A stretch of 64,000 nucleotides of DNA from Synechococcus sp. NOUM97013 (GTDB lineage: Bacteria > Cyanobacteriota > Cyanobacteriia > PCC-6307 > Cyanobiaceae). The stretch covers positions 620,001-684,000 of the forward strand of contig NZ_CP047941.1 of NCBI RefSeq assembly GCF_014279815.1, written 5' to 3'. Within the stretch, counting starts at the first letter, position 1. Every line of letters starts with the position of its first letter. The notes under the pieces are model-generated. The model was not told the DNA's origin. It made no database searches and was given only the letters and a program-made list of their open reading frames with translations. Of this stretch, positions 1-64,000 are shown piece after piece. The translations under genes were made by a program, and so were the position numbers.

Positions 1-27
1 GCCGAGCAGCTGACGGGCGTCACTCAC
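1..27 (-). CDS. chlG: Chlorophyll synthase, first nine codons only
   Basis: A GTG-started frame runs leftward off the window edge and reads MSDARQLLG. From memory this matches the N-terminus of chlorophyll a synthase (the prenyltransferase ChlG) in marine picocyanobacteria. The gene order chlG, PetP-like, hisF, menG also fits those genomes. It lies 11 bp downstream of the PetP-like gene on the same strand. Only nine residues are visible, so the call rests on recognition plus neighbourhood and not on any domain. Confidence 0.5.
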
Positions 28-38
28 AGATACGAACC

Positions 39-302
39 TCAGGCTGCGACGATTTCGTCTTCGAAGAACCAGGAGCTGGATCCGTCGCTGAGCTCGACAA
101 TCACACCGATTCCTTTGCCATCCACCGTGCGGAACTCGGTAACGGTTCCAAATGCATCGGTCTTCAGCAGTTCAACCATGCCTTGGGGGATACGGTCGCG
201 AACCCGGGTCACCCGCACCTTGCTGCCCACTTCGATGGATTCGAGCTGTGGGGTCGGCAGAGGCTCCGATCCGGTGAACCGTTTGATCAGACTTCCCAGC
301 AT
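39..302 (-). CDS. petP: PetP-like (DUF2862) small cytochrome b6f-associated protein
   Basis: This 87-residue protein has a conserved core with [10 protein letters not shown], then [19 protein letters not shown], ending in SSWFFEDEI. These are hallmarks of the DUF2862 family, which includes the cyanobacterial cytochrome b6f subunit PetP. It carries an N-terminal extension of roughly 25 residues compared with the usual length of about 70. There is no membrane segment, consistent with a soluble SH3-like fold on the stromal face. It is divergent from hisF and probably co-transcribed with chlG. The family assignment is firm; the physical association with b6f is known only for other members. Confidence 0.75.
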
Positions 303-355
303 GGCCTGCGAGGCTTGGAGAGAGGCTGCACCTTAACAGCCATATCTCGAATGCC

Positions 356-1135
356 ATGGTCGCTCTCCGCCTGATTCCCTGCCTTGATGTCGCCGATGGA
401 CGGGTGGTGAAGGGCGTTAATTTCGTTGGCCTTCGCGATGCAGGAGATCCCGTTGAACTCGCTTGCCGCTACAGCCAGGCAGGCGCTGATGAATTGGTGT
501 TTCTTGATATCGCCGCCAGCCACGAAGGTCGGGCCACCCTGGTGGACCTGGTGCGACGCACATCGGAGCAGGTCACGATCCCCTTCACGGTCGGGGGTGG
601 CATCGGATCAGTCGAGGGCATCACCGAACTGCTCCGTGCCGGAGCCGACAAGGTCAGTCTGAATTCGTCAGCAGTGCGACGTCCTGAGCTGGTGCAGGAG
701 GGGGCGGATCGCTTCGGCTGCCAATGCATCGTCGTCGCCATCGATGCACGCCGCCGCGAGGTGGGCGGCTGGGATGTCTATGTCAAAGGGGGGCGTGAGA
801 ACACCGGCCTGGATGTGGTCGAGTGGGCGCGTCAGGTGGCTGATCTCGGGGCGGGCGAAATTCTGCTCACGTCCATGGATGGAGATGGAACCCAGGCTGG
901 GTACGACCTGACTCTCACGCGCGCGGTGTCCCAAGCCGTGCCTGTGCCTGTGATCGCCTCCGGTGGCGCTGGATGCCTGGATCACATTGCGCAGGCTCTC
1001 GACGGCGGCCCTGAAGGTGGTCAGGCCTCTGCGGCGCTGCTGGCATCCCTACTGCACGACGGCGTGCTCACCGTTGAAGAGATCAAATCGGATCTGCTGC
1101 GTCGGGGGCTGACCGTGCGACCGCTGGAAACCTGA
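356..1135 (+). CDS. hisF: Imidazole glycerol phosphate synthase cyclase subunit HisF
   Basis: The protein is 259 aa, normal for HisF, a TIM barrel that partners HisH in histidine and purine-intermediate synthesis. It converts PRFAR plus HisH-derived ammonia to imidazole glycerol phosphate and AICAR. Visible family blocks are [19 protein letters not shown] at the N-terminus (the catalytic Asp is in CLDV), [10 protein letters not shown], the second catalytic Asp region [15 protein letters not shown] and the phosphate-binding IASGGAG. The ATG start places the family motif at residue 3. It is transcribed divergently from the PetP-like gene and upstream of menG, an arrangement I recall from picocyanobacteria. 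Confidence 0.96.
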
Positions 1136-1185
1136 ACAACCTTCTTAACGTGTAGTGCCCCACTCAGACTGACGTCGACCCAACG

Positions 1186-1443
1186 GTGCTCTTCGCGTCA
1201 ACCACCATCGAGGAAGTTGTGCTGCCTGCAGCACAGCCTCTGATCCCCGCCAGCTGGACGCTCCCTCTGGGTGTGTTGCTGGTGTTGGTGGTGATTGCCT
1301 TAGTGGCATGGGCGCTTCAGCTCATGCAGGCGGCCATGGATCAGCGCGAGTTTTCGCTGATGCTGGCGGGATGTTTGGTGTGTTCGGCGGCCGTGGGATT
1401 GGCCACGGTGATGGTGATGGCACTTAACGGTTTGATGTTGTGA
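1186..1443 (+). CDS. Small two-helix membrane protein, unknown function
   Basis: This 85-residue frame uses a GTG start and has two clear hydrophobic helices, at about residues 24-46 and 60-83, joined by a short charged loop (MDQREF). Its stop overlaps the GTG start of menG by four bases, so the two genes are probably translated in a coupled way. No family is recognised. The position before a quinone methyltransferase suggests a membrane-linked role, but that is only inference. Confidence 0.6.
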   Translation: MLFASTTIEEVVLPAAQPLIPASWTLPLGVLLVLVVIALVAWALQLMQAAMDQREFSLMLAGCLVCSAAVGLATVMVMALNGLML

Positions 1444-2141
1444 AACCCGGTGATGCGGAAGCTGTTGAACAGCTCTTCAATGACGCTGCGCCCACCTATG
1501 ACCGTCTCAATGACTGGTTGAGCTTTGGATTGCATCGCCAGTGGAAGCGTCAGATGCTGCTCCAGTTGTCTCCGCAACGCGGTGAGCGCTGGTTGGATCT
1601 CTGTTGCGGCACAGGAGATCTGGCCCTGGCGCTGGGCCGGCGTCTGCGGCCGGGCGGTGAAGTGATTGGGGTGGATGCAGCAGCAGCACCGCTGGTCGTT
1701 GCTGCCGATCGTTCCGCCCGGGAACCCTGGTTGCCGATTCTGTGGAGGCAGGGTGACGCCCTGGCCCTTGATCTGCCGGATGCCAGCGCTGACGGCGCTG
1801 TGATGGCCTATGGCTTGCGCAACCTGTCCGATCCTGCGGCCGGTCTCAGGGAATTGCGCCGCGTTCTGCGTGATGGTGGACGGGCCGGACTGCTGGATTT
1901 CAACCGGTTACCGGCGGGATCGACGGCTGCCGCGTTTCAGCGCACTTATCTGCGCCGCGTGGTGGTGCCGGTTGCAGCGCGTGCTGGCCTGGAAGAGCAC
2001 TACGCCTACTTAGAGGCCAGCCTCGCGCGCTTCCCCAACGGATCGGAACAGGAAGCCCTCGCGTTGCAGGCGGGCTTCCAGGAGGCCCGCCATCGGCCCG
2101 TCGCCGGTGGCCTGATGGGGCTGCTGATCGTGAAGGCTTGA
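1440..2141 (+). CDS. menG: Demethylphylloquinone/demethylmenaquinone methyltransferase (UbiE/MenG family)
   Basis: This 233-residue class I SAM-dependent methyltransferase starts at GTG. Family features include LFNDAAPTYDRLNDWLSFG near the N-terminus, the SAM-binding loop LDLCCGTGDLALAL and AYGLRNLSDP in the middle. In cyanobacteria this enzyme performs the final ring methylation of phylloquinone, the photosystem I cofactor, rather than ubiquinone methylation. Its start overlaps the preceding small membrane protein gene. Length and motifs are complete. Confidence 0.9.
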   Translation: MKPGDAEAVEQLFNDAAPTYDRLNDWLSFGLHRQWKRQMLLQLSPQRGERWLDLCCGTGDLALALGRRLRPGGEVIGVDAAAAPLVVAADRSAREPWLPILWRQGDALALDLPDASADGAVMAYGLRNLSDPAAGLRELRRVLRDGGRAGLLDFNRLPAGSTAAAFQRTYLRRVVVPVAARAGLEEHYAYLEASLARFPNGSEQEALALQAGFQEARHRPVAGGLMGLLIVKA

Positions 2142-2225
2142 GAGATTAATCGTTCAGGCGGTCCCGCTTGCGACAAGCGAGACCGGTGAACTAGAAAGAA
2201 ATGATTAAGAAACAGGGGGAGCCAC

Positions 2226-2573
2226 GTGGCCTTTCCGCTGCCGTCTCTGCTGCCTTCCATTGAGGATCTTCTCGAGGAAGTCCAGTGGCTCGACGGGATG
2301 ATCCTGGTGACTGACTCGCAGAAAGCCACGTTCGTGTCTTTCTCGCAGGTGGATCCGGTGTTGCGTCGCCTGCGATCCCGCCCCAGGGGCGCCGAGGTGG
2401 CTGAAAAGCTGTGCATGTCCTTGTTGGAAACCCATGGCAAGGGGGCCTGTAAGCCGGTGCTGGTGTTTCAGGGAGATGGCAGCTTCTGGCTGGGAACGAT
2501 GGGGCCGGGCCGCAGTCACCCCCACCGCCACCACGCCATCGCCCATTTGCACCGCTGCCTCTCCTTGAGCTGA
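2226..2573 (+). CDS. Conserved small protein of unknown function
   Basis: This 115-residue protein starts at GTG, preceded by a strong purine-rich site (GGGGGAG) about six bases upstream. The sequence is soluble, begins with a hydrophobic-acidic helix (PSLLPSIEDLLEEVQWLDG) and ends in a His-rich tail (HPHRHHAIAHLHR). Backbone-like GC content indicates a resident gene. No domain is recognised. It is the last backbone gene before the integrated element. Confidence 0.7.
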   Translation: MAFPLPSLLPSIEDLLEEVQWLDGMILVTDSQKATFVSFSQVDPVLRRLRSRPRGAEVAEKLCMSLLETHGKGACKPVLVFQGDGSFWLGTMGPGRSHPHRHHAIAHLHRCLSLS

Positions 2574-2623
2574 GGGGGGAGGGGCTGAACGAGAGAATGC
2601 TGGAGATTGGCTCCAGCGCTCGG

Positions 2624-2668
2624 ATGCATTTCCAGGACATCATCACCACTCTCAACCAGATTGTGTGA
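2624..2668 (+). pseudogene. glyQ: Truncated 5' remnant of glyQ at the left junction
   Basis: An ATG frame reads MHFQDIITTLNQIV and stops after 14 residues. The first twelve residues match the intact glyQ start at 13422 ([12 protein letters not shown]) at ten of twelve positions, with several synonymous base differences. It follows backbone sequence that would naturally carry the glyQ promoter. I read it as the host glyQ start, cut off by integration at the core shared by both copies. Confidence 0.85.
2630..2645 (+). repeat. Left attachment core (attL)
   Basis: Sixteen bases, TTCCAGGACATCATCA, are identical to 13428-13443 and lie in the same glyQ codons. The flanking bases remain glyQ-like but diverge on both sides. 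This is the longest exact match between the junctions, so strand exchange most likely happened within it. Confidence 0.75.
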
Positions 2669-2698
2669 GCGACTGGGTTCTGCGCTGCTAATACTACT

Positions 2699-2785
2699 GG
2701 GATCAACAAGGGATCAACGCTATGGTCCGTTGGTTGTTGAAACCATGTGGTGCTCTGGGCGCATACTTCCCGTGCTGTTGATCCC
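2699..2785. repeat. Left-end recombinase arm-type sites
   Basis: Two direct copies of GGGATCAAC occur back to back at 2699-2718, spaced 11 bp start to start. One inverted copy, GTTGATCCC, is at 2777-2785. The same arrangement occurs at the right end. Short direct repeats spaced near one helical turn beside a core site are typical of arm-binding sites of phage-type tyrosine recombinases. Binding is inferred. Confidence 0.7.
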
Positions 2786-3493
2786 TTCAAGGGGTTCGCT
2801 GCAGCAGTGCGGAGAAGTGTGTGCTCGCTAGGTGTCGTACCGACCTTCCTGCTGATTCCGAGTCCCGAGGCAAACGAGAAGTACACAAGAAACTTCCCGC
2901 CGTTCTTCTATCGCTGCGACAACGGTCAGACGCTGGTCTCCCGACTGGAGTACGAGAACCAGTTCGGTGATGGTGAGGTGCTCTCGGTCTATCCGTACCC
3001 AGTGGAAGAGCGTTCACAGGTCCTCTGGCGCTCTGCAGGGAGGCAGTACATCGCTGTAGATGGGCAGCAGCACGACTTCAAAGCGTGGTGGCGTGGCGAT
3101 AACGGTGATGGTGATGGTGATGGTGATGGTGATGGTGATGTTGGTGTTGGTGTCTGGGCAATACCTGATCCAGCAGCGTTGAGGGACTACGCCAAGCGGT
3201 TCAACACGGCAGGGAAGTACCGCTACATCTGCGGCGAACACACCGTCCTCTTTCGGATCACTGCCTTCCTGGACGGTGGATTACGCCATGGCGTGATGGA
3301 AGTGGATGACCAGGAGGTGGTGGGTCTCTCTCACTCCCGAGGTAATTCAGGGAACTTCAACGGCAAGGCGAGCAGTGAACCAGGAATCTCCTTCGCCTGG
3401 GGCATTCACACAGGTGACGACAACAAACCCGTGATCAGGTGGTTCCTGTCCATTGACGACCAGACCTTCACCTGCAACCGAGGTGGGTACTGA
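2747..3493 (+). CDS. Hypothetical element protein with Gly-Asp repeat
   Basis: The open frame is up to 248 aa from a GTG, but the start is uncertain because the first part overlaps the inverted arm site at 2777. The genuine start may be further in, near the hydrophobic stretch GVVPTFLLIPSP, which could be a weak signal sequence. The body contains FYRCDNGQTLVSRLEYE and later YRYICGEHTVLFRITAFLDGG, with a (Gly-Asp) run between. Its TGA overlaps the ATG of the recombinase by one base, so the two are probably coupled. No family is recognised. Confidence 0.5.
   Translation: MVLWAHTSRAVDPFKGFAAAVRRSVCSLGVVPTFLLIPSPEANEKYTRNFPPFFYRCDNGQTLVSRLEYENQFGDGEVLSVYPYPVEERSQVLWRSAGRQYIAVDGQQHDFKAWWRGDNGDGDGDGDGDGDVGVGVWAIPDPAALRDYAKRFNTAGKYRYICGEHTVLFRITAFLDGGLRHGVMEVDDQEVVGLSHSRGNSGNFNGKASSEPGISFAWGIHTGDDNKPVIRWFLSIDDQTFTCNRGGY
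3104..3139 (+). repeat. Six tandem GGTGAT units coding for Gly-Asp
   Basis: Six perfect hexamer units lie inside the hypothetical gene at 2747-3493 and are followed by degenerate GTTGGT units. Each unit adds Gly-Asp, so slippage would change length without breaking the frame. Gly-Asp runs can act as flexible or calcium-binding linkers; which applies here is unknown. Confidence 0.9.
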
Positions 3494-4866
3494 TGAGCGG
3501 TGCCCTGCTGGAAAAGATTCCTCTGCTCGGTGGCGAGTTTGAGATCTGCCGCTTCGCCAACAAACCTCGGTTCTGGTGGTTTCGGCAGTACATCCCTGCT
3601 GGTCCGAACAACAAGCGGACCTACATCAAGCGATCCCTGAAGACCGAAGACAGGGCACAGGCAGAGCGTCGTGCCTATGAGGAGTGGCGCAAACTCAAGA
3701 CCATTGAGGAGGACGGCGGCAGCATCACCGCCAAGAGCGTCCAGGACCTGATGGACGACTGGATAGAGAAGTCGTACCAGCGTGTGATTACTGGCGAAAT
3801 CCAGGAAGGCACATGGCGTAGTAAGCGAGCATTTTTTGCCAACGCTCTTCCTAACTATTTCAAGAGTCGTGGTGTGAAAATGGTCACTGATCTTCAGGCA
3901 GATACTTTTGATGATTTCCGTTTCTGGCGTACTACGGAAGGTTGGAAATACTACAAAGGTTCTAATCCGAATCAGCGCAAACCGCCAACTGATGGAACGA
4001 TAAACTCTGAAATTGGTTTGATCAACGAATGGTATAACAACTATCTGGTTCCCAAAGGATATGTGCGTCGTAAACCTCCAATTAAAATGAAGCAGTTGGA
4101 TCTAGATGATCTATCTGCTAACCCTCCAATTCCTGTGAAGCAGTGGGAAATGATATGGCGCTACTTGAAGAGTTGGTCCGAGTCAAAGGTAGGTGTGAAC
4201 AGGGTAGAGGTCACTTATTGGAAGCAGTGTTTTAGGCATTATCTGCTGGTTGCTTACAACCTGGGTAATCGTCCATCCGAGATGATTGGGCGCTTTAACA
4301 ACAAGAAGGATGTCTTGGAGCGTGGGGTCCCTTGGGACGATGTTGAGATCATTCCACAAACCAGATGGTCCGAGAGTCAGAAACGAGAGGTGGAAGATAA
4401 ACCGATCTCATTGGTTCATATTCGCAAGACGAAGACCAAGGTCCCTCGTGAGGTTCCCTGTCGGGCAGCAGAGTATCTGGAGCGATGGCGTGATTTTGTT
4501 GTTGAGTGGCGTAAGGAAAATGGGTATCCACCTCTCAAGAGCGGTGATCTGATCTTCGCCAACCCCAAAACAAATAAACCTTATTCGTACACCATGTACT
4601 CAAAAGCATGGTCCCAACTCAAGGCAAAAATTGGAGATAAGTTTCAGGATCAGTACACTCTTTACTCCACACGCAGCAGTTTCGTCACCAACTTGCTAGA
4701 GGAAGGTGTATCTGCTGATGATGTTTGTAAGTTGACTGGGCATAGTTATTCCGTCATGAGGCGTCACTATGACCGTATGAAAATGCGTAACCGTATCCCA
4801 GAAGTTACCAAGCGTCAGTACGGCAAGAAGGATCAGAACCCCTACGGCAGCAGGAAACTCATATAA
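3493..4866 (+). CDS. int: Tyrosine recombinase (integrase) of the glyQ-inserted element
   Basis: This 457-residue protein has an N-terminal arm/core-binding part (about 1-220) and a C-terminal catalytic domain. Catalytic landmarks are the first Arg in NLGNRPSEM (about residue 260), Lys in RKTKTKVPRE, the box II Arg in YSTRSSFVTNLL (about 394, with Tyr where His is usual), His in LTGHSYSVMRR and the nucleophile Tyr in RRHYDRM (about 426). The size matches full-length phage-type integrases. Its start overlaps the preceding gene by one base. Position next to the left junction and arm sites makes it the likely integrase of this element. Base composition drifts from GC-rich at the start to AT-richer in the middle, a sign of mixed ancestry. 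Confidence 0.93.
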   Translation: MSGALLEKIPLLGGEFEICRFANKPRFWWFRQYIPAGPNNKRTYIKRSLKTEDRAQAERRAYEEWRKLKTIEEDGGSITAKSVQDLMDDWIEKSYQRVITGEIQEGTWRSKRAFFANALPNYFKSRGVKMVTDLQADTFDDFRFWRTTEGWKYYKGSNPNQRKPPTDGTINSEIGLINEWYNNYLVPKGYVRRKPPIKMKQLDLDDLSANPPIPVKQWEMIWRYLKSWSESKVGVNRVEVTYWKQCFRHYLLVAYNLGNRPSEMIGRFNNKKDVLERGVPWDDVEIIPQTRWSESQKREVEDKPISLVHIRKTKTKVPREVPCRAAEYLERWRDFVVEWRKENGYPPLKSGDLIFANPKTNKPYSYTMYSKAWSQLKAKIGDKFQDQYTLYSTRSSFVTNLLEEGVSADDVCKLTGHSYSVMRRHYDRMKMRNRIPEVTKRQYGKKDQNPYGSRKLI

Positions 4867-4968
4867 GTTTCTGTTTACTCTGCTCGTTGCTTGGTAACAG
4901 TTGTAGGGTCAAGTTTTTCTAGGGATCCAGTCACGACATACGGCTGACGATGCTTTTTGGTTGACACA

Positions 4969-5052
4969 ATGCCCTGGTGCAGGCGGCGGATCGTCAGTAA
5001 GGACGCACAGCAGTGTCGCGTAGTGCTCGTGCTGTCCTCAGCAGAAGCAATG
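4969..5052 (-). repeat. Diverged repeat, copy A, left of the sugar-modification cargo
   Basis: About 84 bp aligns with 7130-7211, at roughly two thirds identity by eye. It starts with ATGCCCTGG and shares GCGG.GATCGT and GTGCT.GT. On the minus strand copy B encodes a small zinc-ribbon-like peptide, while this copy has a stop codon in the matching frame (CFC-stop-GQHEHYATLLCVL), so it looks decayed. The rest of 4867-5101 shows no gene. The two copies bracket the deacetylase/formyltransferase pair. Confidence 0.6.
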
Positions 5053-5101
5053 AGTATCGCTTCATAAAATCAACCCCTTACAAATGCAAAATCATAGTGA
5101 A

Positions 5102-5902
5102 TTAGTCATAAAAAGCATTCTTGAAACTCTTTTTTCTTCTATTGGCATCAAGAACTTCAGCAACCATTTCTATAGTGTCAGACCTGTCTAAAAAATGTTT
5201 AGCAACTTCATCGTTAAAGTCTTTATTCTTGGTATAACTAATCTCCAAAGAACTATCCTGTTTTTCTGAGGTAATTTTCTTAATAGAACCATCTGAAATT
5301 CGTTGAACAAGAGAGCGATGCGCTGCACGGACAGATTTCATTGTGAAATCAAATGTGTTTTGGCAATCATTCACTGTAGGCAACGCGTGGTATAAGATGT
5401 CACCCGAATCTAATCCCTTAGAAAGTTTGTGAATGGTAGAACCTACAAGGTGAAAATTATTATCTTGAGATGCCCAAAAATTGCATGAAGAACCTCTGTA
5501 GTAAGGACTTACTCCCATATGGATGTTTATAGCGCCTTTTCTCACTAACTCATCAATTAACCAACCCTTAATGAAACTTGACCCAAATACTACATAGTAG
5601 TCAGACGAAAGAGCGGGTTCAAGTATTTCCCTAGAGACTCTGTTGAGGTCTCCTGACTTAAGAGAGATGCTTCTGTTGTTAGAGGGCGAAAAACTGTTAT
5701 GGCCGAAAAACTTTTTCTCTGACAATTGCACATTTTTAAAATAGTCTTGCATCACCTCAGACTTTGCGAAAAAATCTTTAGTCTGCCCAGGAAAAATAGT
5801 ATTGCATTCAAGCACTGAGTAGCACTCGTCGCATATTTCGGACAACTGCGAGATAAGATGTAAATGCCTTGCCTGATTGCTGGTAAATATAGTAATTTTC
5901 AT
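5102..5902 (-). CDS. Formyltransferase-family protein (Fmt-like catalytic fold)
   Basis: The protein is 266 aa. The formyltransferase signature is present: AINIHMGVSPYYRGSS supplies the Asn and His of the catalytic N-x-H motif, and GLDSGDILYH supplies the catalytic Asp. It is shorter than methionyl-tRNA formyltransferase (about 310 aa) and lacks a recognisable tRNA-binding C-terminal domain, which fits the sugar N-formyltransferases of surface polysaccharide pathways. Its start overlaps the stop of the upstream deacetylase gene by four bases, so the two form an operon. The strong AT bias differs from the backbone. Substrate is unknown; 10-formyl-tetrahydrofolate would be the expected donor. 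Confidence 0.8.
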   Translation of the reverse strand: MKITIFTSNQARHLHLISQLSEICDECYSVLECNTIFPGQTKDFFAKSEVMQDYFKNVQLSEKKFFGHNSFSPSNNRSISLKSGDLNRVSREILEPALSSDYYVVFGSSFIKGWLIDELVRKGAINIHMGVSPYYRGSSCNFWASQDNNFHLVGSTIHKLSKGLDSGDILYHALPTVNDCQNTFDFTMKSVRAAHRSLVQRISDGSIKKITSEKQDSSLEISYTKNKDFNDEVAKHFLDRSDTIEMVAEVLDANRRKKSFKNAFYD

Positions 5903-6852
5903 CGCGTGTAAATACCTGTTTTTTTAATTTGCTTCATAACATTAGCATGATCTTCTCTTGGAATTTCTAAATTGCTCATCGCTACTGAAGGGGTCATGCT
6001 TGATCTAAATCCAATTGAGATGCCCAAACTTCTAAGGATTGAAATTGTGGAATTGTTGTAATTTCCGCAAGGATGTGACATGCATTGTGGGTTTATCGCC
6101 AAGGTCTTCTTGAGAAACTCTAGGTTCTCTTCGTATTCGCGTCTTTGTGTTTTTTCGTCTAATAAATGGATCTGGGTAGGGTGAGTATGTGAGTGCAATC
6201 CAATGACATGACCATCACAGTAGAGGGAAGCAATGTCTTGCTTGTCCATGAATAAAATTGAACGCCTATCATCTTTGCAGTAACCTAGGTTTAGCATCAT
6301 TGACTCTAGCAGTGAATTGTATCGTTCTTCTCCTAAGATCTTGTCTCTGACAAATCTAAATCGTCTATCATTCTCGGTGTAAAATGGAAAGGACTCTAGG
6401 TAGTCCTTGGGGTAGGTCTCGGCATATTCTTTTCCGCAATCTGGATATTTGGAAGTGAGTTCGTCAAAAAATGATCTGTAAAAAGAGTCTAAATCTTCAA
6501 AGTAAGTATTTCTGAAGTCTCTGTAATACTCAAGTGGGTCAGGGTTGTTCCCAAATACACTGCTGTAAACAAAGAAAAATGCATTGATATCGTATTTTTT
6601 GAGTATTGGAGCGGCAATATCGTATTGACACTTTAATGCGTCATCAAAAGTTAGCGTTAAATCGTTTTGTTGAAGTGTGCCGTCGCTTGCCTTTTGAATG
6701 TATTCTGGAGCATCGAGTATATTGAAATTCCTTTTGACTTTGTTTATCAATATTTCTAGGTCATCTGAGGATATTGAACCTTGTCCTTTTTGGTGGTTCT
6801 CTTTGTCGTGAAAATGATGAAACATTAAACCGTGAGACATTGCGATCCTCAA
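5899..6852 (-). CDS. Polysaccharide deacetylase (NodB-homology) family protein
   Basis: This 317-residue protein has the NodB motifs in order: LTLTFDDALKCQYD (metal-binding Asp pair), GLHSHTHPTQ (the two His ligands) and SHPCGNYNNS (the motif usually read R-x-P-y). Long AT-rich inserts lie between the first and second motifs. It probably removes an N-acetyl group from a sugar or peptide-linked precursor, and the coupled formyltransferase could then reformylate the freed amine. No signal peptide is seen, so it likely acts on a cytoplasmic precursor. The promoter is expected in the AT-rich region above 6853. Confidence 0.85.
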   Translation of the reverse strand: MRIAMSHGLMFHHFHDKENHQKGQGSISSDDLEILINKVKRNFNILDAPEYIQKASDGTLQQNDLTLTFDDALKCQYDIAAPILKKYDINAFFFVYSSVFGNNPDPLEYYRDFRNTYFEDLDSFYRSFFDELTSKYPDCGKEYAETYPKDYLESFPFYTENDRRFRFVRDKILGEERYNSLLESMMLNLGYCKDDRRSILFMDKQDIASLYCDGHVIGLHSHTHPTQIHLLDEKTQRREYEENLEFLKKTLAINPQCMSHPCGNYNNSTISILRSLGISIGFRSSMTPSVAMSNLEIPREDHANVMKQIKKTGIYTR

Positions 6853-6968
6853 TATTATTTTTAACTTATTTGTTTTTAGGCGTTTGTCCAGTGAGGCGAG
6901 GGTATTTTAACAAAATGAAAGAGCTTGCTGTTGGAAGGTTTCCCTTGTCTTGTTCGCTTAAATAGTCA

Positions 6969-7076
6969 ATGCGCTTTCCTGATGTTCTTTTTGAGTCTAT
7001 TGGTTATAAGTGGGTTGATGAAAATTTATCCCCGCTAATGTCAGTATGCCGACTCCGCTCAATGTTTAGAAACTGA
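6969..7076 (+). pseudogene. Possible gene fragment, unidentified
   Basis: A 35-codon frame starts at ATG and contains FPDVLFESIGYKWVDENLS, which has protein-like composition, then stops. No family can be named. It lies in the region 6853-7085 between the cargo operon and repeat copy B, which otherwise shows only AT-rich spacer. It may be a remnant of a gene displaced when the cargo entered. Confidence 0.2.
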
Positions 7077-7084
7077 GGGTGTGC

Positions 7085-7282
7085 TCAATCTTGAATATAA
7101 GAAAACGCTTTATTTATCTTATTTGGAATGATGCCCTGGAACAAGCGGCAGATCGTTAAGGGAACACATAGTAGCGTCGGATGGTGCTTGTAGTGCCCGC
7201 AGTAGGGGCAAGCGTTAGCGCCTTCACCTGCTAGGGATAGATGCCCGTAAGGCAGGTAACCCCGTTCCTCTGGATCGGTCAT
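7085..7282 (-). CDS. Small zinc-ribbon-like peptide overlapping repeat copy B
   Basis: The 65-codon frame contains ANACPYCGHYKHHPTLLCV followed by PLTICRLFQG. The cysteine/histidine pattern resembles a small zinc-binding module. The part at 7130-7211 matches repeat copy A (4969-5052), where the frame is broken. The C-terminal 15 residues come from AT-rich spacer and may be chance. It could be a genuine short protein, a fragment of a larger one, or a repeat that happens to be open. Confidence 0.35.
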   Translation of the reverse strand: MTDPEERGYLPYGHLSLAGEGANACPYCGHYKHHPTLLCVPLTICRLFQGIIPNKINKAFSYIQD

Positions 7283-7458
7283 CGGGCAGCAGCGTCAAAC
7301 TCCAGGACAGTTCAGATGTGCCACAGACATCAATGCTCAAGAGATGTCGTGCATCTGTCTCATTTCTCGTCTCAACGAATCGGTCAAAACCAAATGCCTG
7401 TCTGGGACTGGATTCCTTGGTTGATCTTTCAGGGATAGTGCAACCAATCGCAGAGAAG

Positions 7459-7479
7459 ACGACTCTCTCCGTGCAGAGA
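7459..7479. promoter_or_regulatory. Element regulatory repeat ahead of second recombinase
   Basis: These 21 bp match 11023-11043 with one mismatch (ACGACT.TCTCCGTGCAGAGA). The sequence is a partial palindrome, TCTC and GAGA around CGTGCA, and lies 6 bp before the ATG at 7486. A further half-site, AGAGATGTCGT, is at 7340-7350. A shared operator or promoter element is the likely reading. Confidence 0.5.
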
Positions 7480-7485
7480 CGCAGT

Positions 7486-8100
7486 ATGCTTTGGGTGTTC
7501 ACGCCTTTTTCCGTGTCTGTCTTCCACAAGGTCAACCGCTCTGGAAATTCAAAGGTCCTCTCCGCCGAGGAGCGTGAATTGATCCAGAAGCACCTTCCCG
7601 AGAAATACCGACTGATCACAGAAACCTTGTATTGGTCAGCAGGTCGCATCAGGGAGGTGCTCACCATCCGAGTGAGGAACCTTGTTCCTGACCGTCAGAT
7701 GGTGGTTCTGGAGCGGATGACCACCAAAACGAAGGAGACACGAGAGATCTATCTGCCTGACCACCTGATGCAGAAACTGCTGCTGCGGGTGCGTTCTCTG
7801 GATCTGGGACCTGCTGACCACTTGTTCTTCAACGAGAGTCCGACTCAAAACCAGCACTGCCGCAAGCATCTCTCCACGCAGTCCTTTGATAAGGAACTGC
7901 GCTGTGTGTGCGACTGGAACAACCTCCAGGGAATCTCATCCCACTCGTTCCGCCGCACTCAACTGACGGAGTTGTATCGGGATGGATGGTCGCTGCGAGA
8001 GATCCAGCACATCAGTGGGCATAGGTCGCTCCAGGAGTACCTGGAGATTGATAAGGCAGAGGTCGTGGACAAGTACCGCCAGCGCATGGCGACCACCTAA
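7486..8100 (+). CDS. Second tyrosine recombinase, catalytic domain only
   Basis: From the ATG at 7486 the product is 204 aa. It retains the whole catalytic set: Arg in WSAGRIREVLTIR, Lys in MTTKTKETREIYLP, box II HSFRRTQL, His in HISGHRSLQEY and a candidate nucleophile Tyr in QEYLEID. There is no N-terminal DNA-binding region of normal size, similar to short XerD-like or IntI-like proteins. In-frame codons further upstream (from 7318) exist but run through the repeated regulatory motif. It could act as an excision or second-site recombinase, or be the remnant of a longer integrase. GC-rich composition contrasts with the cargo just upstream. Confidence 0.8.
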   Translation: MLWVFTPFSVSVFHKVNRSGNSKVLSAEERELIQKHLPEKYRLITETLYWSAGRIREVLTIRVRNLVPDRQMVVLERMTTKTKETREIYLPDHLMQKLLLRVRSLDLGPADHLFFNESPTQNQHCRKHLSTQSFDKELRCVCDWNNLQGISSHSFRRTQLTELYRDGWSLREIQHISGHRSLQEYLEIDKAEVVDKYRQRMATT

Positions 8101-8110
8101 CCAGAGTTCA

Positions 8111-8461
8111 ATGCTTAATCGTTTCCACATAACAGCGGGCATCTTCCTCGCTGCTATCAATGTTCTTCCTGCATTCGCACTTCCTTGCGACACCGCATAC
8201 AAACAGTTCAGGAAACAACTCCTGACTGCTGGGTGGACCCCAGTGGATTGTGAGCAAACAGAGCGGGTCTACATCTCCGACTATCCCGAGTTATGTGCTG
8301 CGACTCGTGAGGATGTTGGATTCGCTCATTGGGAGGATCCCAGAACCGACTCCCGCTTGCGGTTCATGACTTGGGCACCAGGAGGAGTCCCGAATCAGTG
8401 TGTACCTCCCTGGTTTGATGTTGTGCGGTTGGGTCCTGAACCAGCACCAGTGGAGTCGTGA
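8111..8461 (+). CDS. Small secreted cysteine-containing protein
   Basis: This 116-residue protein begins with a classical signal peptide, a basic start then GIFLAAINVLPAFA, with likely cleavage after FALP. The mature part has four cysteines (LPCDTA, VDCEQ, ELCAA, NQCVPP) that could form two disulfides. It starts 10 bp after the second recombinase and its stop overlaps the next gene by one base (TGATG), so the three are probably one transcript. No family is recognised. It is likely periplasmic or released. Confidence 0.65.
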   Translation: MLNRFHITAGIFLAAINVLPAFALPCDTAYKQFRKQLLTAGWTPVDCEQTERVYISDYPELCAATREDVGFAHWEDPRTDSRLRFMTWAPGGVPNQCVPPWFDVVRLGPEPAPVES

Positions 8462-8646
8462 TGCCTAGTTATGTCGCCAAGGTGGAGTATGTGATCAGCA
8501 CTCAATACAGTTATTCCAAGAGGACCTGGACAATGAACATTGCAGGTCAGTTCGCTGGGAAGACCGAGAGTGCTGTGATGAAGAAATTGCGTGACCGTCA
8601 CGGTTCATCCAAGGAGATCACCATCACATCAGTTGAGTTTCGCTAA
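8461..8646 (+). CDS. Small basic protein, unknown function
   Basis: This 61-residue protein starts at the ATG overlapping the previous stop. It is predicted to be soluble, with alternating strands (AKVEYVISTQYSYS, then KEITITSVEF) and a short helix containing KKLRDRH. The compact alpha/beta look and the coupled translation support a genuine gene. No family is recognised. Confidence 0.55.
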   Translation: MPSYVAKVEYVISTQYSYSKRTWTMNIAGQFAGKTESAVMKKLRDRHGSSKEITITSVEFR

Positions 8647-8648
8647 AA

Positions 8649-8697
8649 AACTGCAATGGTATGGATCTGAACCATTGGATTCACATCTATTGCAGTT
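8649..8697. terminator. Inverted repeat between convergent element genes
   Basis: AACTGCAAT at 8649-8657 pairs with ATTGCAGTT at 8689-8697. An alternative inner hairpin pairs AATGGT (8655-8660) with ACCATT (8671-8676). It sits three bases after the stop of the plus-strand operon and before the end of the minus-strand operon. A bidirectional transcription stop is the simplest role, although there is no strong T-run. Confidence 0.4.
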
Positions 8698-8787
8698 GTA
8701 TTGCAAAAGTTTCGTGTTTTTCGTTAGATTCAATGACTCATGTATCAATGTGGACGAAAACGGGTTTACAGAAAAAGAGTGATTGAA

Positions 8788-9135
8788 TTATTCCAAGCCA
8801 CGCCACGAATTATCTCTATTTTTTAGATCACGGATTTTCTGTGAACGAGGGTCACCTCCCTCTGTACTTGGGTTCTTGGTTTTGCGTTTCTTTGAGTTCT
8901 TGCGTTCTTGTAACTCCTGTGACCTGCGGATGTCCTCTCGCATCTGACGAAATGATTTACCGCCCTCCTGCTCATGGAAGTTGGCGATGCCTCCCACATA
9001 GATCAAGTTGGAGTCGTCTTTGGGACTGTCGCCCTGGGGTACATCAACGCTTGAGGGGTCCTTGGATTGCCCTCTGCCCTTGAGTGTCTTGATTCGTTTG
9101 CGACTGTCCTTGCGCTTCCGATCAGATTCATTCAC
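8788..9135 (-). CDS. Highly charged small protein, unknown function
   Basis: The protein is 115 aa and dominated by Lys, Arg, Glu, Asp and Ser, with runs such as RKRKDSRKRIKTLKGRG and ERKNSKKRKTKN. Only a short central part (SNLIYVGGIANFHEQEGG) looks ordered. It starts at a GTG overlapping the stop of the upstream gene (GTGA). It is the last gene of a four-gene minus-strand run. A nucleic-acid-binding role is possible from charge alone; no family is recognised. Confidence 0.6.
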   Translation of the reverse strand: MNESDRKRKDSRKRIKTLKGRGQSKDPSSVDVPQGDSPKDDSNLIYVGGIANFHEQEGGKSFRQMREDIRRSQELQERKNSKKRKTKNPSTEGGDPRSQKIRDLKNRDNSWRGLE

Positions 9136-9281
9136 AGCACTTTGCCTCCTTTCCTCTTCATGTCGGCGTAAGGTTTCTCAATCAGATCTTCAACGATCAG
9201 ATTTGCCTTTTTGTTGCTGTGACGCTTGCTGATGTCGGTCAGCATGGACATTGTGGTGTCGCTGATGGATAAGGCTTTCAT
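9132..9281 (-). CDS. 49-residue protein, possible antitoxin- or Arc-like
   Basis: Reads MKALSISDTTMSMLTDISKR and continues to a KANLIVEDLIEKPYADMK helix. Its ATG overlaps the stop of the upstream gene (ATGA) and its TGA overlaps the GTG of the downstream gene, so it sits within a chain of coupled tiny genes. A short strand followed by two helices is compatible with a ribbon-helix-helix fold, but the match is weak. Confidence 0.5.
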   Translation of the reverse strand: MKALSISDTTMSMLTDISKRHSNKKANLIVEDLIEKPYADMKRKGGKVL

Positions 9282-9457
9282 TTACTTGCTAGTTGTCGTT
9301 TCTGCTCTTGCAGAAGTTGTTTGTGGATGTTCCTCTTCACCCAACCTGATTTTGTAGTGAAGTTGTCCTTGCAGTATCGGTCAAACTCCTTGAGGAGGAC
9401 TAACTCTTCTGCTGTAAAATGTACGCTAATATTGCGTCCTGTTGGAAGCGTGTGCAT
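9278..9457 (-). CDS. Ribbon-helix-helix type DNA-binding protein
   Basis: This 59-residue protein contains GRNISVHFTAEELVLLKEFD, then a helix with SGWVKRNIHKQLL. This is the strand-helix-helix pattern of CopG/Arc-type repressors. A good ribosome site (AAGGA) lies about nine bases before the ATG, and the stop overlaps the next start. It is the best candidate in the element for the regulator that reads the repeated ACGAC/GTCGT palindrome, but that pairing is inference. Confidence 0.55.
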   Translation of the reverse strand: MHTLPTGRNISVHFTAEELVLLKEFDRYCKDNFTTKSGWVKRNIHKQLLQEQKRQLASK

Positions 9458-9627
9458 GATTCTGTTTCCTTGTAAATACGGATTCTCCTGTCTAGATCTA
9501 CCTTACACTCTCTCAGGAGAGTGTGTAACCAAGACCAGCGTGCATCATCAAGTTTTTCGGCATAATCTTCGCTGATGTCCGCTAAATAGGAGTACGAATA
9601 CATTCTTCGTTTGCGAGAGTGAGACAT
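9400..9627 (-). CDS. 75-residue basic protein, unknown function
   Basis: The frame starts at ATG with an AGGG site shortly upstream and begins with SHSRKRRMYSYSYLADISED. It overlaps the start of the ribbon-helix-helix gene by 58 bases in another frame, which is long even for compact elements, so one of the two starts may be wrong. Rich in Arg, Tyr and acidic residues; no family recognised. Confidence 0.4.
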   Translation of the reverse strand: MSHSRKRRMYSYSYLADISEDYAEKLDDARWSWLHTLLRECKVDLDRRIRIYKETESCTRFQQDAILAYILQQKS

Positions 9628-9630
9628 GAT

Positions 9631-9660
9631 GACCCTTCGGTGGTAGAGGGGTCCCTTTTT
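9631..9660. promoter_or_regulatory. Hairpin in the leader of the minus-strand small-gene run
   Basis: GACCC (9631-9635) pairs with GGGTC (9649-9653), followed on the plus strand by a T-run. As a terminator it would stop plus-strand transcripts entering this region. On the minus strand it lies in the 5' leader close to the start at 9627 and could be an operator or leader hairpin. The rest of 9628-9853 shows no gene. Confidence 0.3.
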
Positions 9661-9853
9661 ATGCGCTCAATTCAATGACACCAGTTTGCATCAGATTTAC
9701 ATAATTATTGTTGATTGCGTGAATATATTTATATAGTTTGTGTTCTTTGGATGTCCATATCTTCAGTGCTTGCTGTCTTAACCAACGAGCACTGCATAGT
9801 TAAAAAACATGATTTCCTCGCCATCGCATTCCGCCACATTGCGGAGTGTTTGA

Positions 9854-10783
9854 TCAGTATTTCAACCAGTCCTCCAGTGTGTTCTGCACCTTCTCGGCAA
9901 GGTGCGGGTGCTGTTGAGCGATCTCACGCAGACGCCTGCGGTAGTTGAAGCGTTGACCCCGTGAGTCGGTCTTCAGGTACTCCAGGGCAATCTTGTGGAT
10001 GTAGTCATGGGCATGCAAACTCCAGAACCCATCACGCCCACCACGGACCCTGTTCAGGAATCCAGTGAAATCCGACATAGGACCTTGGATCAGGTCTTCT
10101 AGCGACTGCAGATTGAAGAGCGTCTTCAGGTTGTCGGGTGCGTCCTTCCAGGTGGTCTTGAGGTCGTTGAGCAGTTTCCCGACCATTTCATGGGATCTGT
10201 CCTTATTCCTTCGCAGGCGCAGGGCGGTTGTGGACTGATCCTCCTGGTGCTGTGTCTTGAACCCGTAGGTTGTGACCAACTTTTCCAAGTCGCTCTTAAA
10301 CCGTTCCAGGTGCTCTGGATCAAGAGCAGATGGACCGAGGACAGTCGCTATGGGACTGAAGTCAGTTGGTACTGCCTCCTGGGTCCCAACGAAGCGAAAC
10401 TCTTTTAACCAGCGTGTGAGAACACCCTGGGAAACACCTGGGTGCAGTGCGCCGCTGTTCACCGCCTCCTTCAGTTCCTCATCGTTCAGGCAGTGGACCT
10501 GATGGATCGTTGTGTACGAGGGAGGCAGGTGTTCCTGGATCCCTTCCAGGCGGTCATCAAGACCGATCTGCAGGAGTTTGGACGTGATTTTCTGACCCTT
10601 GCCCCAGCGATCACGAAGGTCCTTGAACTCCGATTCAGGAAGGGTCTCCTTCGCAGTGCTGATGGTTCTGCAGATCTGGAGAACACCGTCAACGGATTCC
10701 ATTGACCCCTGAACCAGGACCTCTAGGAATTCAGTCGTTGTCGTGGGTGTTGCTGCCTTCTTCATGCGGTCAAGGTACGACAC
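9854..10783 (-). CDS. 309-residue element protein, possible DNA-binding/replication accessory
   Basis: The start is GTG at 10783 or ATG six codons later. The largely helical sequence has a segment around residues 85-125 (HLPPSYTTIHQVHCLNDEEL, then NSGALHPGVSQGVLTRWLKE). From memory this resembles a domain seen in phage and plasmid proteins with the pattern LPSSYxxLYxLxxLxxEEL. The C-terminal half is rich in Arg and His and may bind nucleic acid. It is transcribed alone, away from a pair of regulatory repeats at 10777-10826. A function cannot be assigned. Confidence 0.65.
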   Translation of the reverse strand: MSYLDRMKKAATPTTTTEFLEVLVQGSMESVDGVLQICRTISTAKETLPESEFKDLRDRWGKGQKITSKLLQIGLDDRLEGIQEHLPPSYTTIHQVHCLNDEELKEAVNSGALHPGVSQGVLTRWLKEFRFVGTQEAVPTDFSPIATVLGPSALDPEHLERFKSDLEKLVTTYGFKTQHQEDQSTTALRLRRNKDRSHEMVGKLLNDLKTTWKDAPDNLKTLFNLQSLEDLIQGPMSDFTGFLNRVRGGRDGFWSLHAHDYIHKIALEYLKTDSRGQRFNYRRRLREIAQQHPHLAEKVQNTLEDWLKY

Positions 10784-10826
10784 TCTCTGCGCCAGATCAA
10801 CGACTCTCTCTGTAGTTGGTTGTCGT
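10777..10826. promoter_or_regulatory. Regulatory repeats upstream of the 309-residue gene
   Basis: Two copies of ACGAC followed by TCTCT lie at 10777-10788 and 10800-10811. The second is matched by GTCGT at 10822-10826 to give a dyad. They lie at and just upstream of the minus-strand start, as an autoregulatory operator would. The remainder of 10827-11022 shows no supported gene. Confidence 0.45.
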
Positions 10827-11022
10827 TAGGGCGGGAACCGCACCCTGAAGCGCCAGAACTACTGCAAAACCTGCATTTTTGTTTGTCCCAGGTTGTTCTG
10901 GGTCTACTGCCTGTCGTTGATGACCACCCTTCTCGTAGTCAAGAGCAGCGCCTGCCTGCAGAGATACTACCATCTCTTTACGGAGAAAGTCGTAGGTTCT
11001 GTGCTTCTCTCTGAAGTTGTAT

Positions 11023-11049
11023 ACGACTGTCTCCGTGCAGAGAATGTCG
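11023..11049. promoter_or_regulatory. Near-perfect palindrome upstream of small gene at 11088
   Basis: ACGAC, two bases, TCTC, the six-base centre CGTGCA, GAGA, two bases, GTCGT: both arm pairs are exact complements. It is the best copy of the repeat family also seen at 7459, 10777 and 10800, with half-sites at 7340 and 13227. The symmetry is typical of a dimeric repressor site, although as RNA it would also fold into a hairpin. Confidence 0.55.
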
Positions 11050-11087
11050 TTCTATCGTATGTGCATCGAAACGAGGGAGGCAACCCG

Positions 11088-11276
11088 ATGACCGCCGCCA
11101 CCACTCAATCCATCCAGATCAACCAGGAGCAGTACAGCGCCCTTGAAGAACTCCTGATGGGTGTGCTCTACGAGGGAACCCTCCACTACAGCGACGACAG
11201 GGATTCCGAGTTCAACGCTCTCGGTGCGATCTACGACCAACTGGTGGATCTGCGACAGGAAGAGATCTCCTGCTGA
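11088..11276 (+). CDS. 62-residue acidic protein, unknown function
   Basis: The ATG at 11088 is chosen because a strong ribosome site (GGGAGG) lies seven bases upstream; the frame stays open to 10893 but without a comparable site. The sequence is acidic and helical (QEQYSALEELLMGVLYEG, then EFNALGAIYDQLVDLRQEE). It lies directly downstream of the palindrome at 11023. No family is recognised. Confidence 0.65.
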   Translation: MTAATTQSIQINQEQYSALEELLMGVLYEGTLHYSDDRDSEFNALGAIYDQLVDLRQEEISC

Positions 11277-11321
11277 ACCTGCTTCAACTACCTGCCCTTA
11301 CAAACCTCATTGACTCAACAG

Positions 11322-11717
11322 ATGTTCCAGATCACCGCTGCAACCAACACCGAAGTGACTCCCTGCACTCTTCCCTCTGAAGATCGGGCATACCTGTCCG
11401 CCATGAAGAGGGCAAAGAAGTTGCCCGAGGTTCAGCAGAACGAGACCTTTGCCGATGCGGTTGCGTTCCTGGAGGTTTGCTTCAAGGAGCGTGTGAAAGA
11501 AGGAGAGCGCACTGGATCCAACAGGAACGAAGGGTCTCTTGGATCCGTTTGGGAGGCAATGCAGTGTGCTGAAGCGTTGGAGAACCTGATTGAGTCCGAC
11601 GCCTGGAGCGGTACTGATCACCTGCTGTGTCGCCTCAACTGCCTCACTGGAGTCATTGAGGCAATTTGCTTTATGGCGGAACGGCCTGCCGTCACTGGGA
11701 AGGACTTCCTCGCTTGA
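11322..11717 (+). CDS. 131-residue element protein, unknown function
   Basis: The start is ATG at 11322 or TTG at 11310; neither has a clear ribosome site. A predicted helical body contains DAVAFLEVCFKERVKEGE and a Cys-rich C-terminal half (MQCAEAL, LLCRLNCL, ICFMAE). It follows the 62-residue gene by 45 bases in the same direction, so it is likely co-transcribed. No family is recognised. Confidence 0.6.
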   Translation: MFQITAATNTEVTPCTLPSEDRAYLSAMKRAKKLPEVQQNETFADAVAFLEVCFKERVKEGERTGSNRNEGSLGSVWEAMQCAEALENLIESDAWSGTDHLLCRLNCLTGVIEAICFMAERPAVTGKDFLA

Positions 11718-11911
11718 TGCTGTGACGACAGCAGACCGTCAATAAATAACCAGTACCTAGTGCTGGAGTGCCCGACAAACAAGGCGAATAGAGCAGCACT
11801 TCATAGAACCGAACTGAATACTTCCGAACTCATCCAACAAACTTGCTTGAATCATTTACGTGCATAACTGTTCAATACATCCATCGCTCTGAACTTACGT
11901 GCGATGAGGAT

Positions 11912-12190
11912 ATGACTAGTGTTTTTAAGGAAAAGTGTTACTGGGTTGCCTTGGGAGATGGTGTCCCTGATCTATTGGAATTGGAATACGATGACCCTGC
12001 TGAACAGTACGCAGAACCTAGTAATGTTCTCCAAGCCATCTCCGACAGCGGTGTATTAAATCTTGTACCTTCTGGTCAAGAGGATCATTGTCATCGCATT
12101 GTGTTCAGGGATTTAATGCGTAAACTGGACGAACTACCTTCTGACTCACCATCTGGTCGTTGGTTCTTTAGGTGCGTGGATAGCGACTGA
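11912..12190 (+). CDS. 92-residue acidic protein, unknown function
   Basis: The start at ATG 11912 gives MTSVFKEKCYWVALGDGVP; the frame is open from a TTG at 11843. It is acidic and probably alpha/beta with a C-terminal GRWFFRCVDSD. A/T content rises compared with the genes to its left. No family is recognised. Confidence 0.5.
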   Translation: MTSVFKEKCYWVALGDGVPDLLELEYDDPAEQYAEPSNVLQAISDSGVLNLVPSGQEDHCHRIVFRDLMRKLDELPSDSPSGRWFFRCVDSD

Positions 12191-12578
12191 TGCTGATCAA
12201 ATCGTTCTGTTGAGTAACTGATTGCTCTTTTCAACTGCTAGACGCTTGTGCAGAGCAGAGTATCCAACTCTGTGCTACTTCATGAGCATCTCTTCAAGGT
12301 CAGTGATGTAGTCCTCACTGGAGGAAAAACTAATGTGTTTCATCTTGGGTGCCTTACTGGATTCCATTTGGATTCAATCTGTACCGTTGCCTTAACTGTA
12401 TTTAGGTCTAGATCAGTTGGTGTGACTGAAGAGTAAGTTGTTTGAGTTCGTTCTCTGTCTCTGGAATTGAGTGCCTCTGTGCTCTAGAACTCTTCAAGGA
12501 ACTATAGAATCAATATTCCGAAGATACTCAAAGTTTATTTATGCAAAAACTAACTACTTTCTGGACAGCTGTTAACAA
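12191..12578. other. Spacer within the element, no supported gene
   Basis: About 390 bases without a convincing frame. A 30-codon minus-strand frame ending near 12280 (with KMKHISFSSSEDYI) is protein-like but too short to call. The promoter of the zinc-ribbon gene at 12579 is expected in the AT-rich part after 12500. Confidence 0.4.
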
Positions 12579-13193
12579 ATGGAAACAAACAAGTACGCCA
12601 ATCCCTTTGGGGATGGTGGGCAACTATCGTTGTCTCAATCAATCACTGACGAACAGAAATGGCGTTACTGGTTAGAGGTTATTGATCGTGGTGTGATCAG
12701 CGACATCTCCCATCAACTCCAAGGTTTTGAGCAGCAGCACTCTGGTCGGTCAGTCAATGACATCTTCCGCTGCCCCTTCTGTTCGGCACAGCAGAAAACT
12801 GCCTATGAGAAGACGAGGGTCACTGCGTGCCTTCGTGAAACAGGAGGTCGTTATGGATCCAGCAGCAGAGGCGGATATCAGTTCCACTGCTTCCGTTGCA
12901 AGAGCACTCACACGCTCTTCCAGTTCCTTGAGGCGACGGAGAACGGTCAGATCGCTGATCAGTACCGCTGGGACCGCTTCCGTCGGAAACTCACTGGTGC
13001 TGGATGGAACTGTCCGTTGCCTCCCAAAGAGCAGCGTGATGCCCTGAAGAATCCGCTGTACGCAGGCAGTGATGTTCCTCCTCCTTCCAAGGCGGACCGT
13101 GCAGCAGCGCATAGGCGCCGTTACGAGGACCAGAGGCGCCTTGATTACATCCACAAACATAGATGCCCTCCGCCCAGGGGCAAGAGCGATTGA
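12579..13193 (+). CDS. Zinc-ribbon protein resembling a cyanophage hypothetical
   Basis: This 204-residue protein has a zinc ribbon made of FRCPFCSAQQKTAYEK and, after about 45 residues, FHCFRCKSTHTLFQFLEA. From memory this layout (C-x2-C, basic loop, aromatic strand, C-x2-C, then an FL helix) resembles a hypothetical zinc-ribbon protein common in T4-like cyanophages and the zinc-binding start of some primases. No primase catalytic domain follows; the C-terminus is basic (AAHRRRYEDQRR). A DNA-related role in the element is likely. It is the last gene before the right-end arm sites. Confidence 0.65.
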   Translation: METNKYANPFGDGGQLSLSQSITDEQKWRYWLEVIDRGVISDISHQLQGFEQQHSGRSVNDIFRCPFCSAQQKTAYEKTRVTACLRETGGRYGSSSRGGYQFHCFRCKSTHTLFQFLEATENGQIADQYRWDRFRRKLTGAGWNCPLPPKEQRDALKNPLYAGSDVPPPSKADRAAAHRRRYEDQRRLDYIHKHRCPPPRGKSD

Positions 13194-13258
13194 GGGTCCT
13201 CCTGGGTGTCTCTGCCGTTCTGCTTCAGAGATGTCGTTTGGTTTGAGGGTGGTAATGC

Positions 13259-13374
13259 GTTGATCCCACCCGTCATTTGGGAAAATAGTGCGGTTGATCT
13301 GGCGGGATCAACAAACGGATCAACAGGTCTCGTAATTACTGGGGTTTTCGCTCTGGGATCAACAAGGGATCAAC
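13259..13374. repeat. Right-end recombinase arm-type sites
   Basis: One inverted GTTGATCCC at 13259-13267, then pairs of direct GGGATCAAC/GGATCAAC at 13304-13324 and 13355-13374. The pair at 13355 is identical over 20 bases to the left-end pair at 2699. The last copy ends 53 bp before the right core. Between the pairs is GTAATTACTGGGG, which may also serve the glyQ promoter. Confidence 0.7.
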
Positions 13375-13421
13375 AGATTTCACCGCCCTAAACCCCCACC
13401 ATCACAAGAATAGACCAACAT

Positions 13422-14309
13422 ATGCACTTCCAGGACATCATCAGCACCCTCAATCGTTTCTGGTCAGAACAGGGGTGCCTGTTGTTGCAGCCCTATGACA
13501 CCGAGAAAGGGGCTGGCACCATGAGCCCGCACACGGTGTTGCGAGCCATCGGTCCTGAGCCTTGGGCGGTGGCCTATCCCGAGCCCTGTCGTCGTCCCAC
13601 CGACGGTCGATACGGCGACAATCCCAACCGGGCGCAGCACTATTTCCAATATCAAGTGCTGATCAAGCCATCACCTGACGGTATTCAGGAGACCTACCTC
13701 GCGTCTCTTGAAGCGTTGGGCATTCGAGCTGCGGATCACGACATCCGTTTTGTCGAAGACAACTGGGAGTCCCCCACCCTTGGCGCTTGGGGTGTGGGTT
13801 GGGAGGTGTGGCTGGATGGCATGGAAGTGACCCAGTTCACCTACTTCCAGCAGTGCGGGGGTCTGGATTGCAAGCCGGTGTCCATTGAGATCACCTACGG
13901 CCTTGAGCGGCTGGCGATGTACCTCCAGGATGTTGAGAACATCTGGGATCTCAGCTGGAACGGCGAGCGCAGTTATGGCGACATCTGGCTGCCTTTTGAG
14001 AAGGGGCAGTGCCATTTCAATTTCGAGGCGTCCAATCCGGAGCGTCTCAAGCAATTGTTCGCCATTTATGAAGCGGAAGCGGCGGATCTCATCGATAAGA
14101 ACCTGCCGGCACCGGCCTTGGACTTCGTGCTCAAGTGCAGTCACACCTTCAACCTGCTGGAGGCCCGTGGCGTGATTTCAGTGACCGAGCGCACCGCCAC
14201 CATTGGCCGCATCCGCAACCTGGCTCGCAAGGTGGCGGAAGCCTGGCTGGCGGAACGGGAGGCCTTGGGCTTCCCGCTGTTGAACCGGGAAGCGGCGACG
14301 GCGGCCTGA
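13422..14309 (+). CDS. glyQ: Glycyl-tRNA synthetase alpha subunit
   Basis: This 295-residue protein is the normal length for the alpha subunit of the heterotetrameric bacterial glycyl-tRNA synthetase, which activates glycine with ATP and acts with GlyS. Family blocks include [50 protein letters not shown] and [20 protein letters not shown]. The gene is intact, but its leader and first codons lie on the element side of the recombination core, so its promoter now comes from the element's right end. The displaced host start is at 2624. Confidence 0.97.
13428..13443 (+). repeat. Right attachment core (attR)
   Basis: TTCCAGGACATCATCA lies within glyQ codons 3-8 and is identical to 2630-2645. It marks the right boundary of the integrated element. 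Confidence 0.75.
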
Positions 14310-14325
14310 ACCACGGGGAACCCTT

Positions 14326-14348
14326 GCATCACCTTGCGCGGGTGATGC
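14326..14348 (+). promoter_or_regulatory. Perfect 8-bp hairpin directly before comEC start
   Basis: GCATCACC pairs with GGTGATGC around a seven-base loop, and the stem ends one base before the comEC ATG. No T-run follows, so it is a weak terminator for glyQ at best. It would more likely hide the ribosome site of comEC and lower its translation. Confidence 0.5.
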
Positions 14349-16307
14349 ATGAATCCGGCTGTCTCGGGCGCCCTGCTCTTGCTCCTGGCCTGCATGGGGG
14401 CGGCTCAGGTGCGACTGCCAGCGCAAGGTATTGCGCTGGCAGTCGTGCTCGCGTTGGGGTTGGCTGGCTGGGCACGCCGTTGGACGCGAACCCCTCAGCA
14501 GCTCCTCGCTTTCGCCGTGGTGCTCGGTCTGGCCAGCAGCCGATGCGGGATGGCCTCGGTGCCTCGGCCCCAGATCGGTGATCCGGCTCAACTCATCCCT
14601 GTGGATGGTCCTGCGCCAGTGGTGCAGCTGACTGGTCGCGTCCGCGCTGATGCGCCGGTTCGGGATCACCGTTGCCGTGCGCTGCTGCAGGTCAGCCGCA
14701 TCGATGGCGTGATCCGTCATGGCCGCTCTGAACTCACACTTGAAGCCTGCGAGCAGCCTTTGCTGGAGGGGGCCTGGATCGAGGTTCGCGGACCGCTGAC
14801 GAGGCCCCAGCCATCGGCCCATCCCCTGCTTTCGGATGCCTTCAGGAGACTGGCTGCTCAGGGGTGTTGGAGTCGTCTGCGAACCGACGCCATCCGGTTG
14901 TTGCGTCAGGACGCGACTCCCCTCGCCGATGCACGCCGCCGTATCGCCCGCTGTTTCATCGAAATCGCAGGTGAAGAGCGAGGCAGTCTGCTGGCGGCGC
15001 TGGTTCTCGGCAGTGCTCAGGTGTCTTTGCCTGAGAGCTTGCGTGACGGGTTCCGGGTTGCTGGGTTATCCCATGCCCTGGCGGCGTCAGGTTTTCATCT
15101 GTCCGTGTTGCTGGGCACCACATTGGTCTGCACGCGTCGCTGGCCAGCACCGTCTCGGTTGGGAGCTGGTGTGGCGGCCATGGTTCTGTTTCTGGCCTTG
15201 GCGGGTGCCCAGGCTTCGGTGGTGCGCGCGGTGCTGATGGGCGCTGCGGCGTTACTGATTCGAGAGCGTGGTTATCGCAGCCGCCCCCTTGGTGTTCTGC
15301 TGATCACCCTGGTGGTGATGCTCTTGGTGCATCCGGCCTGGGCACGCTCGATCGGCTTTCAACTCAGTGCCGCTGCTACCGCCGGTCTGCTGATCTCCGC
15401 TGCCCCCATCGAACAGCAGTTGCGCAGCTGCTGCCCGTCGTTTGTCGCGCGTTTGGCTCCTCCTCTGGCCGTGCCGGTGGCGGCCTTGTTGTGGACGCTG
15501 CCCCTGCAGTTGTTCCACTTCGGAGCCGTTCCTCTGTATGCCCTCCTGAGCAATCTTCTGGCGGCTCCTCTGCTGTCACCACTCACCCTGGCGTCGATGT
15601 TGATGGCCTTGATGGTGTTGCTCCTGCCGGCATCGATCACAGCACTGCTGTTGCCTGGGTTGATCTGGCCTGTGCAGCAGCTGGCAGAAGTGCTGATCGC
15701 GTTGGTGTTGTGGATTCGTCACTGGCCCTGGGCCCAGCTGTTAACCGGTCGAATGCCGTCATGGCTGCTGTTGTTGTTGCTCCCGGCCTGTCTGCCCTGG
15801 GTGTTGCCTGCCCTGCGGCGCTGGCGTTGGCGCCTGGCGCCGTTCCTTCTGGTGGTGGCGTGCGTTCAGGCTGGATTGAGGTTGCAGGATCGTTGGATCC
15901 ACGTGGAGCAATGGGGGCGTCAGTGGCTGCTGCTCCGTCATCGCGGCAGGGCTGCGCTCCTGGCGACCCATGGCGATGCTCTCAGTTGCCATCAGGCGGG
16001 ACGGCTGAGTCATGGGATGGGGCATCTGCGTTTGGATTGGGTGGCCGTTCTGGATCCCGTTGGGACGGAGCAGCGGGCCTGTTGGAGCGCGATCACCCAC
16101 ACCCTGCAGGCGGAACAACAGGGCCGACTGCCATTGGTGCAGGGTCAGCGCCTACAGAGTGATGGCTTGAGCCTCGCCCTCGCGGATCCGCATGGGCGCA
16201 CCTTGCGTGTGGTGGTTGGGCCGCGAATCAAGGTTCTGCGCCGATCGGATTTGCAATCGGTCCGCGTGCCACCCCGAGGAGCAGACGAGGGCGTGCATCT
16301 ACAATGA
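14349..16307 (+). CDS. comEC: ComEC/Rec2-family DNA uptake channel protein
   Basis: This 652-residue protein has an N-terminal soluble OB-like part after the first membrane segments (about 85-190, with LTGRVRADAPVRDHRC), then the competence membrane domain. That domain includes EERGSLLAALVLGSAQVSL and SHALAASGFHLSVLLG and many hydrophobic helices to about residue 500. The C-terminal 130 residues correspond in place to the metallo-hydrolase domain of full ComEC, but no HxHxDH motif is seen, so the nuclease-like part looks degenerate or absent. It imports single-stranded DNA across the inner membrane in competent bacteria. It follows glyQ by 39 bases. Confidence 0.88.
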   Translation: MNPAVSGALLLLLACMGAAQVRLPAQGIALAVVLALGLAGWARRWTRTPQQLLAFAVVLGLASSRCGMASVPRPQIGDPAQLIPVDGPAPVVQLTGRVRADAPVRDHRCRALLQVSRIDGVIRHGRSELTLEACEQPLLEGAWIEVRGPLTRPQPSAHPLLSDAFRRLAAQGCWSRLRTDAIRLLRQDATPLADARRRIARCFIEIAGEERGSLLAALVLGSAQVSLPESLRDGFRVAGLSHALAASGFHLSVLLGTTLVCTRRWPAPSRLGAGVAAMVLFLALAGAQASVVRAVLMGAAALLIRERGYRSRPLGVLLITLVVMLLVHPAWARSIGFQLSAAATAGLLISAAPIEQQLRSCCPSFVARLAPPLAVPVAALLWTLPLQLFHFGAVPLYALLSNLLAAPLLSPLTLASMLMALMVLLLPASITALLLPGLIWPVQQLAEVLIALVLWIRHWPWAQLLTGRMPSWLLLLLLPACLPWVLPALRRWRWRLAPFLLVVACVQAGLRLQDRWIHVEQWGRQWLLLRHRGRAALLATHGDALSCHQAGRLSHGMGHLRLDWVAVLDPVGTEQRACWSAITHTLQAEQQGRLPLVQGQRLQSDGLSLALADPHGRTLRVVVGPRIKVLRRSDLQSVRVPPRGADEGVHLQ

Positions 16308-16326
16308 AGCTGCGCTTATTGCGCAA

Positions 16327-16413
16327 GGAGAGGTGGCAGAGTCCGGTTGATTGCGCACGACTCGAAATCGTGTAGGGGTCACACCCTCGTGGGTTCGAAT
16401 CCCACCCTCTCCG
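16327..16413 (+). tRNA. tRNA-Ser (anticodon CGA)
   Basis: The acceptor GGAGAGG pairs with CCTCTCC, the discriminator is G, the anticodon stem CACGA/TCGTG encloses CTCGAAA (CGA), a long variable arm is present and the T-loop is TTCGAAT. Length 87 nt is normal for class II serine tRNA. No CCA is encoded. The AT-rich island begins immediately after its 3' end. Confidence 0.95.
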
Positions 16414-16532
16414 TTTTAAATTTCCTGAATACGCATTTTTTAATGTTTTGTAACTTTTTTGTTGCGTGGGCTCTTCAATCGCATGAAAGTGAAGTCAAAC
16501 AAAACAATTCATCTGTTAAATAGGATCTATCA

Positions 16533-17306
16533 ATGGCAAATGTTGGCTTCTGGCGAAAGGTAAAGTATCGCCTCAGTTCGCGAATGGAGAAATATACTTT
16601 CTCACCTGATTCCAAAAATGATCCACTTCGTTCTCAAAAGGGTCAGCTCAGATTTGTTTTGGAAAATGTGTTCAATTACGCCAAAAATGGGCTTCATCGA
16701 AATGGATATTTTGTGGATCTTGCGGCAGCTCATCCAAAACGATTTAGTAATACTTTCTTTTTAGAGAAGAAGCTAGGTTGGCGAGGCATCTTGATCGATG
16801 CGAATCCTTACTTTACAAAACTACTGCGTGAAAACAGGACCAGTCAGGTATTTGAGTGCGCAATCACTTCGTCAAATGAAACTCTTGTTGATTTCCGTAT
16901 TGATAATGGTGAGCTTGGAGGAATTGTAGGGGATGCGTTTGATAACAGCTACTCCATAAGAGGAGGTGAGTTAAAGTCTGCAAAGATTATAAAGGTCAAG
17001 ACTAGAACTTTAGAGTCAATACTAGATGAAGCCAACGCGCCTGCAGTAATAGATTATCTTTCTCTTGACATTGAAGGAGCTGAATATGAGGCTCTTAAAA
17101 CTTTTGATTTCTCCAAGTATAGGTTTAGATGCATGACGGTTGAGTGCCCTCCACTCGACTTAGATTTGCTTCTCGATAGCCATGGCTATGTACAAGTTCA
17201 GCATAGTAAATATGATACATTTTATATCCATAAATCTCAAATATCAGAAGCTTGTCTTGATAATTGTAATCCTCATTTTTTTGCAACGCCAGCAAAAGAT
17301 TGGTAG
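16533..17306 (+). CDS. FkbM-family SAM-dependent methyltransferase
   Basis: This 257-residue protein carries family features: YFVDLAAAHPKRFSNTFFLE (SAM-binding start), GWRGILIDANPYFTKLL, and the conserved VIDYLSLDIEGAEYEALK. The family methylates hydroxyl groups of sugars, lipids or polyketides, and in picocyanobacterial islands such genes usually accompany surface-glycan functions. Strongly AT-rich. It stands alone, with about 120 bases of AT-rich leader after tRNA-Ser and no operon partner. Confidence 0.85.
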   Translation: MANVGFWRKVKYRLSSRMEKYTFSPDSKNDPLRSQKGQLRFVLENVFNYAKNGLHRNGYFVDLAAAHPKRFSNTFFLEKKLGWRGILIDANPYFTKLLRENRTSQVFECAITSSNETLVDFRIDNGELGGIVGDAFDNSYSIRGGELKSAKIIKVKTRTLESILDEANAPAVIDYLSLDIEGAEYEALKTFDFSKYRFRCMTVECPPLDLDLLLDSHGYVQVQHSKYDTFYIHKSQISEACLDNCNPHFFATPAKDW

Positions 17307-18024
17307 CATTTAGGGGTAAATATTCATTTAATTTTTTTAAGTTTTCACGCAACATATATGAAGCTAATAATTTTGTTCTCGGCTAGTAAGCAATTAGAGA
17401 ATTTTTGCGTACTTTTTCAGCGAGTACCAAGCCTTCTGTAGATCTACTCTTTCATGTCATTCATAAATTATACTACTTGAATTACCTGCTTTACACTCAT
17501 AAAAACTATTCTCAACGATTGAAAATCCATTTGTTCAAAAGTCTAAATTCTCCAAAAGACTATCATAAGCCCGAAAACCTTAATTGATTTTTCATCATCG
17601 AATATATTTGCTAAGAATCTTTAGTCTCTATGACTGCTACATTGGCAACCAATATTTAAAAGTAAGCATAAATTGAATCAAATAAAGTTGCGATTAGAAT
17701 GAATAGCTATAAGCCCTGGAACGCGCAAAGACTAATATTATTTTGTATATCTGTGGACCAGAAAAGATATTTGCAGGATTTGAGTTCTTGTGACTCTTTT
17801 TTTCGTTGCTTTTGGCCCATAATTATAGTTGACAAATACGATTCATATCTGTGAGTATTTAAATATAATTAAAGATAAGTGACTTTGTCAAACTTTACCA
17901 CCTCTGCAATGGCGTTGATGATTTGACCAGATAGCGTTTAATACTAATCTACTACAATCAACAATAAAAAATTATTTAAATTAAATCTAAAATGCATCGC
18001 GAAGATAATTGAATACATAAGAAA
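17307..18024. other. Gene-free AT-rich stretch
   Basis: About 720 bases with frequent stops in all frames. A 60-codon plus-strand frame at 17405 has skewed composition and no ribosome site. No tRNA, strong hairpin or clear repeat was noticed. It may be decayed sequence. Confidence 0.5.
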
Positions 18025-18954
18025 CTAACCTTCGATTTCATAATTGCTCCTGCTCATCAACAGTAAATCATTGTTTTTGAAATTCAATGCATACTTTGCC
18101 AGCCCAACTAATGATCTTTGAATGTTGACTCGATTCCGGTTGGCATAAATTGGCGATGATTTGAATCTTCGGAGATTTTTATTTGTATTTAAAACATCGA
18201 GCTGATAATCTTTTGATGAGAACTCAGATGATTTACCTCGGCCTCCTCTTTTGTAAGTGACTGGATAGTAATGCGCTGTTAATGATTTCCTGGAATGTCC
18301 TTCTGTCCTTTGATTTGATGAACCATGCAAAAGAGAAGGATGCCAGAACAATACATCCCCTTTTTTGAGATGAATAGGCTTACACTTGAATTCTTGACTT
18401 AGGTCATTTGACCATTTTATGAACGCATCATGATCAAGACTTTTCCAGTAATCCGGCTTAACATACTCGCTAAGGTGTGAACCGGGATATACGTGAAACT
18501 CACCACCATTTCCATCGATATCTTCTAGAGCAATCCATGCTGCAATTAAACTTCCCATTGGGTCAGTATCCAAGTACCAAGTATCTATATGATCAATAGT
18601 TCCAGTTGATTTGTCAAAAAACATATTTTGCCACATGCAAAAATCTATAGTTTTGCCGTGAATCTCTTGTAGACAAGCTTCAATCCTATTTGATAAAAGA
18701 ATATTTTTGCCGTTAATAGAAAGTAATGGCGACCATATCAAATCTGTAAAATTCTCCAATGATTTTTCTAGTAAACCATATTTATCAAGGTCTTGGTTCA
18801 CTCTTCTCCAATTGTGATTTGATTGACTGTAATAGAGACCATTACTTATCTTGAATTTTTCAAACGAATCAAGAAGATTTGATATTTCTTTGACGTCTAC
18901 TAGTCCTTTTTGAATGCAGTATCCGTATTTTTGAAAATGATTAAAGAGATTCAT
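18025..18954 (-). CDS. Phytanoyl-CoA dioxygenase (PhyH) family protein
   Basis: This 309-residue protein shows the facial triad of Fe(II)/2-oxoglutarate oxygenases: H-x-D in TIDHIDTWYLD and the distal His in FWHPSLLHGSSNQR, with the downstream Arg for 2-oxoglutarate. Between them, GSLIAAWIALEDIDGNGGEF is typical of the PhyH family. Members hydroxylate diverse small molecules, lipids or sugar derivatives; the substrate here is unknown. AT-rich and isolated, surrounded by gene-free sequence on both sides. Confidence 0.85.
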   Translation of the reverse strand: MNLFNHFQKYGYCIQKGLVDVKEISNLLDSFEKFKISNGLYYSQSNHNWRRVNQDLDKYGLLEKSLENFTDLIWSPLLSINGKNILLSNRIEACLQEIHGKTIDFCMWQNMFFDKSTGTIDHIDTWYLDTDPMGSLIAAWIALEDIDGNGGEFHVYPGSHLSEYVKPDYWKSLDHDAFIKWSNDLSQEFKCKPIHLKKGDVLFWHPSLLHGSSNQRTEGHSRKSLTAHYYPVTYKRGGRGKSSEFSSKDYQLDVLNTNKNLRRFKSSPIYANRNRVNIQRSLVGLAKYALNFKNNDLLLMSRSNYEIEG

Positions 18955-20236
18955 CGGATAGTGTATTATAAAAAATCATATTAAAGCATATTGATTGCTA
19001 GCTGTCAATCAACTTCTTCGCTCAATCTGTCAAATTGCCTGAATATTTAACATTGTAATTGTTTGTCTTGTAAATAGAGGTTTTCCTGGCAATTAATAAT
19101 AGATTTAATAGAAGCCAAGACATAGAACTCATATTTAATAAATATATATTCGATGATAGGTTATTTGTTGGTTTTCTACTGACGATGCAATGCAAAGGAG
19201 TTGCTTAGTGATAATATTTTAGAGGAAAATTTAAAGACGATTTTTAATCAAGCTTGCAATTGTAACTAGTGTGCATCTAATGCAGCAGAGTTAGCAGGGA
19301 TCATTTGCTCAGGTTGCAGGCTCTTTAGTGGAAAAAGTGTTTATCTTGAGAAACTAATTCTCATTTAATTCAATCTAGTTTACTGATCTTTCTGATTCCA
19401 AGAATATATATCAAGTTTTATCCCTTAAAAGTTGCTTATGGCAATAAGTTACAAATATGATTAAAGTTTTTTATTTTCGAGAAGCCCTTGACCACAACCT
19501 AAATCGAGATTGTAATTTTTTTCTTTGACAGGAGAGGTTGGCTACATATAATGTATAATTATAAAAATTAATTACTCTTTTGTCGATTGTAATCGTATTA
19601 TTGCAATTGCTTTGGTGGCTGCTCTTTGGAGGTTTGTAATTAAAGGAGTGAAAAACAATAGGACTGTATTTTAGTGATAATTTATTTGGTTTTTCAGGAT
19701 AATTGCCTCCCAATTATTTATGTAATGCACAAATGAAAATCGTTGGTGCTTCTGCAGCTTCAGTTGCTTAAGTCAACTTGTTTAATTTGTGTTAAATAAA
19801 AAGCTTTTTTTATAAGTTTTCTATGCTGTGCTATTCCTGCAGCCATGCGGTACACTAATGGCTTCTGTTAAAGTAATACTACAATAGAGAATAATTTCAT
19901 GACGAGACTTTATTTGCCAGTAATTATTTAATTAAAATACTCTTTAATTTTTGCATTTATTCAAATAGCTTGATATGTAATGTTTACTGCTGAATTTGGA
20001 TAAGTCCACGATTTTATAGTATTGTTTTTACTGGAGAAGTGTGCTCGGCTTTCAGTTGTGATTAGTAAGCCTGGTTGAATGCAAAGCATTGGTTAAAAAA
20101 TCCCAAACTATGCCATCTATTCGGTATTAATTGTATAAATTTAGTACGGGTTTGAGTGGACCTTATCCTGAAAAACAGGATTGCTTCTTCTCAATCGCTA
20201 ATGCAAAACCCCTGATCATTAATCGATTCTGTTGAG
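18955..20236. other. Long gene-free AT-rich stretch
   Basis: Nearly 1.3 kb with no frame that has protein-like composition plus a start site; the longest (80 codons, minus, 19471-19713) looks random. No RNA gene was recognised. The last 150 bases should contain the promoter of the oxidase cluster that begins at 20237. Either decayed genes or an extended regulatory region could explain it. Confidence 0.5.
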
Positions 20237-21487
20237 ATGACTCATCTGACCGAAATGAAAGAGCCTTCCTACGATTACTTAGGGGTGATTGCAGCTTCAT
20301 CTGCTTTGGCTATCGGGGTAGGCCTGCAGAGGACAGAATTAGCTGTTCTTGGCAATATGATGGTTGAAGCTAAGTGGATTAATTCAGACAATATTGGACA
20401 ACTTGTAGGATTAAATTTAGCGGGATACCTTGCTGGATGTGTTCACCAAACAAGGATTAAACGTGAGGATCAGTCCCTTCGAATGATTCGAATTGCACTT
20501 GTTGTTTGTGTTCTCATATTTTTTATTGAACCGTTATTCCCATCCATGGGATGGAATACGATATGGCGCCTCGTTTCTGGTTGGGGTTGTGCACACTTAG
20601 TGACAGGGTTGCCTGGTTTCGGCACACGAAAACTACATCCTGATCAAAAGAGATTGGCGATGGGGATTATTTTTGCAGGTGCAGGGATAGCACCGCTTCT
20701 AGACTCTGTGATGCTCCCACTTTTTGTTAAAAGCTCGCCAGTTGCAGCTTGGGATTTTACCGGCCTATTCTCCATACTTTTTGCAATTCCAATTTGGTTG
20801 TTGATTTCTAGAGGATTAGCAGAAGAGAGAGAAGTAAAGTTGTCTAATCAAACGGATAACAACTCATCTTCATCATCTTCTCAAGATCATGCAAATGGAG
20901 GTGGAAGTGTCTCAGGAGCAGTTAACTGGTCTCCCGCATTGAAAATATTTGCACTGACAACACTTCTTTATGGTGCCTCCCAAGTTTCAATTTTAACCTA
21001 TCAGCCATTATACGTCACTTCAGTTTTTAAAGTATCAACTGAAGTCGCAAGTAATTCATTCGCTTTGGTTGGGTTTGGGTATACCTTAGGTGCCATCATC
21101 GCGGGATTAGTACCAAAGAAGATTCCAACAGATTCAGTTCTACTGGCTTCTGTTGTGATTGGAACGTTTGGAACTTGTCTATTTGTCTTTTCGCGAGTAC
21201 TTTCTATTGTTAATTTTGGAGCATTTCTTTTCGCTTTTTGGAACGGTGCATACATTGGATTAATCGTCGCTCGTCTCACAGAAGTTGTTGGTCCTCATGT
21301 CGTCCGACCTGCATGGGCCTTATTCAGCTTTTTGTTGAGCATTGGATTTGTATCAATGACATTCATCGCTGGATACATATCAACCTTTTCTGTGCCTTTG
21401 ATTTTTTATGTTGGCCTTGCACTTGTCGTGATTAATCTCATTCTCATGTCAATCACTGCGTACTCGTTCAAGAAGCAGAATCTCTAG
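20237..21487 (+). CDS. MFS transporter, YbfB/YjiJ-like
   Basis: This 416-residue protein has about twelve hydrophobic helices and a hydrophilic Ser/Asn-rich central loop (around residues 205-230) between two six-helix halves. N-terminal features AIGVGLQRTELAVLGNMM and WRLVSGWGCAHLVTGLPGF resemble the YbfB/YjiJ group of the major facilitator superfamily, with unknown substrates. It is 115 bases upstream of the giant oxidase gene in the same direction, so it probably exports the substrate or product of the cluster, or takes up its substrate. Confidence 0.8.
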   Translation: MTHLTEMKEPSYDYLGVIAASSALAIGVGLQRTELAVLGNMMVEAKWINSDNIGQLVGLNLAGYLAGCVHQTRIKREDQSLRMIRIALVVCVLIFFIEPLFPSMGWNTIWRLVSGWGCAHLVTGLPGFGTRKLHPDQKRLAMGIIFAGAGIAPLLDSVMLPLFVKSSPVAAWDFTGLFSILFAIPIWLLISRGLAEEREVKLSNQTDNNSSSSSSQDHANGGGSVSGAVNWSPALKIFALTTLLYGASQVSILTYQPLYVTSVFKVSTEVASNSFALVGFGYTLGAIIAGLVPKKIPTDSVLLASVVIGTFGTCLFVFSRVLSIVNFGAFLFAFWNGAYIGLIVARLTEVVGPHVVRPAWALFSFLLSIGFVSMTFIAGYISTFSVPLIFYVGLALVVINLILMSITAYSFKKQNL

Positions 21488-21602
21488 TTCTCAAAGAAAA
21501 GAGTTTTTGAACTAACTTTATTAACTTCTTAAGTCATGATTAAATCAAGTGATTAAAGATTAATGCTGGCTACGGTTAGATTATTCACTGTGATTTCTAG
21601 TT

Positions 21603-24600
21603 GTGAGTCAGTTTCGCATCGGCTCCCTCTACCCTGTCGACCGTGACGGGATCCCAAATGTATTTTTATCATCTGGATATAGCCTCGGACAGGATAGTAA
21701 TGGATTTTATATCAGCGAAAATGGTTCGAGTAACGGTTCTCTTAAGGCTCAGCTAGAAATTACGACAGATCCGGTTGATATTAAAAATGTAAGCGCTTTT
21801 ATTACTGATTGGCTCGTCCCTCAATTAACAAACAAGGATGATGAAAGTAGTATATTCAATCAATATCTGAAATCGATAACAAGTACTCCACCTTCGGGTG
21901 GATGGGGTGTTTATCCCAATAATGAGCTCTTGGAAGCACTTAGTTATATCGGTTATAGAGGTTATGGTTACGATCAAGCGGCTAACCAAACAGGTTTCTG
22001 GGCAGAAACATCCACGCCGTCTGGCTTGCTGTATCAGGAGGTATTGAAAAAGGACAATTATTTTCCTGAAGAGCTGTGGAGTAACGACAAGAAGATTGAT
22101 ACGATCTTATCTGATTTTGATAGTAATGCCCTTCTCAAAAATTTGGCGGTAATGAGTGGAGCCTCCGAGGAAATACCACCTCTTTGGTATCCATCAATGC
22201 TTTATACCTATGGTTTAAAGGGCAAAGGGACATCCTATCCAGGCCCCGTCTTAATGATTAAGCCTGGTGAGACTTTAGAGCTGGAATTTGATAACAACAT
22301 CAGTATTGCAGGCCTCACAGGAATGCAAGCTCAAATGGCGTCCCTGGTTGAGAATAATTCCTATGGGCTGAATGGCGGCTCGATGGCTGGCGCCATGGAC
22401 AGCACTAATTTTCATATGCATGGTGGTCATGTAACACCTACTGGATTCGGAGATAACGTTGTTAGTCGATATACAACGGGGCAAGATTGGACAACCATTA
22501 TTGATATTCCCGAAGATCATGGCAGAGGTTCTTACTGGTATCACCCCCATTTTCACCCAGCTGTTAATACACAAGTGTATGGCGGTTTATCTGGATTTAT
22601 GCAAGTTGGGGATCCCTTAAGTTTAATCCCTGCATTTAAAGATGTACCTAGAAACTTAGGTGTGATTAAGACGATGCAGGTTGGCATCGATCAAACATCT
22701 GGCGACTATCAACTCGCCGCAGTGAATGGCAATATCCTTGGCACAGAGGGGCTGGCTGCTAATCGGGCTAGTATGTTTACAATTAATGGTGAATATCAAC
22801 CAGAGGTTGATATCAAATCAGGCGGTTGGCAGTCGTTTAGTTTCAGCAATCAAGACAATAATTACTATATGAATATAGCAATGCGCCATCAAAAGGCTGA
22901 TGGTTCTTGGGTTGAGCTTCCACTTTATATTTATGGTGAAGATGGTCATACTTATCCTCAGATTCGCAAAGCGAGTCAGGGTGTATTAGGTTATCAACAA
23001 GCTGAGAATGCTATCAATGCGACTTCATATAAGCAAGCCTCAAATCTGATTTCTTTGCCTTCTGGAAAAAGACTCGATCTATTGGTCTATCTTCCCGCAG
23101 GTAAATCAGAATTGATCAGTGCCTATGGTTTTGAAGATGCAAATGGACAGGAGTTTGGTGTTAATAATCTACGTTGGCAACCCGATAAATATGCAGAGCT
23201 TTCAACTGAAAATACTGACTTTTCTGACCCTAACTCAGGCCCTGGAGCAATTGCTTCGTTTAATGTTAGTAGTGATTCCCCGGATCTAAATACTCAGGTT
23301 CTAGATAACTATATTGAACAGGCAAATCAGCAAATTAATGTTCAAGAAATAAGCCCACAAACAACTAGTGAAGACTATTCCTCGGATGCAATCCCCAGCG
23401 TTAACTTGTTTGAAAAGGATTGGAATCCTACCCGTCAACGCCAGTTCAATTGGCAAATTTTGCAATTAGTTGGTCCTGAAGATCAATGGGATATCCCCAC
23501 TCAAAAAGAAGTTGCTAAACGTGCAGGCACTGACTTCGCTGTCACCAAGCATGAATTGATTCCAACATCTCTCGATAATCCCTGGCTCGGTTATATCAAC
23601 CCTGACCTCATCAATGACCATGTTTTTCCTCAAGGCCCATTGGTGATTGCACAGCTTGGAACTATGGAAGAGTGGTCGCTGCGCAATTGGAATTGGGGCG
23701 GTAAGAGTGTTGCGAATGGTGGTTTCTTCACATCCCATCCCTTCCATATTCATGTTAATGATTATCAAGTCAAGCAAAGTGATAACGAGTTGCCTGATAA
23801 GCGTAATTTAGAAGATGTCACTCAACTTAATTCGTCAGGATATAATTATGTTGATAGTGCAGGAGTTAATTACAAGCTCGACCCACTTGTCGGTGAATTT
23901 GTTGCGATTGACGAGGCTCTGAATCCTAATTCATCGGATGATTTGTATACAACGGGCTATAATGAGACAACAATTAGGATGTTATATCAAGACTTTCTTG
24001 GTACGTATGTCCATCATTGTCACTTGCTCGAGCATGAAGATGCTGGGATGATGCAAGTTGTTTCGGTGATTGAAAACACTGATTCTAGCTGGATTATTCC
24101 TGCCGAATCATTTGGCTTAAACCAGAAAGGTCTTGTTTTACGTGAAGCTGATTCACTTGAACAAGTGACTCTTGATTTACAGCCGGAACTTAGCAATACA
24201 CTTCAGCGAACCCAAGTTGGTGATATCACTAATGACTTTGTTCAGGATATTATCTTGTCATTTGGTGGATTTAATGGCTCTTCTGGACAAGTTCGTATTT
24301 ATGATGGTTCTTCGTTGAAGAAGAATCAAGAAGCTGTTTTACTGTCTTCTTTTAGGCCTTATGAGGATTCAACGTTGTCGCCTTGGGCTTTTAATAGTGA
24401 TTTTACTGGTGATGGAAAGAGAGATTTAATCACTGCAGGATTTGTCAAGTCTCCAGATAAGGATAATCAAGTGAAACTTCCCGATTTGGAACTGATAGGT
24501 TGGCAGGCTAAAGAGACTAACTATGATTGGTCAAATCTATATAGTTACCGTCCTTGGGAAAATGTTGCTGATGCAAGTTCTATCCTGCTATCTAGTGATT

Positions 24601-26036
24601 CAACAGCTGTTGGTGTTGGAGACTATAATTTAGATAATTTTGATGATTATGCATTTGCTTATGTTGACCAAGGTGTTCTGAGGATCCGCATTCTTGACGG
24701 AGCGTCGGTTTCTCTGCTCAACCAGACTGGACAATTTGAGGGAGGTTATTTACCCGATACTGATATCTTAACGGACATTGAATATTCGCCAGCATCAACA
24801 TGCTGTTTCGATGACCTTAAGTCGCTTTCAATCACCTCAGGTTTTAATAGTTATTCTCAATCGGCAATTGAGAATCTCATTGTCACTGCAGAGTCGAAAT
24901 CTGGCCACAGTGAAGTGCTTACTTTTCAACTTAATTCTGGACACTTTATTGCCACAGGCTCAACTCAATCTGACGAGTCGAAGATGGATGGTCATAGCGA
25001 GATGAATGGTCATAGTGATATGGCTGGGGGGCAAGCCCATTCCGAACATGACCATAGTTCGCATCAAGGTCACATCATGTCGACGGCTTCTTTGGAAGGT
25101 GTCAATCAGGTTGGAGGTGCCTTTATGTTGAGCTTGACCAATCATCAATTGATTGAACCTGGTTTGTCGTCTGCGACTCCTACTTTTGCTGGTGCACTTG
25201 CAAATGGGGCTTTGGTTATTGATGATCGTTTGGTATTAAGTCAAGGTGCTTCTGATGGCGACTATTTCATCGGTAATCCATCTAGTTCTAACGATATGGC
25301 CAACAGTACACAGGATTTATATCTTAATCTTGAAGGAATTAATCGTGTCAATATTGATGATCTAACGGGGATTACTCAGCCTATACAAGAGAACCCGTTA
25401 TATGGATCAGTGATCTTTGATAATGCTGTCGATGCTGATCAACGCGTGAATCTCACATTATTGGCTTACCAAGCCTATACCAATACGATGATCAAACCCA
25501 GCGATTTGGCGACCCTATCAGTTGGGAATGAGCGTTCAGAATTGTCATCTCGCGATCTTGTTGATCGAATCCTCAATGACTACTCTGTTCAGGTTGAATC
25601 GTATTATGGTGAGAGCTTTGATGAGATGTCTATTGACTCAATTGCAAGAAAAGCTTTCAATACTCTTTATGATAGAAATCCATCCTCTGCTGAGTTGTCT
25701 ACTTTGAACTCTGCAGTCAAGAATGGATTGTCTAAAACTGACTTGCCAATGGCTATTTTACGTTCGACTAACGGCTTTGATACTTATCGAGTGGCCTTGT
25801 TGTCGGCTGCAAGCAAGTGGTCTCAAGCTCAATGGGGCACAAATTCTGTGATCGATGGAGATTTTGGTCAGGGCTTTGTCGCTAGAGCATCAAATTTTGA
25901 TAATCTCTCTAATCTTCTTCTTGGCTCTGGATTAGTCAGTGGTTGGGCAGAAGCTAATTCTTTGTTTGAACAATATAGAGATGATGTGCTGACGTCGTTG
26001 AGCGGGTCTCCGATCTCAGATACCGGTTTCTTTTAA
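21603..26036 (+). CDS. Giant multicopper oxidase with FG-GAP-like repeats and DUF4214 end
   Basis: This 1477-residue protein starts at GTG. Copper ligands of a laccase-type enzyme are complete: NFHMHGGHV (about 271), WYHPHFHP (about 313), SHPFHIHV (about 712) and VHHCHLLEHEDAGMM (about 804-818), which supplies type 1, 2 and 3 ligands. FG-GAP-like calcium-binding repeats follow (VGDITNDFVQDIILS, DFTGDGKRDLITAG, VGDYNLDNFDDYAFA). Then comes a His/Met-rich segment at about 1127-1158 (for example MDGHSEMNGHSDM) and a DUF4214-like C-terminus (about 1330-1400). No Sec signal peptide is seen, so a type I or other signal-less export route is likely. Ordinary laccases are 450-600 aa. Substrate unknown: phenolics, Mn(II), Fe(II) or Cu(I). 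Confidence 0.9.
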   Translation: MSQFRIGSLYPVDRDGIPNVFLSSGYSLGQDSNGFYISENGSSNGSLKAQLEITTDPVDIKNVSAFITDWLVPQLTNKDDESSIFNQYLKSITSTPPSGGWGVYPNNELLEALSYIGYRGYGYDQAANQTGFWAETSTPSGLLYQEVLKKDNYFPEELWSNDKKIDTILSDFDSNALLKNLAVMSGASEEIPPLWYPSMLYTYGLKGKGTSYPGPVLMIKPGETLELEFDNNISIAGLTGMQAQMASLVENNSYGLNGGSMAGAMDSTNFHMHGGHVTPTGFGDNVVSRYTTGQDWTTIIDIPEDHGRGSYWYHPHFHPAVNTQVYGGLSGFMQVGDPLSLIPAFKDVPRNLGVIKTMQVGIDQTSGDYQLAAVNGNILGTEGLAANRASMFTINGEYQPEVDIKSGGWQSFSFSNQDNNYYMNIAMRHQKADGSWVELPLYIYGEDGHTYPQIRKASQGVLGYQQAENAINATSYKQASNLISLPSGKRLDLLVYLPAGKSELISAYGFEDANGQEFGVNNLRWQPDKYAELSTENTDFSDPNSGPGAIASFNVSSDSPDLNTQVLDNYIEQANQQINVQEISPQTTSEDYSSDAIPSVNLFEKDWNPTRQRQFNWQILQLVGPEDQWDIPTQKEVAKRAGTDFAVTKHELIPTSLDNPWLGYINPDLINDHVFPQGPLVIAQLGTMEEWSLRNWNWGGKSVANGGFFTSHPFHIHVNDYQVKQSDNELPDKRNLEDVTQLNSSGYNYVDSAGVNYKLDPLVGEFVAIDEALNPNSSDDLYTTGYNETTIRMLYQDFLGTYVHHCHLLEHEDAGMMQVVSVIENTDSSWIIPAESFGLNQKGLVLREADSLEQVTLDLQPELSNTLQRTQVGDITNDFVQDIILSFGGFNGSSGQVRIYDGSSLKKNQEAVLLSSFRPYEDSTLSPWAFNSDFTGDGKRDLITAGFVKSPDKDNQVKLPDLELIGWQAKETNYDWSNLYSYRPWENVADASSILLSSDSTAVGVGDYNLDNFDDYAFAYVDQGVLRIRILDGASVSLLNQTGQFEGGYLPDTDILTDIEYSPASTCCFDDLKSLSITSGFNSYSQSAIENLIVTAESKSGHSEVLTFQLNSGHFIATGSTQSDESKMDGHSEMNGHSDMAGGQAHSEHDHSSHQGHIMSTASLEGVNQVGGAFMLSLTNHQLIEPGLSSATPTFAGALANGALVIDDRLVLSQGASDGDYFIGNPSSSNDMANSTQDLYLNLEGINRVNIDDLTGITQPIQENPLYGSVIFDNAVDADQRVNLTLLAYQAYTNTMIKPSDLATLSVGNERSELSSRDLVDRILNDYSVQVESYYGESFDEMSIDSIARKAFNTLYDRNPSSAELSTLNSAVKNGLSKTDLPMAILRSTNGFDTYRVALLSAASKWSQAQWGTNSVIDGDFGQGFVARASNFDNLSNLLLGSGLVSGWAEANSLFEQYRDDVLTSLSGSPISDTGFF

Positions 26037-26116
26037 CCCATTATAAAAAAATTATGAATTCTTGATTGCTGTCTATATGCAATGACTAAAGTCAAAATAT
26101 AGAGTCTTTCTTTTTC

Positions 26117-27664
26117 ATGAAGGCGTTTGACTATATAATTGTCGGTGCGGGAACCGCTGGGGCTGTGATTGCCTCTCGGCTAACAGAAGATGAAAATATC
26201 AAGGTGTTGCTTTTGGAGGCCGGCCCCCATTTCACCTCCATTGATGAAACCCCTCGAGACCTTTTGGATTCTCGGGCAGTTTCTGTAGAAGACCATGATT
26301 GGCACTACATCACCCAGGTCACTCCAGGGCGAGACTTCCCTTATGCCCGAGGGAAGGTCAGTGGTGGCTGCTCTGCTGTCAATGGTGTGATTTCTCTCAG
26401 GGGTCTCCCTCAAGATTTCAGGGCATGGGCTGCAGCTGGCAACACTGGCTGGGACTGGGAAGACATTTTACCCATGTATAAACGAATCGAAAACGATATC
26501 GATTTTGGATATGCCTCTTATCACGGTAGTTCTGGAAAGATTCCTATCCAACGTTTTAAACCCGATCAGTATTCACCAGTTGTCGCTGCTTTTAAAGAAT
26601 CGGCCATGGCCGATGGTTACGCCTGGGTGCCAGACCATAATCACCCCAATGGTTACGACGGCGTTGGGCCCATACCCATGAACCGAGCCGGGGATGGTTC
26701 ACTTCGTGTTTCCAGCTCTATCGCTTACCTCTTGGAAGCTCAATCCCGGCCGAATCTGACGATTAAAGACCGAACGATGGTCAATAAGGTTCTTTTCTCT
26801 GGTAAAGATGCCATCGGCGTCGAAGTGATCAACTCGGACGACTCGGTGGAAAGCATTTTTGGTGGAGAAGTGATTTTGAGTGCTGGTACGATCAATTCTC
26901 CTTCTATTCTCCTTCGCTCAGGTGTTGGTCCTGTTGATGATCTGGATCGGCTGAAGATTGACTGTGTTAATAATCTCCAAGGGGTTGGTAGCAACCTCAT
27001 TGATCACTCGCTCGCTGTTGTTGCTTCGTATCCAAAACCTGGGATCGTTAACGAGAGTGATGATGATGTTCAAATGGTGATTCATTACACGGCCCCCGGC
27101 AGCGCTCACATTAACGATATGCAAATTTATTGTCTCGGTAAATTAGGTGCCGAGCGTTTCCCAGGTGCTGATCCAACTCGAGGATTAATGTTTGGCACTG
27201 GTATTGTGATCAATCGACCCGAGTCCCGTGGTCGTGTCACATTGCAATCGTCTGATCCAAATCAGCAACCCCGTATTGACCATCGCTTAAATTCACATGC
27301 AGAAGACATGCGCAAGATGGTCGACGGGGTGCGGCGTGGCTATGAGTTACTTACTACAGGTGCACTTAAGGATATTTCTGAGGGAGTCGCCGTTTTAACC
27401 GATGATATGCTTAATGATACCAAGTTTATCGAGCAATACATTACTGATCGCTCTGCCACAATTTGGCATGCAGTTGGCACCTGCAAAATGGGCCCAGCTT
27501 CCGATAATCATGCTGTTGTTGATCCTTATCTAAAAGTTCATGAATGTAGCTCCTTAAGAGTTGTCGATTGCTCAATTATTCCAGACCATGTCTCTCGCAA
27601 TCCAATGCTGACCTGTTACGCCATAGCTGAAAGACTGGTCGACATCATCAGGGCCGGTCACTAG
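26117..27664 (+). CDS. GMC-family FAD-dependent alcohol/choline oxidoreductase
   Basis: This 515-residue protein has the FAD dinucleotide fold at the N-terminus (YIIVGAGTAGAVIASRL, then LLLEAG), the GMC motif GKVSGGCSAVNGVISLRG, and the C-terminal catalytic block with His in IWHAVGTCKMGP (about 449) and Asn in SRNPMLTCYAIAE. Length and motifs match choline dehydrogenase and aryl-alcohol oxidase relatives. It lies 80 bases after the giant oxidase, in the same direction. As an oxidase it could provide hydrogen peroxide or quinone turnover beside a laccase-type enzyme, as in fungal systems; this is inference. Confidence 0.9.
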   Translation: MKAFDYIIVGAGTAGAVIASRLTEDENIKVLLLEAGPHFTSIDETPRDLLDSRAVSVEDHDWHYITQVTPGRDFPYARGKVSGGCSAVNGVISLRGLPQDFRAWAAAGNTGWDWEDILPMYKRIENDIDFGYASYHGSSGKIPIQRFKPDQYSPVVAAFKESAMADGYAWVPDHNHPNGYDGVGPIPMNRAGDGSLRVSSSIAYLLEAQSRPNLTIKDRTMVNKVLFSGKDAIGVEVINSDDSVESIFGGEVILSAGTINSPSILLRSGVGPVDDLDRLKIDCVNNLQGVGSNLIDHSLAVVASYPKPGIVNESDDDVQMVIHYTAPGSAHINDMQIYCLGKLGAERFPGADPTRGLMFGTGIVINRPESRGRVTLQSSDPNQQPRIDHRLNSHAEDMRKMVDGVRRGYELLTTGALKDISEGVAVLTDDMLNDTKFIEQYITDRSATIWHAVGTCKMGPASDNHAVVDPYLKVHECSSLRVVDCSIIPDHVSRNPMLTCYAIAERLVDIIRAGH

Positions 27665-27700
27665 TTTCTTCTCAATTCGCCATCTGTTTTTCCTCATCAC

Positions 27701-28081
27701 ATGTCTCTGATCTCTTCTGATTCCAATACGTGGGTTTCTTGGACAATAACTTGTTCTTGTAAGCCAGATTCATTTGCACAAATTTCTGCGCTTGCAGCCA
27801 AAATGACTGAGTATTTTCAGTCCAATGAACCCGACACCACTAATTTCGAATTCAGTGTTAATCCTGCCCATGACGAAGTTCATGTGTATGAGCGTTATGC
27901 TAACTCTGCGCAGGCACTCCTCCATATGAAGGCTTTTGGAGACATGTTCGGCTCTGATTTCATGGGTCTTTTGACTCCTGTCAAGGTCGTAGCCTACGGC
28001 TTTCCAACTGAGGAGTTGTCGAACGCTCTAAGTGCTCTTTCACCTGTCAAGATGACTTCTTTCCAAGGTTTCTGCCGATAA
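27701..28081 (+). CDS. ABM-like small monooxygenase domain protein
   Basis: This 126-residue protein has features of the antibiotic-biosynthesis-monooxygenase (dimeric alpha/beta barrel) fold: an early SWTITCSCKPDSFAQISAL strand-helix and the pattern VHVYERYANSAQALLHMKAF near the middle. Such proteins oxidise polyketides or quinols without cofactors, or degrade haem. It begins 36 bases after the GMC gene and ends before a terminator-like hairpin. The match is by pattern only, so the fold is likely but the activity is not established. Confidence 0.6.
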   Translation: MSLISSDSNTWVSWTITCSCKPDSFAQISALAAKMTEYFQSNEPDTTNFEFSVNPAHDEVHVYERYANSAQALLHMKAFGDMFGSDFMGLLTPVKVVAYGFPTEELSNALSALSPVKMTSFQGFCR

Positions 28082-28110
28082 GAATTTCGCTCCTATCACA
28101 CTTTTAAACT

Positions 28111-28147
28111 GCCTTGTCACCATCGCATTGCTTTGGTGGCTTTTTTT
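28111..28147 (+). terminator. Probable terminator after the GMC/ABM genes
   Basis: CACC (28118-28121) pairs with GGTG (28135-28138), followed by GC and a run of seven T. The stem is short but the T-run is strong. It would end the operon that begins with the MFS gene. Confidence 0.45.
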
Positions 28148-28299
28148 ATTCAGTTGTTTCGGGCACCTTGTTGTTTTTTGAAGAATTCATTATATCTTCT
28201 TTACGATTTGATTTCATGCTGTCTTCCTCAGTCTTCAAATCCTAATCTGTTGGCTTCTTTTTACGTTTTGCCTAAAGTGAAAGAAGTTGCTCACTGTTC

Positions 28300-28668
28300 A
28301 TGAAGCGTACTGACTCCTTTATCAGCATTTATCCTCTTTTCCGCGTGAAGGATGGTCAAATGGCTGCTATTAAAAAGATCACGGATGAAATTATCTCCCG
28401 TGGTCATGGCGAGGAAGGCACACTGTTATTTACAGCTGCATTTAGTGATACTCATTTGTTCCTCAGAGAAAGCTATGTTGACCACAAAGCTTTTCATGTT
28501 CATCTCGATACTGTCAAAGATATTTTGGATGAATTCTTCTCGCTGCTTGATCTGGAAAGCCTTGTTATTGTCGCCAGTGCTGATGATATTCAAAAAATGA
28601 AACTTGAGATGAAGACTCTCGGCATGGAAGCTACTTATTGTGTCATTAATAATGGATTTTCAATTTAG
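28300..28668 (+). CDS. Second ABM-like small protein
   Basis: This 122-residue protein has FISIYPLFRVKDGQMAAIKK at the N-terminus and FLRESYVDHKAFHVHLDTV in the middle, the same arrangement as the protein at 27701 and as ABM-domain proteins. It is separated from that gene by a terminator-like hairpin, so it may have its own promoter in 28148-28299. It faces convergently the second giant oxidase gene. Activity not established. Confidence 0.55.
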   Translation: MKRTDSFISIYPLFRVKDGQMAAIKKITDEIISRGHGEEGTLLFTAAFSDTHLFLRESYVDHKAFHVHLDTVKDILDEFFSLLDLESLVIVASADDIQKMKLEMKTLGMEATYCVINNGFSI

Positions 28669-28729
28669 CAGTCATTTTTTAGGACTATTAAGTGAGTAGA
28701 TTTTTATCTAATTTGTCTTTTGATAGACG

Positions 28730-31700
28730 TTATGCCCAGCTATAGTAATCAGCTTGCAAACCCCAAGTGGCTTGCCTGTTAACTCCCTCACCGTGATACA
28801 CCGCACTTTTGGTTAAGTGCATAAGTGTTGCATTGCCATCATCTTGCGTTAAAAGCAAGCTTCCCTGCCCCCTATTATCTGCATCAATATCAAAATATTG
28901 AAAATCTATATCTATATATCTATTGTTCAACGTGATTGCTCCATTCATTAATAACTCAGTAACCTGACTGCCTTGATGCTTTTCTATTTTTGATGGATTT
29001 GTTATTTCATCCTCCATGCTCATCATGCTACTTTCTCCACTTTTATTGCTCATATTCATCATGCTATGTTCATTATCATGATTATTAGAACCATGACCAG
29101 CATGAGCACCTTCTGCTGAATTAAGTAGCCAGTTCTTAATTTCTGAATTGTTACCTTTTGATTTTGAATCAACCACCATAGTTGATAAATTAGCCAAGTA
29201 GGTCTGGTTATACTTCTCATCTATGAACTTATATTCTTCACCATCAGGTGCCTGTGGTTGCTCATCTGGAAGTGAATAACCAATCGCTATGCGAACAGCA
29301 TTATTAGTATTTCCATGTGGTTTAAAATATGATGAGTTATCCCAAAGTTTTGCCATACTTGAGAGCTTCTCGTCTTCGCACCCTGCGGCAGAATGATCCG
29401 TTAGTTTCTTTCCATTGAAGCCATCTACGATGCCCTCCCCACCTTCGAGTTGGCTAACAATGATATCTGCAAAGTTATCACCATTCATGTCTCCTACAGC
29501 AAGATCAATTCCATCGCTTTTTGCCCCATTGAAGGGCGTTAAGCAATAGAGTTCCTCATAATTTGCCCCACTAAAGACACGAATCTTTGTATCGTAGTTC
29601 TTACCTGAAATACCAACGATGATGTCGTCATAACCATCACCATTAACGTCGCCTAGTGCCAGGGCTGATTTTAAGTTTTCTCGGTTTCCTTTTCCTTCTG
29701 CGCTTATTGTTAACTCTTTCAATCTTTTCAGTGTTTCTAATTTTGGATCATTCCCCCTTAGCTTCTCTTCGTAAAAATCTTTCGCACTCTGCCCGTCGAA
29801 AATATTTAATTTGAACTTTCCTTTATTTGTAGATGTGGCCTCAATTACCGCCAGATCTTCAATGTTATCGGTTACATGGACTGTTCTAGCTTCTGGCCCG
29901 GGCACAAAGTTCAATGCATTGATATCCCCACTGTCGATGTTCACTCCATTTGATCGTGAATTCTCAAATGGCTTGAATTCAATCTTATTTTCCCGGTTCG
30001 ATCCAAGTGATAGTTCAACGCTGCCCTTTCTTGGCGAACCATTCGTGATCCAGCTGTCGTTGGTATTGAGGATGGTCAACACGGGCACCATCATTCCTGA
30101 ATCTTCATGGAACAACAAGTGGCAGTGATCGACATACAAGCCGGTAAAGTCTTCAAATCGAACCAAAATATCGGTTTTTGAGTCTATTAAATATCCTTTT
30201 GGTGGTGATCCATCGGATCCCCAATTTTTTCCATTGCCGTCGATGTAGTTCCCTTCTTCGTCAAGAATCATTGGTGTGCCATATGGATTTCCTGTTGTTG
30301 CAGTTCCCTTGGCATAGGCCGGTCCCATTTGGAAGACATCGATTACTGAATCTCCTACATATGCATCACCAACTTGATTTGTATCAGGATCAATTCCTAC
30401 ATTTAGGCCATTAATTGTTTCAACAATGAATTCATTTTGATGCAGATGAAAAGGATGGGATTGCCCTATTTCTATCTGTGTTACTGGGGCTTCTACAGGC
30501 CAATTTGCCCTTTTTGTTGATTTTGAAGCATTGACGAGTGACCAGCGCTCCAATGTGTCCAACATTGCAATTGTTATTGTTGGACTCAGCGCTGGTTTGG
30601 TTGACCAATATTGTTGGTTAATTCTCCATAACCCCTCAAAACCCACCGGTTCATTAAATCCGGGATCATCATATTCCTCGCCGTCAGGACCAATTTTTGG
30701 TCCACTGCTCTCTTCTTCAAAAGTTCCGCCTGTCCTCCAAGTAAATGTTCTTGATCGAGCTACCCCCGATGTTGCAGCTTCCTCCTTGAGTCCAATTGCA
30801 TGATCTCTTTGCCCATCCAGATAGTCCCAAGCATCAGGCTGATTAGAAGTGTCTACGGTCGATCCTGTAACTTCTACTGTGGCTAAGACCTGAGATGGTG
30901 TAATTTGAAAGCCGTCATTATACCCAAGATACGTTTCGCTAGAATTTTTGGGCCTATTTGATGCAATAGGTGCTAAGTCTTCGAGTACTTCTTTGCTTGC
31001 ATTGCTAATAAAGTAATATTCGCCTGGTTTGTCAAAGGAATGCTGGATTGTTACCCTTCCACCCGGTGATATCAGCGGCAATGTTGACACAGAGGTGTCG
31101 TATTCCGAAGACCATCGCGAAATATCTGAATCGATACCCAATAAGTTTGGCGATTCTAAGCTTATGTTTCCGTCACTATCAACACGAATCAACTGAATTA
31201 TGTGACTGGAATTCAAAGAGAAATTCAGAAAGCCAAATGTGACCCACTCACCTGTATTGGCTTTAATTGTTGGGTTGTATTGTCCGTTGACTGTATGTAT
31301 TAAATTCTCGTTTGGTTCGGCTGCGACAACAGATCCATATGTACTACTTGGATTCAGTGGCTGGTTATTCTGCCCATTGAAAGGTGCAGATGCATACTTG
31401 TAAAAGCTAGTTCCGTTATCATCAAATATCCTCGCAGGCATTTGTTTTGTGTTTACCCAGTTGTTTCTTCCCTGTACAACATTGGGATTAATCTCTTGTT
31501 CTACCGCCCATGATTGTAAACTTAATAGGTGAATATTTTCTTTTGTCGGATCATATCCACTGAGATTGTTTGTATCTTCCGAGTCTGGCAAGATGAACAC
31601 CGGCAATGCTGCCCCGCCAGATAACGATAATGCAGTTGAGCCATGTAGATGTGGATGCATCCAAAGCAATCCACTGGGATGATTTTCTGGAATTTTGTAT

Positions 31701-32293
31701 TCATATTCTCTACTTTCACCATTCCCTAAGGTAATCATAACGTTATCACCATAACCTTGAGGTGATACGTGGGAGCCGTGCAAATGGAGGTTAGTACTAT
31801 CTGCTACTCCATTCCACTCATTTGTTTGTGAATCTATGCCAAGGTTGTTTGTTAACTTGACTTTTATCGTATCTCCTGGATCAGCGATGATGACAGGTCC
31901 TGGCGTCTGACTGTTGTACAGCCAGAATTCATTGTCGTAAATGCTCTGTGAGAATTCCTTCCTCACTCTTATTTCGCCAAAACCATCTATCGTAATTTTG
32001 TTGTGAGATGCCAGTGATAAATCAATATTGACGACATTAAATTCTGGTCCCCAACTTGAAAAGAATGTCCCACTCTTATTTGTTTGTTGATAGATACCCT
32101 TCTCGTGTTCACTATTCCCCTTTTGCCAATCCAGCCAACCGCTTGCGATGTTGACGACGCCTTGATGTTGTGGCAGTACGTTGAGGTATGCGCTATCTTG
32201 AGCAATTCCTGTTAGTCCTACATTCGCCGACCATTTTTTAAAATTTTTCTGGCCGATCGTTTTTGCATTACGCAGGCTTTTGAGGTTTGCCAC
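28730..32293 (-). CDS. Giant multicopper oxidase, paralogue 1 of a tandem pair
   Basis: This 1187-residue protein has all laccase-type copper motifs: NLHLHGSHVSP (about 169-179), WMHPHLHGS (about 211-219), QSHPFHLHQNEF (about 612) and YVDHCHLLFHEDSGMMVP (about 720). FG-GAP-like repeats follow (ALGDVNGDGYDDIIVG, AVGDMNGDNFADIIVS), then a His/Met-rich segment at about 1062-1094 (AHAGHGSNNHDNEHSMMN). The N-terminal AKTIGQKNFKKWS is shared with the neighbour and there is no Sec signal. It is very similar along its whole length to the gene at 32495, so the two arose by duplication. The export route and substrate are unknown. Confidence 0.9.
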   Translation of the reverse strand: MANLKSLRNAKTIGQKNFKKWSANVGLTGIAQDSAYLNVLPQHQGVVNIASGWLDWQKGNSEHEKGIYQQTNKSGTFFSSWGPEFNVVNIDLSLASHNKITIDGFGEIRVRKEFSQSIYDNEFWLYNSQTPGPVIIADPGDTIKVKLTNNLGIDSQTNEWNGVADSTNLHLHGSHVSPQGYGDNVMITLGNGESREYEYKIPENHPSGLLWMHPHLHGSTALSLSGGAALPVFILPDSEDTNNLSGYDPTKENIHLLSLQSWAVEQEINPNVVQGRNNWVNTKQMPARIFDDNGTSFYKYASAPFNGQNNQPLNPSSTYGSVVAAEPNENLIHTVNGQYNPTIKANTGEWVTFGFLNFSLNSSHIIQLIRVDSDGNISLESPNLLGIDSDISRWSSEYDTSVSTLPLISPGGRVTIQHSFDKPGEYYFISNASKEVLEDLAPIASNRPKNSSETYLGYNDGFQITPSQVLATVEVTGSTVDTSNQPDAWDYLDGQRDHAIGLKEEAATSGVARSRTFTWRTGGTFEEESSGPKIGPDGEEYDDPGFNEPVGFEGLWRINQQYWSTKPALSPTITIAMLDTLERWSLVNASKSTKRANWPVEAPVTQIEIGQSHPFHLHQNEFIVETINGLNVGIDPDTNQVGDAYVGDSVIDVFQMGPAYAKGTATTGNPYGTPMILDEEGNYIDGNGKNWGSDGSPPKGYLIDSKTDILVRFEDFTGLYVDHCHLLFHEDSGMMVPVLTILNTNDSWITNGSPRKGSVELSLGSNRENKIEFKPFENSRSNGVNIDSGDINALNFVPGPEARTVHVTDNIEDLAVIEATSTNKGKFKLNIFDGQSAKDFYEEKLRGNDPKLETLKRLKELTISAEGKGNRENLKSALALGDVNGDGYDDIIVGISGKNYDTKIRVFSGANYEELYCLTPFNGAKSDGIDLAVGDMNGDNFADIIVSQLEGGEGIVDGFNGKKLTDHSAAGCEDEKLSSMAKLWDNSSYFKPHGNTNNAVRIAIGYSLPDEQPQAPDGEEYKFIDEKYNQTYLANLSTMVVDSKSKGNNSEIKNWLLNSAEGAHAGHGSNNHDNEHSMMNMSNKSGESSMMSMEDEITNPSKIEKHQGSQVTELLMNGAITLNNRYIDIDFQYFDIDADNRGQGSLLLTQDDGNATLMHLTKSAVYHGEGVNRQATWGLQADYYSWA

Positions 32294-32494
32294 AACTCAT
32301 CTTACTTTTCCATATTTTAAGAGAATAACCTCTACTGTCTTCATTAGTTCATAGTTTATTCATTTTTAATGTTTCATTTTCTTCGCTATAGTTTCCTTTC
32401 TCATCGACAATCATTAGTGCTCCAAGATAATTGCGAAGTGATGATTTCAAAATCACCACTTCTTATGTGACTAGATATTTAGGGCATCAGTCCC

Positions 32495-35400
32495 TCACCA
32501 TCCAAACGCTTCTAGTACAAAATCATAGGCACTATTCATTTCCGCAGTTTTAAGGTGTAGTAGTGTTTTTAAACCATTGTCCTGTGTCAGGAGCAAGCCG
32601 CCCTCTCCCCTCTGATTAGGCTGAATATCAAAGTAATTAAAATCGATATCTGTATAGAGTCCTTCCAAGACAAATTTTCCATTGGAGACTAAATCGTCTG
32701 GTGTGATTTTCTCCATTCCCATTGACGTCATTGGATTGATGAGTTCATCGTGCATCATGCTGTGTGCAGTGTCTTCACTATCTGAGCCATGCCCTGCATG
32801 AGCTCCATCTTTCGATTTATACAGCCAGTTTTTAACAGTTGTTTTTTCAACCGCTGTACCTGTAATGACCTCTAATGTTGATAAATTTGCCAAATATGTT
32901 TGATTATGCATGTTGTCCATGAATTGATAATCGGCACCAGACGGTTGCTCATCCGGGAGCGAATAGCCAATGGCGACTCGTACGGCGTTACTTGTTTTGC
33001 CATGTGGATTGAATGGAGTGTCCCAGAGTTTGCTCATGCTTGATTGCATCATTGAGTTCTTGTTGTCGGCTAAGTGATCTGTCAGTTTTTTTCCATTAAA
33101 GCCATCAACAAGTCCTTCCCCGTCCTCAAGTTGGCTAACAATAATATCTCCATAGTTGTCTCCATTAATGTCTCCAATTGAAACATCAATACCGTTGCTC
33201 AATGCTCCATCGAATGGTGTTAGACTATAAAGTTCCTGATAATTTTTGCCGCTGAAAACACGTATTTCGGGCTTATACCCATTCCCCGAAATTCCAACAA
33301 CAATCTCATCATACCCATCTCCATTGATATCCCCAACTGCAATTGATGATTTTAAATTTTGGCCACTATCCTGGCTGTTTGCATTGATTGTTATCTCTTT
33401 CAGTTTTTCTAGCGAACTTAAGGCTGGATCTTTGCCATTGATTTTGTTTGAATAGTAATCCTTCACGCTCTGACCATCAAAAACATTTAATTTGAATGCA
33501 CCTGTGTTTGATGACGTGGCTTCAATGACTGCAATATCTTCGATGTTGTCGCTGACATTGACTGTTCTCGCTTTGGGGCCAGGCTCAAAGTTCAATGCAT
33601 TGATATCACCACTAGCGACATTGACACCCGTTGATAATGTTTCTGCAAATGGTTGAAATTGGATCGTATTCCCTTTGTTAGAACCTAGAGACAAATCAAT
33701 GCTGTTGCTTGTTGTTGATCCACTTGTAATCCAACTATCATTGGTGTTGAGGATGGTTAATACTGGTACCATCATTCCACCATCTTCATGGAATAATAGG
33801 TGGCAGTGATCGACAAACAGCCCTGTGAAGTCTTCGAAACGAACCAGGATGTCGGTCTTTGAATTTGTCAGATATCCATCTGGTGCGAGTCCATTCGGTT
33901 TAGAGTCAGGCCCCCAGTTATTTCCATTGCCATCAATATAATTTCCACTTTCATCCAAAATCATTGGTGTCCCAAATGGATTGTCTGATGTTGCACTGCC
34001 TGTAGCATAAGCAGGCCCCATTTGATAGACATCAACCAATGAATCACCGACGAAGGCATCTCCAACTTTGTTTTGTTTAGGTGTTGTTCCCACTTGTAAA
34101 CCATTAATTGTTTCGACTATGAATTCGTTTTGGTGCAGGTGAAATGGGTGTGATTGCCCTATCTGAATTTCAGTTCTGGGTTTCTCTGTTGGGTACTTAT
34201 CTCGTTTGACGGATTGTGAACTGTTGACCAGCGACCATCTCTCCAATGTATCTAACATTGCAATGGAGATTGTTGGACTTTGGGTTGCTTTGTGCGTCCA
34301 CCATTGTTTGTTGATTGTCCATACTCCTTCCCAGTCTTCTGGGTCGTTGTATCCAGGATCAACGTATACAACCCCATCCGGAGTCGTTCGTGTTTGGCGA
34401 TCTTTTTCCACTGGAATTGCTGGCGGGTATGTGTTCCACACAAACTCTCTGCTTCTATCCACTCCAGATTTTGCTGCTTCCTCTTTGAGGCCGAGTGCGT
34501 GTGCTCTCTGTTTCTCTAGGTAGTCCCAAGCATCAGGTTGATTTGAACTTTGAAATTTGCTTCCTGATACATCGACTGTTGCTAAAACTTGCGACGGTGT
34601 GATTTGAAAACCGTCATTGTATCCAAGGTACGTTTCGTTTGAATTTTTCGGCCTATTTGTTTCGATTGGAGCTAAATCACCGAGGACTTCATCGCTTGCA
34701 TTGCTAATAAAATAATAACTGCCAGGCTTGTTAAACGCATGCTGGATGGTGATTCTTCCACCGGGCGATATTCCTGGAAGGGTGGTTACTGAGGTGTCAT
34801 CATCAGATGCCCAACGCGAAATATCGGAATCGATTCCCAACAGGTTGGGTGATTCCAGCGTTAGGTTGCCATCTTCGTCGGCATGAACAAGTTGAATCAC
34901 ATGGCTTGAATTCAATGAAAAATTGAGAAATCCAAAGGTGACCCATTCACCTGTATTTGCGTTAATGGTTGGATTGTATTGCCCATTAACTGTATGGATC
35001 AAATTTTCGGTTGTTTCAGCAGCCACGTAGTCTGCATAGGTGGCACCACCCGTTTTAAATATGTCAGTATCTGTAAAAAATGCCAGTGGTTGATAATTGT
35101 TCCCATTGAAAGGAGCTGATCCATACTTGTAAAAGCTGTTTCCATCCTCCTGAAAAACCCGTGGGGGCATTTGTTTTGTGTTTTCCCAATTGTTTTCCCC
35201 AGGCGTAACACTTGGATTGTTTTCTTGTTCAACCGCCCATGACTGCAGGCTGAGAAGATGGATGTTCGATGTTGTTGGATCGTAGTCGTCTAAATTGTTA
35301 GTATCTTCTTTATCGGGCAATACAAAGACCGGTAAAGCGGCTCCACCTGCCAATGAGAGTGATGTTGTGCCGTGCAGATGCGGATGCATCCACAGTAAAC

Positions 35401-36022
35401 CGCTCGGATGATTTTCTGGGATTTGATAGATATATTCTTGGCTGTCACCATTTTCGACAGCAATCATCACGTTGTCACCCTTGCCTTTGGGCGACACGTG
35501 TGAGCCATGCAAATGCAGGTTGGTGCGCTTAGCTAGTGAATTCCATTCCTCTGTTTGAGCATCGACAGTCAAATTATTGCTTAACTTAACTCTTATTGTG
35601 TCTCCTGGGTCTGCAACGATGATTGGTCCTGGTGTTTGGCCGTTGTACACCCAGAACTCATTGTCATAGATGCTTTTTGAAAACTCTTCGCGTGTTCTTA
35701 GTTCACCAAATCCGTCGATTGATATTTTGTTTTGGGATGCAAGTGATAGATCTACGCTGACTTCGTCGAATTTTGGTCCCCAGCTCGAGAAAAATGAACC
35801 TTGCTTATTTGTCTTTTTATACTTACCGTTTGCATGCAATTTGTTTGCTTCCTGCCAATCAAGCCATCCACTTCTTATGACAATATCCTTCTCGTGCTGC
35901 GGAAGCACATTTAAATATCCACTTTTTTGTGGATCACTTGATAACCCTGCATTTTTCGACCACTCTTCAAACTTCTTCTGGCCAATGGTTTTTGCATTGA
36001 GCAGGTCTTGAAAGCTTGCCAT
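32495..36022 (-). CDS. Giant multicopper oxidase, paralogue 2 of a tandem pair
   Basis: This 1175-residue protein has the same architecture as the gene at 28730: NLHLHGSHVSPKG, LLWMHPHLHGTTSLS, QSHPFHLHQNEF (about 625), FVDHCHLLFHEDGGMMVP (about 737), FG-GAP-like VGDINGDGYDEIVVG and IGDINGDNYGDIIVS, then a shorter His/Met segment (HAGHGSDSEDTAHSMMH) near 1070. Differences cluster between cupredoxin domains and at the C-terminus. The 201-base gap to its partner has no obvious terminator, so co-transcription from the 36 kb side is possible. No signal peptide. Confidence 0.9.
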   Translation of the reverse strand: MASFQDLLNAKTIGQKKFEEWSKNAGLSSDPQKSGYLNVLPQHEKDIVIRSGWLDWQEANKLHANGKYKKTNKQGSFFSSWGPKFDEVSVDLSLASQNKISIDGFGELRTREEFSKSIYDNEFWVYNGQTPGPIIVADPGDTIRVKLSNNLTVDAQTEEWNSLAKRTNLHLHGSHVSPKGKGDNVMIAVENGDSQEYIYQIPENHPSGLLWMHPHLHGTTSLSLAGGAALPVFVLPDKEDTNNLDDYDPTTSNIHLLSLQSWAVEQENNPSVTPGENNWENTKQMPPRVFQEDGNSFYKYGSAPFNGNNYQPLAFFTDTDIFKTGGATYADYVAAETTENLIHTVNGQYNPTINANTGEWVTFGFLNFSLNSSHVIQLVHADEDGNLTLESPNLLGIDSDISRWASDDDTSVTTLPGISPGGRITIQHAFNKPGSYYFISNASDEVLGDLAPIETNRPKNSNETYLGYNDGFQITPSQVLATVDVSGSKFQSSNQPDAWDYLEKQRAHALGLKEEAAKSGVDRSREFVWNTYPPAIPVEKDRQTRTTPDGVVYVDPGYNDPEDWEGVWTINKQWWTHKATQSPTISIAMLDTLERWSLVNSSQSVKRDKYPTEKPRTEIQIGQSHPFHLHQNEFIVETINGLQVGTTPKQNKVGDAFVGDSLVDVYQMGPAYATGSATSDNPFGTPMILDESGNYIDGNGNNWGPDSKPNGLAPDGYLTNSKTDILVRFEDFTGLFVDHCHLLFHEDGGMMVPVLTILNTNDSWITSGSTTSNSIDLSLGSNKGNTIQFQPFAETLSTGVNVASGDINALNFEPGPKARTVNVSDNIEDIAVIEATSSNTGAFKLNVFDGQSVKDYYSNKINGKDPALSSLEKLKEITINANSQDSGQNLKSSIAVGDINGDGYDEIVVGISGNGYKPEIRVFSGKNYQELYSLTPFDGALSNGIDVSIGDINGDNYGDIIVSQLEDGEGLVDGFNGKKLTDHLADNKNSMMQSSMSKLWDTPFNPHGKTSNAVRVAIGYSLPDEQPSGADYQFMDNMHNQTYLANLSTLEVITGTAVEKTTVKNWLYKSKDGAHAGHGSDSEDTAHSMMHDELINPMTSMGMEKITPDDLVSNGKFVLEGLYTDIDFNYFDIQPNQRGEGGLLLTQDNGLKTLLHLKTAEMNSAYDFVLEAFGW

Positions 36023-36556
36023 GGTTACAATCCATTTATATAATTTTAGAAGAAAAGCACTTGTCTTTATGCTGCTTAATATTCATTTCGCTTTTGTGTT
36101 GTTAGTTGCCGGTTTTCCGAGGATTTTCTTTTCTTCTGTTGTTTTAGGATTCTATTTTTGTTCGTTTCCTAACTTCTCTTGCTCGGGCTGACCAGCTCTT
36201 TGGCGTCTTGTAGTTGTAAGCTCGATTTCGCCACTTTTTTGGATTTTATATTCTTCGAAGCAATGATGAATCCTTTTGTGGCGATTGTTTTTGCTTCCAT
36301 TGTTTTCGGTCGTTTTATTGCCTGTTTTTGCGGTTTGATTTTTTGTTGCTTGAGAATGTCTAGATAGCTTCATTCCTTGTGCTTTGCGTTATCCATTGTT
36401 CTGATTAGGTGCTGCGAGGCAGTTTCTTTTCACTTGGTAGCGGCGCTTGTTGGATCGTCTTTATGATTTTATTTAATCAGTGCGATCTTTTTGTTTGGGA
36501 TGCGCGTTGAACTTAAATTTATTTGTTGTGTGATCTCGAGATTCAATCGGCATTGA
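36023..36556. other. Right edge of island, no supported gene
   Basis: About 530 bases of AT-rich sequence. Two overlapping 60-73 codon frames on opposite strands (36152-36373) are mutually exclusive and low in complexity. The promoter for the tandem oxidase genes should lie here. No tRNA-Ser 3' duplicate was found. Confidence 0.4.
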
Positions 36557-36814
36557 TCATGAGTGGAAGAGTAAAACCAATCCTTTGGTGACTTGATGAA
36601 ACTCCCGTTCTTCTCGGCTGAGATCTAGGCCAACTTTGAGGCCTTCAGTCAGTGCTTCTTCAAAGGGGGGTGTCGATGGAGCGTTGTCCCCGTGCCAGAG
36701 TGCAGCAATGCCTACTGGAGTGGCGTGCCAGTGGAAATGATCGGTCTCTCCGATGGGCGGTTCCGCGAGGGATTCATCGAGGAGTCCGTTGAGTGAAGTG
36801 CTGGTGAAAGCCAT
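36557..36814 (-). CDS. 85-residue conserved-looking protein, unknown function
   Basis: Starting at ATG 36814 gives MAFTSTSLNGLLDESLAEPP, then a His/Trp-rich stretch (DHFHWHATPVGIAALWH) and an acidic helix. GC content is back at backbone level. A longer frame to 36997 would overlap the divergent sugar transferase leader, so the shorter start is preferred. No family is recognised. Confidence 0.55.
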   Translation of the reverse strand: MAFTSTSLNGLLDESLAEPPIGETDHFHWHATPVGIAALWHGDNAPSTPPFEEALTEGLKVGLDLSREEREFHQVTKGLVLLFHS

Positions 36815-36871
36815 GCGCCAAGCATCGTGAGCTGGGCGACTGACGGCAACGGCCTGAGAAACTTCTTGACT

Positions 36872-37768
36872 ATGCGGTCGCGTTCTGAGACCTTGTTGGA
36901 TCTGGCCTGTGGACGGCCTTTGTCCCTGTGCCGTTGCCGTTTCTGGCCCTTGGTACCTGACGAACGCAAGGCTTTGAGGTTGATTGGAGTGAGACAAGAG
37001 GGACAGTTTTTGGCGAGTTCCTCGCGTCGTTCAGGTCTTCCGACAACACCCTCAAAGCTGAGGCGCCAGGCGTCACGTCGCCACCTCGCTTTAATTTCTG
37101 CACCACCTTCGAGCCTTCCGGCAGTTTCGCTGGTGCGTCGTCAGAGCCGCTTAGGTCGCTCCCTGAAGCGCACTGGTGATGTGTTGTTTTCGATGGCTGT
37201 TCTCGGAATCGGGTCGCCTCTGTTCTTGCTGCTCGCTGCTCTGGTCAAGCTCAGTTCTCCGGGACCTGTTTTTTACGTTCAAAAGCGAGTCGGACGGGGA
37301 TACCGCCGCTTTGGGTGCATCAAGTTCCGCACCATGCGCCCTGATGCAGATGCTGTGCTGGCCCAGGTGTTGGAGCGATCTCCTTCGATGCGTGAGGAAT
37401 TCGAGCGCGATTTCAAGCTGCGTGATGATCCCCGCATCACTCCGATCGGTCGCTTCCTGCGTCGCTCCAGTCTGGATGAGCTTCCACAGTTTCTCAATGT
37501 TCTGCGCGGCGAGATGAGCGTGGTCGGTCCCCGCCCGATCGTTGCCAAGGAGATTGAGCGTTATGGCATGTACATGGATGAGGTGCTCGCGGTTCGACCT
37601 GGCTTGACTGGACTCTGGCAGGTCAGTGGACGCAACAACCTCAGCTACCCGAAACGGGTTCGCTTGGATCTGGCCTATGCCCGAGGCCGTTCGGTGCTGC
37701 TCGATCTGGCCATCATCCTGCGCACTTTTGGTGTGTTACTTCTCCCGATGGATCGAGGCGCCTACTGA
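36872..37768 (+). CDS. Bacterial sugar transferase (undecaprenyl-phosphate sugar phosphotransferase)
   Basis: The catalytic domain is clear: KRTGDVLFSMAVLGIGSPLF (membrane hairpin), SSPGPVFYVQKRVGRGYRRF, GCIKFRTMRPDAD, RRSSLDELPQFLNVLRGEMS, VGPRPIVAKEIERYG and RPGLTGLWQVSGRN. This is the WcaJ/RfbP/ExoY type, which starts lipid-linked glycan assembly by transferring a sugar-phosphate to undecaprenyl phosphate. The family core begins near 37160, so about 95 upstream codons are atypical and the true start may be a later GTG or TTG (36980-37133). It likely starts surface polysaccharide synthesis, to which the FkbM and deacetylase/formyltransferase genes could contribute. Confidence 0.85.
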   Translation: MRSRSETLLDLACGRPLSLCRCRFWPLVPDERKALRLIGVRQEGQFLASSSRRSGLPTTPSKLRRQASRRHLALISAPPSSLPAVSLVRRQSRLGRSLKRTGDVLFSMAVLGIGSPLFLLLAALVKLSSPGPVFYVQKRVGRGYRRFGCIKFRTMRPDADAVLAQVLERSPSMREEFERDFKLRDDPRITPIGRFLRRSSLDELPQFLNVLRGEMSVVGPRPIVAKEIERYGMYMDEVLAVRPGLTGLWQVSGRNNLSYPKRVRLDLAYARGRSVLLDLAIILRTFGVLLLPMDRGAY

Positions 37769-37817
37769 TCTGCCTCTGATCGGTACTGCTTTTGCTGAGA
37801 GGTCGAACGCTCATCAG

Positions 37818-38888
37818 CTACGAGAGCCAGAGGGTGCATCCGAGCGCCATCAGCAGCCAGAGCATTTCCAATCTCCTGCTGAGATTGAGGATGGTTTCCA
37901 CACTTTGCTTGCTGGCGCCTTGGAAGCCATTCCCGAGCAATGGCTTGTCAACCCAGCCAGCCTCGTATCGGTTCCGACCCCCGAGTTGCACTTCGGCGCA
38001 GTGGGCATAAATCGCTTCGGAGCGTCCGGCATTGGGAGAAGGGTCATGCTGCCCATCGCGCTCTGCGGCCAGCACGAGCGATGCCCATCGGTCAATGGTT
38101 TGACTGACCAGAGGCAGGGTCAGCATCACCAGTCGACAGGGGATCCATATCAGCAGGTCATCCAGACGCGCACCTGCCGTGCCAAGCCAGCGCAGGCGTC
38201 CCTTGCGGTAACCCAGCATGGAATCCAGTGTGCTGGCTGCTTTGAACGACCAGGCCAGAGCGAGCGGCCCCGGTGCGTTCGTCAGTCCCGCTGACCAGAG
38301 CCCAAGCCCCACGAGCATCCAGAACAAGGGCGCGAACAGGCCATCCACGGCATTTTCACTGGCCGTTTCCGCTGTGGCGCGGAGGATCTCGTCCACGCTG
38401 AGCTCCGTGGTGTCACGGCCCACGATCCAGCTGAGACGTTGACGGGCCTCGATCGGCTCTGCATTTCGCTCGGCTGGAAGGGCCTGAAGCACGCGGCGAG
38501 CTCCGTCTTCCAGGCTTTTTCCGGCCAGGGCGCTGGCCAGGGCTAGAACCCAGCACGCGCTGGCAAGAATGTTGACCCAGCCATGGCTGCCGGCACTGTC
38601 TCCCAGAAACTGTTGTCCTGGTAGCAGTTCTCCAAGCATCAATTGTTCCAGCAGCCAACCACTGATTCCGCTCCCCATTACCAGCGTGACGGTGATGAGG
38701 TACCCGGCGATCGATAGCTTGAGCGGCTGATCCATTGCCCAGTTCTCGGCTTTCAGGCGCATCTGTTTGATGCCCCAGCCCATCACGACCACGGGATGGA
38801 GCCAGCTGGCTGGATCGCCAATGCTGCGATCCAGCACCGCTGCCAGAAGAATGCCTGTCGCTGCAAGCGTTGACGTCTGCAAGCTCAT
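37818..38888 (-). CDS. cbiB: Adenosylcobinamide-phosphate synthase CbiB/CobD
   Basis: This 356-residue membrane protein has family features ILLAAVLDRSIGDPASWLHP at the N-terminus, HPVVVMG, AETASENAVDGLFAPLFW and YRKGRLRWLGTAGARLDD. It attaches the aminopropanol arm to cobyric acid in cobalamin (pseudocobalamin in picocyanobacteria) synthesis. It overlaps the upstream membrane protein gene by four bases and faces the sugar transferase gene convergently. Confidence 0.92.
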   Translation of the reverse strand: MSLQTSTLAATGILLAAVLDRSIGDPASWLHPVVVMGWGIKQMRLKAENWAMDQPLKLSIAGYLITVTLVMGSGISGWLLEQLMLGELLPGQQFLGDSAGSHGWVNILASACWVLALASALAGKSLEDGARRVLQALPAERNAEPIEARQRLSWIVGRDTTELSVDEILRATAETASENAVDGLFAPLFWMLVGLGLWSAGLTNAPGPLALAWSFKAASTLDSMLGYRKGRLRWLGTAGARLDDLLIWIPCRLVMLTLPLVSQTIDRWASLVLAAERDGQHDPSPNAGRSEAIYAHCAEVQLGGRNRYEAGWVDKPLLGNGFQGASKQSVETILNLSRRLEMLWLLMALGCTLWLS

Positions 38889-39964
38889 GTCGGTGTTGCA
38901 TGTCGGCTCTGCGTGATGGCCAGAGTGATGAACCCTGCTGACACCAGTGGCAGGGCCACTACCAGGTTCAGCACTTGGCAGATCAAGCCCAGGCCGATGC
39001 TCCCCACCAGGCCGCCGACGGCCCCCGACCGCACTAGCACCTGCCAGCGCATGGGCTCATCGCCCAGTGGTGTCATTCGTTCAACCAGCGCGGCATCGCT
39101 CACCGCCGCCAGCACTCCGATCGGTACAAACAGCAGCACTGCGAACCAGGGGGGCACTGCTGCCTGGCTGAGCAGCAACAGGGCGCAGATCAGCACGTAG
39201 GGCAGCCAGCGCGGCAGTCGAGGCGTCCACCGACTGATCGCTCTGCCCAGTCCATAGGCCGCCAGCACCATGCCGAAGTCGAAGCACTTGCCGCCATCGA
39301 TCTCCCGCACCCACAGAGCCAGCAGAGCGAACAAACCACCCATGACCAGCCCTTGAAGGGAACAGGATCGATTCCAGGGCAGTGGGTTGGAGACCTTGGT
39401 CGCCGTTGGCATCGGGCTCGCTTGTGGCGCCGGCTGTGAAGACACCACAGCGAGAGGCAGCAGCAGGACTAGGGCAGGCAGAAACTGACGCAGGGCGGGA
39501 AACAACAGAGCGGCCAGCAGGTTTCCAATTAGGGACCCGATTTCCTGACTGCTGCGCAAGCGCTTCATCGAGCTGCCGGCTTCATCAATCAGTTGTCGCT
39601 GCAGGGGGAGAGCTGAGATTTCCTGGCCGATCTGGAACAGCAACACAGCAGCGAAGCTGCCAAGCAGCAGCAGTGTTTTGTATTCACCCATCGGCTTGAG
39701 GGCCAGGCTCACGCCCAACAGAATCAGCACACCCACAATCTGAAGCCAGTAGCCGCGTGCTGTTCGCTTCAGCTGCAGCAGAAAGGGCAATGCACCCAGG
39801 GCTGGAAGCAAGGTGTTCAGGAGCGGTGATGCGGTGATGCCACTCACCATCCATGCGGTTGCCGCCAGCGACAAATTGGCCCCTGCCTGGGCAGAACCTT
39901 GCAGCAGCATGGGTGATGCAGGCAATCGGGCGTTCATCGTCGACTTGATCGATGCATCACTCAT
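38885..39964 (-). CDS. MFS-type multi-helix membrane protein
   Basis: This 359-residue protein has roughly ten to twelve hydrophobic helices and few charged loops (for example QLKRTARGYWLQ and EAGSSMKRLRSSQEIGS). It resembles MFS carriers but is shorter than the usual 400 residues. Its stop overlaps the cbiB start, so a link to cobalamin or its precursors is possible, though not shown. Substrate unknown. Confidence 0.6.
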   Translation of the reverse strand: MSDASIKSTMNARLPASPMLLQGSAQAGANLSLAATAWMVSGITASPLLNTLLPALGALPFLLQLKRTARGYWLQIVGVLILLGVSLALKPMGEYKTLLLLGSFAAVLLFQIGQEISALPLQRQLIDEAGSSMKRLRSSQEIGSLIGNLLAALLFPALRQFLPALVLLLPLAVVSSQPAPQASPMPTATKVSNPLPWNRSCSLQGLVMGGLFALLALWVREIDGGKCFDFGMVLAAYGLGRAISRWTPRLPRWLPYVLICALLLLSQAAVPPWFAVLLFVPIGVLAAVSDAALVERMTPLGDEPMRWQVLVRSGAVGGLVGSIGLGLICQVLNLVVALPLVSAGFITLAITQSRHATPT

Positions 39965-40061
39965 CGATCACCTTGCCGAGTGCTGAGGCCGCGCGCATGG
40001 CTGTAGTCGTTGCGAAGCTGGCGCGCCATGCACCAGCTTCGCTGAGACCTATGACTCAGGT

Positions 40062-41093
<1,032 letters not shown>

Positions 41094-41113
41094 TTACGCA
41101 AGCGCCTGTTCGA

Positions 41114-41716
41114 TCAAGCTTCGTTGGGATGCGAGATCACACGATCGATCAGCCCGTAGTCCTTGGCTTCTTCACTGCTGAGGAAGTAGTCACGGTCGGT
41201 GTCTTTCTCGATCTTTTCGAAGCTCTGGCCGCTCATGTCCGCCATTGAACGGTTGAGCATCTCTTTCATGCGCAGAATTTCACGCGCCTCGATTTCGATA
41301 TCACTGGCCTGGCGCTGGGCGGTGCCACCCAGGGGCTGGTGAATCATGATGCGGCTGTGGGGCAGAGCTAAGCGCTTGCCTTTGGTGCCGGCAGCGAGCA
41401 GGAATGCTCCCATCGATGCCGCCAGTCCCACACAGATGGTGACCACGTCACTTTTGACGTATTGCATGGTGTCGTAGATGGCCAGGCCGGCCGTAACCGA
41501 ACCACCGGGGGAGTTGATGTAGAGATAGATCGGCTTGCTGCTGTCCTCAGAGTCGAGGTAGAGCATTTGCGCCACAAGGCTGTTGGCGACCGCATCATTC
41601 ACCTCGGATCCGAGGAACAGAATGCGTTCGGCGCCTAGGCGCGTGTAGATGTCGACCCAGCGCTCCATCTGGCTGCCAGGAAGTCGGTAGGGGACGCTGG
41701 GGGTTCCGATGGGCAT
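41114..41716 (-). CDS. clpP: ATP-dependent Clp protease proteolytic subunit (active ClpP)
   Basis: This 200-residue protein has catalytic Ser in [15 protein letters not shown], His in [12 protein letters not shown] and the conserved Asp in [10 protein letters not shown]. The oligomer contact region [19 protein letters not shown] is intact. It sits in tandem with clpR (63 bases between), matching the cyanobacterial ClpP3/ClpR mixed ring that works with ClpC. The start is near the upstream gene end. Confidence 0.95.
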
Positions 41717-41778
41717 GGCTGGTGTTGTGAGTGCTGTGGGTCGGGGTTGGGGAGAAGCTGAAAGTGGGTGGCGTCGGA

Positions 41779-42450
41779 TCAGGCGGCCGGAACAGGAGCC
41801 GGTAGCTCCTTGCGGCTGCTGAGCACGCGATCAATCAGGCCGTAGTCCTTGGCCTGCTCGGGGGTGAGATAGCTCATCCGGTCGGAGTCCTTGGAGAGTT
41901 CCTCGACACTGCGTCCGGTGTTGGTGGACAGAATTTCCAGCATCGCCCGCTTGTTATGAAGCACTTCCTTGGCGCGGATCTGAATGTCCGTGGCTTGGCC
42001 TTGCGCGCCACTGCGCGGTTGGTGCAACACGATGGAAGCGTGGGGCAGCGCCGCACGCTGGCCTTTGGTGCCAGCGGAGAGGATCACAGCGGCAGTGCCC
42101 ATGGCCTGACCGATGCAGATCGTGTGGATGGGAGGTTTGATGTATTGGAGGGTGTCGCAGATGGCGAAGGCTTCGGTTTCAAAGCCGATGGCATCCCCTG
42201 TGTACCAGCTGGTGCCAGTGGAGTTGATGTAGAAGTAAATCGGCTTTTCTGGGTTGTCGAATTCCAGATAAAGCAACTGCGCAATGATCAGTTCGGTGAC
42301 GTCCAGACCCACCTGACGCTTGGTGTCGTCATCTGAGAACAAGGGCAGACCGAGATAGACAATTCGCTCTTTCAGCAACAGAGACGGCAGGTCCGGTGGC
42401 GGGGTCCGCATCACCGATGAATCGCCGTAGTAAGGAGCTGATGTGGTCAT
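41779..42450 (-). CDS. clpR: Inactive ClpP paralogue ClpR
   Basis: The 223-residue ClpP-fold protein has the Ser position altered: the loop reads [16 protein letters not shown] where active ClpP has GLAASMGA, so the nucleophile is missing. The His region ([12 protein letters not shown]) is kept. This is the defining feature of cyanobacterial ClpR, which shares a heptamer ring with active ClpP subunits. It is upstream of clpP in the same operon and has an extended N-terminus. Confidence 0.93.
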
Positions 42451-42479
42451 CCGAGCGCACCGCCTTGGGTGGCTGGAGC

Positions 42480-43634
42480 CTAGCGGGATCCTGAGGTTGG
42501 ACGCTCATTGCGCTTGGTTTTGCGGGCGGTTTTTCCCGTGGCTGTCCCCTTGGTTGTGCTGACCGGTGTTCCCTCCTGGTTGAGTCGTCCGAACACCATG
42601 CGTCCACTGGGGTTCTGAAGGGCGCCAGTGATCACCACCGAGCGGCGTTCTCCAATGGCTTCGCGGGCGTTTTCCACTACCACCATCGTGCCGTCTTCGA
42701 GGTAGGCCACGCCCTGGTGGTCTTCCTTGCCTTCCCTGACAATCTTGAGATTCAGCTCGTCGCCGGGTTGCACTTCCGGCCGCAGGGCGATCACCAGTTC
42801 GCTCAGATTCATCACCTTGAGCTTCTTGACGCGGGCTACCTGCGCCAGGTTGAAGTCAGCGGTCACCAGGGTGCCGCCGGTGTCTTCCGTGAGCTGAAGG
42901 AGACGATCGTCGGTGCCGTTGCCGTCGTAGCGGGTGGTGTTGATCACCAGGCGTTTGTCGTAGGCCTCGCGCAGCTCGTTGAGCAACTTGAGTCCTCGTC
43001 GGCCTTTGCCGCGTTTTTCCAGGTTGTTGGAGTCGGCCAGCTGTTGCATCTCATCGATGACCGTCTCTGCCACGATCACCTTTCCTTCCAGCAGGCCGCA
43101 GCCGATCATTCCGCGAATGCGGCCATCGATGATCACGCTCGTGTCGAGGATCTTGGCCGTAGCAGGCGTCAGCACCCCATCAGCCACCAGCAGGGCTTCG
43201 GTTGAGGTGGGGTTGAACAGGCGCAGCAGGGTGCGGCCATGCACTTCAGCGAGGTTGTAACCCAGCACGCCGAAAAACACATTGCTGAGAATGGCGGCCA
43301 GCGGTTTGACCAGGGAACTGGCACCGGCCAGGGGCAGCAGAAGGATGGGCGCCAGCAGCAGATTGGCCACGAGCAGGCCAAGGATCAGACCCACGGCCCT
43401 GCTGATCAGCAGATCAGTGGGCATGGTCCGCACCTGATTCATCAGTTGCTGGCGCAGTCCGCGGAACACCCGACCCGCTATCAGCCCCACCACTGCACCG
43501 GCAGCGCTTAGGCCCAGACGCACCTGTTGAGGATTGACGTCATCCAGAAGTTCCTGCGGGAGCAGGTGCACGCCCATCCATCCGGTGGCTGCACCGGAAA
43601 TCAGGAACAGAATGATGATGAGCGCTTCAACCAT
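42480..43634 (-). CDS. PIN/TRAM domain membrane protein
   Basis: From ATG 43634 the protein is 384 aa. Four hydrophobic helices occupy about residues 1-115, then a PIN nuclease-like domain (KILDTSVIIDGRIRGMI with its acidic residue, VIAETVIDEMQQLAD, LVTADFNLAQVA), then a TRAM RNA-binding domain (GDELNLKIVREGKEDHQGVA). The upstream in-frame start at 43715 would run into the divergent hemW leader, so the ATG before VEALIIILFLISG is preferred. It is a conserved bacterial family; the function is probably in RNA metabolism at the membrane. Confidence 0.88.
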   Translation of the reverse strand: MVEALIIILFLISGAATGWMGVHLLPQELLDDVNPQQVRLGLSAAGAVVGLIAGRVFRGLRQQLMNQVRTMPTDLLISRAVGLILGLLVANLLLAPILLLPLAGASSLVKPLAAILSNVFFGVLGYNLAEVHGRTLLRLFNPTSTEALLVADGVLTPATAKILDTSVIIDGRIRGMIGCGLLEGKVIVAETVIDEMQQLADSNNLEKRGKGRRGLKLLNELREAYDKRLVINTTRYDGNGTDDRLLQLTEDTGGTLVTADFNLAQVARVKKLKVMNLSELVIALRPEVQPGDELNLKIVREGKEDHQGVAYLEDGTMVVVENAREAIGERRSVVITGALQNPSGRMVFGRLNQEGTPVSTTKGTATGKTARKTKRNERPTSGSR

Positions 43635-43702
43635 GGTGATCGGTTCTCGCTGCTCAGTCGACTTGCAGGCAGCATGCACCATCTTGTCTTGAATGGCTCG
43701 GG

Positions 43703-44968
43703 ATGATGACCGCACCCGCGCCTCGAAGCGCCTACATCCACATTCCCTTCTGCCATCGGCGTTGCTTTTACTGCGACTTCGCCGTCGTGCCGCTGGGTGA
43801 TCAGGCCGACGCCTCCGGAGGCCCCGGCAGTCGGTCGATCGCGCTCTACCTCGAGCAGTTGCTCGAGGAGATCAGCCTGTCGCCTGCAGGCCCGCCCTTG
43901 GCGACGGTGTATATCGGCGGTGGAACTCCATCGCTGCTCACCCCTCTCCAGGTCGGTCAGGTGCTGAAGGCCCTGCGTCGGCGGTTTGGGCTGCAAAGCG
44001 GAGCGGAGATCAGCCTGGAGATGGATCCCGCCAGTTTTGGGCGGCTGGATCTCGACGCCCTCACTCAGCAGGGGGTCAATCGGGTGAGCCTGGGTGGACA
44101 GAGCTTTGACGATGCGGTCCTGGCGTCCTTGGGACGTCGCCATCGCCGTGCGGACCTGCTGGAGGCTTGCGCCTGGTTGCAAGCAGCGGTTGTTCAGGGG
44201 CGCCTCGCCAGCTGGAGTCTGGATCTGATCCGCAACCTGCCTGATCAGACGGACGCGGCCTGGGCGGATCAGCTGGAACAAGCTCTTGCGTCGAAGGCTC
44301 CCCATCTCTCCATTTACGACCTCAGCCTGGAGCCCGGCACGGTGTTTTCCCGCTTGGAACAGCGCGGTGATCTGCAGATGCCCGATGAGGATGGTGCGGC
44401 GGATCGCATCGCTGCCACCAGCGAGCGGCTGTCACGTGCTGGCTACTGCCGCTACGAGATTTCCAATTTCGCTTTGCCGGGTCACGCCTCCCGTCACAAC
44501 AGGGTTTATTGGAGTGGTGCCGGTTGGTGGGGCTTCGGGTTGGGGGCCACCAGTGCTCCTTGGGGTGAACGCTTGGCCCGTCCTCGCACCCGTGAGTCCT
44601 ATGCGGACTGGCTGAAGGAGCAGCGCCTGCGAGGCCCGGACCGTTCATTGGTACAGGCCACGGCCTCACCGCTGTCTCTGGAGGATCGCTTGCTGGTGGG
44701 CCTGAGACGGCATGAAGGCGTCGATCTGATGCGTCAGGCAGGCTGCTGTGGTTGGAGTGCAGCGGACTGTCGACGTTGGTTGCCTTTGCTGGAGCAGCGA
44801 TGGGAGCCGTTTCGGCAGACCGGGTTGATGCAATGCCATGGATCCCGGTGGCGTCTCAGCGATCCTCTGGGCATGGCCGTCAGCAATGCGGTGCTGGTGG
44901 AGCTGGTGGCGTGGTGGGAGGAGGTGTCTGTTGACGCTGTTCCTTCAGCCAGCTCTGCAGGGCTGTGA
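43703..44968 (+). CDS. hemW: HemW-type radical SAM protein (coproporphyrinogen oxidase-like)
   Basis: This 421-residue protein has the radical SAM cluster motif in [41 protein letters not shown] and a HemW C-terminal domain ([17 protein letters not shown]). Family members are now regarded as haem chaperones rather than coproporphyrinogen oxidases, although annotation is mixed. It is divergent from the PIN-TRAM gene. The last 89 bases overlap the 3' end of panB on the opposite strand. Confidence 0.88.
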
Positions 44969-45698
44969 TGCCAAGGCCACGACCATCCATCCGAGCCTGG
45001 CTGAAGGGGGGTTGTGAGGCTGTGAGTCCGAGCAGGTCTGCTGTCACGCTGACCTGTCCATCACAATCCGGCCCGGCACCAATGCCGATCACGGGGATGC
45101 TGAGTTGACGCCTGACGCGCCCGGCAAGCTCCTTCGGGACGTGCTCCAGCACCATGGCGAAGCACCCGGCTGACTCCAGTTCCTTTGCTTGCTGGAGCAG
45201 ACGGTCTTGGCTGCGGGGATCCTGGGCCTGCCGCCTGTACCCCAGACGGTGAACGGCTTGAGGTGTGAGGCCCAGATGGCCCATCACGGGAATGCCGGTG
45301 CGCACCAACCGTTCGATCACTGCAACGGTCTCCGGTTCGGCGCCTTCCACCTTCACGCCGGCCGCATCGGACTGCTTCAGAAGGCTTCCTGCAGCTGCGA
45401 CTGCGCGATCGAGACCGCACTGATAGCTCAGAAACGGCAGATCGGTGATCACCAGCGGTTGCTCCGCCAGCGGTTGACTGAAGCCCCGACAGACCGCCTG
45501 CGTGTGCAGCAGCATTTGCTCGAGTGTGACCGGCAGTGTGGTGCTGTGGCCGAGGCTGACCATCGCCAGGGAGTCACCCACCAGCACCACGTCAGCGCCG
45601 GCAGCTTCCACAAGGGATGCGCTCAGGGCATCCCAGGCCGTGAGCATGGTGATCGTTTGCCCGGTCTGCTTGAACCGGATCAGGTCGGAGGCGCGCAA
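44880..45698 (-). CDS. panB: 3-methyl-2-oxobutanoate hydroxymethyltransferase
   Basis: This 272-residue protein matches PanB in length. Visible blocks are [68 protein letters not shown] and [15 protein letters not shown]. It makes ketopantoate for pantothenate and CoA. The C-terminal tail is Pro/Thr-rich ([15 protein letters not shown]) and is encoded antisense to the hemW end, so the tail probably grew by stop-codon loss into the convergent gene. Confidence 0.95.
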
Positions 45699-45902
45699 CC
45701 GATTGTTCGAACCAGCGGACGTCCATTGCTAGCATTGCAACCGACTCGGACCCATGCGGTCCGGACGCCCAAACCTGGTCAGAACCGGAAGGCAGCAGCC
45801 ACACGGGATGCTCAGGACAGGCGTGGTCTCCGGGTCACCAAATTCAAGCTCTGAACCGGACGCACGGGTTCAGAGCGATCGGGGATACGACTGTGATCGC
45901 GA

Positions 45903-47063
45903 TCAGTTGATCGAATCAGCGTCGTTGCGTTGCTGACGCTGGCGCAAAAATTCAGGAATACGAGCGCCGGAATCCTGCGCATCCGCTGCTGCAAACGTCG
46001 ACGTCGTCGAACGGGGAACGTTGCGCTCCGTTCGGTAGGGCTGGCCGTTCTCAAAGCCGGTGGCGATCACCGTTACGTGAATCTCACCCTCGAGGCGCTC
46101 ATCCACCACGGCTCCAACAATGATGTTGGCTTCTGGATCGACCACGTCGTAGATCACTTCCGAGGCACTGGTCATGTCCTCGAGGGTCATGTCGCGGCCG
46201 CCGCTGATGTTGATCACACAACCCTTGGCACCATCGATGCGTGCAGCCTCCAGTAAGGGGCTGTTGATGGCGGTCTGAGCCGCTTCGATGGCACGGGACC
46301 GGCCTGATCCCACGCCGATGCCGAGCAGGGCTGTGCCGGCTTCGGTCATGACGGAGCGCACATCGGCGAAGTCAACATTCACCAGGCCAGGGCAGGTGAT
46401 GATGTCGGTGATGCCTTTGACACCCATCCGCAGGACGTCATCCGCGCTGCGGAAGGCTTCCTGCAGTGGGGCACTGCCGATGGCATCGCGGAGACGGTCG
46501 TTGGGAATCACGATCAAGGTGTCCACGTGCTCTGCCAGTCGAGCAATGCCTTCATCGGCCTGGCGCATGCGTCGGCGGCCTTCGAATCCGAATGGCTTGG
46601 TGACGATGCCCACGGTGAGCGCACCACTTTCCTTGGCGACCTCTGCCACCACTGGTGCCGCTCCAGTGCCGGTGCCGCCACCCATTCCCGCTGCGATGAA
46701 CACCAGGTCCGCGCCCTGGAGTGCTTGCTGAAGATCAGCGCGGGATTCTTCTGCAGCTTTCTGACCAATGCTGGGATTGCCGCCGGCACCCAGGCCGCGG
46801 GTCAGGGTCTGACCGAGCTGGACTCGGTTGTCTGCTGATGACTGCAGCAGAGCCTGTGCATCCGTGTTGAGCACCCGATAGGCCACGCCCTCCAGATCGC
46901 TCTGAATCATTCGATTCACGGCATTGCTGCCACCGCCACCGACGCCGATCACTTCGATCCGAGCGGACTGGCTAGGGCTAATCCCCGCTGATTCAGGAGA
47001 AGGGGACATTTGACCGCTCACCATCTCCATCTTTGGCTTTGAACCATTGAGCTGCGTGTGCAT
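45903..47063 (-). CDS. ftsZ: Cell division GTPase FtsZ
   Basis: This 386-residue protein has the tubulin-like GTP-binding loop [20 protein letters not shown], the N-terminal [16 protein letters not shown], the T7 loop region [10 protein letters not shown] and the conserved C-terminal peptide around RIPEFLRQR for partner binding. It polymerises at midcell to form the division ring. It lies 72 bases downstream of ftsQ in the same direction. The variable N-terminal extension (about 30 residues) is normal for cyanobacteria. Confidence 0.97.
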
Positions 47064-47135
47064 TATGTCCCTGCGGGTGAACTTCGCCGAGTTCTGAGCA
47101 CACTCGTTGCTGTTTCTGAAATCTGCAACCGGGGG

Positions 47136-47993
47136 TCAGGGTTTGCTCGTTTTCGGGTCTGCAGCTGCTTTGGGGTCCGGTTTCAGTTGCAGTTCCGGTT
47201 TCGAGGGATCCGAAAGATCGATGGCATCGTTGGTCTGCCCCCGCAGGTTGTCCGGCAGGCTGCTGGATAGCAAAGCGATGGTGTTCAGCTGCTGGTTCAG
47301 CAGTTTTTGATTGGAGCCGAGCTTGATCAGGCCCAGAGCTTTGGTGCGCAGGCTGATGTCGCCATCCGGGGCGATCTGAATCAAGAGCAGAGGACTGCCG
47401 AGCTGATCCTGACGCTCCAGCAAGGACGCGATGACGGCCCGTCGACTGGGAATCCATCCCTCGACGCGAACCGCTGTTGCCGGCGCTTCGCCTTGGCGCG
47501 CCACGGTGAGCGGCATCCAGTTGCCTTCGCGATCCACCATGCCCTGTTCCCTGCCGCGAGCGCCGGTTCGGCTGGCGGCGGCAATCGGACGCCGGTCCTC
47601 CAGGGCGATGTCAAGGCCAGGCGGCAGCAGGCGACGTTGCACGGAAACCGACTGAACGGGGAGTTCCGCCATCAGTCGCCGTTCCAATCGTGCGGGTTCG
47701 AGCGTGATCAGTGGGCGTGGGAAGCGCAGGCCGGCGGCCTGGACGACCGCATCTCGGCCCAAGCGGGTGCTTCCCTCAACCGTGATTTGCTTCGGTGATC
47801 GCAGACTCCAGCCGGCACCCACCAGCAGCCAGGCCAGTGCTGCAGCGCTGCCGCTGAAGACCGTGATCCGCCAGATCTGAACCAACCGGTCGCGTCGCCG
47901 TTCTTGGCGCAGCCGGCGGCGACGTTCGACGCCGGGAGGCAAAGGACCTGTGCTTCGGCGTTCACGCGCTCCTGGCTTGGTACGCGCCATCAC
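47136..47993 (-). CDS. ftsQ: FtsQ-type cell division protein with POTRA domain
   Basis: The 285-residue protein has a basic cytoplasmic tail, one membrane helix (about 44-66, FSGSAAALAWLLVGAGW) and a POTRA-like domain (QITVEGSTRLGRDAVVQAAG). An FtsQ beta domain and a Pro/Lys/Asp tail follow. It links early and late division proteins and stands between the ddl side genes and ftsZ, the classic order of division and cell-wall clusters. It overlaps the downstream end of the small upstream gene by four bases. Confidence 0.85.
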   Translation of the reverse strand: MMARTKPGARERRSTGPLPPGVERRRRLRQERRRDRLVQIWRITVFSGSAAALAWLLVGAGWSLRSPKQITVEGSTRLGRDAVVQAAGLRFPRPLITLEPARLERRLMAELPVQSVSVQRRLLPPGLDIALEDRRPIAAASRTGARGREQGMVDREGNWMPLTVARQGEAPATAVRVEGWIPSRRAVIASLLERQDQLGSPLLLIQIAPDGDISLRTKALGLIKLGSNQKLLNQQLNTIALLSSSLPDNLRGQTNDAIDLSDPSKPELQLKPDPKAAADPKTSKP

Positions 47994-48400
47994 AGATCGC
48001 AGCGAGCCTTTGCCATCAATTGATTCATCCAGCCTCGGGCCCGTTCCGCATCGGAGAACGGAACATCCATCTGCTGGTTCTCACCGATCAAACGCAGTCG
48101 GCATTGCCCCTGGGATTCATCGGCCAGTGGGGCTTCGCCGGAGGCAAGCGACATCAGTTCCACTACCTCCAGGCTTTTGATCACGAAGCGCCCTTCCTCC
48201 TTGAAACTGCCTGCGTGGAAGCTGCTCCAGCACAGTTCCCCGTCCTTGAGCTTGGCGGCGCCACAGCCATCGAGCTTGGCCAGTTCCGCGGAGTCGCTCC
48301 ACACCCGGAAGAGGTTCTGGCGCCGACGTTCCAGCCAGCCAAGAGCGGCCAGCATCACGAATGCCAGCAGCAGCGGGATCCAGAGCAATCCATGCATCAT
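47990..48400 (-). CDS. Small membrane-anchored protein between ddl and ftsQ
   Basis: From ATG 48400 the protein is 136 aa. It has one N-terminal helix (LLWIPLLLAFVMLAALGW) followed by a soluble domain with CWSSFHAGSFKEEGRFVIKS and CRLRLIGENQQMDVPFSD. It lies 25 bases after ddl, and its stop overlaps the ftsQ start, so it is part of the division/wall operon. No named family is recognised; it looks conserved with this cluster in related genomes. Confidence 0.7.
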   Translation of the reverse strand: MMHGLLWIPLLLAFVMLAALGWLERRRQNLFRVWSDSAELAKLDGCGAAKLKDGELCWSSFHAGSFKEEGRFVIKSLEVVELMSLASGEAPLADESQGQCRLRLIGENQQMDVPFSDAERARGWMNQLMAKARCDL

Positions 48401-48425
48401 TGCGGCGGCAGCAGCGGCAGTCGGC

Positions 48426-49487
48426 TCATTCTCGCGCTGACTCCACCAGCTCCGCCACCAGCTGTGGCAAACCAATGCCGGAGGCTTCCCACAACGTGGG
48501 ATACATGCTCTGTGACGTGAAGCCGGGAAGGGTGTTGATTTCGTTCAGCCAGATCTGACCCTTCTCTTCGTCGTAGAACACATCCACCCTGGCCTGGCCA
48601 TAGGCATGGACTGCCCGGCAGGCGCGGATTGCCATCGCCTGGATCTGTTGCGTGACCGAAGCAGGCAGTGGCGCTGGGATCAGCGTGTGGCTGAGCCCTT
48701 CGGTGTATTTCGTCTCGTAGTCGTACCAGTCGGAGTCGAAGCGCACTTCCCCCACCACCGATGATTTGAGCGTGCTGCGGCCGAGCACGGCACATTCCAA
48801 TTCCCGCGCGTTCACGCCTTGCTCCACCACGACGCGGGGATCGAGTCTGGCGGCCTGGTTCAGCCCTTCCAGCAGTTCATCGCGATTGCGAACCTTGCTG
48901 ATGCCCACGGATGAACCGAGGTTGGCGGGCTTCACGAAACAGGGGTAGCCGAGTTCGGCTTCCAGACGGTTCAGTAAACGTTCCAGCTGTTCGGGATCCT
49001 GCAATTCGGACGCATTCAGGCCCACGTAAGGAACCTGTGGAATGCCGGCCGCGGCGAAGGCTGCCTTCATCGCCAGTTTGTCCATTCCTACGGCGGAACC
49101 GAGCACGCCGGAGCCGACGAACGGTTGTTGCATCAGGGTGAACAGGCCTTGCACGGTTCCGTCTTCACCGTTGGGCCCGTGCAGCACCGGATACCAGACG
49201 TCGATGCTGTCGGCGTCCACAGGAATCCGGCGCAACCCGCGAGCGGGAAGTGGTTCGGGCAGTTCCGCCGTTTCAAGTGCTTGCCCCTGGTTCAGCACTT
49301 GGTCAGCCACGGATTCTGGCCACCAACGACCGTCGCGGTCGATGTAGATGGGGACCACCTGAAACCGCTCTTGATGACTCGGGTCGGATAGGCCACGGAT
49401 CACGGTCGTTGCCGATCGGATCGACACGTCATGTTCACCGGATGCCCCTCCGAACACCACGCCAACGCGGAGAGGGGAAGTCGGCAT
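48426..49487 (-). CDS. ddl: D-alanine--D-alanine ligase
   Basis: This 353-residue ATP-grasp enzyme has the N-terminal [17 protein letters not shown], the [15 protein letters not shown] loop, [19 protein letters not shown] (ATP grasp), [19 protein letters not shown] and [15 protein letters not shown] near the C-terminus. It makes the D-Ala-D-Ala end of the peptidoglycan stem peptide. It is 38 bases after miaB in the same direction and upstream of ftsQ, a typical wall/division grouping. Confidence 0.96.
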
Positions 49488-49525
49488 GGTCTGGCCGTTG
49501 ACGGTAAAAGCGAAACCGAAAGGTA

Positions 49526-50977
49526 TCAGCTGTGCACGGGAGTGCCACTGAGAGAGAAGGAGCGCACGGCATCGATGTGCACATTCACCAGATCACCGGC
49601 CTGATAACGCCGGCCATCAGCTCCGGTTGCACTGAAGAAGGTGAGTCGGTTGGTGCGGGTCCGTCCCATCAGCTGGGTGGGGTCCTTCGGGTTGATGCCT
49701 TCCGCCAGCACTTCTTCGGTGCGGCCTTCGTAGCGGGCATTCGCCTTGCGGGCGCACTGCTCCACCAGGGCATTGATCTCCTTCAGCCGTGCCACCTTCA
49801 CCTCTTCCGGCAGTTGGTTGTCCCAGTCCGCCGCCGGTGTATTAGGGCGAGGGGAGTAGGCGGCCGTATTCACTTGGTCGAAGCCGATCTCTTCGATCAG
49901 ATCCAGGGTGCGTCGGTATTGCGCATCGGTCTCGCCAGGGAAGGCCACGATCACATCGGCGCTTAACGAGGCGTCGGGCATCCGTTCACGGATGTAATCG
50001 ATGATCCGCCTGTAGCGCTCCACGGTGTAGCCCCGGGCCATCGCTTGCAGCACCTCGTTGTCGCCGCTCTGAAACGGGATGTGGAAGTGCTCGCACAATT
50101 TCGGTAGCTCGGCACAGGCGTCAATCAGGCGATTGGTGAAATAGCGCGGGTGGCTCGTGGCGAAACGAATGCGTTCAAGCCCCTCCACGTCGTGGACGTG
50201 ATGGAGGAGATCTGTGAGCGTGTGCTGCCGGCGTCCTTCCGGGGTGATGCCGGGCAGATCCCGCCCATAGGCATCAATGTTCTGCCCCAGCAGGGTGATC
50301 TCCTTGTAGCCCTGGGCCGCGAGGCCTTCCATCTCGAGCTTGATGGCCTCTGGAAGTCGTGACTGCTCCTTGCCGCGCACCGACGGGACGACGCAGTAGG
50401 TGCAGCGTTCGTTGCAGCCGTAAATCACGTTCACCCAGCCGCAGATGCTGCTGTCGCGCCGGGCTGTAGTGATGTCTTCGAGGATGTGGTGGTCTTCGGT
50501 GGCGACCACCTGTTGGCCGCTGTCCACCTGTGTCAGCAGGGTCTCCAGTCGGTTGGCGTGTTGCGGCCCCATCACAAGATCTAGCTCCGGCACTCGCCTG
50601 AGCAGGGATTCGCCCTCCTGTTGGGCCACACAGCCGGCCACCACCAAGGTGAGATTCGGGTTCGCCCGTTTGCGCTGCGCCTGACGGCCCAGGTAGCTGT
50701 AAACCTTTTGTTCGGCGTTGTCCCGGATCGTGCAGGTGTTGTAAAGCACCAGATCGGCATCCAGTTCGGCGCTGGCCTCCCGATAGCCCATGGATTGCAG
50801 AATCCCGGCCATCCGCTCGGAATCGGCCTTGTTCATCTGGCAGCCGAAGGTGGTGATCCAGTAACTGCCTCGCTCCTGGGTCGGCGTGGTGGCGGTGGAG
50901 ACAGAGGCGGTAGCGGTCAAGGCGGAGGGCCGTCCCAGAGGCCGGCGGAAGGGAGAGCTGCTTTCAGTGTCGGACAC
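49526..50977 (-). CDS. miaB: tRNA-2-methylthio-N6-dimethylallyladenosine synthase
   Basis: This 483-residue methylthiotransferase has the first cluster cysteines in [29 protein letters not shown] and [12 protein letters not shown]. The radical SAM cluster is in [17 protein letters not shown], and a TRAM domain ends the protein ([17 protein letters not shown]). It adds the methylthio group to ms2i6A at position 37 of tRNAs. The N-terminal extension of about 40 residues is Ser/Thr-rich. Divergent from the DgcA-like gene. Confidence 0.96.
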
Positions 50978-51017
50978 CGGGGTCTTGTGTCAGTTTGAAG
51001 ATCGGTGCGCCGTTGGC

Positions 51018-52100
51018 ATGGGCTGGACTTTGCGTCGGTTTCCGCTCACTAAAGCGGTTCCTTTGGCCATCAGCCGGGGCACCACTGCAGCGGTTGAACG
51101 CCTGGAGCTACGTCTCGACCATGACGGCGTCATCGGTCGGGGCGAAACAGGTGGTCTCGACACCGGTCACCGCGCGTATCAGCTGGCCGGCATCGAGGCG
51201 GAGCTTCAGGCCTTATTGCCCAGTCTGAATGCCCTCAACCCTCGCAATCGTCATGGCTTTGACGCCTGCTTGAGCGGCTTGTCGCCGCCGGCTTGCTGTG
51301 CGGTGGATCTGGCCCTCTGGGACTGGTGGGGCAAGTCGTTGCAGCAGCCGATCTGGCGGCTCTGTGCCTTGGATGGATCGGTGGCGGTCGCCACCAGCGT
51401 CACGCTGGGCTTGGCCACGGTTGAGGCGGTGCTGCAGCGCCTGCAGCGCTGGTGGAACCAGCTGCCAGCCACCCGCATCAAGTTGAAGCTCGGCAGTCCA
51501 GATGGCCTGGATCACGATCGCGCCCTGCTGGTTGCCGTTGCCAAGTCGCTGGAAAACCGCAGGCAGGCAACCGGTGGGCCTGTGGAACTTCAGGTGGATG
51601 CCAATGGTGGTTGGTCGCTGGATCAGGCGAAAGCCATGGTTGTTGATCTGATGCGTGCTGATGTGGTGCTGCTGGAGCAGCCGTTGGCTGCGCAACAGGA
51701 TCCCGAACGCGATGCTGCGGGCTTTGCGGCGTTGCAACCGGATTGCCCCTTGCCGCTCGTGGCCGATGAAAGCTGTTGGTCGCTTGAGGATTTGCTGCGC
51801 CTCGCGCCTCACGTCGATGGGGTGAATCTCAAGCTGCTGAAAACAGGAGGCTTGTCGGAAGCGTTGCTGATGGCCCGCGTTGCCCAGCGGTTGGATCTGG
51901 ATCTGATGGTGGGCTGTTATTCCGACAGTTCGCTGCTCAACGGAGCAGCGGCCCAGTTACTGCCGTTCATCCGCTGGCCCGATCTGGACAGCCATCTCAA
52001 CCTTGTGGATGACCCGTATATGGGCCTTGGGCTTGATGGGGACCGACTCAGGGTTCCCGCCGCCCCTGGACTCGGCATTGATCGTCAGGAGGGACGGTGA
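51018..52100 (+). CDS. Enolase-superfamily racemase/epimerase, DgcA-like
   Basis: From ATG 51018 the protein is 360 aa. Enolase-superfamily residues are present: K-x-K in TRIKLKLGS, Asp in VDANGGW, Glu in LLEQPLA, Asp in VADESCW and the second Lys in VNLKLLKTGG. This set matches dipeptide epimerases and the N-acetyl-glutamate racemase DgcA. The stop overlaps the start of the DUF1611 gene by one base, and DUF1611 (DgcN) is the known partner of DgcA in D-glutamate breakdown. The alternative is an L-Ala-D/L-Glu epimerase for wall recycling. In-frame codons upstream of 51018 overlap miaB and are excluded. Confidence 0.82.
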   Translation: MGWTLRRFPLTKAVPLAISRGTTAAVERLELRLDHDGVIGRGETGGLDTGHRAYQLAGIEAELQALLPSLNALNPRNRHGFDACLSGLSPPACCAVDLALWDWWGKSLQQPIWRLCALDGSVAVATSVTLGLATVEAVLQRLQRWWNQLPATRIKLKLGSPDGLDHDRALLVAVAKSLENRRQATGGPVELQVDANGGWSLDQAKAMVVDLMRADVVLLEQPLAAQQDPERDAAGFAALQPDCPLPLVADESCWSLEDLLRLAPHVDGVNLKLLKTGGLSEALLMARVAQRLDLDLMVGCYSDSSLLNGAAAQLLPFIRWPDLDSHLNLVDDPYMGLGLDGDRLRVPAAPGLGIDRQEGR

Positions 52101-53161
52101 TGCTGAAGGCGCAGGATCCCGTGGTGTTGCTGCAGCACGGTGGACTCGACAGCCTCACTGGCAAAACCGGTTTGGCGATGCTGCGGCATCGGCAAGGTCC
52201 GATTGTGGCGGTGATCGACCCCTCCCATGCCGGCCAACGGCTCCAGGACATCACCGGTATTCCCCGGTCCGTGCCGGTGGTTGCCGATCTGGCTGCTGCG
52301 CTCCCCTATGGCCCAAGTGTTGCGGTGGTCGGTCTGGCGCCCTCCGGTGGGGTGCTTCCGGAGGCGATGCGAGCGGATGTGCTGGCGGCACTCCAGGCCG
52401 GGCTGTCCATCGCCAGCGGTCTTCACACCCGGCTGGACGATGACCCTGCGCTGCATGCCGCGGTGCAGCCTGGTCGGTGGATCTGGGATCTTCGCCGGGA
52501 ACCCGCGGCTGTTCAGGTGGCGCAAGCGCGCGCTGCCGACTTGTCCTGCCGGCGCGTGCTGGCCGTCGGTACGGATATGGCTGTTGGCAAGATGAGCGCC
52601 TGTCTGGCTGTGCATGAGGCGGCGCTCCGCGCCGGCGTGTCCTCAGCCTTTGTGGGCACCGGCCAGGCTGGGATCCTGATCAGTGGCACGGGAGTCCCCG
52701 TGGATGCGGTGCGCGTGGATTACGCCGCTGGCGCGGTCGAAGCCGCGGTGATGGAGGCCGCGTCAACGCTGCCCGAGACGGGACTGGTGCTCGTGGAAGG
52801 TCAGGGGTCGCTCTGCCATCCAGGCTCCACGGCCACCCTCCCCTTGCTTCGCGGCAGCCAGCCCACAGCCCTTTTGATGGTGCATCGGGCCTGCCAGACG
52901 CGCATCGAACGGGTTCCGCAGATTCCTCTGCCACTACTGCAGGATCTGATTGCACTCTGTGAGGCCTTGGCTGCCATCGGCCGTCCGATCGGTAGTGCAC
53001 CTGCACCGAAAGTGCGGGCACTGGCCCTGAACACCGCGCGTCTGGACGAACCCGAGGCCACCGCCCTCAGTCGAGAGCTCAGCGACCAGCTCGGACTGGT
53101 CTGCAGAGATCCGATCCGCCATGGAGCGGAGGATCTGCTGGAGGCATTGCTGGCCCCATGA
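52100..53161 (+). CDS. DUF1611 P-loop protein, DgcN-like
   Basis: This 353-residue protein has a nucleotide-binding loop in RVLAVGTDMAVGKMSACLAVHEA and a conserved AFVGTGQAGILISGTG. An N-terminal Rossmann-like part contains AVIDPSHAGQRLQ and the conserved APSGGVLP. DUF1611 members such as DgcN N-acetylate D-glutamate before racemisation by DgcA; here the two genes share a TGATG junction. The start could also be the GTG three bases earlier. The biochemical role is carried over from marine heterotrophic bacteria. Confidence 0.85.
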   Translation: MLKAQDPVVLLQHGGLDSLTGKTGLAMLRHRQGPIVAVIDPSHAGQRLQDITGIPRSVPVVADLAAALPYGPSVAVVGLAPSGGVLPEAMRADVLAALQAGLSIASGLHTRLDDDPALHAAVQPGRWIWDLRREPAAVQVAQARAADLSCRRVLAVGTDMAVGKMSACLAVHEAALRAGVSSAFVGTGQAGILISGTGVPVDAVRVDYAAGAVEAAVMEAASTLPETGLVLVEGQGSLCHPGSTATLPLLRGSQPTALLMVHRACQTRIERVPQIPLPLLQDLIALCEALAAIGRPIGSAPAPKVRALALNTARLDEPEATALSRELSDQLGLVCRDPIRHGAEDLLEALLAP

Positions 53162-53183
53162 CCCGAGGGTGATGAGGAGAGAG

Positions 53184-53257
53184 GGCGAGCGAGGGGATTC
53201 GAACCCCCGAATAGCGGCGCCACAAGCCGCTGCCTTAACCACTTGGCGACGCCCGCC
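53184..53257 (-). tRNA. tRNA-His (anticodon GTG)
   Basis: On the minus strand the acceptor GCGGGCG pairs with CGCTCGC, the extra G(-1) typical of histidine tRNA faces C73, the anticodon is GTG within CTTGTGG, and the T-arm has GTTCGAAT. The coordinates include G(-1). No CCA is encoded. Located between convergent-facing genes at 53161 and 53301. Confidence 0.93.
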
Positions 53258-53300
53258 GCGTCGGTAAGAATCTACCAATTCATCTCCACTGGCCACGCGC

Positions 53301-53729
53301 ATGTCTTCGCCTCGTCGGCGCTGGCCTTCCGCAACTCTCGTTGCATCAGCGCTGCTGCTGGCTGGAAGCGGTGCTGCGCTGGCCTTCTCCAACCCGAGTC
53401 GCTCGGATTACAACGCCTTTGCTGGCCGTCAGTTGGTCAGCCTGGCGACGGAGGAAATCTGTCAAAGACAAGTGCTGCCCTTGGTGCTGCAGCTCTGGAT
53501 CAGCGACTGTCCGCGCCTGATCGCCGATCAGGAACCAGTCCTGGCGACGCTTGCCGATCAATTCACCCGACGCTGGAATCTCGGACTGGCCAGCGTCTAT
53601 GTGATCGAGGTTGGTGGCCAGGATCTTCTCCCGAGCCTTCGGCTTCCGAGCTACCGCGTCACCACCCTGGGAATTGCAGGTCAGTTTCTGGTGCTGAATG
53701 CTCATTCCAAGGATGGCGATCGTCGATGA
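53301..53729 (+). CDS. Secreted DUF4359-like protein
   Basis: This 142-residue protein has an N-terminal signal or anchor (SATLVASALLLAGSGAALAF) and then a region typical of DUF4359 (NPSRSDYNAFAGRQLVSLAT). Two cysteines (EEICQRQ and SDCPRLI) may pair. A 593-codon overlapping frame begins at 53243 but its first 160 codons are antisense-like noise over this gene, so this frame is preferred. Its TGA overlaps the ATG of the amidohydrolase by four bases. Confidence 0.75.
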   Translation: MSSPRRRWPSATLVASALLLAGSGAALAFSNPSRSDYNAFAGRQLVSLATEEICQRQVLPLVLQLWISDCPRLIADQEPVLATLADQFTRRWNLGLASVYVIEVGGQDLLPSLRLPSYRVTTLGIAGQFLVLNAHSKDGDRR

Positions 53730-55024
53730 GTTCGATGCTGCAGACCTCTCGCTCTGGTTCACTCAAGGCTCGCTGCCCCCGCTTGCTTCTCGAGACGGCC
53801 CTCGCGAGGGCCGTTGATCTTTCGAAGGCTGCGGGATCGGATGGTCTGATCCCCGTTTCGATCCGTTGGCATGAGGGGCTGATCGATGCGGTCGAGCCTG
53901 TACCGGACGCCGAGGGCCTGGTGTTGCCGCGGCTGGTGGAGCCTCACGCTCACCTGGATAAAGCCTTCTCCTGGAATGACTATCCCAATCCCGTCGGCAC
54001 GTTTGCGGCGGCTTTGGCGGCCAACTTCAAAGAGCATCAGACGCGCACTCTTCAGAAGGTGCAGGCCCGTGGCGAGCGTGCACTTGCGTTGGCGTGGCGT
54101 CATGGGCTGAGAGCCGTGCGCAGCCATATCGACAGTCTCGGGCCGGGTGCTGCCTGCAGTTGGGAGGCGCTCACCGCTCTGCGAGAGCGATGGCGTGATC
54201 GGCTGGAGTTGCAGCTGGTAGCTCTCGTGCCGGTCGAGCACTGGGCGACCCCTGAGGGAGCGCAACTGGCAGGCACGGTGGCTGCGGCCGGTGGCGCCCT
54301 CGGTGGTTTCATTCAGCCCCCATGTCGAGGCCGGAACGAACGACAGGGCTTGCGACGGCTGCTGGAGCTTGCCAATCAGCATGGTTGCCTTGTCGACCTT
54401 CATATCGATGAGGCGTCGTCCCATCCAGCTGCAGGAATGCATCAGCTGCTGCGCACGATGGAGCGCATGGAGTTGTCGGTCCCGGTGACCTGCAGCCATG
54501 CCAGCAGCCTGGCGCTGTTGCGGGATGGCGCTCTGCGGCGTCTGGCTGATCGGATGGCGCGACAGAACCTGCAGGTGGTGGCCCTGCCGCTCACCAATGG
54601 TTGGTTGCTCGGCCGTCAAGGCGACACCACCCCCCTGCGTCGCCCGTTGGCACCGATCCGGCAGTTGCAGAACGCCGGTGTGCGTGTGGCTGTCGGTGGC
54701 GACAACGTTCAGGATCCCTGGTTCCCCGGTGGGCAGCTCGATCCCCTGGCTTTGATGGCGATGAGCCTGCCCCTCGCGCAGTTGGCCCCGTGGGATGACC
54801 ACGGGTTGAAGCCCTTCTGCACCGATGCCGCTCAGCTGATGGGGCTGGCCTGGGATGGCGTGCTGCGCAACGGTGCTCCAGCGGATCTGATTCATCTCCC
54901 GCAAGGGGGGTGGCCGGAGTTGCTGGCCATCCCCAGCGCGCGGCGCGTGCTGGCTGGGGGACAGTGGGTTGACAATCAGTTTGTTGGCGATCAGTCGGTT
55001 GCCGATTCAACCGACAGTCCGTGA
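53726..55024 (+). CDS. Amidohydrolase of the cytosine-deaminase-like group
   Basis: From ATG 53726 the protein is 432 aa. Metal-site motifs are EPHAHLDKAFSW (the HxHLDK typical of CodA and isopropylammelide-type enzymes), DLHIDEASSHPA, VTCSHASSLALL and GGDNVQDPWFPGG (the terminal Asp). It is predicted to hydrolyse a C-N bond in a heterocycle or amide; the substrate cannot be read from sequence. The start is fixed by the ATGA overlap with the previous gene. Neighbours are an FAD-linked oxidase and the DgcA/DgcN-like pair, which may form a nitrogen-scavenging set. Confidence 0.85.
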   Translation: MSSMLQTSRSGSLKARCPRLLLETALARAVDLSKAAGSDGLIPVSIRWHEGLIDAVEPVPDAEGLVLPRLVEPHAHLDKAFSWNDYPNPVGTFAAALAANFKEHQTRTLQKVQARGERALALAWRHGLRAVRSHIDSLGPGAACSWEALTALRERWRDRLELQLVALVPVEHWATPEGAQLAGTVAAAGGALGGFIQPPCRGRNERQGLRRLLELANQHGCLVDLHIDEASSHPAAGMHQLLRTMERMELSVPVTCSHASSLALLRDGALRRLADRMARQNLQVVALPLTNGWLLGRQGDTTPLRRPLAPIRQLQNAGVRVAVGGDNVQDPWFPGGQLDPLALMAMSLPLAQLAPWDDHGLKPFCTDAAQLMGLAWDGVLRNGAPADLIHLPQGGWPELLAIPSARRVLAGGQWVDNQFVGDQSVADSTDSP

Positions 55025-55034
55025 GGGGAACCTG

Positions 55035-56366
55035 ATGCTGACCGATGCCATGCGAAGCGCGCTGACTGCCATCCCCGGCCTGAGCGTGCTGACCGAGCCG
55101 GACGACCTGGAGCGTTATTCACGCGATGCGTACGACTACTCGCCGGTGCTGCGGGAGCGCCTGGCGGAGTGTCGGGCTGATGTGGTGGTGCGCCCTGACA
55201 GCGTCGATGCGGTGGTGCAGGTGGCCGGGCTGTGCCACCGCCATGGGGTGCCACTCACTCTGCGCGGTTCGGGAACAGGCAATTACGGCCAGTGTGTGCC
55301 GCTCGAGGCCGGGGTGGTGATGCTGATGAGCCACCTGCGGTCCGTACGCGCCATCGATCCGGACACAGGCGACGTCACGGTGGAGTGCGGTTGTCTGCTC
55401 AAGGACCTGAACCGCGATCTGGTGGCCAAGGGGCGTCAGCTGCGGCTGATGCCGAGCACCTGGCGCAGCGCCACGATCGGTGGATTCATCGCTGGCGGCT
55501 CCGGTGGCATCGGGTCTGTGCGCTGGGGATTCCTGCGCGATCCCGGGCACTTGCTTGGGCTGGAGGTGGTGACGCTGGAGCCGGAGCCCCGAGTGCTTCA
55601 ACTCGAGGCCTCCGAAGCGGAAGCGTTGAACCATGCCTACGGCACCAACGGCATCATCACGGCTCTGACGCTGGCCACGGCTCCGAATATTGCCTGGCAG
55701 GAACTGGTGGTGGACTGCCCCGACTGGTCTTCGGCTGTGGAGCTGGCGCGCCATTGCTGTGCTGCGGCCATCGACCTGCACTTGTGCACCGTGCTGGAGG
55801 CGGCGGTGGTGGAGCAGCTGCCCCAGTGGGATCTGCCCGTGTCAGCGAAGGACCGTCTGCTGCTACTTGTGTCGCCTGATGCAGTTAGCACCGTGCACCG
55901 ATTGGCGACAGCAGCTGGAGCCGCCGTCACCCATCTGGGCTCCGAGGCCGATCGGCATGGCAATGGTTTGAAGGAGCTCACCTGGAACCACACCACCCTG
56001 CATCTGCGGCAACGGGATTCCTCTTGGACCTATCTGCAGATGCTGCTGCCCCAGCCCGAGCTCGCCTTCCTCGACAACCTCAAACAGGCCTGGGGAGATG
56101 ATCTGCTCTGGCATCTGGAAGGTGTGCGTCAACAGGGGACCCAGCGATTGGCAGCCCTTCCTCTAGTGCGTTGGCGAGGGGCGGAAGCGCTGGAACGGCT
56201 GATCCAGCAATGCCGCGATCAGGGTGCGTTGATCTTCAACCCCCACGTGCTCACGGTGGAAGGTGGTGGTCTCGGTGTGATCGACGGCGATCAGGTGGCC
56301 GCCAAACACAATTTCGATCCTGCCGGTTTGCTGAATCCCGGCAAGCTCGGTGGTTTCAACAGTTGA
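55035..56366 (+). CDS. FAD-binding (PCMH-type) oxidoreductase, GlcD-like
   Basis: From ATG 55035 the protein is 443 aa. The FAD-binding half shows VVRPDSVDAVVQVAGLCHRH, LRGSGTGNYGQCVPLEAG, GGFIAGGSGGIGSVRWGFLR and a C-terminal NFDPAGLLNPGKL. It belongs to the family of glycolate and D-lactate dehydrogenases. The usual C-terminal substrate domain is present but divergent. It starts 10 bases after the amidohydrolase and its end overlaps the pentapeptide gene on the other strand by 11 bases. Substrate unknown; a 2-hydroxy acid is plausible. Confidence 0.85.
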   Translation: MLTDAMRSALTAIPGLSVLTEPDDLERYSRDAYDYSPVLRERLAECRADVVVRPDSVDAVVQVAGLCHRHGVPLTLRGSGTGNYGQCVPLEAGVVMLMSHLRSVRAIDPDTGDVTVECGCLLKDLNRDLVAKGRQLRLMPSTWRSATIGGFIAGGSGGIGSVRWGFLRDPGHLLGLEVVTLEPEPRVLQLEASEAEALNHAYGTNGIITALTLATAPNIAWQELVVDCPDWSSAVELARHCCAAAIDLHLCTVLEAAVVEQLPQWDLPVSAKDRLLLLVSPDAVSTVHRLATAAGAAVTHLGSEADRHGNGLKELTWNHTTLHLRQRDSSWTYLQMLLPQPELAFLDNLKQAWGDDLLWHLEGVRQQGTQRLAALPLVRWRGAEALERLIQQCRDQGALIFNPHVLTVEGGGLGVIDGDQVAAKHNFDPAGLLNPGKLGGFNS

Positions 56367-56898
56367 GGCTGTCGCGGGTCAACACCCCCGTGACTGGATT
56401 GACGCCTTCGGCTTCCTGGCAGAGGCGCCGTTGATCATCGCGGTCGAGGAGGGCATCGCTGAAGTCAGCGCCCTCTACTTGGGCGCCGGCGAAGCTGCTG
56501 CCGGAGGCAATTACTCCCACCAGCAGGGCGTCCCGTAGATCTGTGCCGGTGAAGTCAGCGCGATCCATCAGCGCATCACTGAGGTCGGCGCCATGAAAAT
56601 TGGCATCCGCAAAGGCCCCTTGCGTGAAGATCGCTCCTGACAGGTTGGTGTCGCTGAAATCAGCACCTCGGCCGACGGCACCGGCAAAGGAGGTGTTGGT
56701 GAGCTGCTGCCCGTGGAAGTCCACGTCGCTCTGGTTGGTCAGGGTGTAATCAACCCGGTCTTGGAACAGAGCTCGGTCTTGCAGTCCGACCCCGGCTGAG
56801 GTGTCGAGGGCGATGGCCGAGACCGGCATCAGCCAGAGCATCAGAGCGAATGCGGCAAGGGCCTTCAGCAGCGCGTGCATTGCATGGATCAGCGGCAT
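56356..56898 (-). CDS. Pentapeptide-repeat protein with signal peptide
   Basis: From ATG 56898 the protein is 180 aa. An N-terminal export signal (LIHAMHALLKALAAFALML, ending at VSAIALD) precedes about 15 A(D/N)LxX pentapeptide units such as ADFSDTNLSGA, ADANFHGADLSDA and TGTDLRDALLVG. Such short pentapeptide proteins with signals are common in the cyanobacterial thylakoid lumen. A C-terminal Cys-containing tail (RRLCQEAEG, SLNC) may form a disulfide. Function unknown. Confidence 0.85.
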   Translation of the reverse strand: MPLIHAMHALLKALAAFALMLWLMPVSAIALDTSAGVGLQDRALFQDRVDYTLTNQSDVDFHGQQLTNTSFAGAVGRGADFSDTNLSGAIFTQGAFADANFHGADLSDALMDRADFTGTDLRDALLVGVIASGSSFAGAQVEGADFSDALLDRDDQRRLCQEAEGVNPVTGVLTRDSLNC

Positions 56899-56903
56899 GC
56901 CGT

Positions 56904-58142
56904 TCACTCTGCCTGCACCAGACCGATTTCCATGAGCTGCCCGATCAAATAGAGCGATCCGGCGATCACTGGAGCGGTGGGTGGCCATCCCTCAGCCTGC
57001 AGTTGCTGCAGGGCTTCAGCCGCGTCCACCGCGGCTTTCAGCTGATCGGCCTGCTGCGGACATTGCGCCTTCAGTTGCTCCGCACTCCAGCTCTGGTGAC
57101 CCGGTACCGGCACGATCCACGCCTGATCGCCGGGATGCAGAAGCTGGTTGAGCATCTCCGGGGCTTGCTTGTGCGCCTGAATCGCCAGGATCCAGGTCTG
57201 TGGGGTTCCGTCGTCTGACCAGCGACGGCGTTCCTGGTCAAGTTGCACGGCCGCTGGTGGGTTGTGGGCACCATCCACACGCACGCGCAGTTCTTGCCAG
57301 CGCATCCACTGCAGCCGTCCTGGCCATCGTGCCGCTGCCAATCCTTCACGGATCGCTGCAGCGGAGATCGCCCCTGAGTCCTGCCCGATCCAGCGCAGCG
57401 CAGCAGCGGCCACAGCCGCGTTGCTCTGTTGCCAAAGGCCTGGCAGCCCCAGGGTCCAGGTTTCATCCAGCGGTTCCACCCATTCCAAGGTTCCGGCCAT
57501 GGCGTTCACCCGCTGTTCAAGCACTGCCCGCACAGCAGCCAGTTGGGGACCACTCACCACGTGGGCGCCGGGACCGATGGCCGCGGCTTTCTCGGTGGCG
57601 ATGGCCTGCAGAGTGGATCCAAGGTGCTCGCGATGGTCGAGACCAATGGAGGCCACGGCGATCAAGGGCCGGCGCGGGTGGGCCGTGGTGGCATCCAGGC
57701 GACCGCCAAGCCCAGCCTCCAGCACCAGCCAGTCGGGCTGTTGTTGATCGAAATGCACCAGTGCGGCGCAAATCAGTTGTTCGAAGGGCGTCAGACGACA
57801 GTCTTCGACCACGGGCTGCAGGGATTCCAGGAGGCTGCGCAGCGTTTCAATCCTGATCAAGGCGTTGTCGATCCGGATGCGTTCGCACCAGCTCACGAGA
57901 TGGGGTGAGGTTGTCAGACCGGAACGCAGCCCCGCCGCCATCAGACCGTGATGGATCAAACAGGCGATCGAGCCTTTGCCATTGGTGCCCACCACCTGAA
58001 CGGCGGGAATGGAGCCCGCGGGGCTCTGCAGGTGTTGCAGCGCTGCATGCATCCGCTCCAGGGAGAGATCCATGCCCCGGAGGTCAAATCGCGGCAGCAG
58101 GTCACTCAGGTCCTGCGGATGGGATGACGACGATCGCTCCAC
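56904..58142 (-). CDS. folC: Folylpolyglutamate/dihydrofolate synthase
   Basis: This 412-residue Mur-ligase-type protein has VVGTNGKGSIACLIHHGL (ATP loop), TTSPHLVSWCERIRI, WLVLEAGLGGRLDATT and RVDGAHNPPAAVQLD. It adds glutamate to folates and may also make dihydrofolate. It ends five bases before the pentapeptide gene and begins directly after argD, so the minus-strand genes argD, folC and the pentapeptide gene may be one transcript. Confidence 0.93.
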   Translation of the reverse strand: MERSSSSHPQDLSDLLPRFDLRGMDLSLERMHAALQHLQSPAGSIPAVQVVGTNGKGSIACLIHHGLMAAGLRSGLTTSPHLVSWCERIRIDNALIRIETLRSLLESLQPVVEDCRLTPFEQLICAALVHFDQQQPDWLVLEAGLGGRLDATTAHPRRPLIAVASIGLDHREHLGSTLQAIATEKAAAIGPGAHVVSGPQLAAVRAVLEQRVNAMAGTLEWVEPLDETWTLGLPGLWQQSNAAVAAAALRWIGQDSGAISAAAIREGLAAARWPGRLQWMRWQELRVRVDGAHNPPAAVQLDQERRRWSDDGTPQTWILAIQAHKQAPEMLNQLLHPGDQAWIVPVPGHQSWSAEQLKAQCPQQADQLKAAVDAAEALQQLQAEGWPPTAPVIAGSLYLIGQLMEIGLVQAE

Positions 58143-59363
58143 TCAGGTCACGCGGACCAGGGCCCGTTCCAGTCGCGTGAGCAGGATCTGCACTTCGCGG
58201 GAGCTGATCACCAACGCCGGCACCATCCGAATCACCTGGGCTCCGGCGGGGACCAGCAGCAACTGTTCCTCCAGGGCTGCTTTCACCACATCAATGGCCT
58301 GGATCCCGCAGTCGTCTTTCAGCACGAGTCCCTGCAGAAGGCCCCAGCCACGGCTCCCCTCCAGCTGGTCCGGATAGCGCTCCACCAGCCGGTTCAATCC
58401 GGCTCGCAGTTGGTCGCCGCGTTCGCGCACATTGCTGAGCAGATTGCGCCGTTCGATCTCGCTGGCCACCGTCAGCCCCGCACGACAGGCGAATGGATTG
58501 CCTCCAAAGGTGCTCGCGTGGTCACCGGGTTCGAACACATCGGCATTGCTTCGCACCATGAGTGCTCCCACGGCATGGCCGCCTCCGAGCCCTTTGGCCA
58601 GTGTCAGCGCGTCAGGGACCACGCCGAGTTGCTCATAACCCCAGAGCGTGCCGGTGCGACCCATGCCCACCTGCACTTCATCAAAGATCAGCAGGATGTC
58701 GCGGGCATCGCAGTGTTGGCGGATCGCCTTCATCACGGCAGGAACGCCCGGGTTCACGCCGCCTTCACCCTGCAGGGGTTCGATCAGCACGGCCGCCACG
58801 CGGGGCCCGTTCTGTTCAAGCCGTTCGAGCAGCTGTTCGAAATCAGCGAGGTCGTTGTAGGTGAAGAACTCAAACCCCTCGACCATGGGCTCGAAGCCTT
58901 GGTGATAGCGAGGTTGGCCTGTGGCGCTGACGGCAGCGAGCGTGCGTCCGTGGAAGCTTGCGGAAGCGGTGATGATCACCGGGCGATCAATGCCTCGCTT
59001 CTGGTGGCCGTGCTTGCGGGCCAGCTTGATGGCGGCCTCGTTGGCTTCAGCACCGGAATTGCAGAAGAAGACGCTGTCCGCACAGCTGTTGTTCACCAGC
59101 CACGCCGCCAGTTGTTCCTGTTCAGGGATTGCATAAAGGTTGGAGACGTGCTGGAGCCTGCGCAACTGACCTGTCAGGGCTTTGCGGATCGCTCGGTTGC
59201 TGTGGCCCAGGGTGCAGGTGGCAATGCCGGCGACAGCATCCAGGTGGCGTCGGCTCTGGTCATCCCACACCCAGCAGCCTTTGCCCCGGAGCAAGGCGAT
59301 CGGGAAGCGGTTGTATGTGCCCATCACCGCGGCAGACGGAGTCACTGGCGAGGCATCCACCAT
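58143..59363 (-). CDS. argD: Acetylornithine aminotransferase
   Basis: From ATG 59363 the protein is 406 aa, normal for ArgD. Blocks include MGTYNRFPIALLRGKGCWVW, FFCNSGAEANEAAIKLARK, LIEPLQGEGGVNP and the PLP Lys region IFDEVQVGMGRTG then LAKGLGGGHAVG. It transfers the amino group in arginine synthesis. The frame continues 36 codons upstream, but those are not family-like. Confidence 0.95.
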   Translation of the reverse strand: MVDASPVTPSAAVMGTYNRFPIALLRGKGCWVWDDQSRRHLDAVAGIATCTLGHSNRAIRKALTGQLRRLQHVSNLYAIPEQEQLAAWLVNNSCADSVFFCNSGAEANEAAIKLARKHGHQKRGIDRPVIITASASFHGRTLAAVSATGQPRYHQGFEPMVEGFEFFTYNDLADFEQLLERLEQNGPRVAAVLIEPLQGEGGVNPGVPAVMKAIRQHCDARDILLIFDEVQVGMGRTGTLWGYEQLGVVPDALTLAKGLGGGHAVGALMVRSNADVFEPGDHASTFGGNPFACRAGLTVASEIERRNLLSNVRERGDQLRAGLNRLVERYPDQLEGSRGWGLLQGLVLKDDCGIQAIDVVKAALEEQLLLVPAGAQVIRMVPALVISSREVQILLTRLERALVRVT

Positions 59364-59584
59364 GGATCTGTAAGGACTGGTCCCGGAAGGGATTGAACGT
59401 GGTGGCATTCTCCCGCAGCACCCTGCCGAATGCCTGAAGAGCTGCCGTCCCTCCTTGAAATTGATACGCAACCACCGTTGGGTTCGAAGGTGCGACCGTG
59501 CCGTGACTTGTCAGCAATTCCCCAATTGCTTGCATCACGGCTTCGGCACGGTTTCATGGCACCAACACAGTCGCCTCCGCTGGC

Positions 59585-59728
59585 ATGTCCGAGCTTCTCA
59601 AGCGTCAGATTGAGCGACTTGAAACAGATATTGATCTCTCAACGGATTGGCTTGAAATCCGTTACCTGATGTCGGAGTTGGATCAGCTCAAAGCGTTGTA
59701 CGAAGAGTCCGGCGCTGAGGCGGCCTAG
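59585..59728 (+). CDS. 47-residue coiled-coil-like small protein
   Basis: Starts at ATG and reads SELLKRQIERLETDIDLS and then EIRYLMSELDQLKALYEE. Regular leucine spacing suggests a two-helix coiled coil. Backbone GC content and clean start and stop support a real gene. It ends 11 bases before the convergent DUF4912-like gene. The region 59364-59584 before it shows no further gene. Confidence 0.6.
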   Translation: MSELLKRQIERLETDIDLSTDWLEIRYLMSELDQLKALYEESGAEAA

Positions 59729-59739
59729 TGCGTTGGATT

Positions 59740-60234
59740 TTAGGAATGTCCTTGTCCCATTTCTGATCCTCCCAAGCACATGTCTGTGGAAGCCAGGTCG
59801 TACATCTCTTGATGGATGTTCGGTGATTCCTGGGTGAACCAGTCGGTGTAGCGCGGTGGATGGATCACTTTCTCTCCAAAATTCAGGATTTGATATTCAA
59901 GGGAGATGAAGTCAGCGTCGAATCGATAGCCAAGGTCCACCAGGATCTTCCCGTTTGCTGCTGGTAGGTCAATTGATGTTTTGGTTTGGCTTGATCGCAC
60001 TTCGATTGTTTTGGAGGCAATGGAGTGATCTCCTGAAATATCCCTGATTCGGATGAAGACTTTGGCGCCAAAGTCTCGCTCGATCATTGCTTTTGTTTCT
60101 TGCCTGAGCTGCCATTGGCAGTACAGGACTCCAGGCGTTTGTTTAACGTTAAGAAACGAATTGTCTTCGGTTGTTGAATTGGCTGTCGTCGATTTTTTGT
60201 CGGTTAATCCAAGGAGTGAAAGCAACCATTTCAT
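59740..60234 (-). CDS. DUF4912-like small protein
   Basis: This 164-residue protein has a helical N-terminus followed by GVLYCQWQLRQETKAMIERD and FIRIRDISGDHSI, which resembles the DUF4912 pattern of a Tyr/Trp strand and an R-x-x-D turn. Later strands (SIDLPAANGKILVDLGYRF) suit an immunoglobulin-like beta domain. AT content is a little higher than neighbours. Function unknown. No gene is seen in 60235-60494. Confidence 0.6.
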   Translation of the reverse strand: MKWLLSLLGLTDKKSTTANSTTEDNSFLNVKQTPGVLYCQWQLRQETKAMIERDFGAKVFIRIRDISGDHSIASKTIEVRSSQTKTSIDLPAANGKILVDLGYRFDADFISLEYQILNFGEKVIHPPRYTDWFTQESPNIHQEMYDLASTDMCLGGSEMGQGHS

Positions 60235-60494
60235 ATGATTGTTTCGCTTTGATCATCAGAGAGCTTTCTAGCCTGCAGCCCCATGCTGTTGCTGGCTTCG
60301 CATTGATGCTTAACGTCTGATCTCCTGGCTGCCAGATGTTGCTTCACCAGGGCCGTTGACCTTTGCTGTCAATGCCTAAGTCGATCGTTCATTTCAAATG
60401 GATTGCAGTCGACCCACCGCTTCGGCTTGACAGAGAAGCGGGTTGAGAATTAATGCTCCGGCTTGATCAATCAAGCTTCACGGAGTTGTTTTCA

Positions 60495-60576
60495 TACAGG
60501 CGGTCGGACTTGAACCGACAAGAGTTTCCCCGGCGCATTTTGAGTGCGCTGCGTCTACCAATTCCGCCACGCCTGC
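60495..60576 (-). tRNA. tRNA-Leu (anticodon CAA)
   Basis: On the minus strand the acceptor GCAGGCG pairs with CGCCTGT (one G-U pair), the discriminator is A, the anticodon stem GCGCA/TGCGC encloses CTCAAAA (CAA), and a long variable arm and the T-loop TTCAAGT are present. Length 82 nt. No CCA encoded. Confidence 0.93.
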
Positions 60577-60669
60577 TCGTGGTTTAAGTGGATGCTACAC
60601 GCTGGCAGCTGGTCATCAACAAGACGCGGATTGTTCATCAGGCGCTGATCAAGGGCAAGATCTTGCGGT

Positions 60670-61968
60670 TCAGGATCCGTGGCGTTCGAGTCGTGCGCCG
60701 CTTCCCGTGAGCTTGGCCTCGATTCCCGCGTAGCCGCGATCCAGGTGGTTGAGTCCGCTTACCTGTGTTTTGCCCTTGGCTACAAGGCCCGCTAGCACCA
60801 TCGCCGCTGAGGCTCTGAGGTCAGTTCCCTTCACCGGTGCTCCGCTTAGGCAGGGCACACCTTCCACCACGGCGCTGTTGCCTTGAACGCGGATCGATGC
60901 GCCCATGCGCTGCAATTCCGCCACATGTTGCATGCGGTTTTCGTAGATCTTCTCGGTGATCACGCTGGTGCCTTGCGCTGTGGCCAGGAGGGCCATGAAC
61001 GGGGCCTGCAGATCCGTCGGAAAGCCAGGGAAAGGTTGTGTCGTGATGTCAATGCCATGGATCTCGCCAGGCGTGATCACGACGCCGTCTCCATCGAGCT
61101 TCAGTTTGCAGCCACAGTCTTTGAGCTTCTGCAGCACAGCGCTGAGATGGTCGGGAATCACCGGCGCGACCCGCAGAGTGGAGCGGGTGATGGCGGCTGC
61201 CAACAGAAACGTTCCGGCTTCGATTCGGTCGGGAATCACGGTGTAGTCGCAACCCCGCAAGCGTTCGACACCTTCGATGGTGATCGTCGGACCGCCGGCG
61301 CCGCTGATGCGGGCGCCCATGGCATTCAGCAGGTTGGCAAGGTCTTGAACCTCAGGCTCTTGCGCGGCGTTTTCGATCACGCTGGTGCCATCGGCCAAGG
61401 TGGCGGCCATCAGGATGGTTTCAGTTGCGCCGACGCTGGGGCAGTCCAGGACGATCGAATTGCCTTTGAGGCGTTGGCTCTTGCCGGGAACGGTGGCCGA
61501 GACCACCCCATGGTCAACGGTCACGATTGCGCCGAGTGCTTTGAGGCCGCGGATGTGCTCCACCACAGGACGCGCTCCGATGCGGCAGCCGCCCGGCAGG
61601 GGGACTTTGGCGTGGCCCATGCGCGCCAGGATGGAGCCGATCGCAAAGAAGCTGGCCCGCAGACCGTTTACCAACTCGTAGGGGGGCTCTGCACTGGTCA
61701 GTGCGGCGGCATGCAGTCGAACCGTTTCATCGCTGCGCTCGACAGACACACCCATCGACATCAGGATCTGGACCATCCCATCGATATCGGTGAGAGGCGG
61801 GACGTTGCGCAGCGTCAGGGGCTCATCGGTGAGCAGGGACGCCGTCATCAGCACCAGGGCGGAATTCTTGGCTCCACTGACGCGTAGTTCACCCTCCAGT
61901 CGGTGCCCGCCATCGATCTCAAGGTGCGGCTTGAGAATGTCCTGAGACACGGGGGCCGCGGCTGTCAT
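60670..61968 (-). CDS. murA: UDP-N-acetylglucosamine 1-carboxyvinyltransferase
   Basis: This 432-residue protein has the first block [20 protein letters not shown], the catalytic Cys in [19 protein letters not shown], and [20 protein letters not shown] near the C-terminus. It performs the first committed step of peptidoglycan synthesis by adding enolpyruvate to UDP-GlcNAc; the Cys in this loop is the target of fosfomycin. It is flanked by tRNA-Leu genes on either side. Confidence 0.97.
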
Positions 61969-62114
61969 TCCTTGGGATTCCTAGGGGAATGCCCATCTTG
62001 GCCAGAACGTCTGAGACCGTCTAGACGGCCGGCCCTCAAAGTGGCTTTTGGGCTTGGGCTTGAGCGGCGTGGCGATGTCGTATGTTTCACAGGTCGCTTG
62101 AGCGACGAACGCCA

Positions 62115-62198
62115 GCGGATGTGGCGGAATTGGTAGACGCGCTAGTTTCAGGTACTAGTGGCAGCAATGTCGTGGGAGTTCAAGTCTCCCCATCCGCA
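62115..62198 (+). tRNA. tRNA-Leu (anticodon CAG)
   Basis: The acceptor GCGGATG pairs with CATCCGC, the discriminator is A, the anticodon stem CTAGT/ACTAG encloses TTCAGGT (CAG), a long variable arm is present and the T-loop is TTCAAGT. Length 84 nt. No CCA encoded. Confidence 0.94.
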
Positions 62199-62232
62199 TT
62201 ATCTTGTTGGAGTCAAGCTCCGACAACCGGCC

Positions 62233-62481
62233 ATGATTGTTTTGAAGATCTCCAACTCATCGGAGGTGGTGGCTTCCAAGGTCGGAAAGTTTCTCGAATT
62301 TCTGACGCCCGACAACATGGATCAGTCGGCGGTTGAAGATCAGGTCATCAAAAAGTTGGTTGAGAATCTCGCTGCCGAGGGGATCAAGGGTGAGATCGCT
62401 GCTGTGAATGGCATGGATATCGATGGCAAAGAGCTCAGCCTCCAGGAAGGATTGAAAGTGCGGAAACACGCCAGTTTCTGA
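62233..62481 (+). CDS. 82-residue conserved small protein, unknown function
   Basis: Starting at ATG 62233 the protein reads IVLKISNSSEVVASKVGKFL, then an acidic helix (QSAVEDQVIKKLVENLAAEG) and a C-terminal KELSLQEGLKVRKHASF. Soluble, alpha/beta, backbone composition. It follows tRNA-Leu by 34 bases and precedes the TrmH-type gene by 13. No named family recognised, but the compact sequence with regular secondary structure supports a real gene. Confidence 0.7.
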   Translation: MIVLKISNSSEVVASKVGKFLEFLTPDNMDQSAVEDQVIKKLVENLAAEGIKGEIAAVNGMDIDGKELSLQEGLKVRKHASF

Positions 62482-62494
62482 GGAGAGCCTTCTG

Positions 62495-63358
62495 GTGGGA
62501 CAGGCGGTTGATCTGATTTCCAGTCGTCGCAATCCTTTGATTCGGCGTCTGCGGTCTCTGGCTTCACCGTCGGGTCGACAGCAGGACGGGCATCTGCTGC
62601 TGGAAGGCACCCACCAGCTTCAGGAGTTGATGGCTTTAAAGCACCAGCTTTCGGAGCCTGTTCAAGTGTTCGCAACGACGGAATGGCTCGATGCCCATAC
62701 GGCATTTCTGCAGCCCCTCTCGGACTCCATCCGCGTGCAGCCCATGTCGGATGAAGCCCTTAAAGCGGCGCTGTCCACGGTGAATCCCGATGGTGTGGCC
62801 TGTTTGCTTTCCCTTCAGCGGTTGCCATCTCCTGGACCATCACCGTCGTTCGTGCTGGCGCTTGATCGTGTTCAGGACCCCGGCAATCTCGGCACCTTGC
62901 TGCGCACTGCCCTTGGGGCTGACATAGAGCAGGTGTGGCTGGCGGCTGGTGCTGATCCGCTCGCTCCGAAAGTGCTGCGTTCTGCGGTCGGCGCTGTGCT
63001 GCGCGTGCCTTTCCGGCGCTTTGGGCCCACTCACGATGTCGGTGTGGAACAACTCGCCGCTCAACTGCGTCAGGCCCGAGAGCGAGGTCTTCAGGTGGTG
63101 GGCACCCTGGTGCCCGATTCGGCCGTGAGTTTTCCTGTGATCCCCTACTGGGAACTGGATTGGTGCCAACCCACGGTGTTGGTGCTCGGCAATGAGGGAT
63201 CAGGCCTGCACCCGATGCTCCAGGCCTGTTGCAGCCACGGTGTGACCCTGCCCCATAGTCCACACCTGGAGTCGCTGAATGTGGCAGCTGCAGCAGTTCC
63301 TCTCCTTCTGGAACGTCGACGAGCGACAATGACCGCTTCCACGCAGCACTCCGGGTGA
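62495..63358 (+). CDS. TrmH/SpoU-family RNA methyltransferase
   Basis: This 287-residue protein starts at GTG with an AGGAGAG site about eight bases upstream. It has the SpoU knot motifs LALDRVQDPGNLGTLLRTA, LVLGNEGSGLHPM and VTLPHSPHLESLNVAAAAVP, and an N-terminal substrate-binding part (SSRRNPLIRRLRSLA). It 2'-O-methylates a ribose in rRNA or tRNA; the exact target cannot be told. Its stop overlaps the lpdA start by four bases. Confidence 0.88.
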   Translation: MGQAVDLISSRRNPLIRRLRSLASPSGRQQDGHLLLEGTHQLQELMALKHQLSEPVQVFATTEWLDAHTAFLQPLSDSIRVQPMSDEALKAALSTVNPDGVACLLSLQRLPSPGPSPSFVLALDRVQDPGNLGTLLRTALGADIEQVWLAAGADPLAPKVLRSAVGAVLRVPFRRFGPTHDVGVEQLAAQLRQARERGLQVVGTLVPDSAVSFPVIPYWELDWCQPTVLVLGNEGSGLHPMLQACCSHGVTLPHSPHLESLNVAAAAVPLLLERRRATMTASTQHSG

Positions 63359-64000
63359 GCGACGCCAGTTTCGACTTCGATGTGATCGTGATCGGCGCCG
63401 GCTATGGCGGTTTCGATGCGGCCAAACATGCCGCGGATCACGGTCTGAAGGTTGCGATCGTCGAATCGCGTGACATGGGCGGGACCTGCGTCAACCGCGG
63501 CTGTGTTCCCTCCAAGGCTTTGCTGGCAGCCTCCGGCCGGGTTCGTGAGCTGGCCGATGCCGAGCATCTGTCTGGTTTCGGTATCCATGCAGCTCCCGTC
63601 CGGTTTGAGCGCCAGAAGATTGCAGACCATGCCAACGAGCTGGTGGCCACGATCCGTAGCAATCTCACCAAGACCCTCGAGCGGGCTGGCGTCACCATCA
63701 TTCGCGGTAAGGGACGGCTGGCGGGCTCTCAACAGGTGGGTGTCCGTGAGGTCAGCGGTGTGGATCGGGTGCTCACAGCCCGTGATGTGATTCTGGCCAC
63801 GGGGTCTGATCCTTTTGTTCCTCCCGGAATTGAAACCGACGGTCGCAGTGTGTTCACCAGCGACGAAGCGGTGAATCTCGAGTGGCTGCCGCGCTGGATC
63901 GCCATCATCGGCAGTGGCTACATCGGCCTGGAATTCGCGGATGTTTACACCGCGTTGGGTTGCGAGGTGACCATGATCGAGGCCCTCGACCGGGTGATGC
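63355..64000 (+). CDS. lpdA: Dihydrolipoyl dehydrogenase, N-terminal part (runs off window)
   Basis: Starting at GTG 63355 the open frame covers 215 codons to the window end. It has the FAD loop FDVIVIGAGYGGFDAAKHAA, the redox disulfide in DMGGTCVNRGCVPSKALL, ATGSDPFVPPG and the NAD loop IAIIGSGYIGLEFADVYTA. It is the E3 subunit of pyruvate dehydrogenase or the glycine cleavage complex. The disulfide spacing (C-x4-C) and surrounding residues favour lipoamide dehydrogenase over glutathione or mercuric reductase. The 3' end lies outside the window. Confidence 0.92.
   Translation, partial: MSDASFDFDVIVIGAGYGGFDAAKHAADHGLKVAIVESRDMGGTCVNRGCVPSKALLAASGRVRELADAEHLSGFGIHAAPVRFERQKIADHANELVATIRSNLTKTLERAGVTIIRGKGRLAGSQQVGVREVSGVDRVLTARDVILATGSDPFVPPGIETDGRSVFTSDEAVNLEWLPRWIAIIGSGYIGLEFADVYTALGCEVTMIEALDRVM

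Follow-up and report, generated by a model that had tools for sequence, protein, structure and literature searches.

The window (the whole 64,000-nucleotide stretch of DNA analysed here) belongs to a genome of 2.55 Mb on a single contig, designated G000 in comparisons; judging by its genes, it is of the marine Synechococcus type. Seven open reading frames (MFS, MCO-A, GMC, ABM1, ABM2, MCO-B and MCO-C) are intact at the coordinates listed here, as an earlier note on this DNA had given them. The gene names cobD, comEC and glyQ are presumptive assignments based on the protein sequences. The features are as follows.

16327–16413, plus strand: tRNA-Ser(CGA), left boundary of the insertion hotspot; in the relative G141 the same tRNA gene likewise adjoins comEC.
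20237–21487, plus strand: MFS carrier (MFS_4 by Pfam, YbfB-like), 416 aa; first gene of a presumed operon; 91% to G141.
21603–26036, plus strand: MCO-A, 1477 aa, from Pfam, alignments and a structure model of the C-terminal half.
26117–27664, plus strand: GMC-family FAD oxidoreductase (Pfam), 515 aa; 96% to G141.
27701–28081, plus strand: ABM1, small putatively ABM-like protein, 126 aa; match under the Pfam cut-off.
28300–28668, plus strand: ABM2, small putatively ABM-like protein, 122 aa; no Pfam match, weak phmmer match to MupZ.
28730–32293, minus strand: MCO-B, 1187 aa; laccase-type multicopper oxidase (MCO) with FG-GAP propeller and His/Met-rich stretch; paralogue of MCO-C (68%).
32495–36022, minus strand: MCO-C, 1175 aa; architecture as MCO-B; clusters with the one B/C-type gene that G141 has.
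36827–37768, plus strand: bacterial sugar transferase; right neighbour of the island, common to G141.
37818–38888, minus strand: cobD (presumptive name), next after the sugar transferase.

GC content is 40% in the island versus 62% in the chromosome; measured over 16414–36500 it is 0.404, while the comEC gene has 0.646 and the stretch of 37–64 kb has 0.617. The set had been described as lying beside tRNA-Ser. The tRNA gene is indeed in the region, but it does not directly adjoin the set: 3.8 kb separate the two, and an FkbM methyltransferase gene and a PhyH gene (Pfam) lie between. For comparison of the site, a sample of 31 genus genomes was used, of which 24 have a completeness of 90% or more. 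All 31 have a match to the cobD gene, and 30 have one to the comEC gene (presumptive names). In the 27 genomes with both genes on one contig, the comEC-to-cobD interval measures 1.4–21.5 kb, and the longest and second longest are those of the window genome and G141; G209, G210 and G212 (genes on different contigs) and G218 (no comEC match) were left out of this count. This range marks the site from comEC/tRNA-Ser to cobD as an insertion hotspot. Integration at the 3' end of the tRNA-Ser was considered and rejected, since its last 25 bases do not recur in the window, even with up to 3 mismatches allowed. No integrase was seen among the island genes. Two integrase genes of the window genome sit in a different island. 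A terminator-like site was located at 28120–28139, between ABM1 and ABM2; such sites scarcely exceed shuffles (17 vs 14.3), and promoter-like sites do not exceed them (34 vs 40.8).

The same ordered set was found at the same site in G141, one of the 30 other genus members, with one B/C-type oxidase. The order there is sugar transferase, B/C-type oxidase, ABM2, ABM1, GMC, MCO-A, MFS, tRNA-Ser and comEC; the FkbM and PhyH genes had no match at this copy of the site. Identities to G141 are 96% (GMC), 91% (MFS), 90% (ABM1), 84% (MCO-A), 76% (MCO-C) and 73% (ABM2). The dN/dS values were 0.054 for MFS, 0.113 for MCO-A, 0.026 for GMC, 0.027 for ABM1 and 0.107 for MCO-C; MCO-B gave 0.097 against the single B/C-type gene of G141, and for ABM2 synonymous sites were saturated, so that no value was obtained. 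The island genes are under purifying selection where this is measurable (dN/dS 0.03–0.11). Combined with the low GC of 16414–36500, the low dN/dS against a relative argues that the gene set is not a product of chance. Values of dS, which are rough at this height, were 0.73–1.67 for MFS, MCO-A, GMC, ABM1 and MCO-C and 2.47 for MCO-B, compared with 0.27–0.53 for six genes nearby (one of these measured over just 85 codons) and 0.93 for the sugar transferase. As dS is higher in the module than in its neighbours, the module is old at the site, has been exchanged or evolves faster. In the tree MCO-C groups with the G141 gene (99/99) and MCO-B falls outside them, so the MCO-B/MCO-C duplication looks older than the split from G141; the second B/C copy looks to have been lost by G141, or never to have been present there.

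The earlier note had claimed three giant oxidases (1477, 1187 and 1175 aa) with complete laccase-type copper ligands, and this was confirmed: all 12 ligands (10 His, 1 Cys, 1 Met; T1/T2/T3) are present in MCO-A, MCO-B and MCO-C. Across 7 rows of one alignment (A1) and 9 rows of the other (A3), all 12 positions are filled in 14 of 16 rows; the distant G177 and G144 have Gln in place of Met. The ligand motifs in the alignments are HxH, HxH, HPFHxH and HCHxxxHxxxxM. Cu-oxidase_3 and Cu-oxidase_2 exceed the Pfam cut-offs in all three proteins, in which Pfam detects the first and last cupredoxin domain only; FG-GAP exceeds its cut-off in MCO-B and MCO-C and falls short in MCO-A (18 vs 22.1 bits). 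MCO-A consists of a laccase-type MCO region (~193–830), an integrin-like FG-GAP propeller (~850–1110), a His/Met-rich stretch (~1128–1167) and a helical C-terminal domain ending in GFF. Profiles of the MCO-A type and the B/C type align with 100% probability over 702 columns, which extend from the MCO core into the propeller, and the best solved match of both is the Thermus laccase 2xu9, followed by 3zx1.

For fold comparison, a model of the C-terminal half of MCO-A (pLDDT 67.7) was used. Its best Foldseek matches are integrin headpieces (E 1.7e-5), and several of the 18 matches at E ≤0.001 are other propeller proteins; the likeness to integrin headpieces was read as probably generic to the predicted fold. 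The His/Met-rich stretch is of low confidence in this model, and the helical domain block has pLDDT mostly of 81–94. The MCO-C model, built from 7 sequences, was poor (pLDDT 44.9) and was set aside, not being used for fold comparison. After the propeller of MCO-A, 11 of 40 residues are His or Met, which exceeds all 500 shuffles; the densities in MCO-B (10 vs 11) and MCO-C (9 vs 9) are within the shuffle maximum, and in several relatives the densest stretch falls elsewhere. GFF forms the final residues in 7/7 rows of the MCO-A C-terminal alignment and is absent from two distant rows; the matches of G506 and G488 to MCO-A end at residue 1389. A DUF4214-like C-terminal domain of MCO-A was considered and dropped, being absent from the Pfam results. 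No HemolysinCabind domain (RTX repeats) was matched by Pfam in the three window oxidases. Judged by sequence, the giant oxidases are a laccase-type family with a predicted integrin-like propeller and no evident signal peptide.

An MFS carrier and a GMC flavoprotein accompany the oxidases, as had been claimed: the former is assigned to MFS_4, and the latter passes the PF00732 and PF05199 cut-offs (GMC N and C). Solved structures matched by the GMC protein are those of alcohol, HMF, choline, pyridoxine and aryl-alcohol oxidases. Of the two ABM-like proteins announced with them, the two small open reading frames stood but the label has little behind it: ABM1 scores 16.5 bits against a PF03992 cut-off of 23.1 and ABM2 has no Pfam match at E 0.1; an ABM assignment for both is weak. 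ABM2 weakly resembles MupZ (phmmer E 0.023).

For the distribution of the parts, full-length MCO-A-type genes were found in 4/31 genus genomes (G000, G141, G216 and G202) and B/C-type giants in two (G000 and G141); the whole set is present in only these last two. GMC, ABM1 and ABM2 had no match in 20-kb stretches round MCO-A of G216 and G202. In the 201-genome family sample, MCO-A-type and B/C-type queries each match 41 genomes, 10 of which hold giants, G000 and G141 among them. The other family giants are of the MCO-A type in G120, G054 and G069 (44–48%) and, distantly, in G177 and G144, and of the B/C type in G112 (two genes), G061 and G186 (39–42%); the remaining 31 genomes match in shorter frames only (<800 aa among the matches listed). 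G069 has two MCO-A copies on one contig, each the mirror image of the other, which could stem from a faulty assembly. Genome searches with ABM1 and GMC covered the same family sample, with 21 genus members outside the sample left out. ABM1 matches 4/201 genomes, two of them weakly (G067 and G095, small genomes with an ABM-like gene and without any MCO-A match). Conservation of an ABM pair in these small-genome relatives was rejected, because the ABM1 and ABM2 matches fall on one gene each, a single 117-aa ABM-like gene (L112, 8188–8541; L113, 8463–8816), and the adjoining 125-aa gene matches neither ABM1 nor ABM2. GMC matches 125/201 genomes, the best full-length match beyond G000 and G141 being 35%.

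In the class, MCO-A was matched in 113/388 genomes. Among the matches listed, full-length MCO-A relatives outside the family are those of G506 and G488, and B/C-type giants those of G410 and G381. MCO-A occurs without GMC or ABM nearby, and so do B/C-type oxidases outside G141. Six distant loci turned up when contigs of named genomes were scanned (25–33% identity; e.g. Kuenenia, Streptomyces, Chlorobiota), and none of the four that were mapped has the set. Carriage by phages was discounted, no relative being found in two scans of viral contigs with two short peptide patterns each. The search for the gene set in other genomes, proposed in the earlier note, thus returned the ordered set in G141 and its parts separately elsewhere. 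The region is rightly described as an island in which giant laccase-type oxidases accompany redox genes. Independent occurrence of the genes in relatives, named in the earlier note as a finding that would refute its reading, is largely what was seen outside G141 for MCO-A, B/C-type and ABM-like genes; one obligate pathway is thus not supported. A set that is whole in two genus genomes and scattered elsewhere points to a lineage-specific module, not an obligate pathway.

The neighbours of the relatives differ between the two oxidase types. A glyoxalase-fold gene adjoins the B/C-type oxidase in G061, G186 and G112. In G061 and G186, where these oxidases carry C-terminal RTX repeats, a TolC-type OEP gene lies next to it, one gene from the oxidase; in G112 an EthD gene is near the oxidases. 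The G410 oxidase ends in DUF4114 and is adjoined by an OprB porin gene. For the MCO-A type, genes for MNIO (PF05114), a RiPP enzyme of the MbnB/TglH type, and for DUF2063 adjoin the relatives in G054 and G069. In G506 and G488 an MNIO gene adjoins the relative, and in G120 an MNIO fragment containing a stop codon does; the MNIO genes of G216 and G202 are far from MCO-A, and PF05114 found no gene in G000 or G141. Over 18 hand-picked genomes, which include the close pairs G506/G488 and G216/G202 and leave G177 and G144 outside, PF05114 occurs in 7/9 MCO-A carriers (6 without the G120 fragment) versus 1/9 others (one-sided hypergeometric, 0.0076, at 7 vs 1), and in 2/14 control genomes. The association is a lead, not a test.

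The available part of PMC12452194 links MNIO enzymes to copper-binding bufferins and states that protein substrates have been proposed for them; in its main text no word or phrase begins with 'cyanobacteri', 'laccase' or 'copper oxidase', and 'multicopper oxidase' is absent as well. Modification of MCO-A itself by an MNIO enzyme was held unlikely, because the single Cys of the G069 relative sits at the copper site. MCO-A might represent an undescribed cyanobacterial copper system, in which a giant propeller-bearing exported oxidase stands, in most carriers examined, with an MNIO (DUF692) RiPP enzyme, and from which the window lineage would have lost MNIO and taken up GMC/ABM/MFS and a second oxidase type; we consider this unlikely.

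For export, the N-termini of the oxidases were inspected by eye, and no signal peptide was evident. Pfam found no type I secretion genes among the island genes. Elsewhere in the window genome (C1:89209–94655) there is an ABC exporter and HlyD pair, beside which lies a weakly RTX-like protein with a match under the cut-off. The HlyD-family matches of this genome are under the curated cut-off, as in 7/10 genomes tried, and a loose HlyD-family search was also positive in 13/14 controls. An extracellular role of the oxidases is plausible but indirect, given the lack of a signal peptide by eye, the RTX-tailed relatives near TolC-like genes and the common C-terminal end in 7 rows.

Several known systems were compared. 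The bacterial laccases 2xu9 (Thermus thermophilus) and 3zx1, which we take to be a Campylobacter MCO, have the same four copper motifs; they differ in length (439–481 aa vs 1175–1477 aa) and have no propeller or C-terminal parts, and the matches to them are confined to portions of the core and are strongest in its first domain. CueO/CopA copper-efflux oxidases are alike in the MCO core, the His/Met-rich stretch and a possible copper role, but the window oxidases score 16–54 bits against NCBIfam cut-offs of 479 and 525 and have no signal peptide by eye. MNIO/bufferin clusters (PF05114 and DUF2063) resemble the MCO-A loci of G054, G069, G506, G488 and, by its fragment, G120, but differ from the island in that neither G000 nor G141 has MNIO; a precursor gene was not noticed beside the MCO-A relatives.

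We found no description of these giant oxidases among the literature matches listed, and no literature match for a multicopper oxidase with FG-GAP in cyanobacteria. To our knowledge, no large exported copper oxidase has been ascribed to marine picocyanobacteria; one study reportedly dealt with copper-tolerance island genes of strain CC9311. In the main text of two papers on picocyanobacterial genome islands (PMC7522525, PMC2441476), 'multicopper' and 'copper' are absent. MopA manganese-oxidising peroxidases, as far as described in the available part of PMC6247904, combine a large oxidase with a hemolysin-type calcium-binding part, like two of the B/C-type relatives, but use heme, not copper, in another catalytic domain.

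The reading that we favour, tentatively and at a probability of about 0.42, is that the island is a lineage-specific oxidative module in the tRNA-Ser hotspot, in which exported copper-dependent oxidases would act on Cu(I) or phenols and GMC/ABM/MFS would form their partner set inside the cell. The genes, the copper ligands, the propeller, the order kept in one relative and, where measurable, purifying selection are in plain view, and from there we infer export, substrate, operon and common function. Lacking an evident Sec/Tat signal, the three oxidases would most likely be exported by a type I secretion machine. At the cell surface or farther out they would use O2 to oxidise phenolics and/or a metal in reduced form, for which Cu(I) is the likeliest candidate. 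Attachment and copper binding may be the tasks of the propeller and the His/Met-rich stretch. Within the cell, a related small organic compound, possibly an aromatic alcohol or quinol, would be oxidised and moved by the GMC protein, the two ABM-like proteins and the MFS carrier, all encoded on the strand of MCO-A. Copper is suggested as the metal by the His/Met-rich stretch in MCO-A and by the MNIO genes beside other MCO-A relatives. Counted against this reading are the restriction of the whole set to 2/31 genus members, the separate occurrence of its parts elsewhere, the terminator-like site between ABM1 and ABM2, the sub-threshold HlyD-family matches, the lack of RTX repeats in the window oxidases and of type I genes in the island, the absence of the GFF end from the distant rows, the unremarkable His/Met density of MCO-B and MCO-C, the lack of an MNIO gene in the window genome and the poor MCO model.

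The main competitor, which we regard as somewhat unlikely, is accessory cargo: oxidases, GMC/ABM/MFS group and flanking genes would have arrived separately and would have a hotspot and a history in common, without joint function. The variable length of the site in 27 genomes, the independent occurrence of the parts in other genomes and the opposite strand of MCO-B and MCO-C fit such an origin, but G141 keeps exactly this order at the corresponding site despite a long divergence (dS 0.73–1.67 vs 0.27–0.53 in six neighbours), and this, with the low dN/dS where measurable, argues against mere cargo. Tailoring of a secreted or imported aromatic compound is improbable. In that scheme, oxidation would fall to the GMC and ABM-like proteins, coupling or polymerisation outside the cell to the laccases, and transport to the MFS carrier. 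Such a pathway would account for the range of oxidases matched by the GMC protein, for the resemblance of ABM2 to MupZ and for weak matches of the MCOs to o-aminophenol oxidase/phenoxazinone synthase, but no scaffold-making enzyme was seen among the island genes by Pfam and reading of the open reading frames, the ABM label is sub-threshold and matches to named oxidase families are far under cut-offs. Oxidation of Mn(II) or Fe(II), as by MnxG-type Mn oxidases, agrees with the giant size and the O2-dependent MCO chemistry. According to the available part of PMC5622069, MnxG is a very large MCO that works with two accessory proteins of ~12 kDa, and here too there are two small proteins; these are, though, weakly ABM-like, and their likeness to MnxE and MnxF, as that of the oxidases to MnxG, is one of description (PMC5622069, in part), not of sequence. 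We hold this explanation to be very improbable.

The MNIO neighbourhood in relatives offers a way to test whether giant oxidases and copper-binding peptides are connected. Should the enzymes work extracellularly, a marine primary producer would be tied to the turnover of copper, manganese or phenolics outside its cells.

Genes of the MNIO family (PF05114), RiPP enzymes tied to copper-binding peptides, adjoin relatives of the 1477-residue giant multicopper oxidase MCO-A in four comparison genomes, and DUF2063 partners were found in G054 and G069. No precursor peptide gene was noticed at these four loci. The gene map of the G069 contig C68, covering loci L074 and L075, mirrors itself and is perhaps an assembly artefact. 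The MCO-A relatives of G216 and G202 are extended at the N-terminus to about 1750 residues, with a DUF4114 domain within the extension in G216, and a Cu/Zn superoxide dismutase gene lies close to both.

Loci cut from the comparison genomes.
L073 7679-14006, MCO-A relative and MNIO (G054)
L074 1687-8073, likewise (G069)
L130 5995-12319, likewise (G506)
L131 7440-13609, likewise (G488)
L110 8962-16510, ~1750-residue MCO-A relative and nearby Cu/Zn superoxide dismutase gene (G216)
L111 9188-16692, likewise (G202)
L077 11414-13831, glyoxalase-fold gene beside B/C-type giant oxidase (G061)
L078 12459-15042, likewise (G186)
L076 7514-8248, likewise (G112)
L079 8752-13080, distant giant oxidase, Gln for axial Met
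L080 7157-11701, likewise

Relatives of the paralogous MCO-B and MCO-C (B/C-type) are adjoined by a glyoxalase-fold gene in three genomes. In two distant giant oxidases the type 1 copper site has Gln instead of its axial Met, and a long insertion precedes the last motif.

Another island of lower GC (3493-13400), flanked by menG-like and glyQ-like genes, was observed in the window, with formyltransferase-like and polysaccharide deacetylase genes and two phage-integrase genes:
3493-4866, phage integrase
7318-8100, phage integrase
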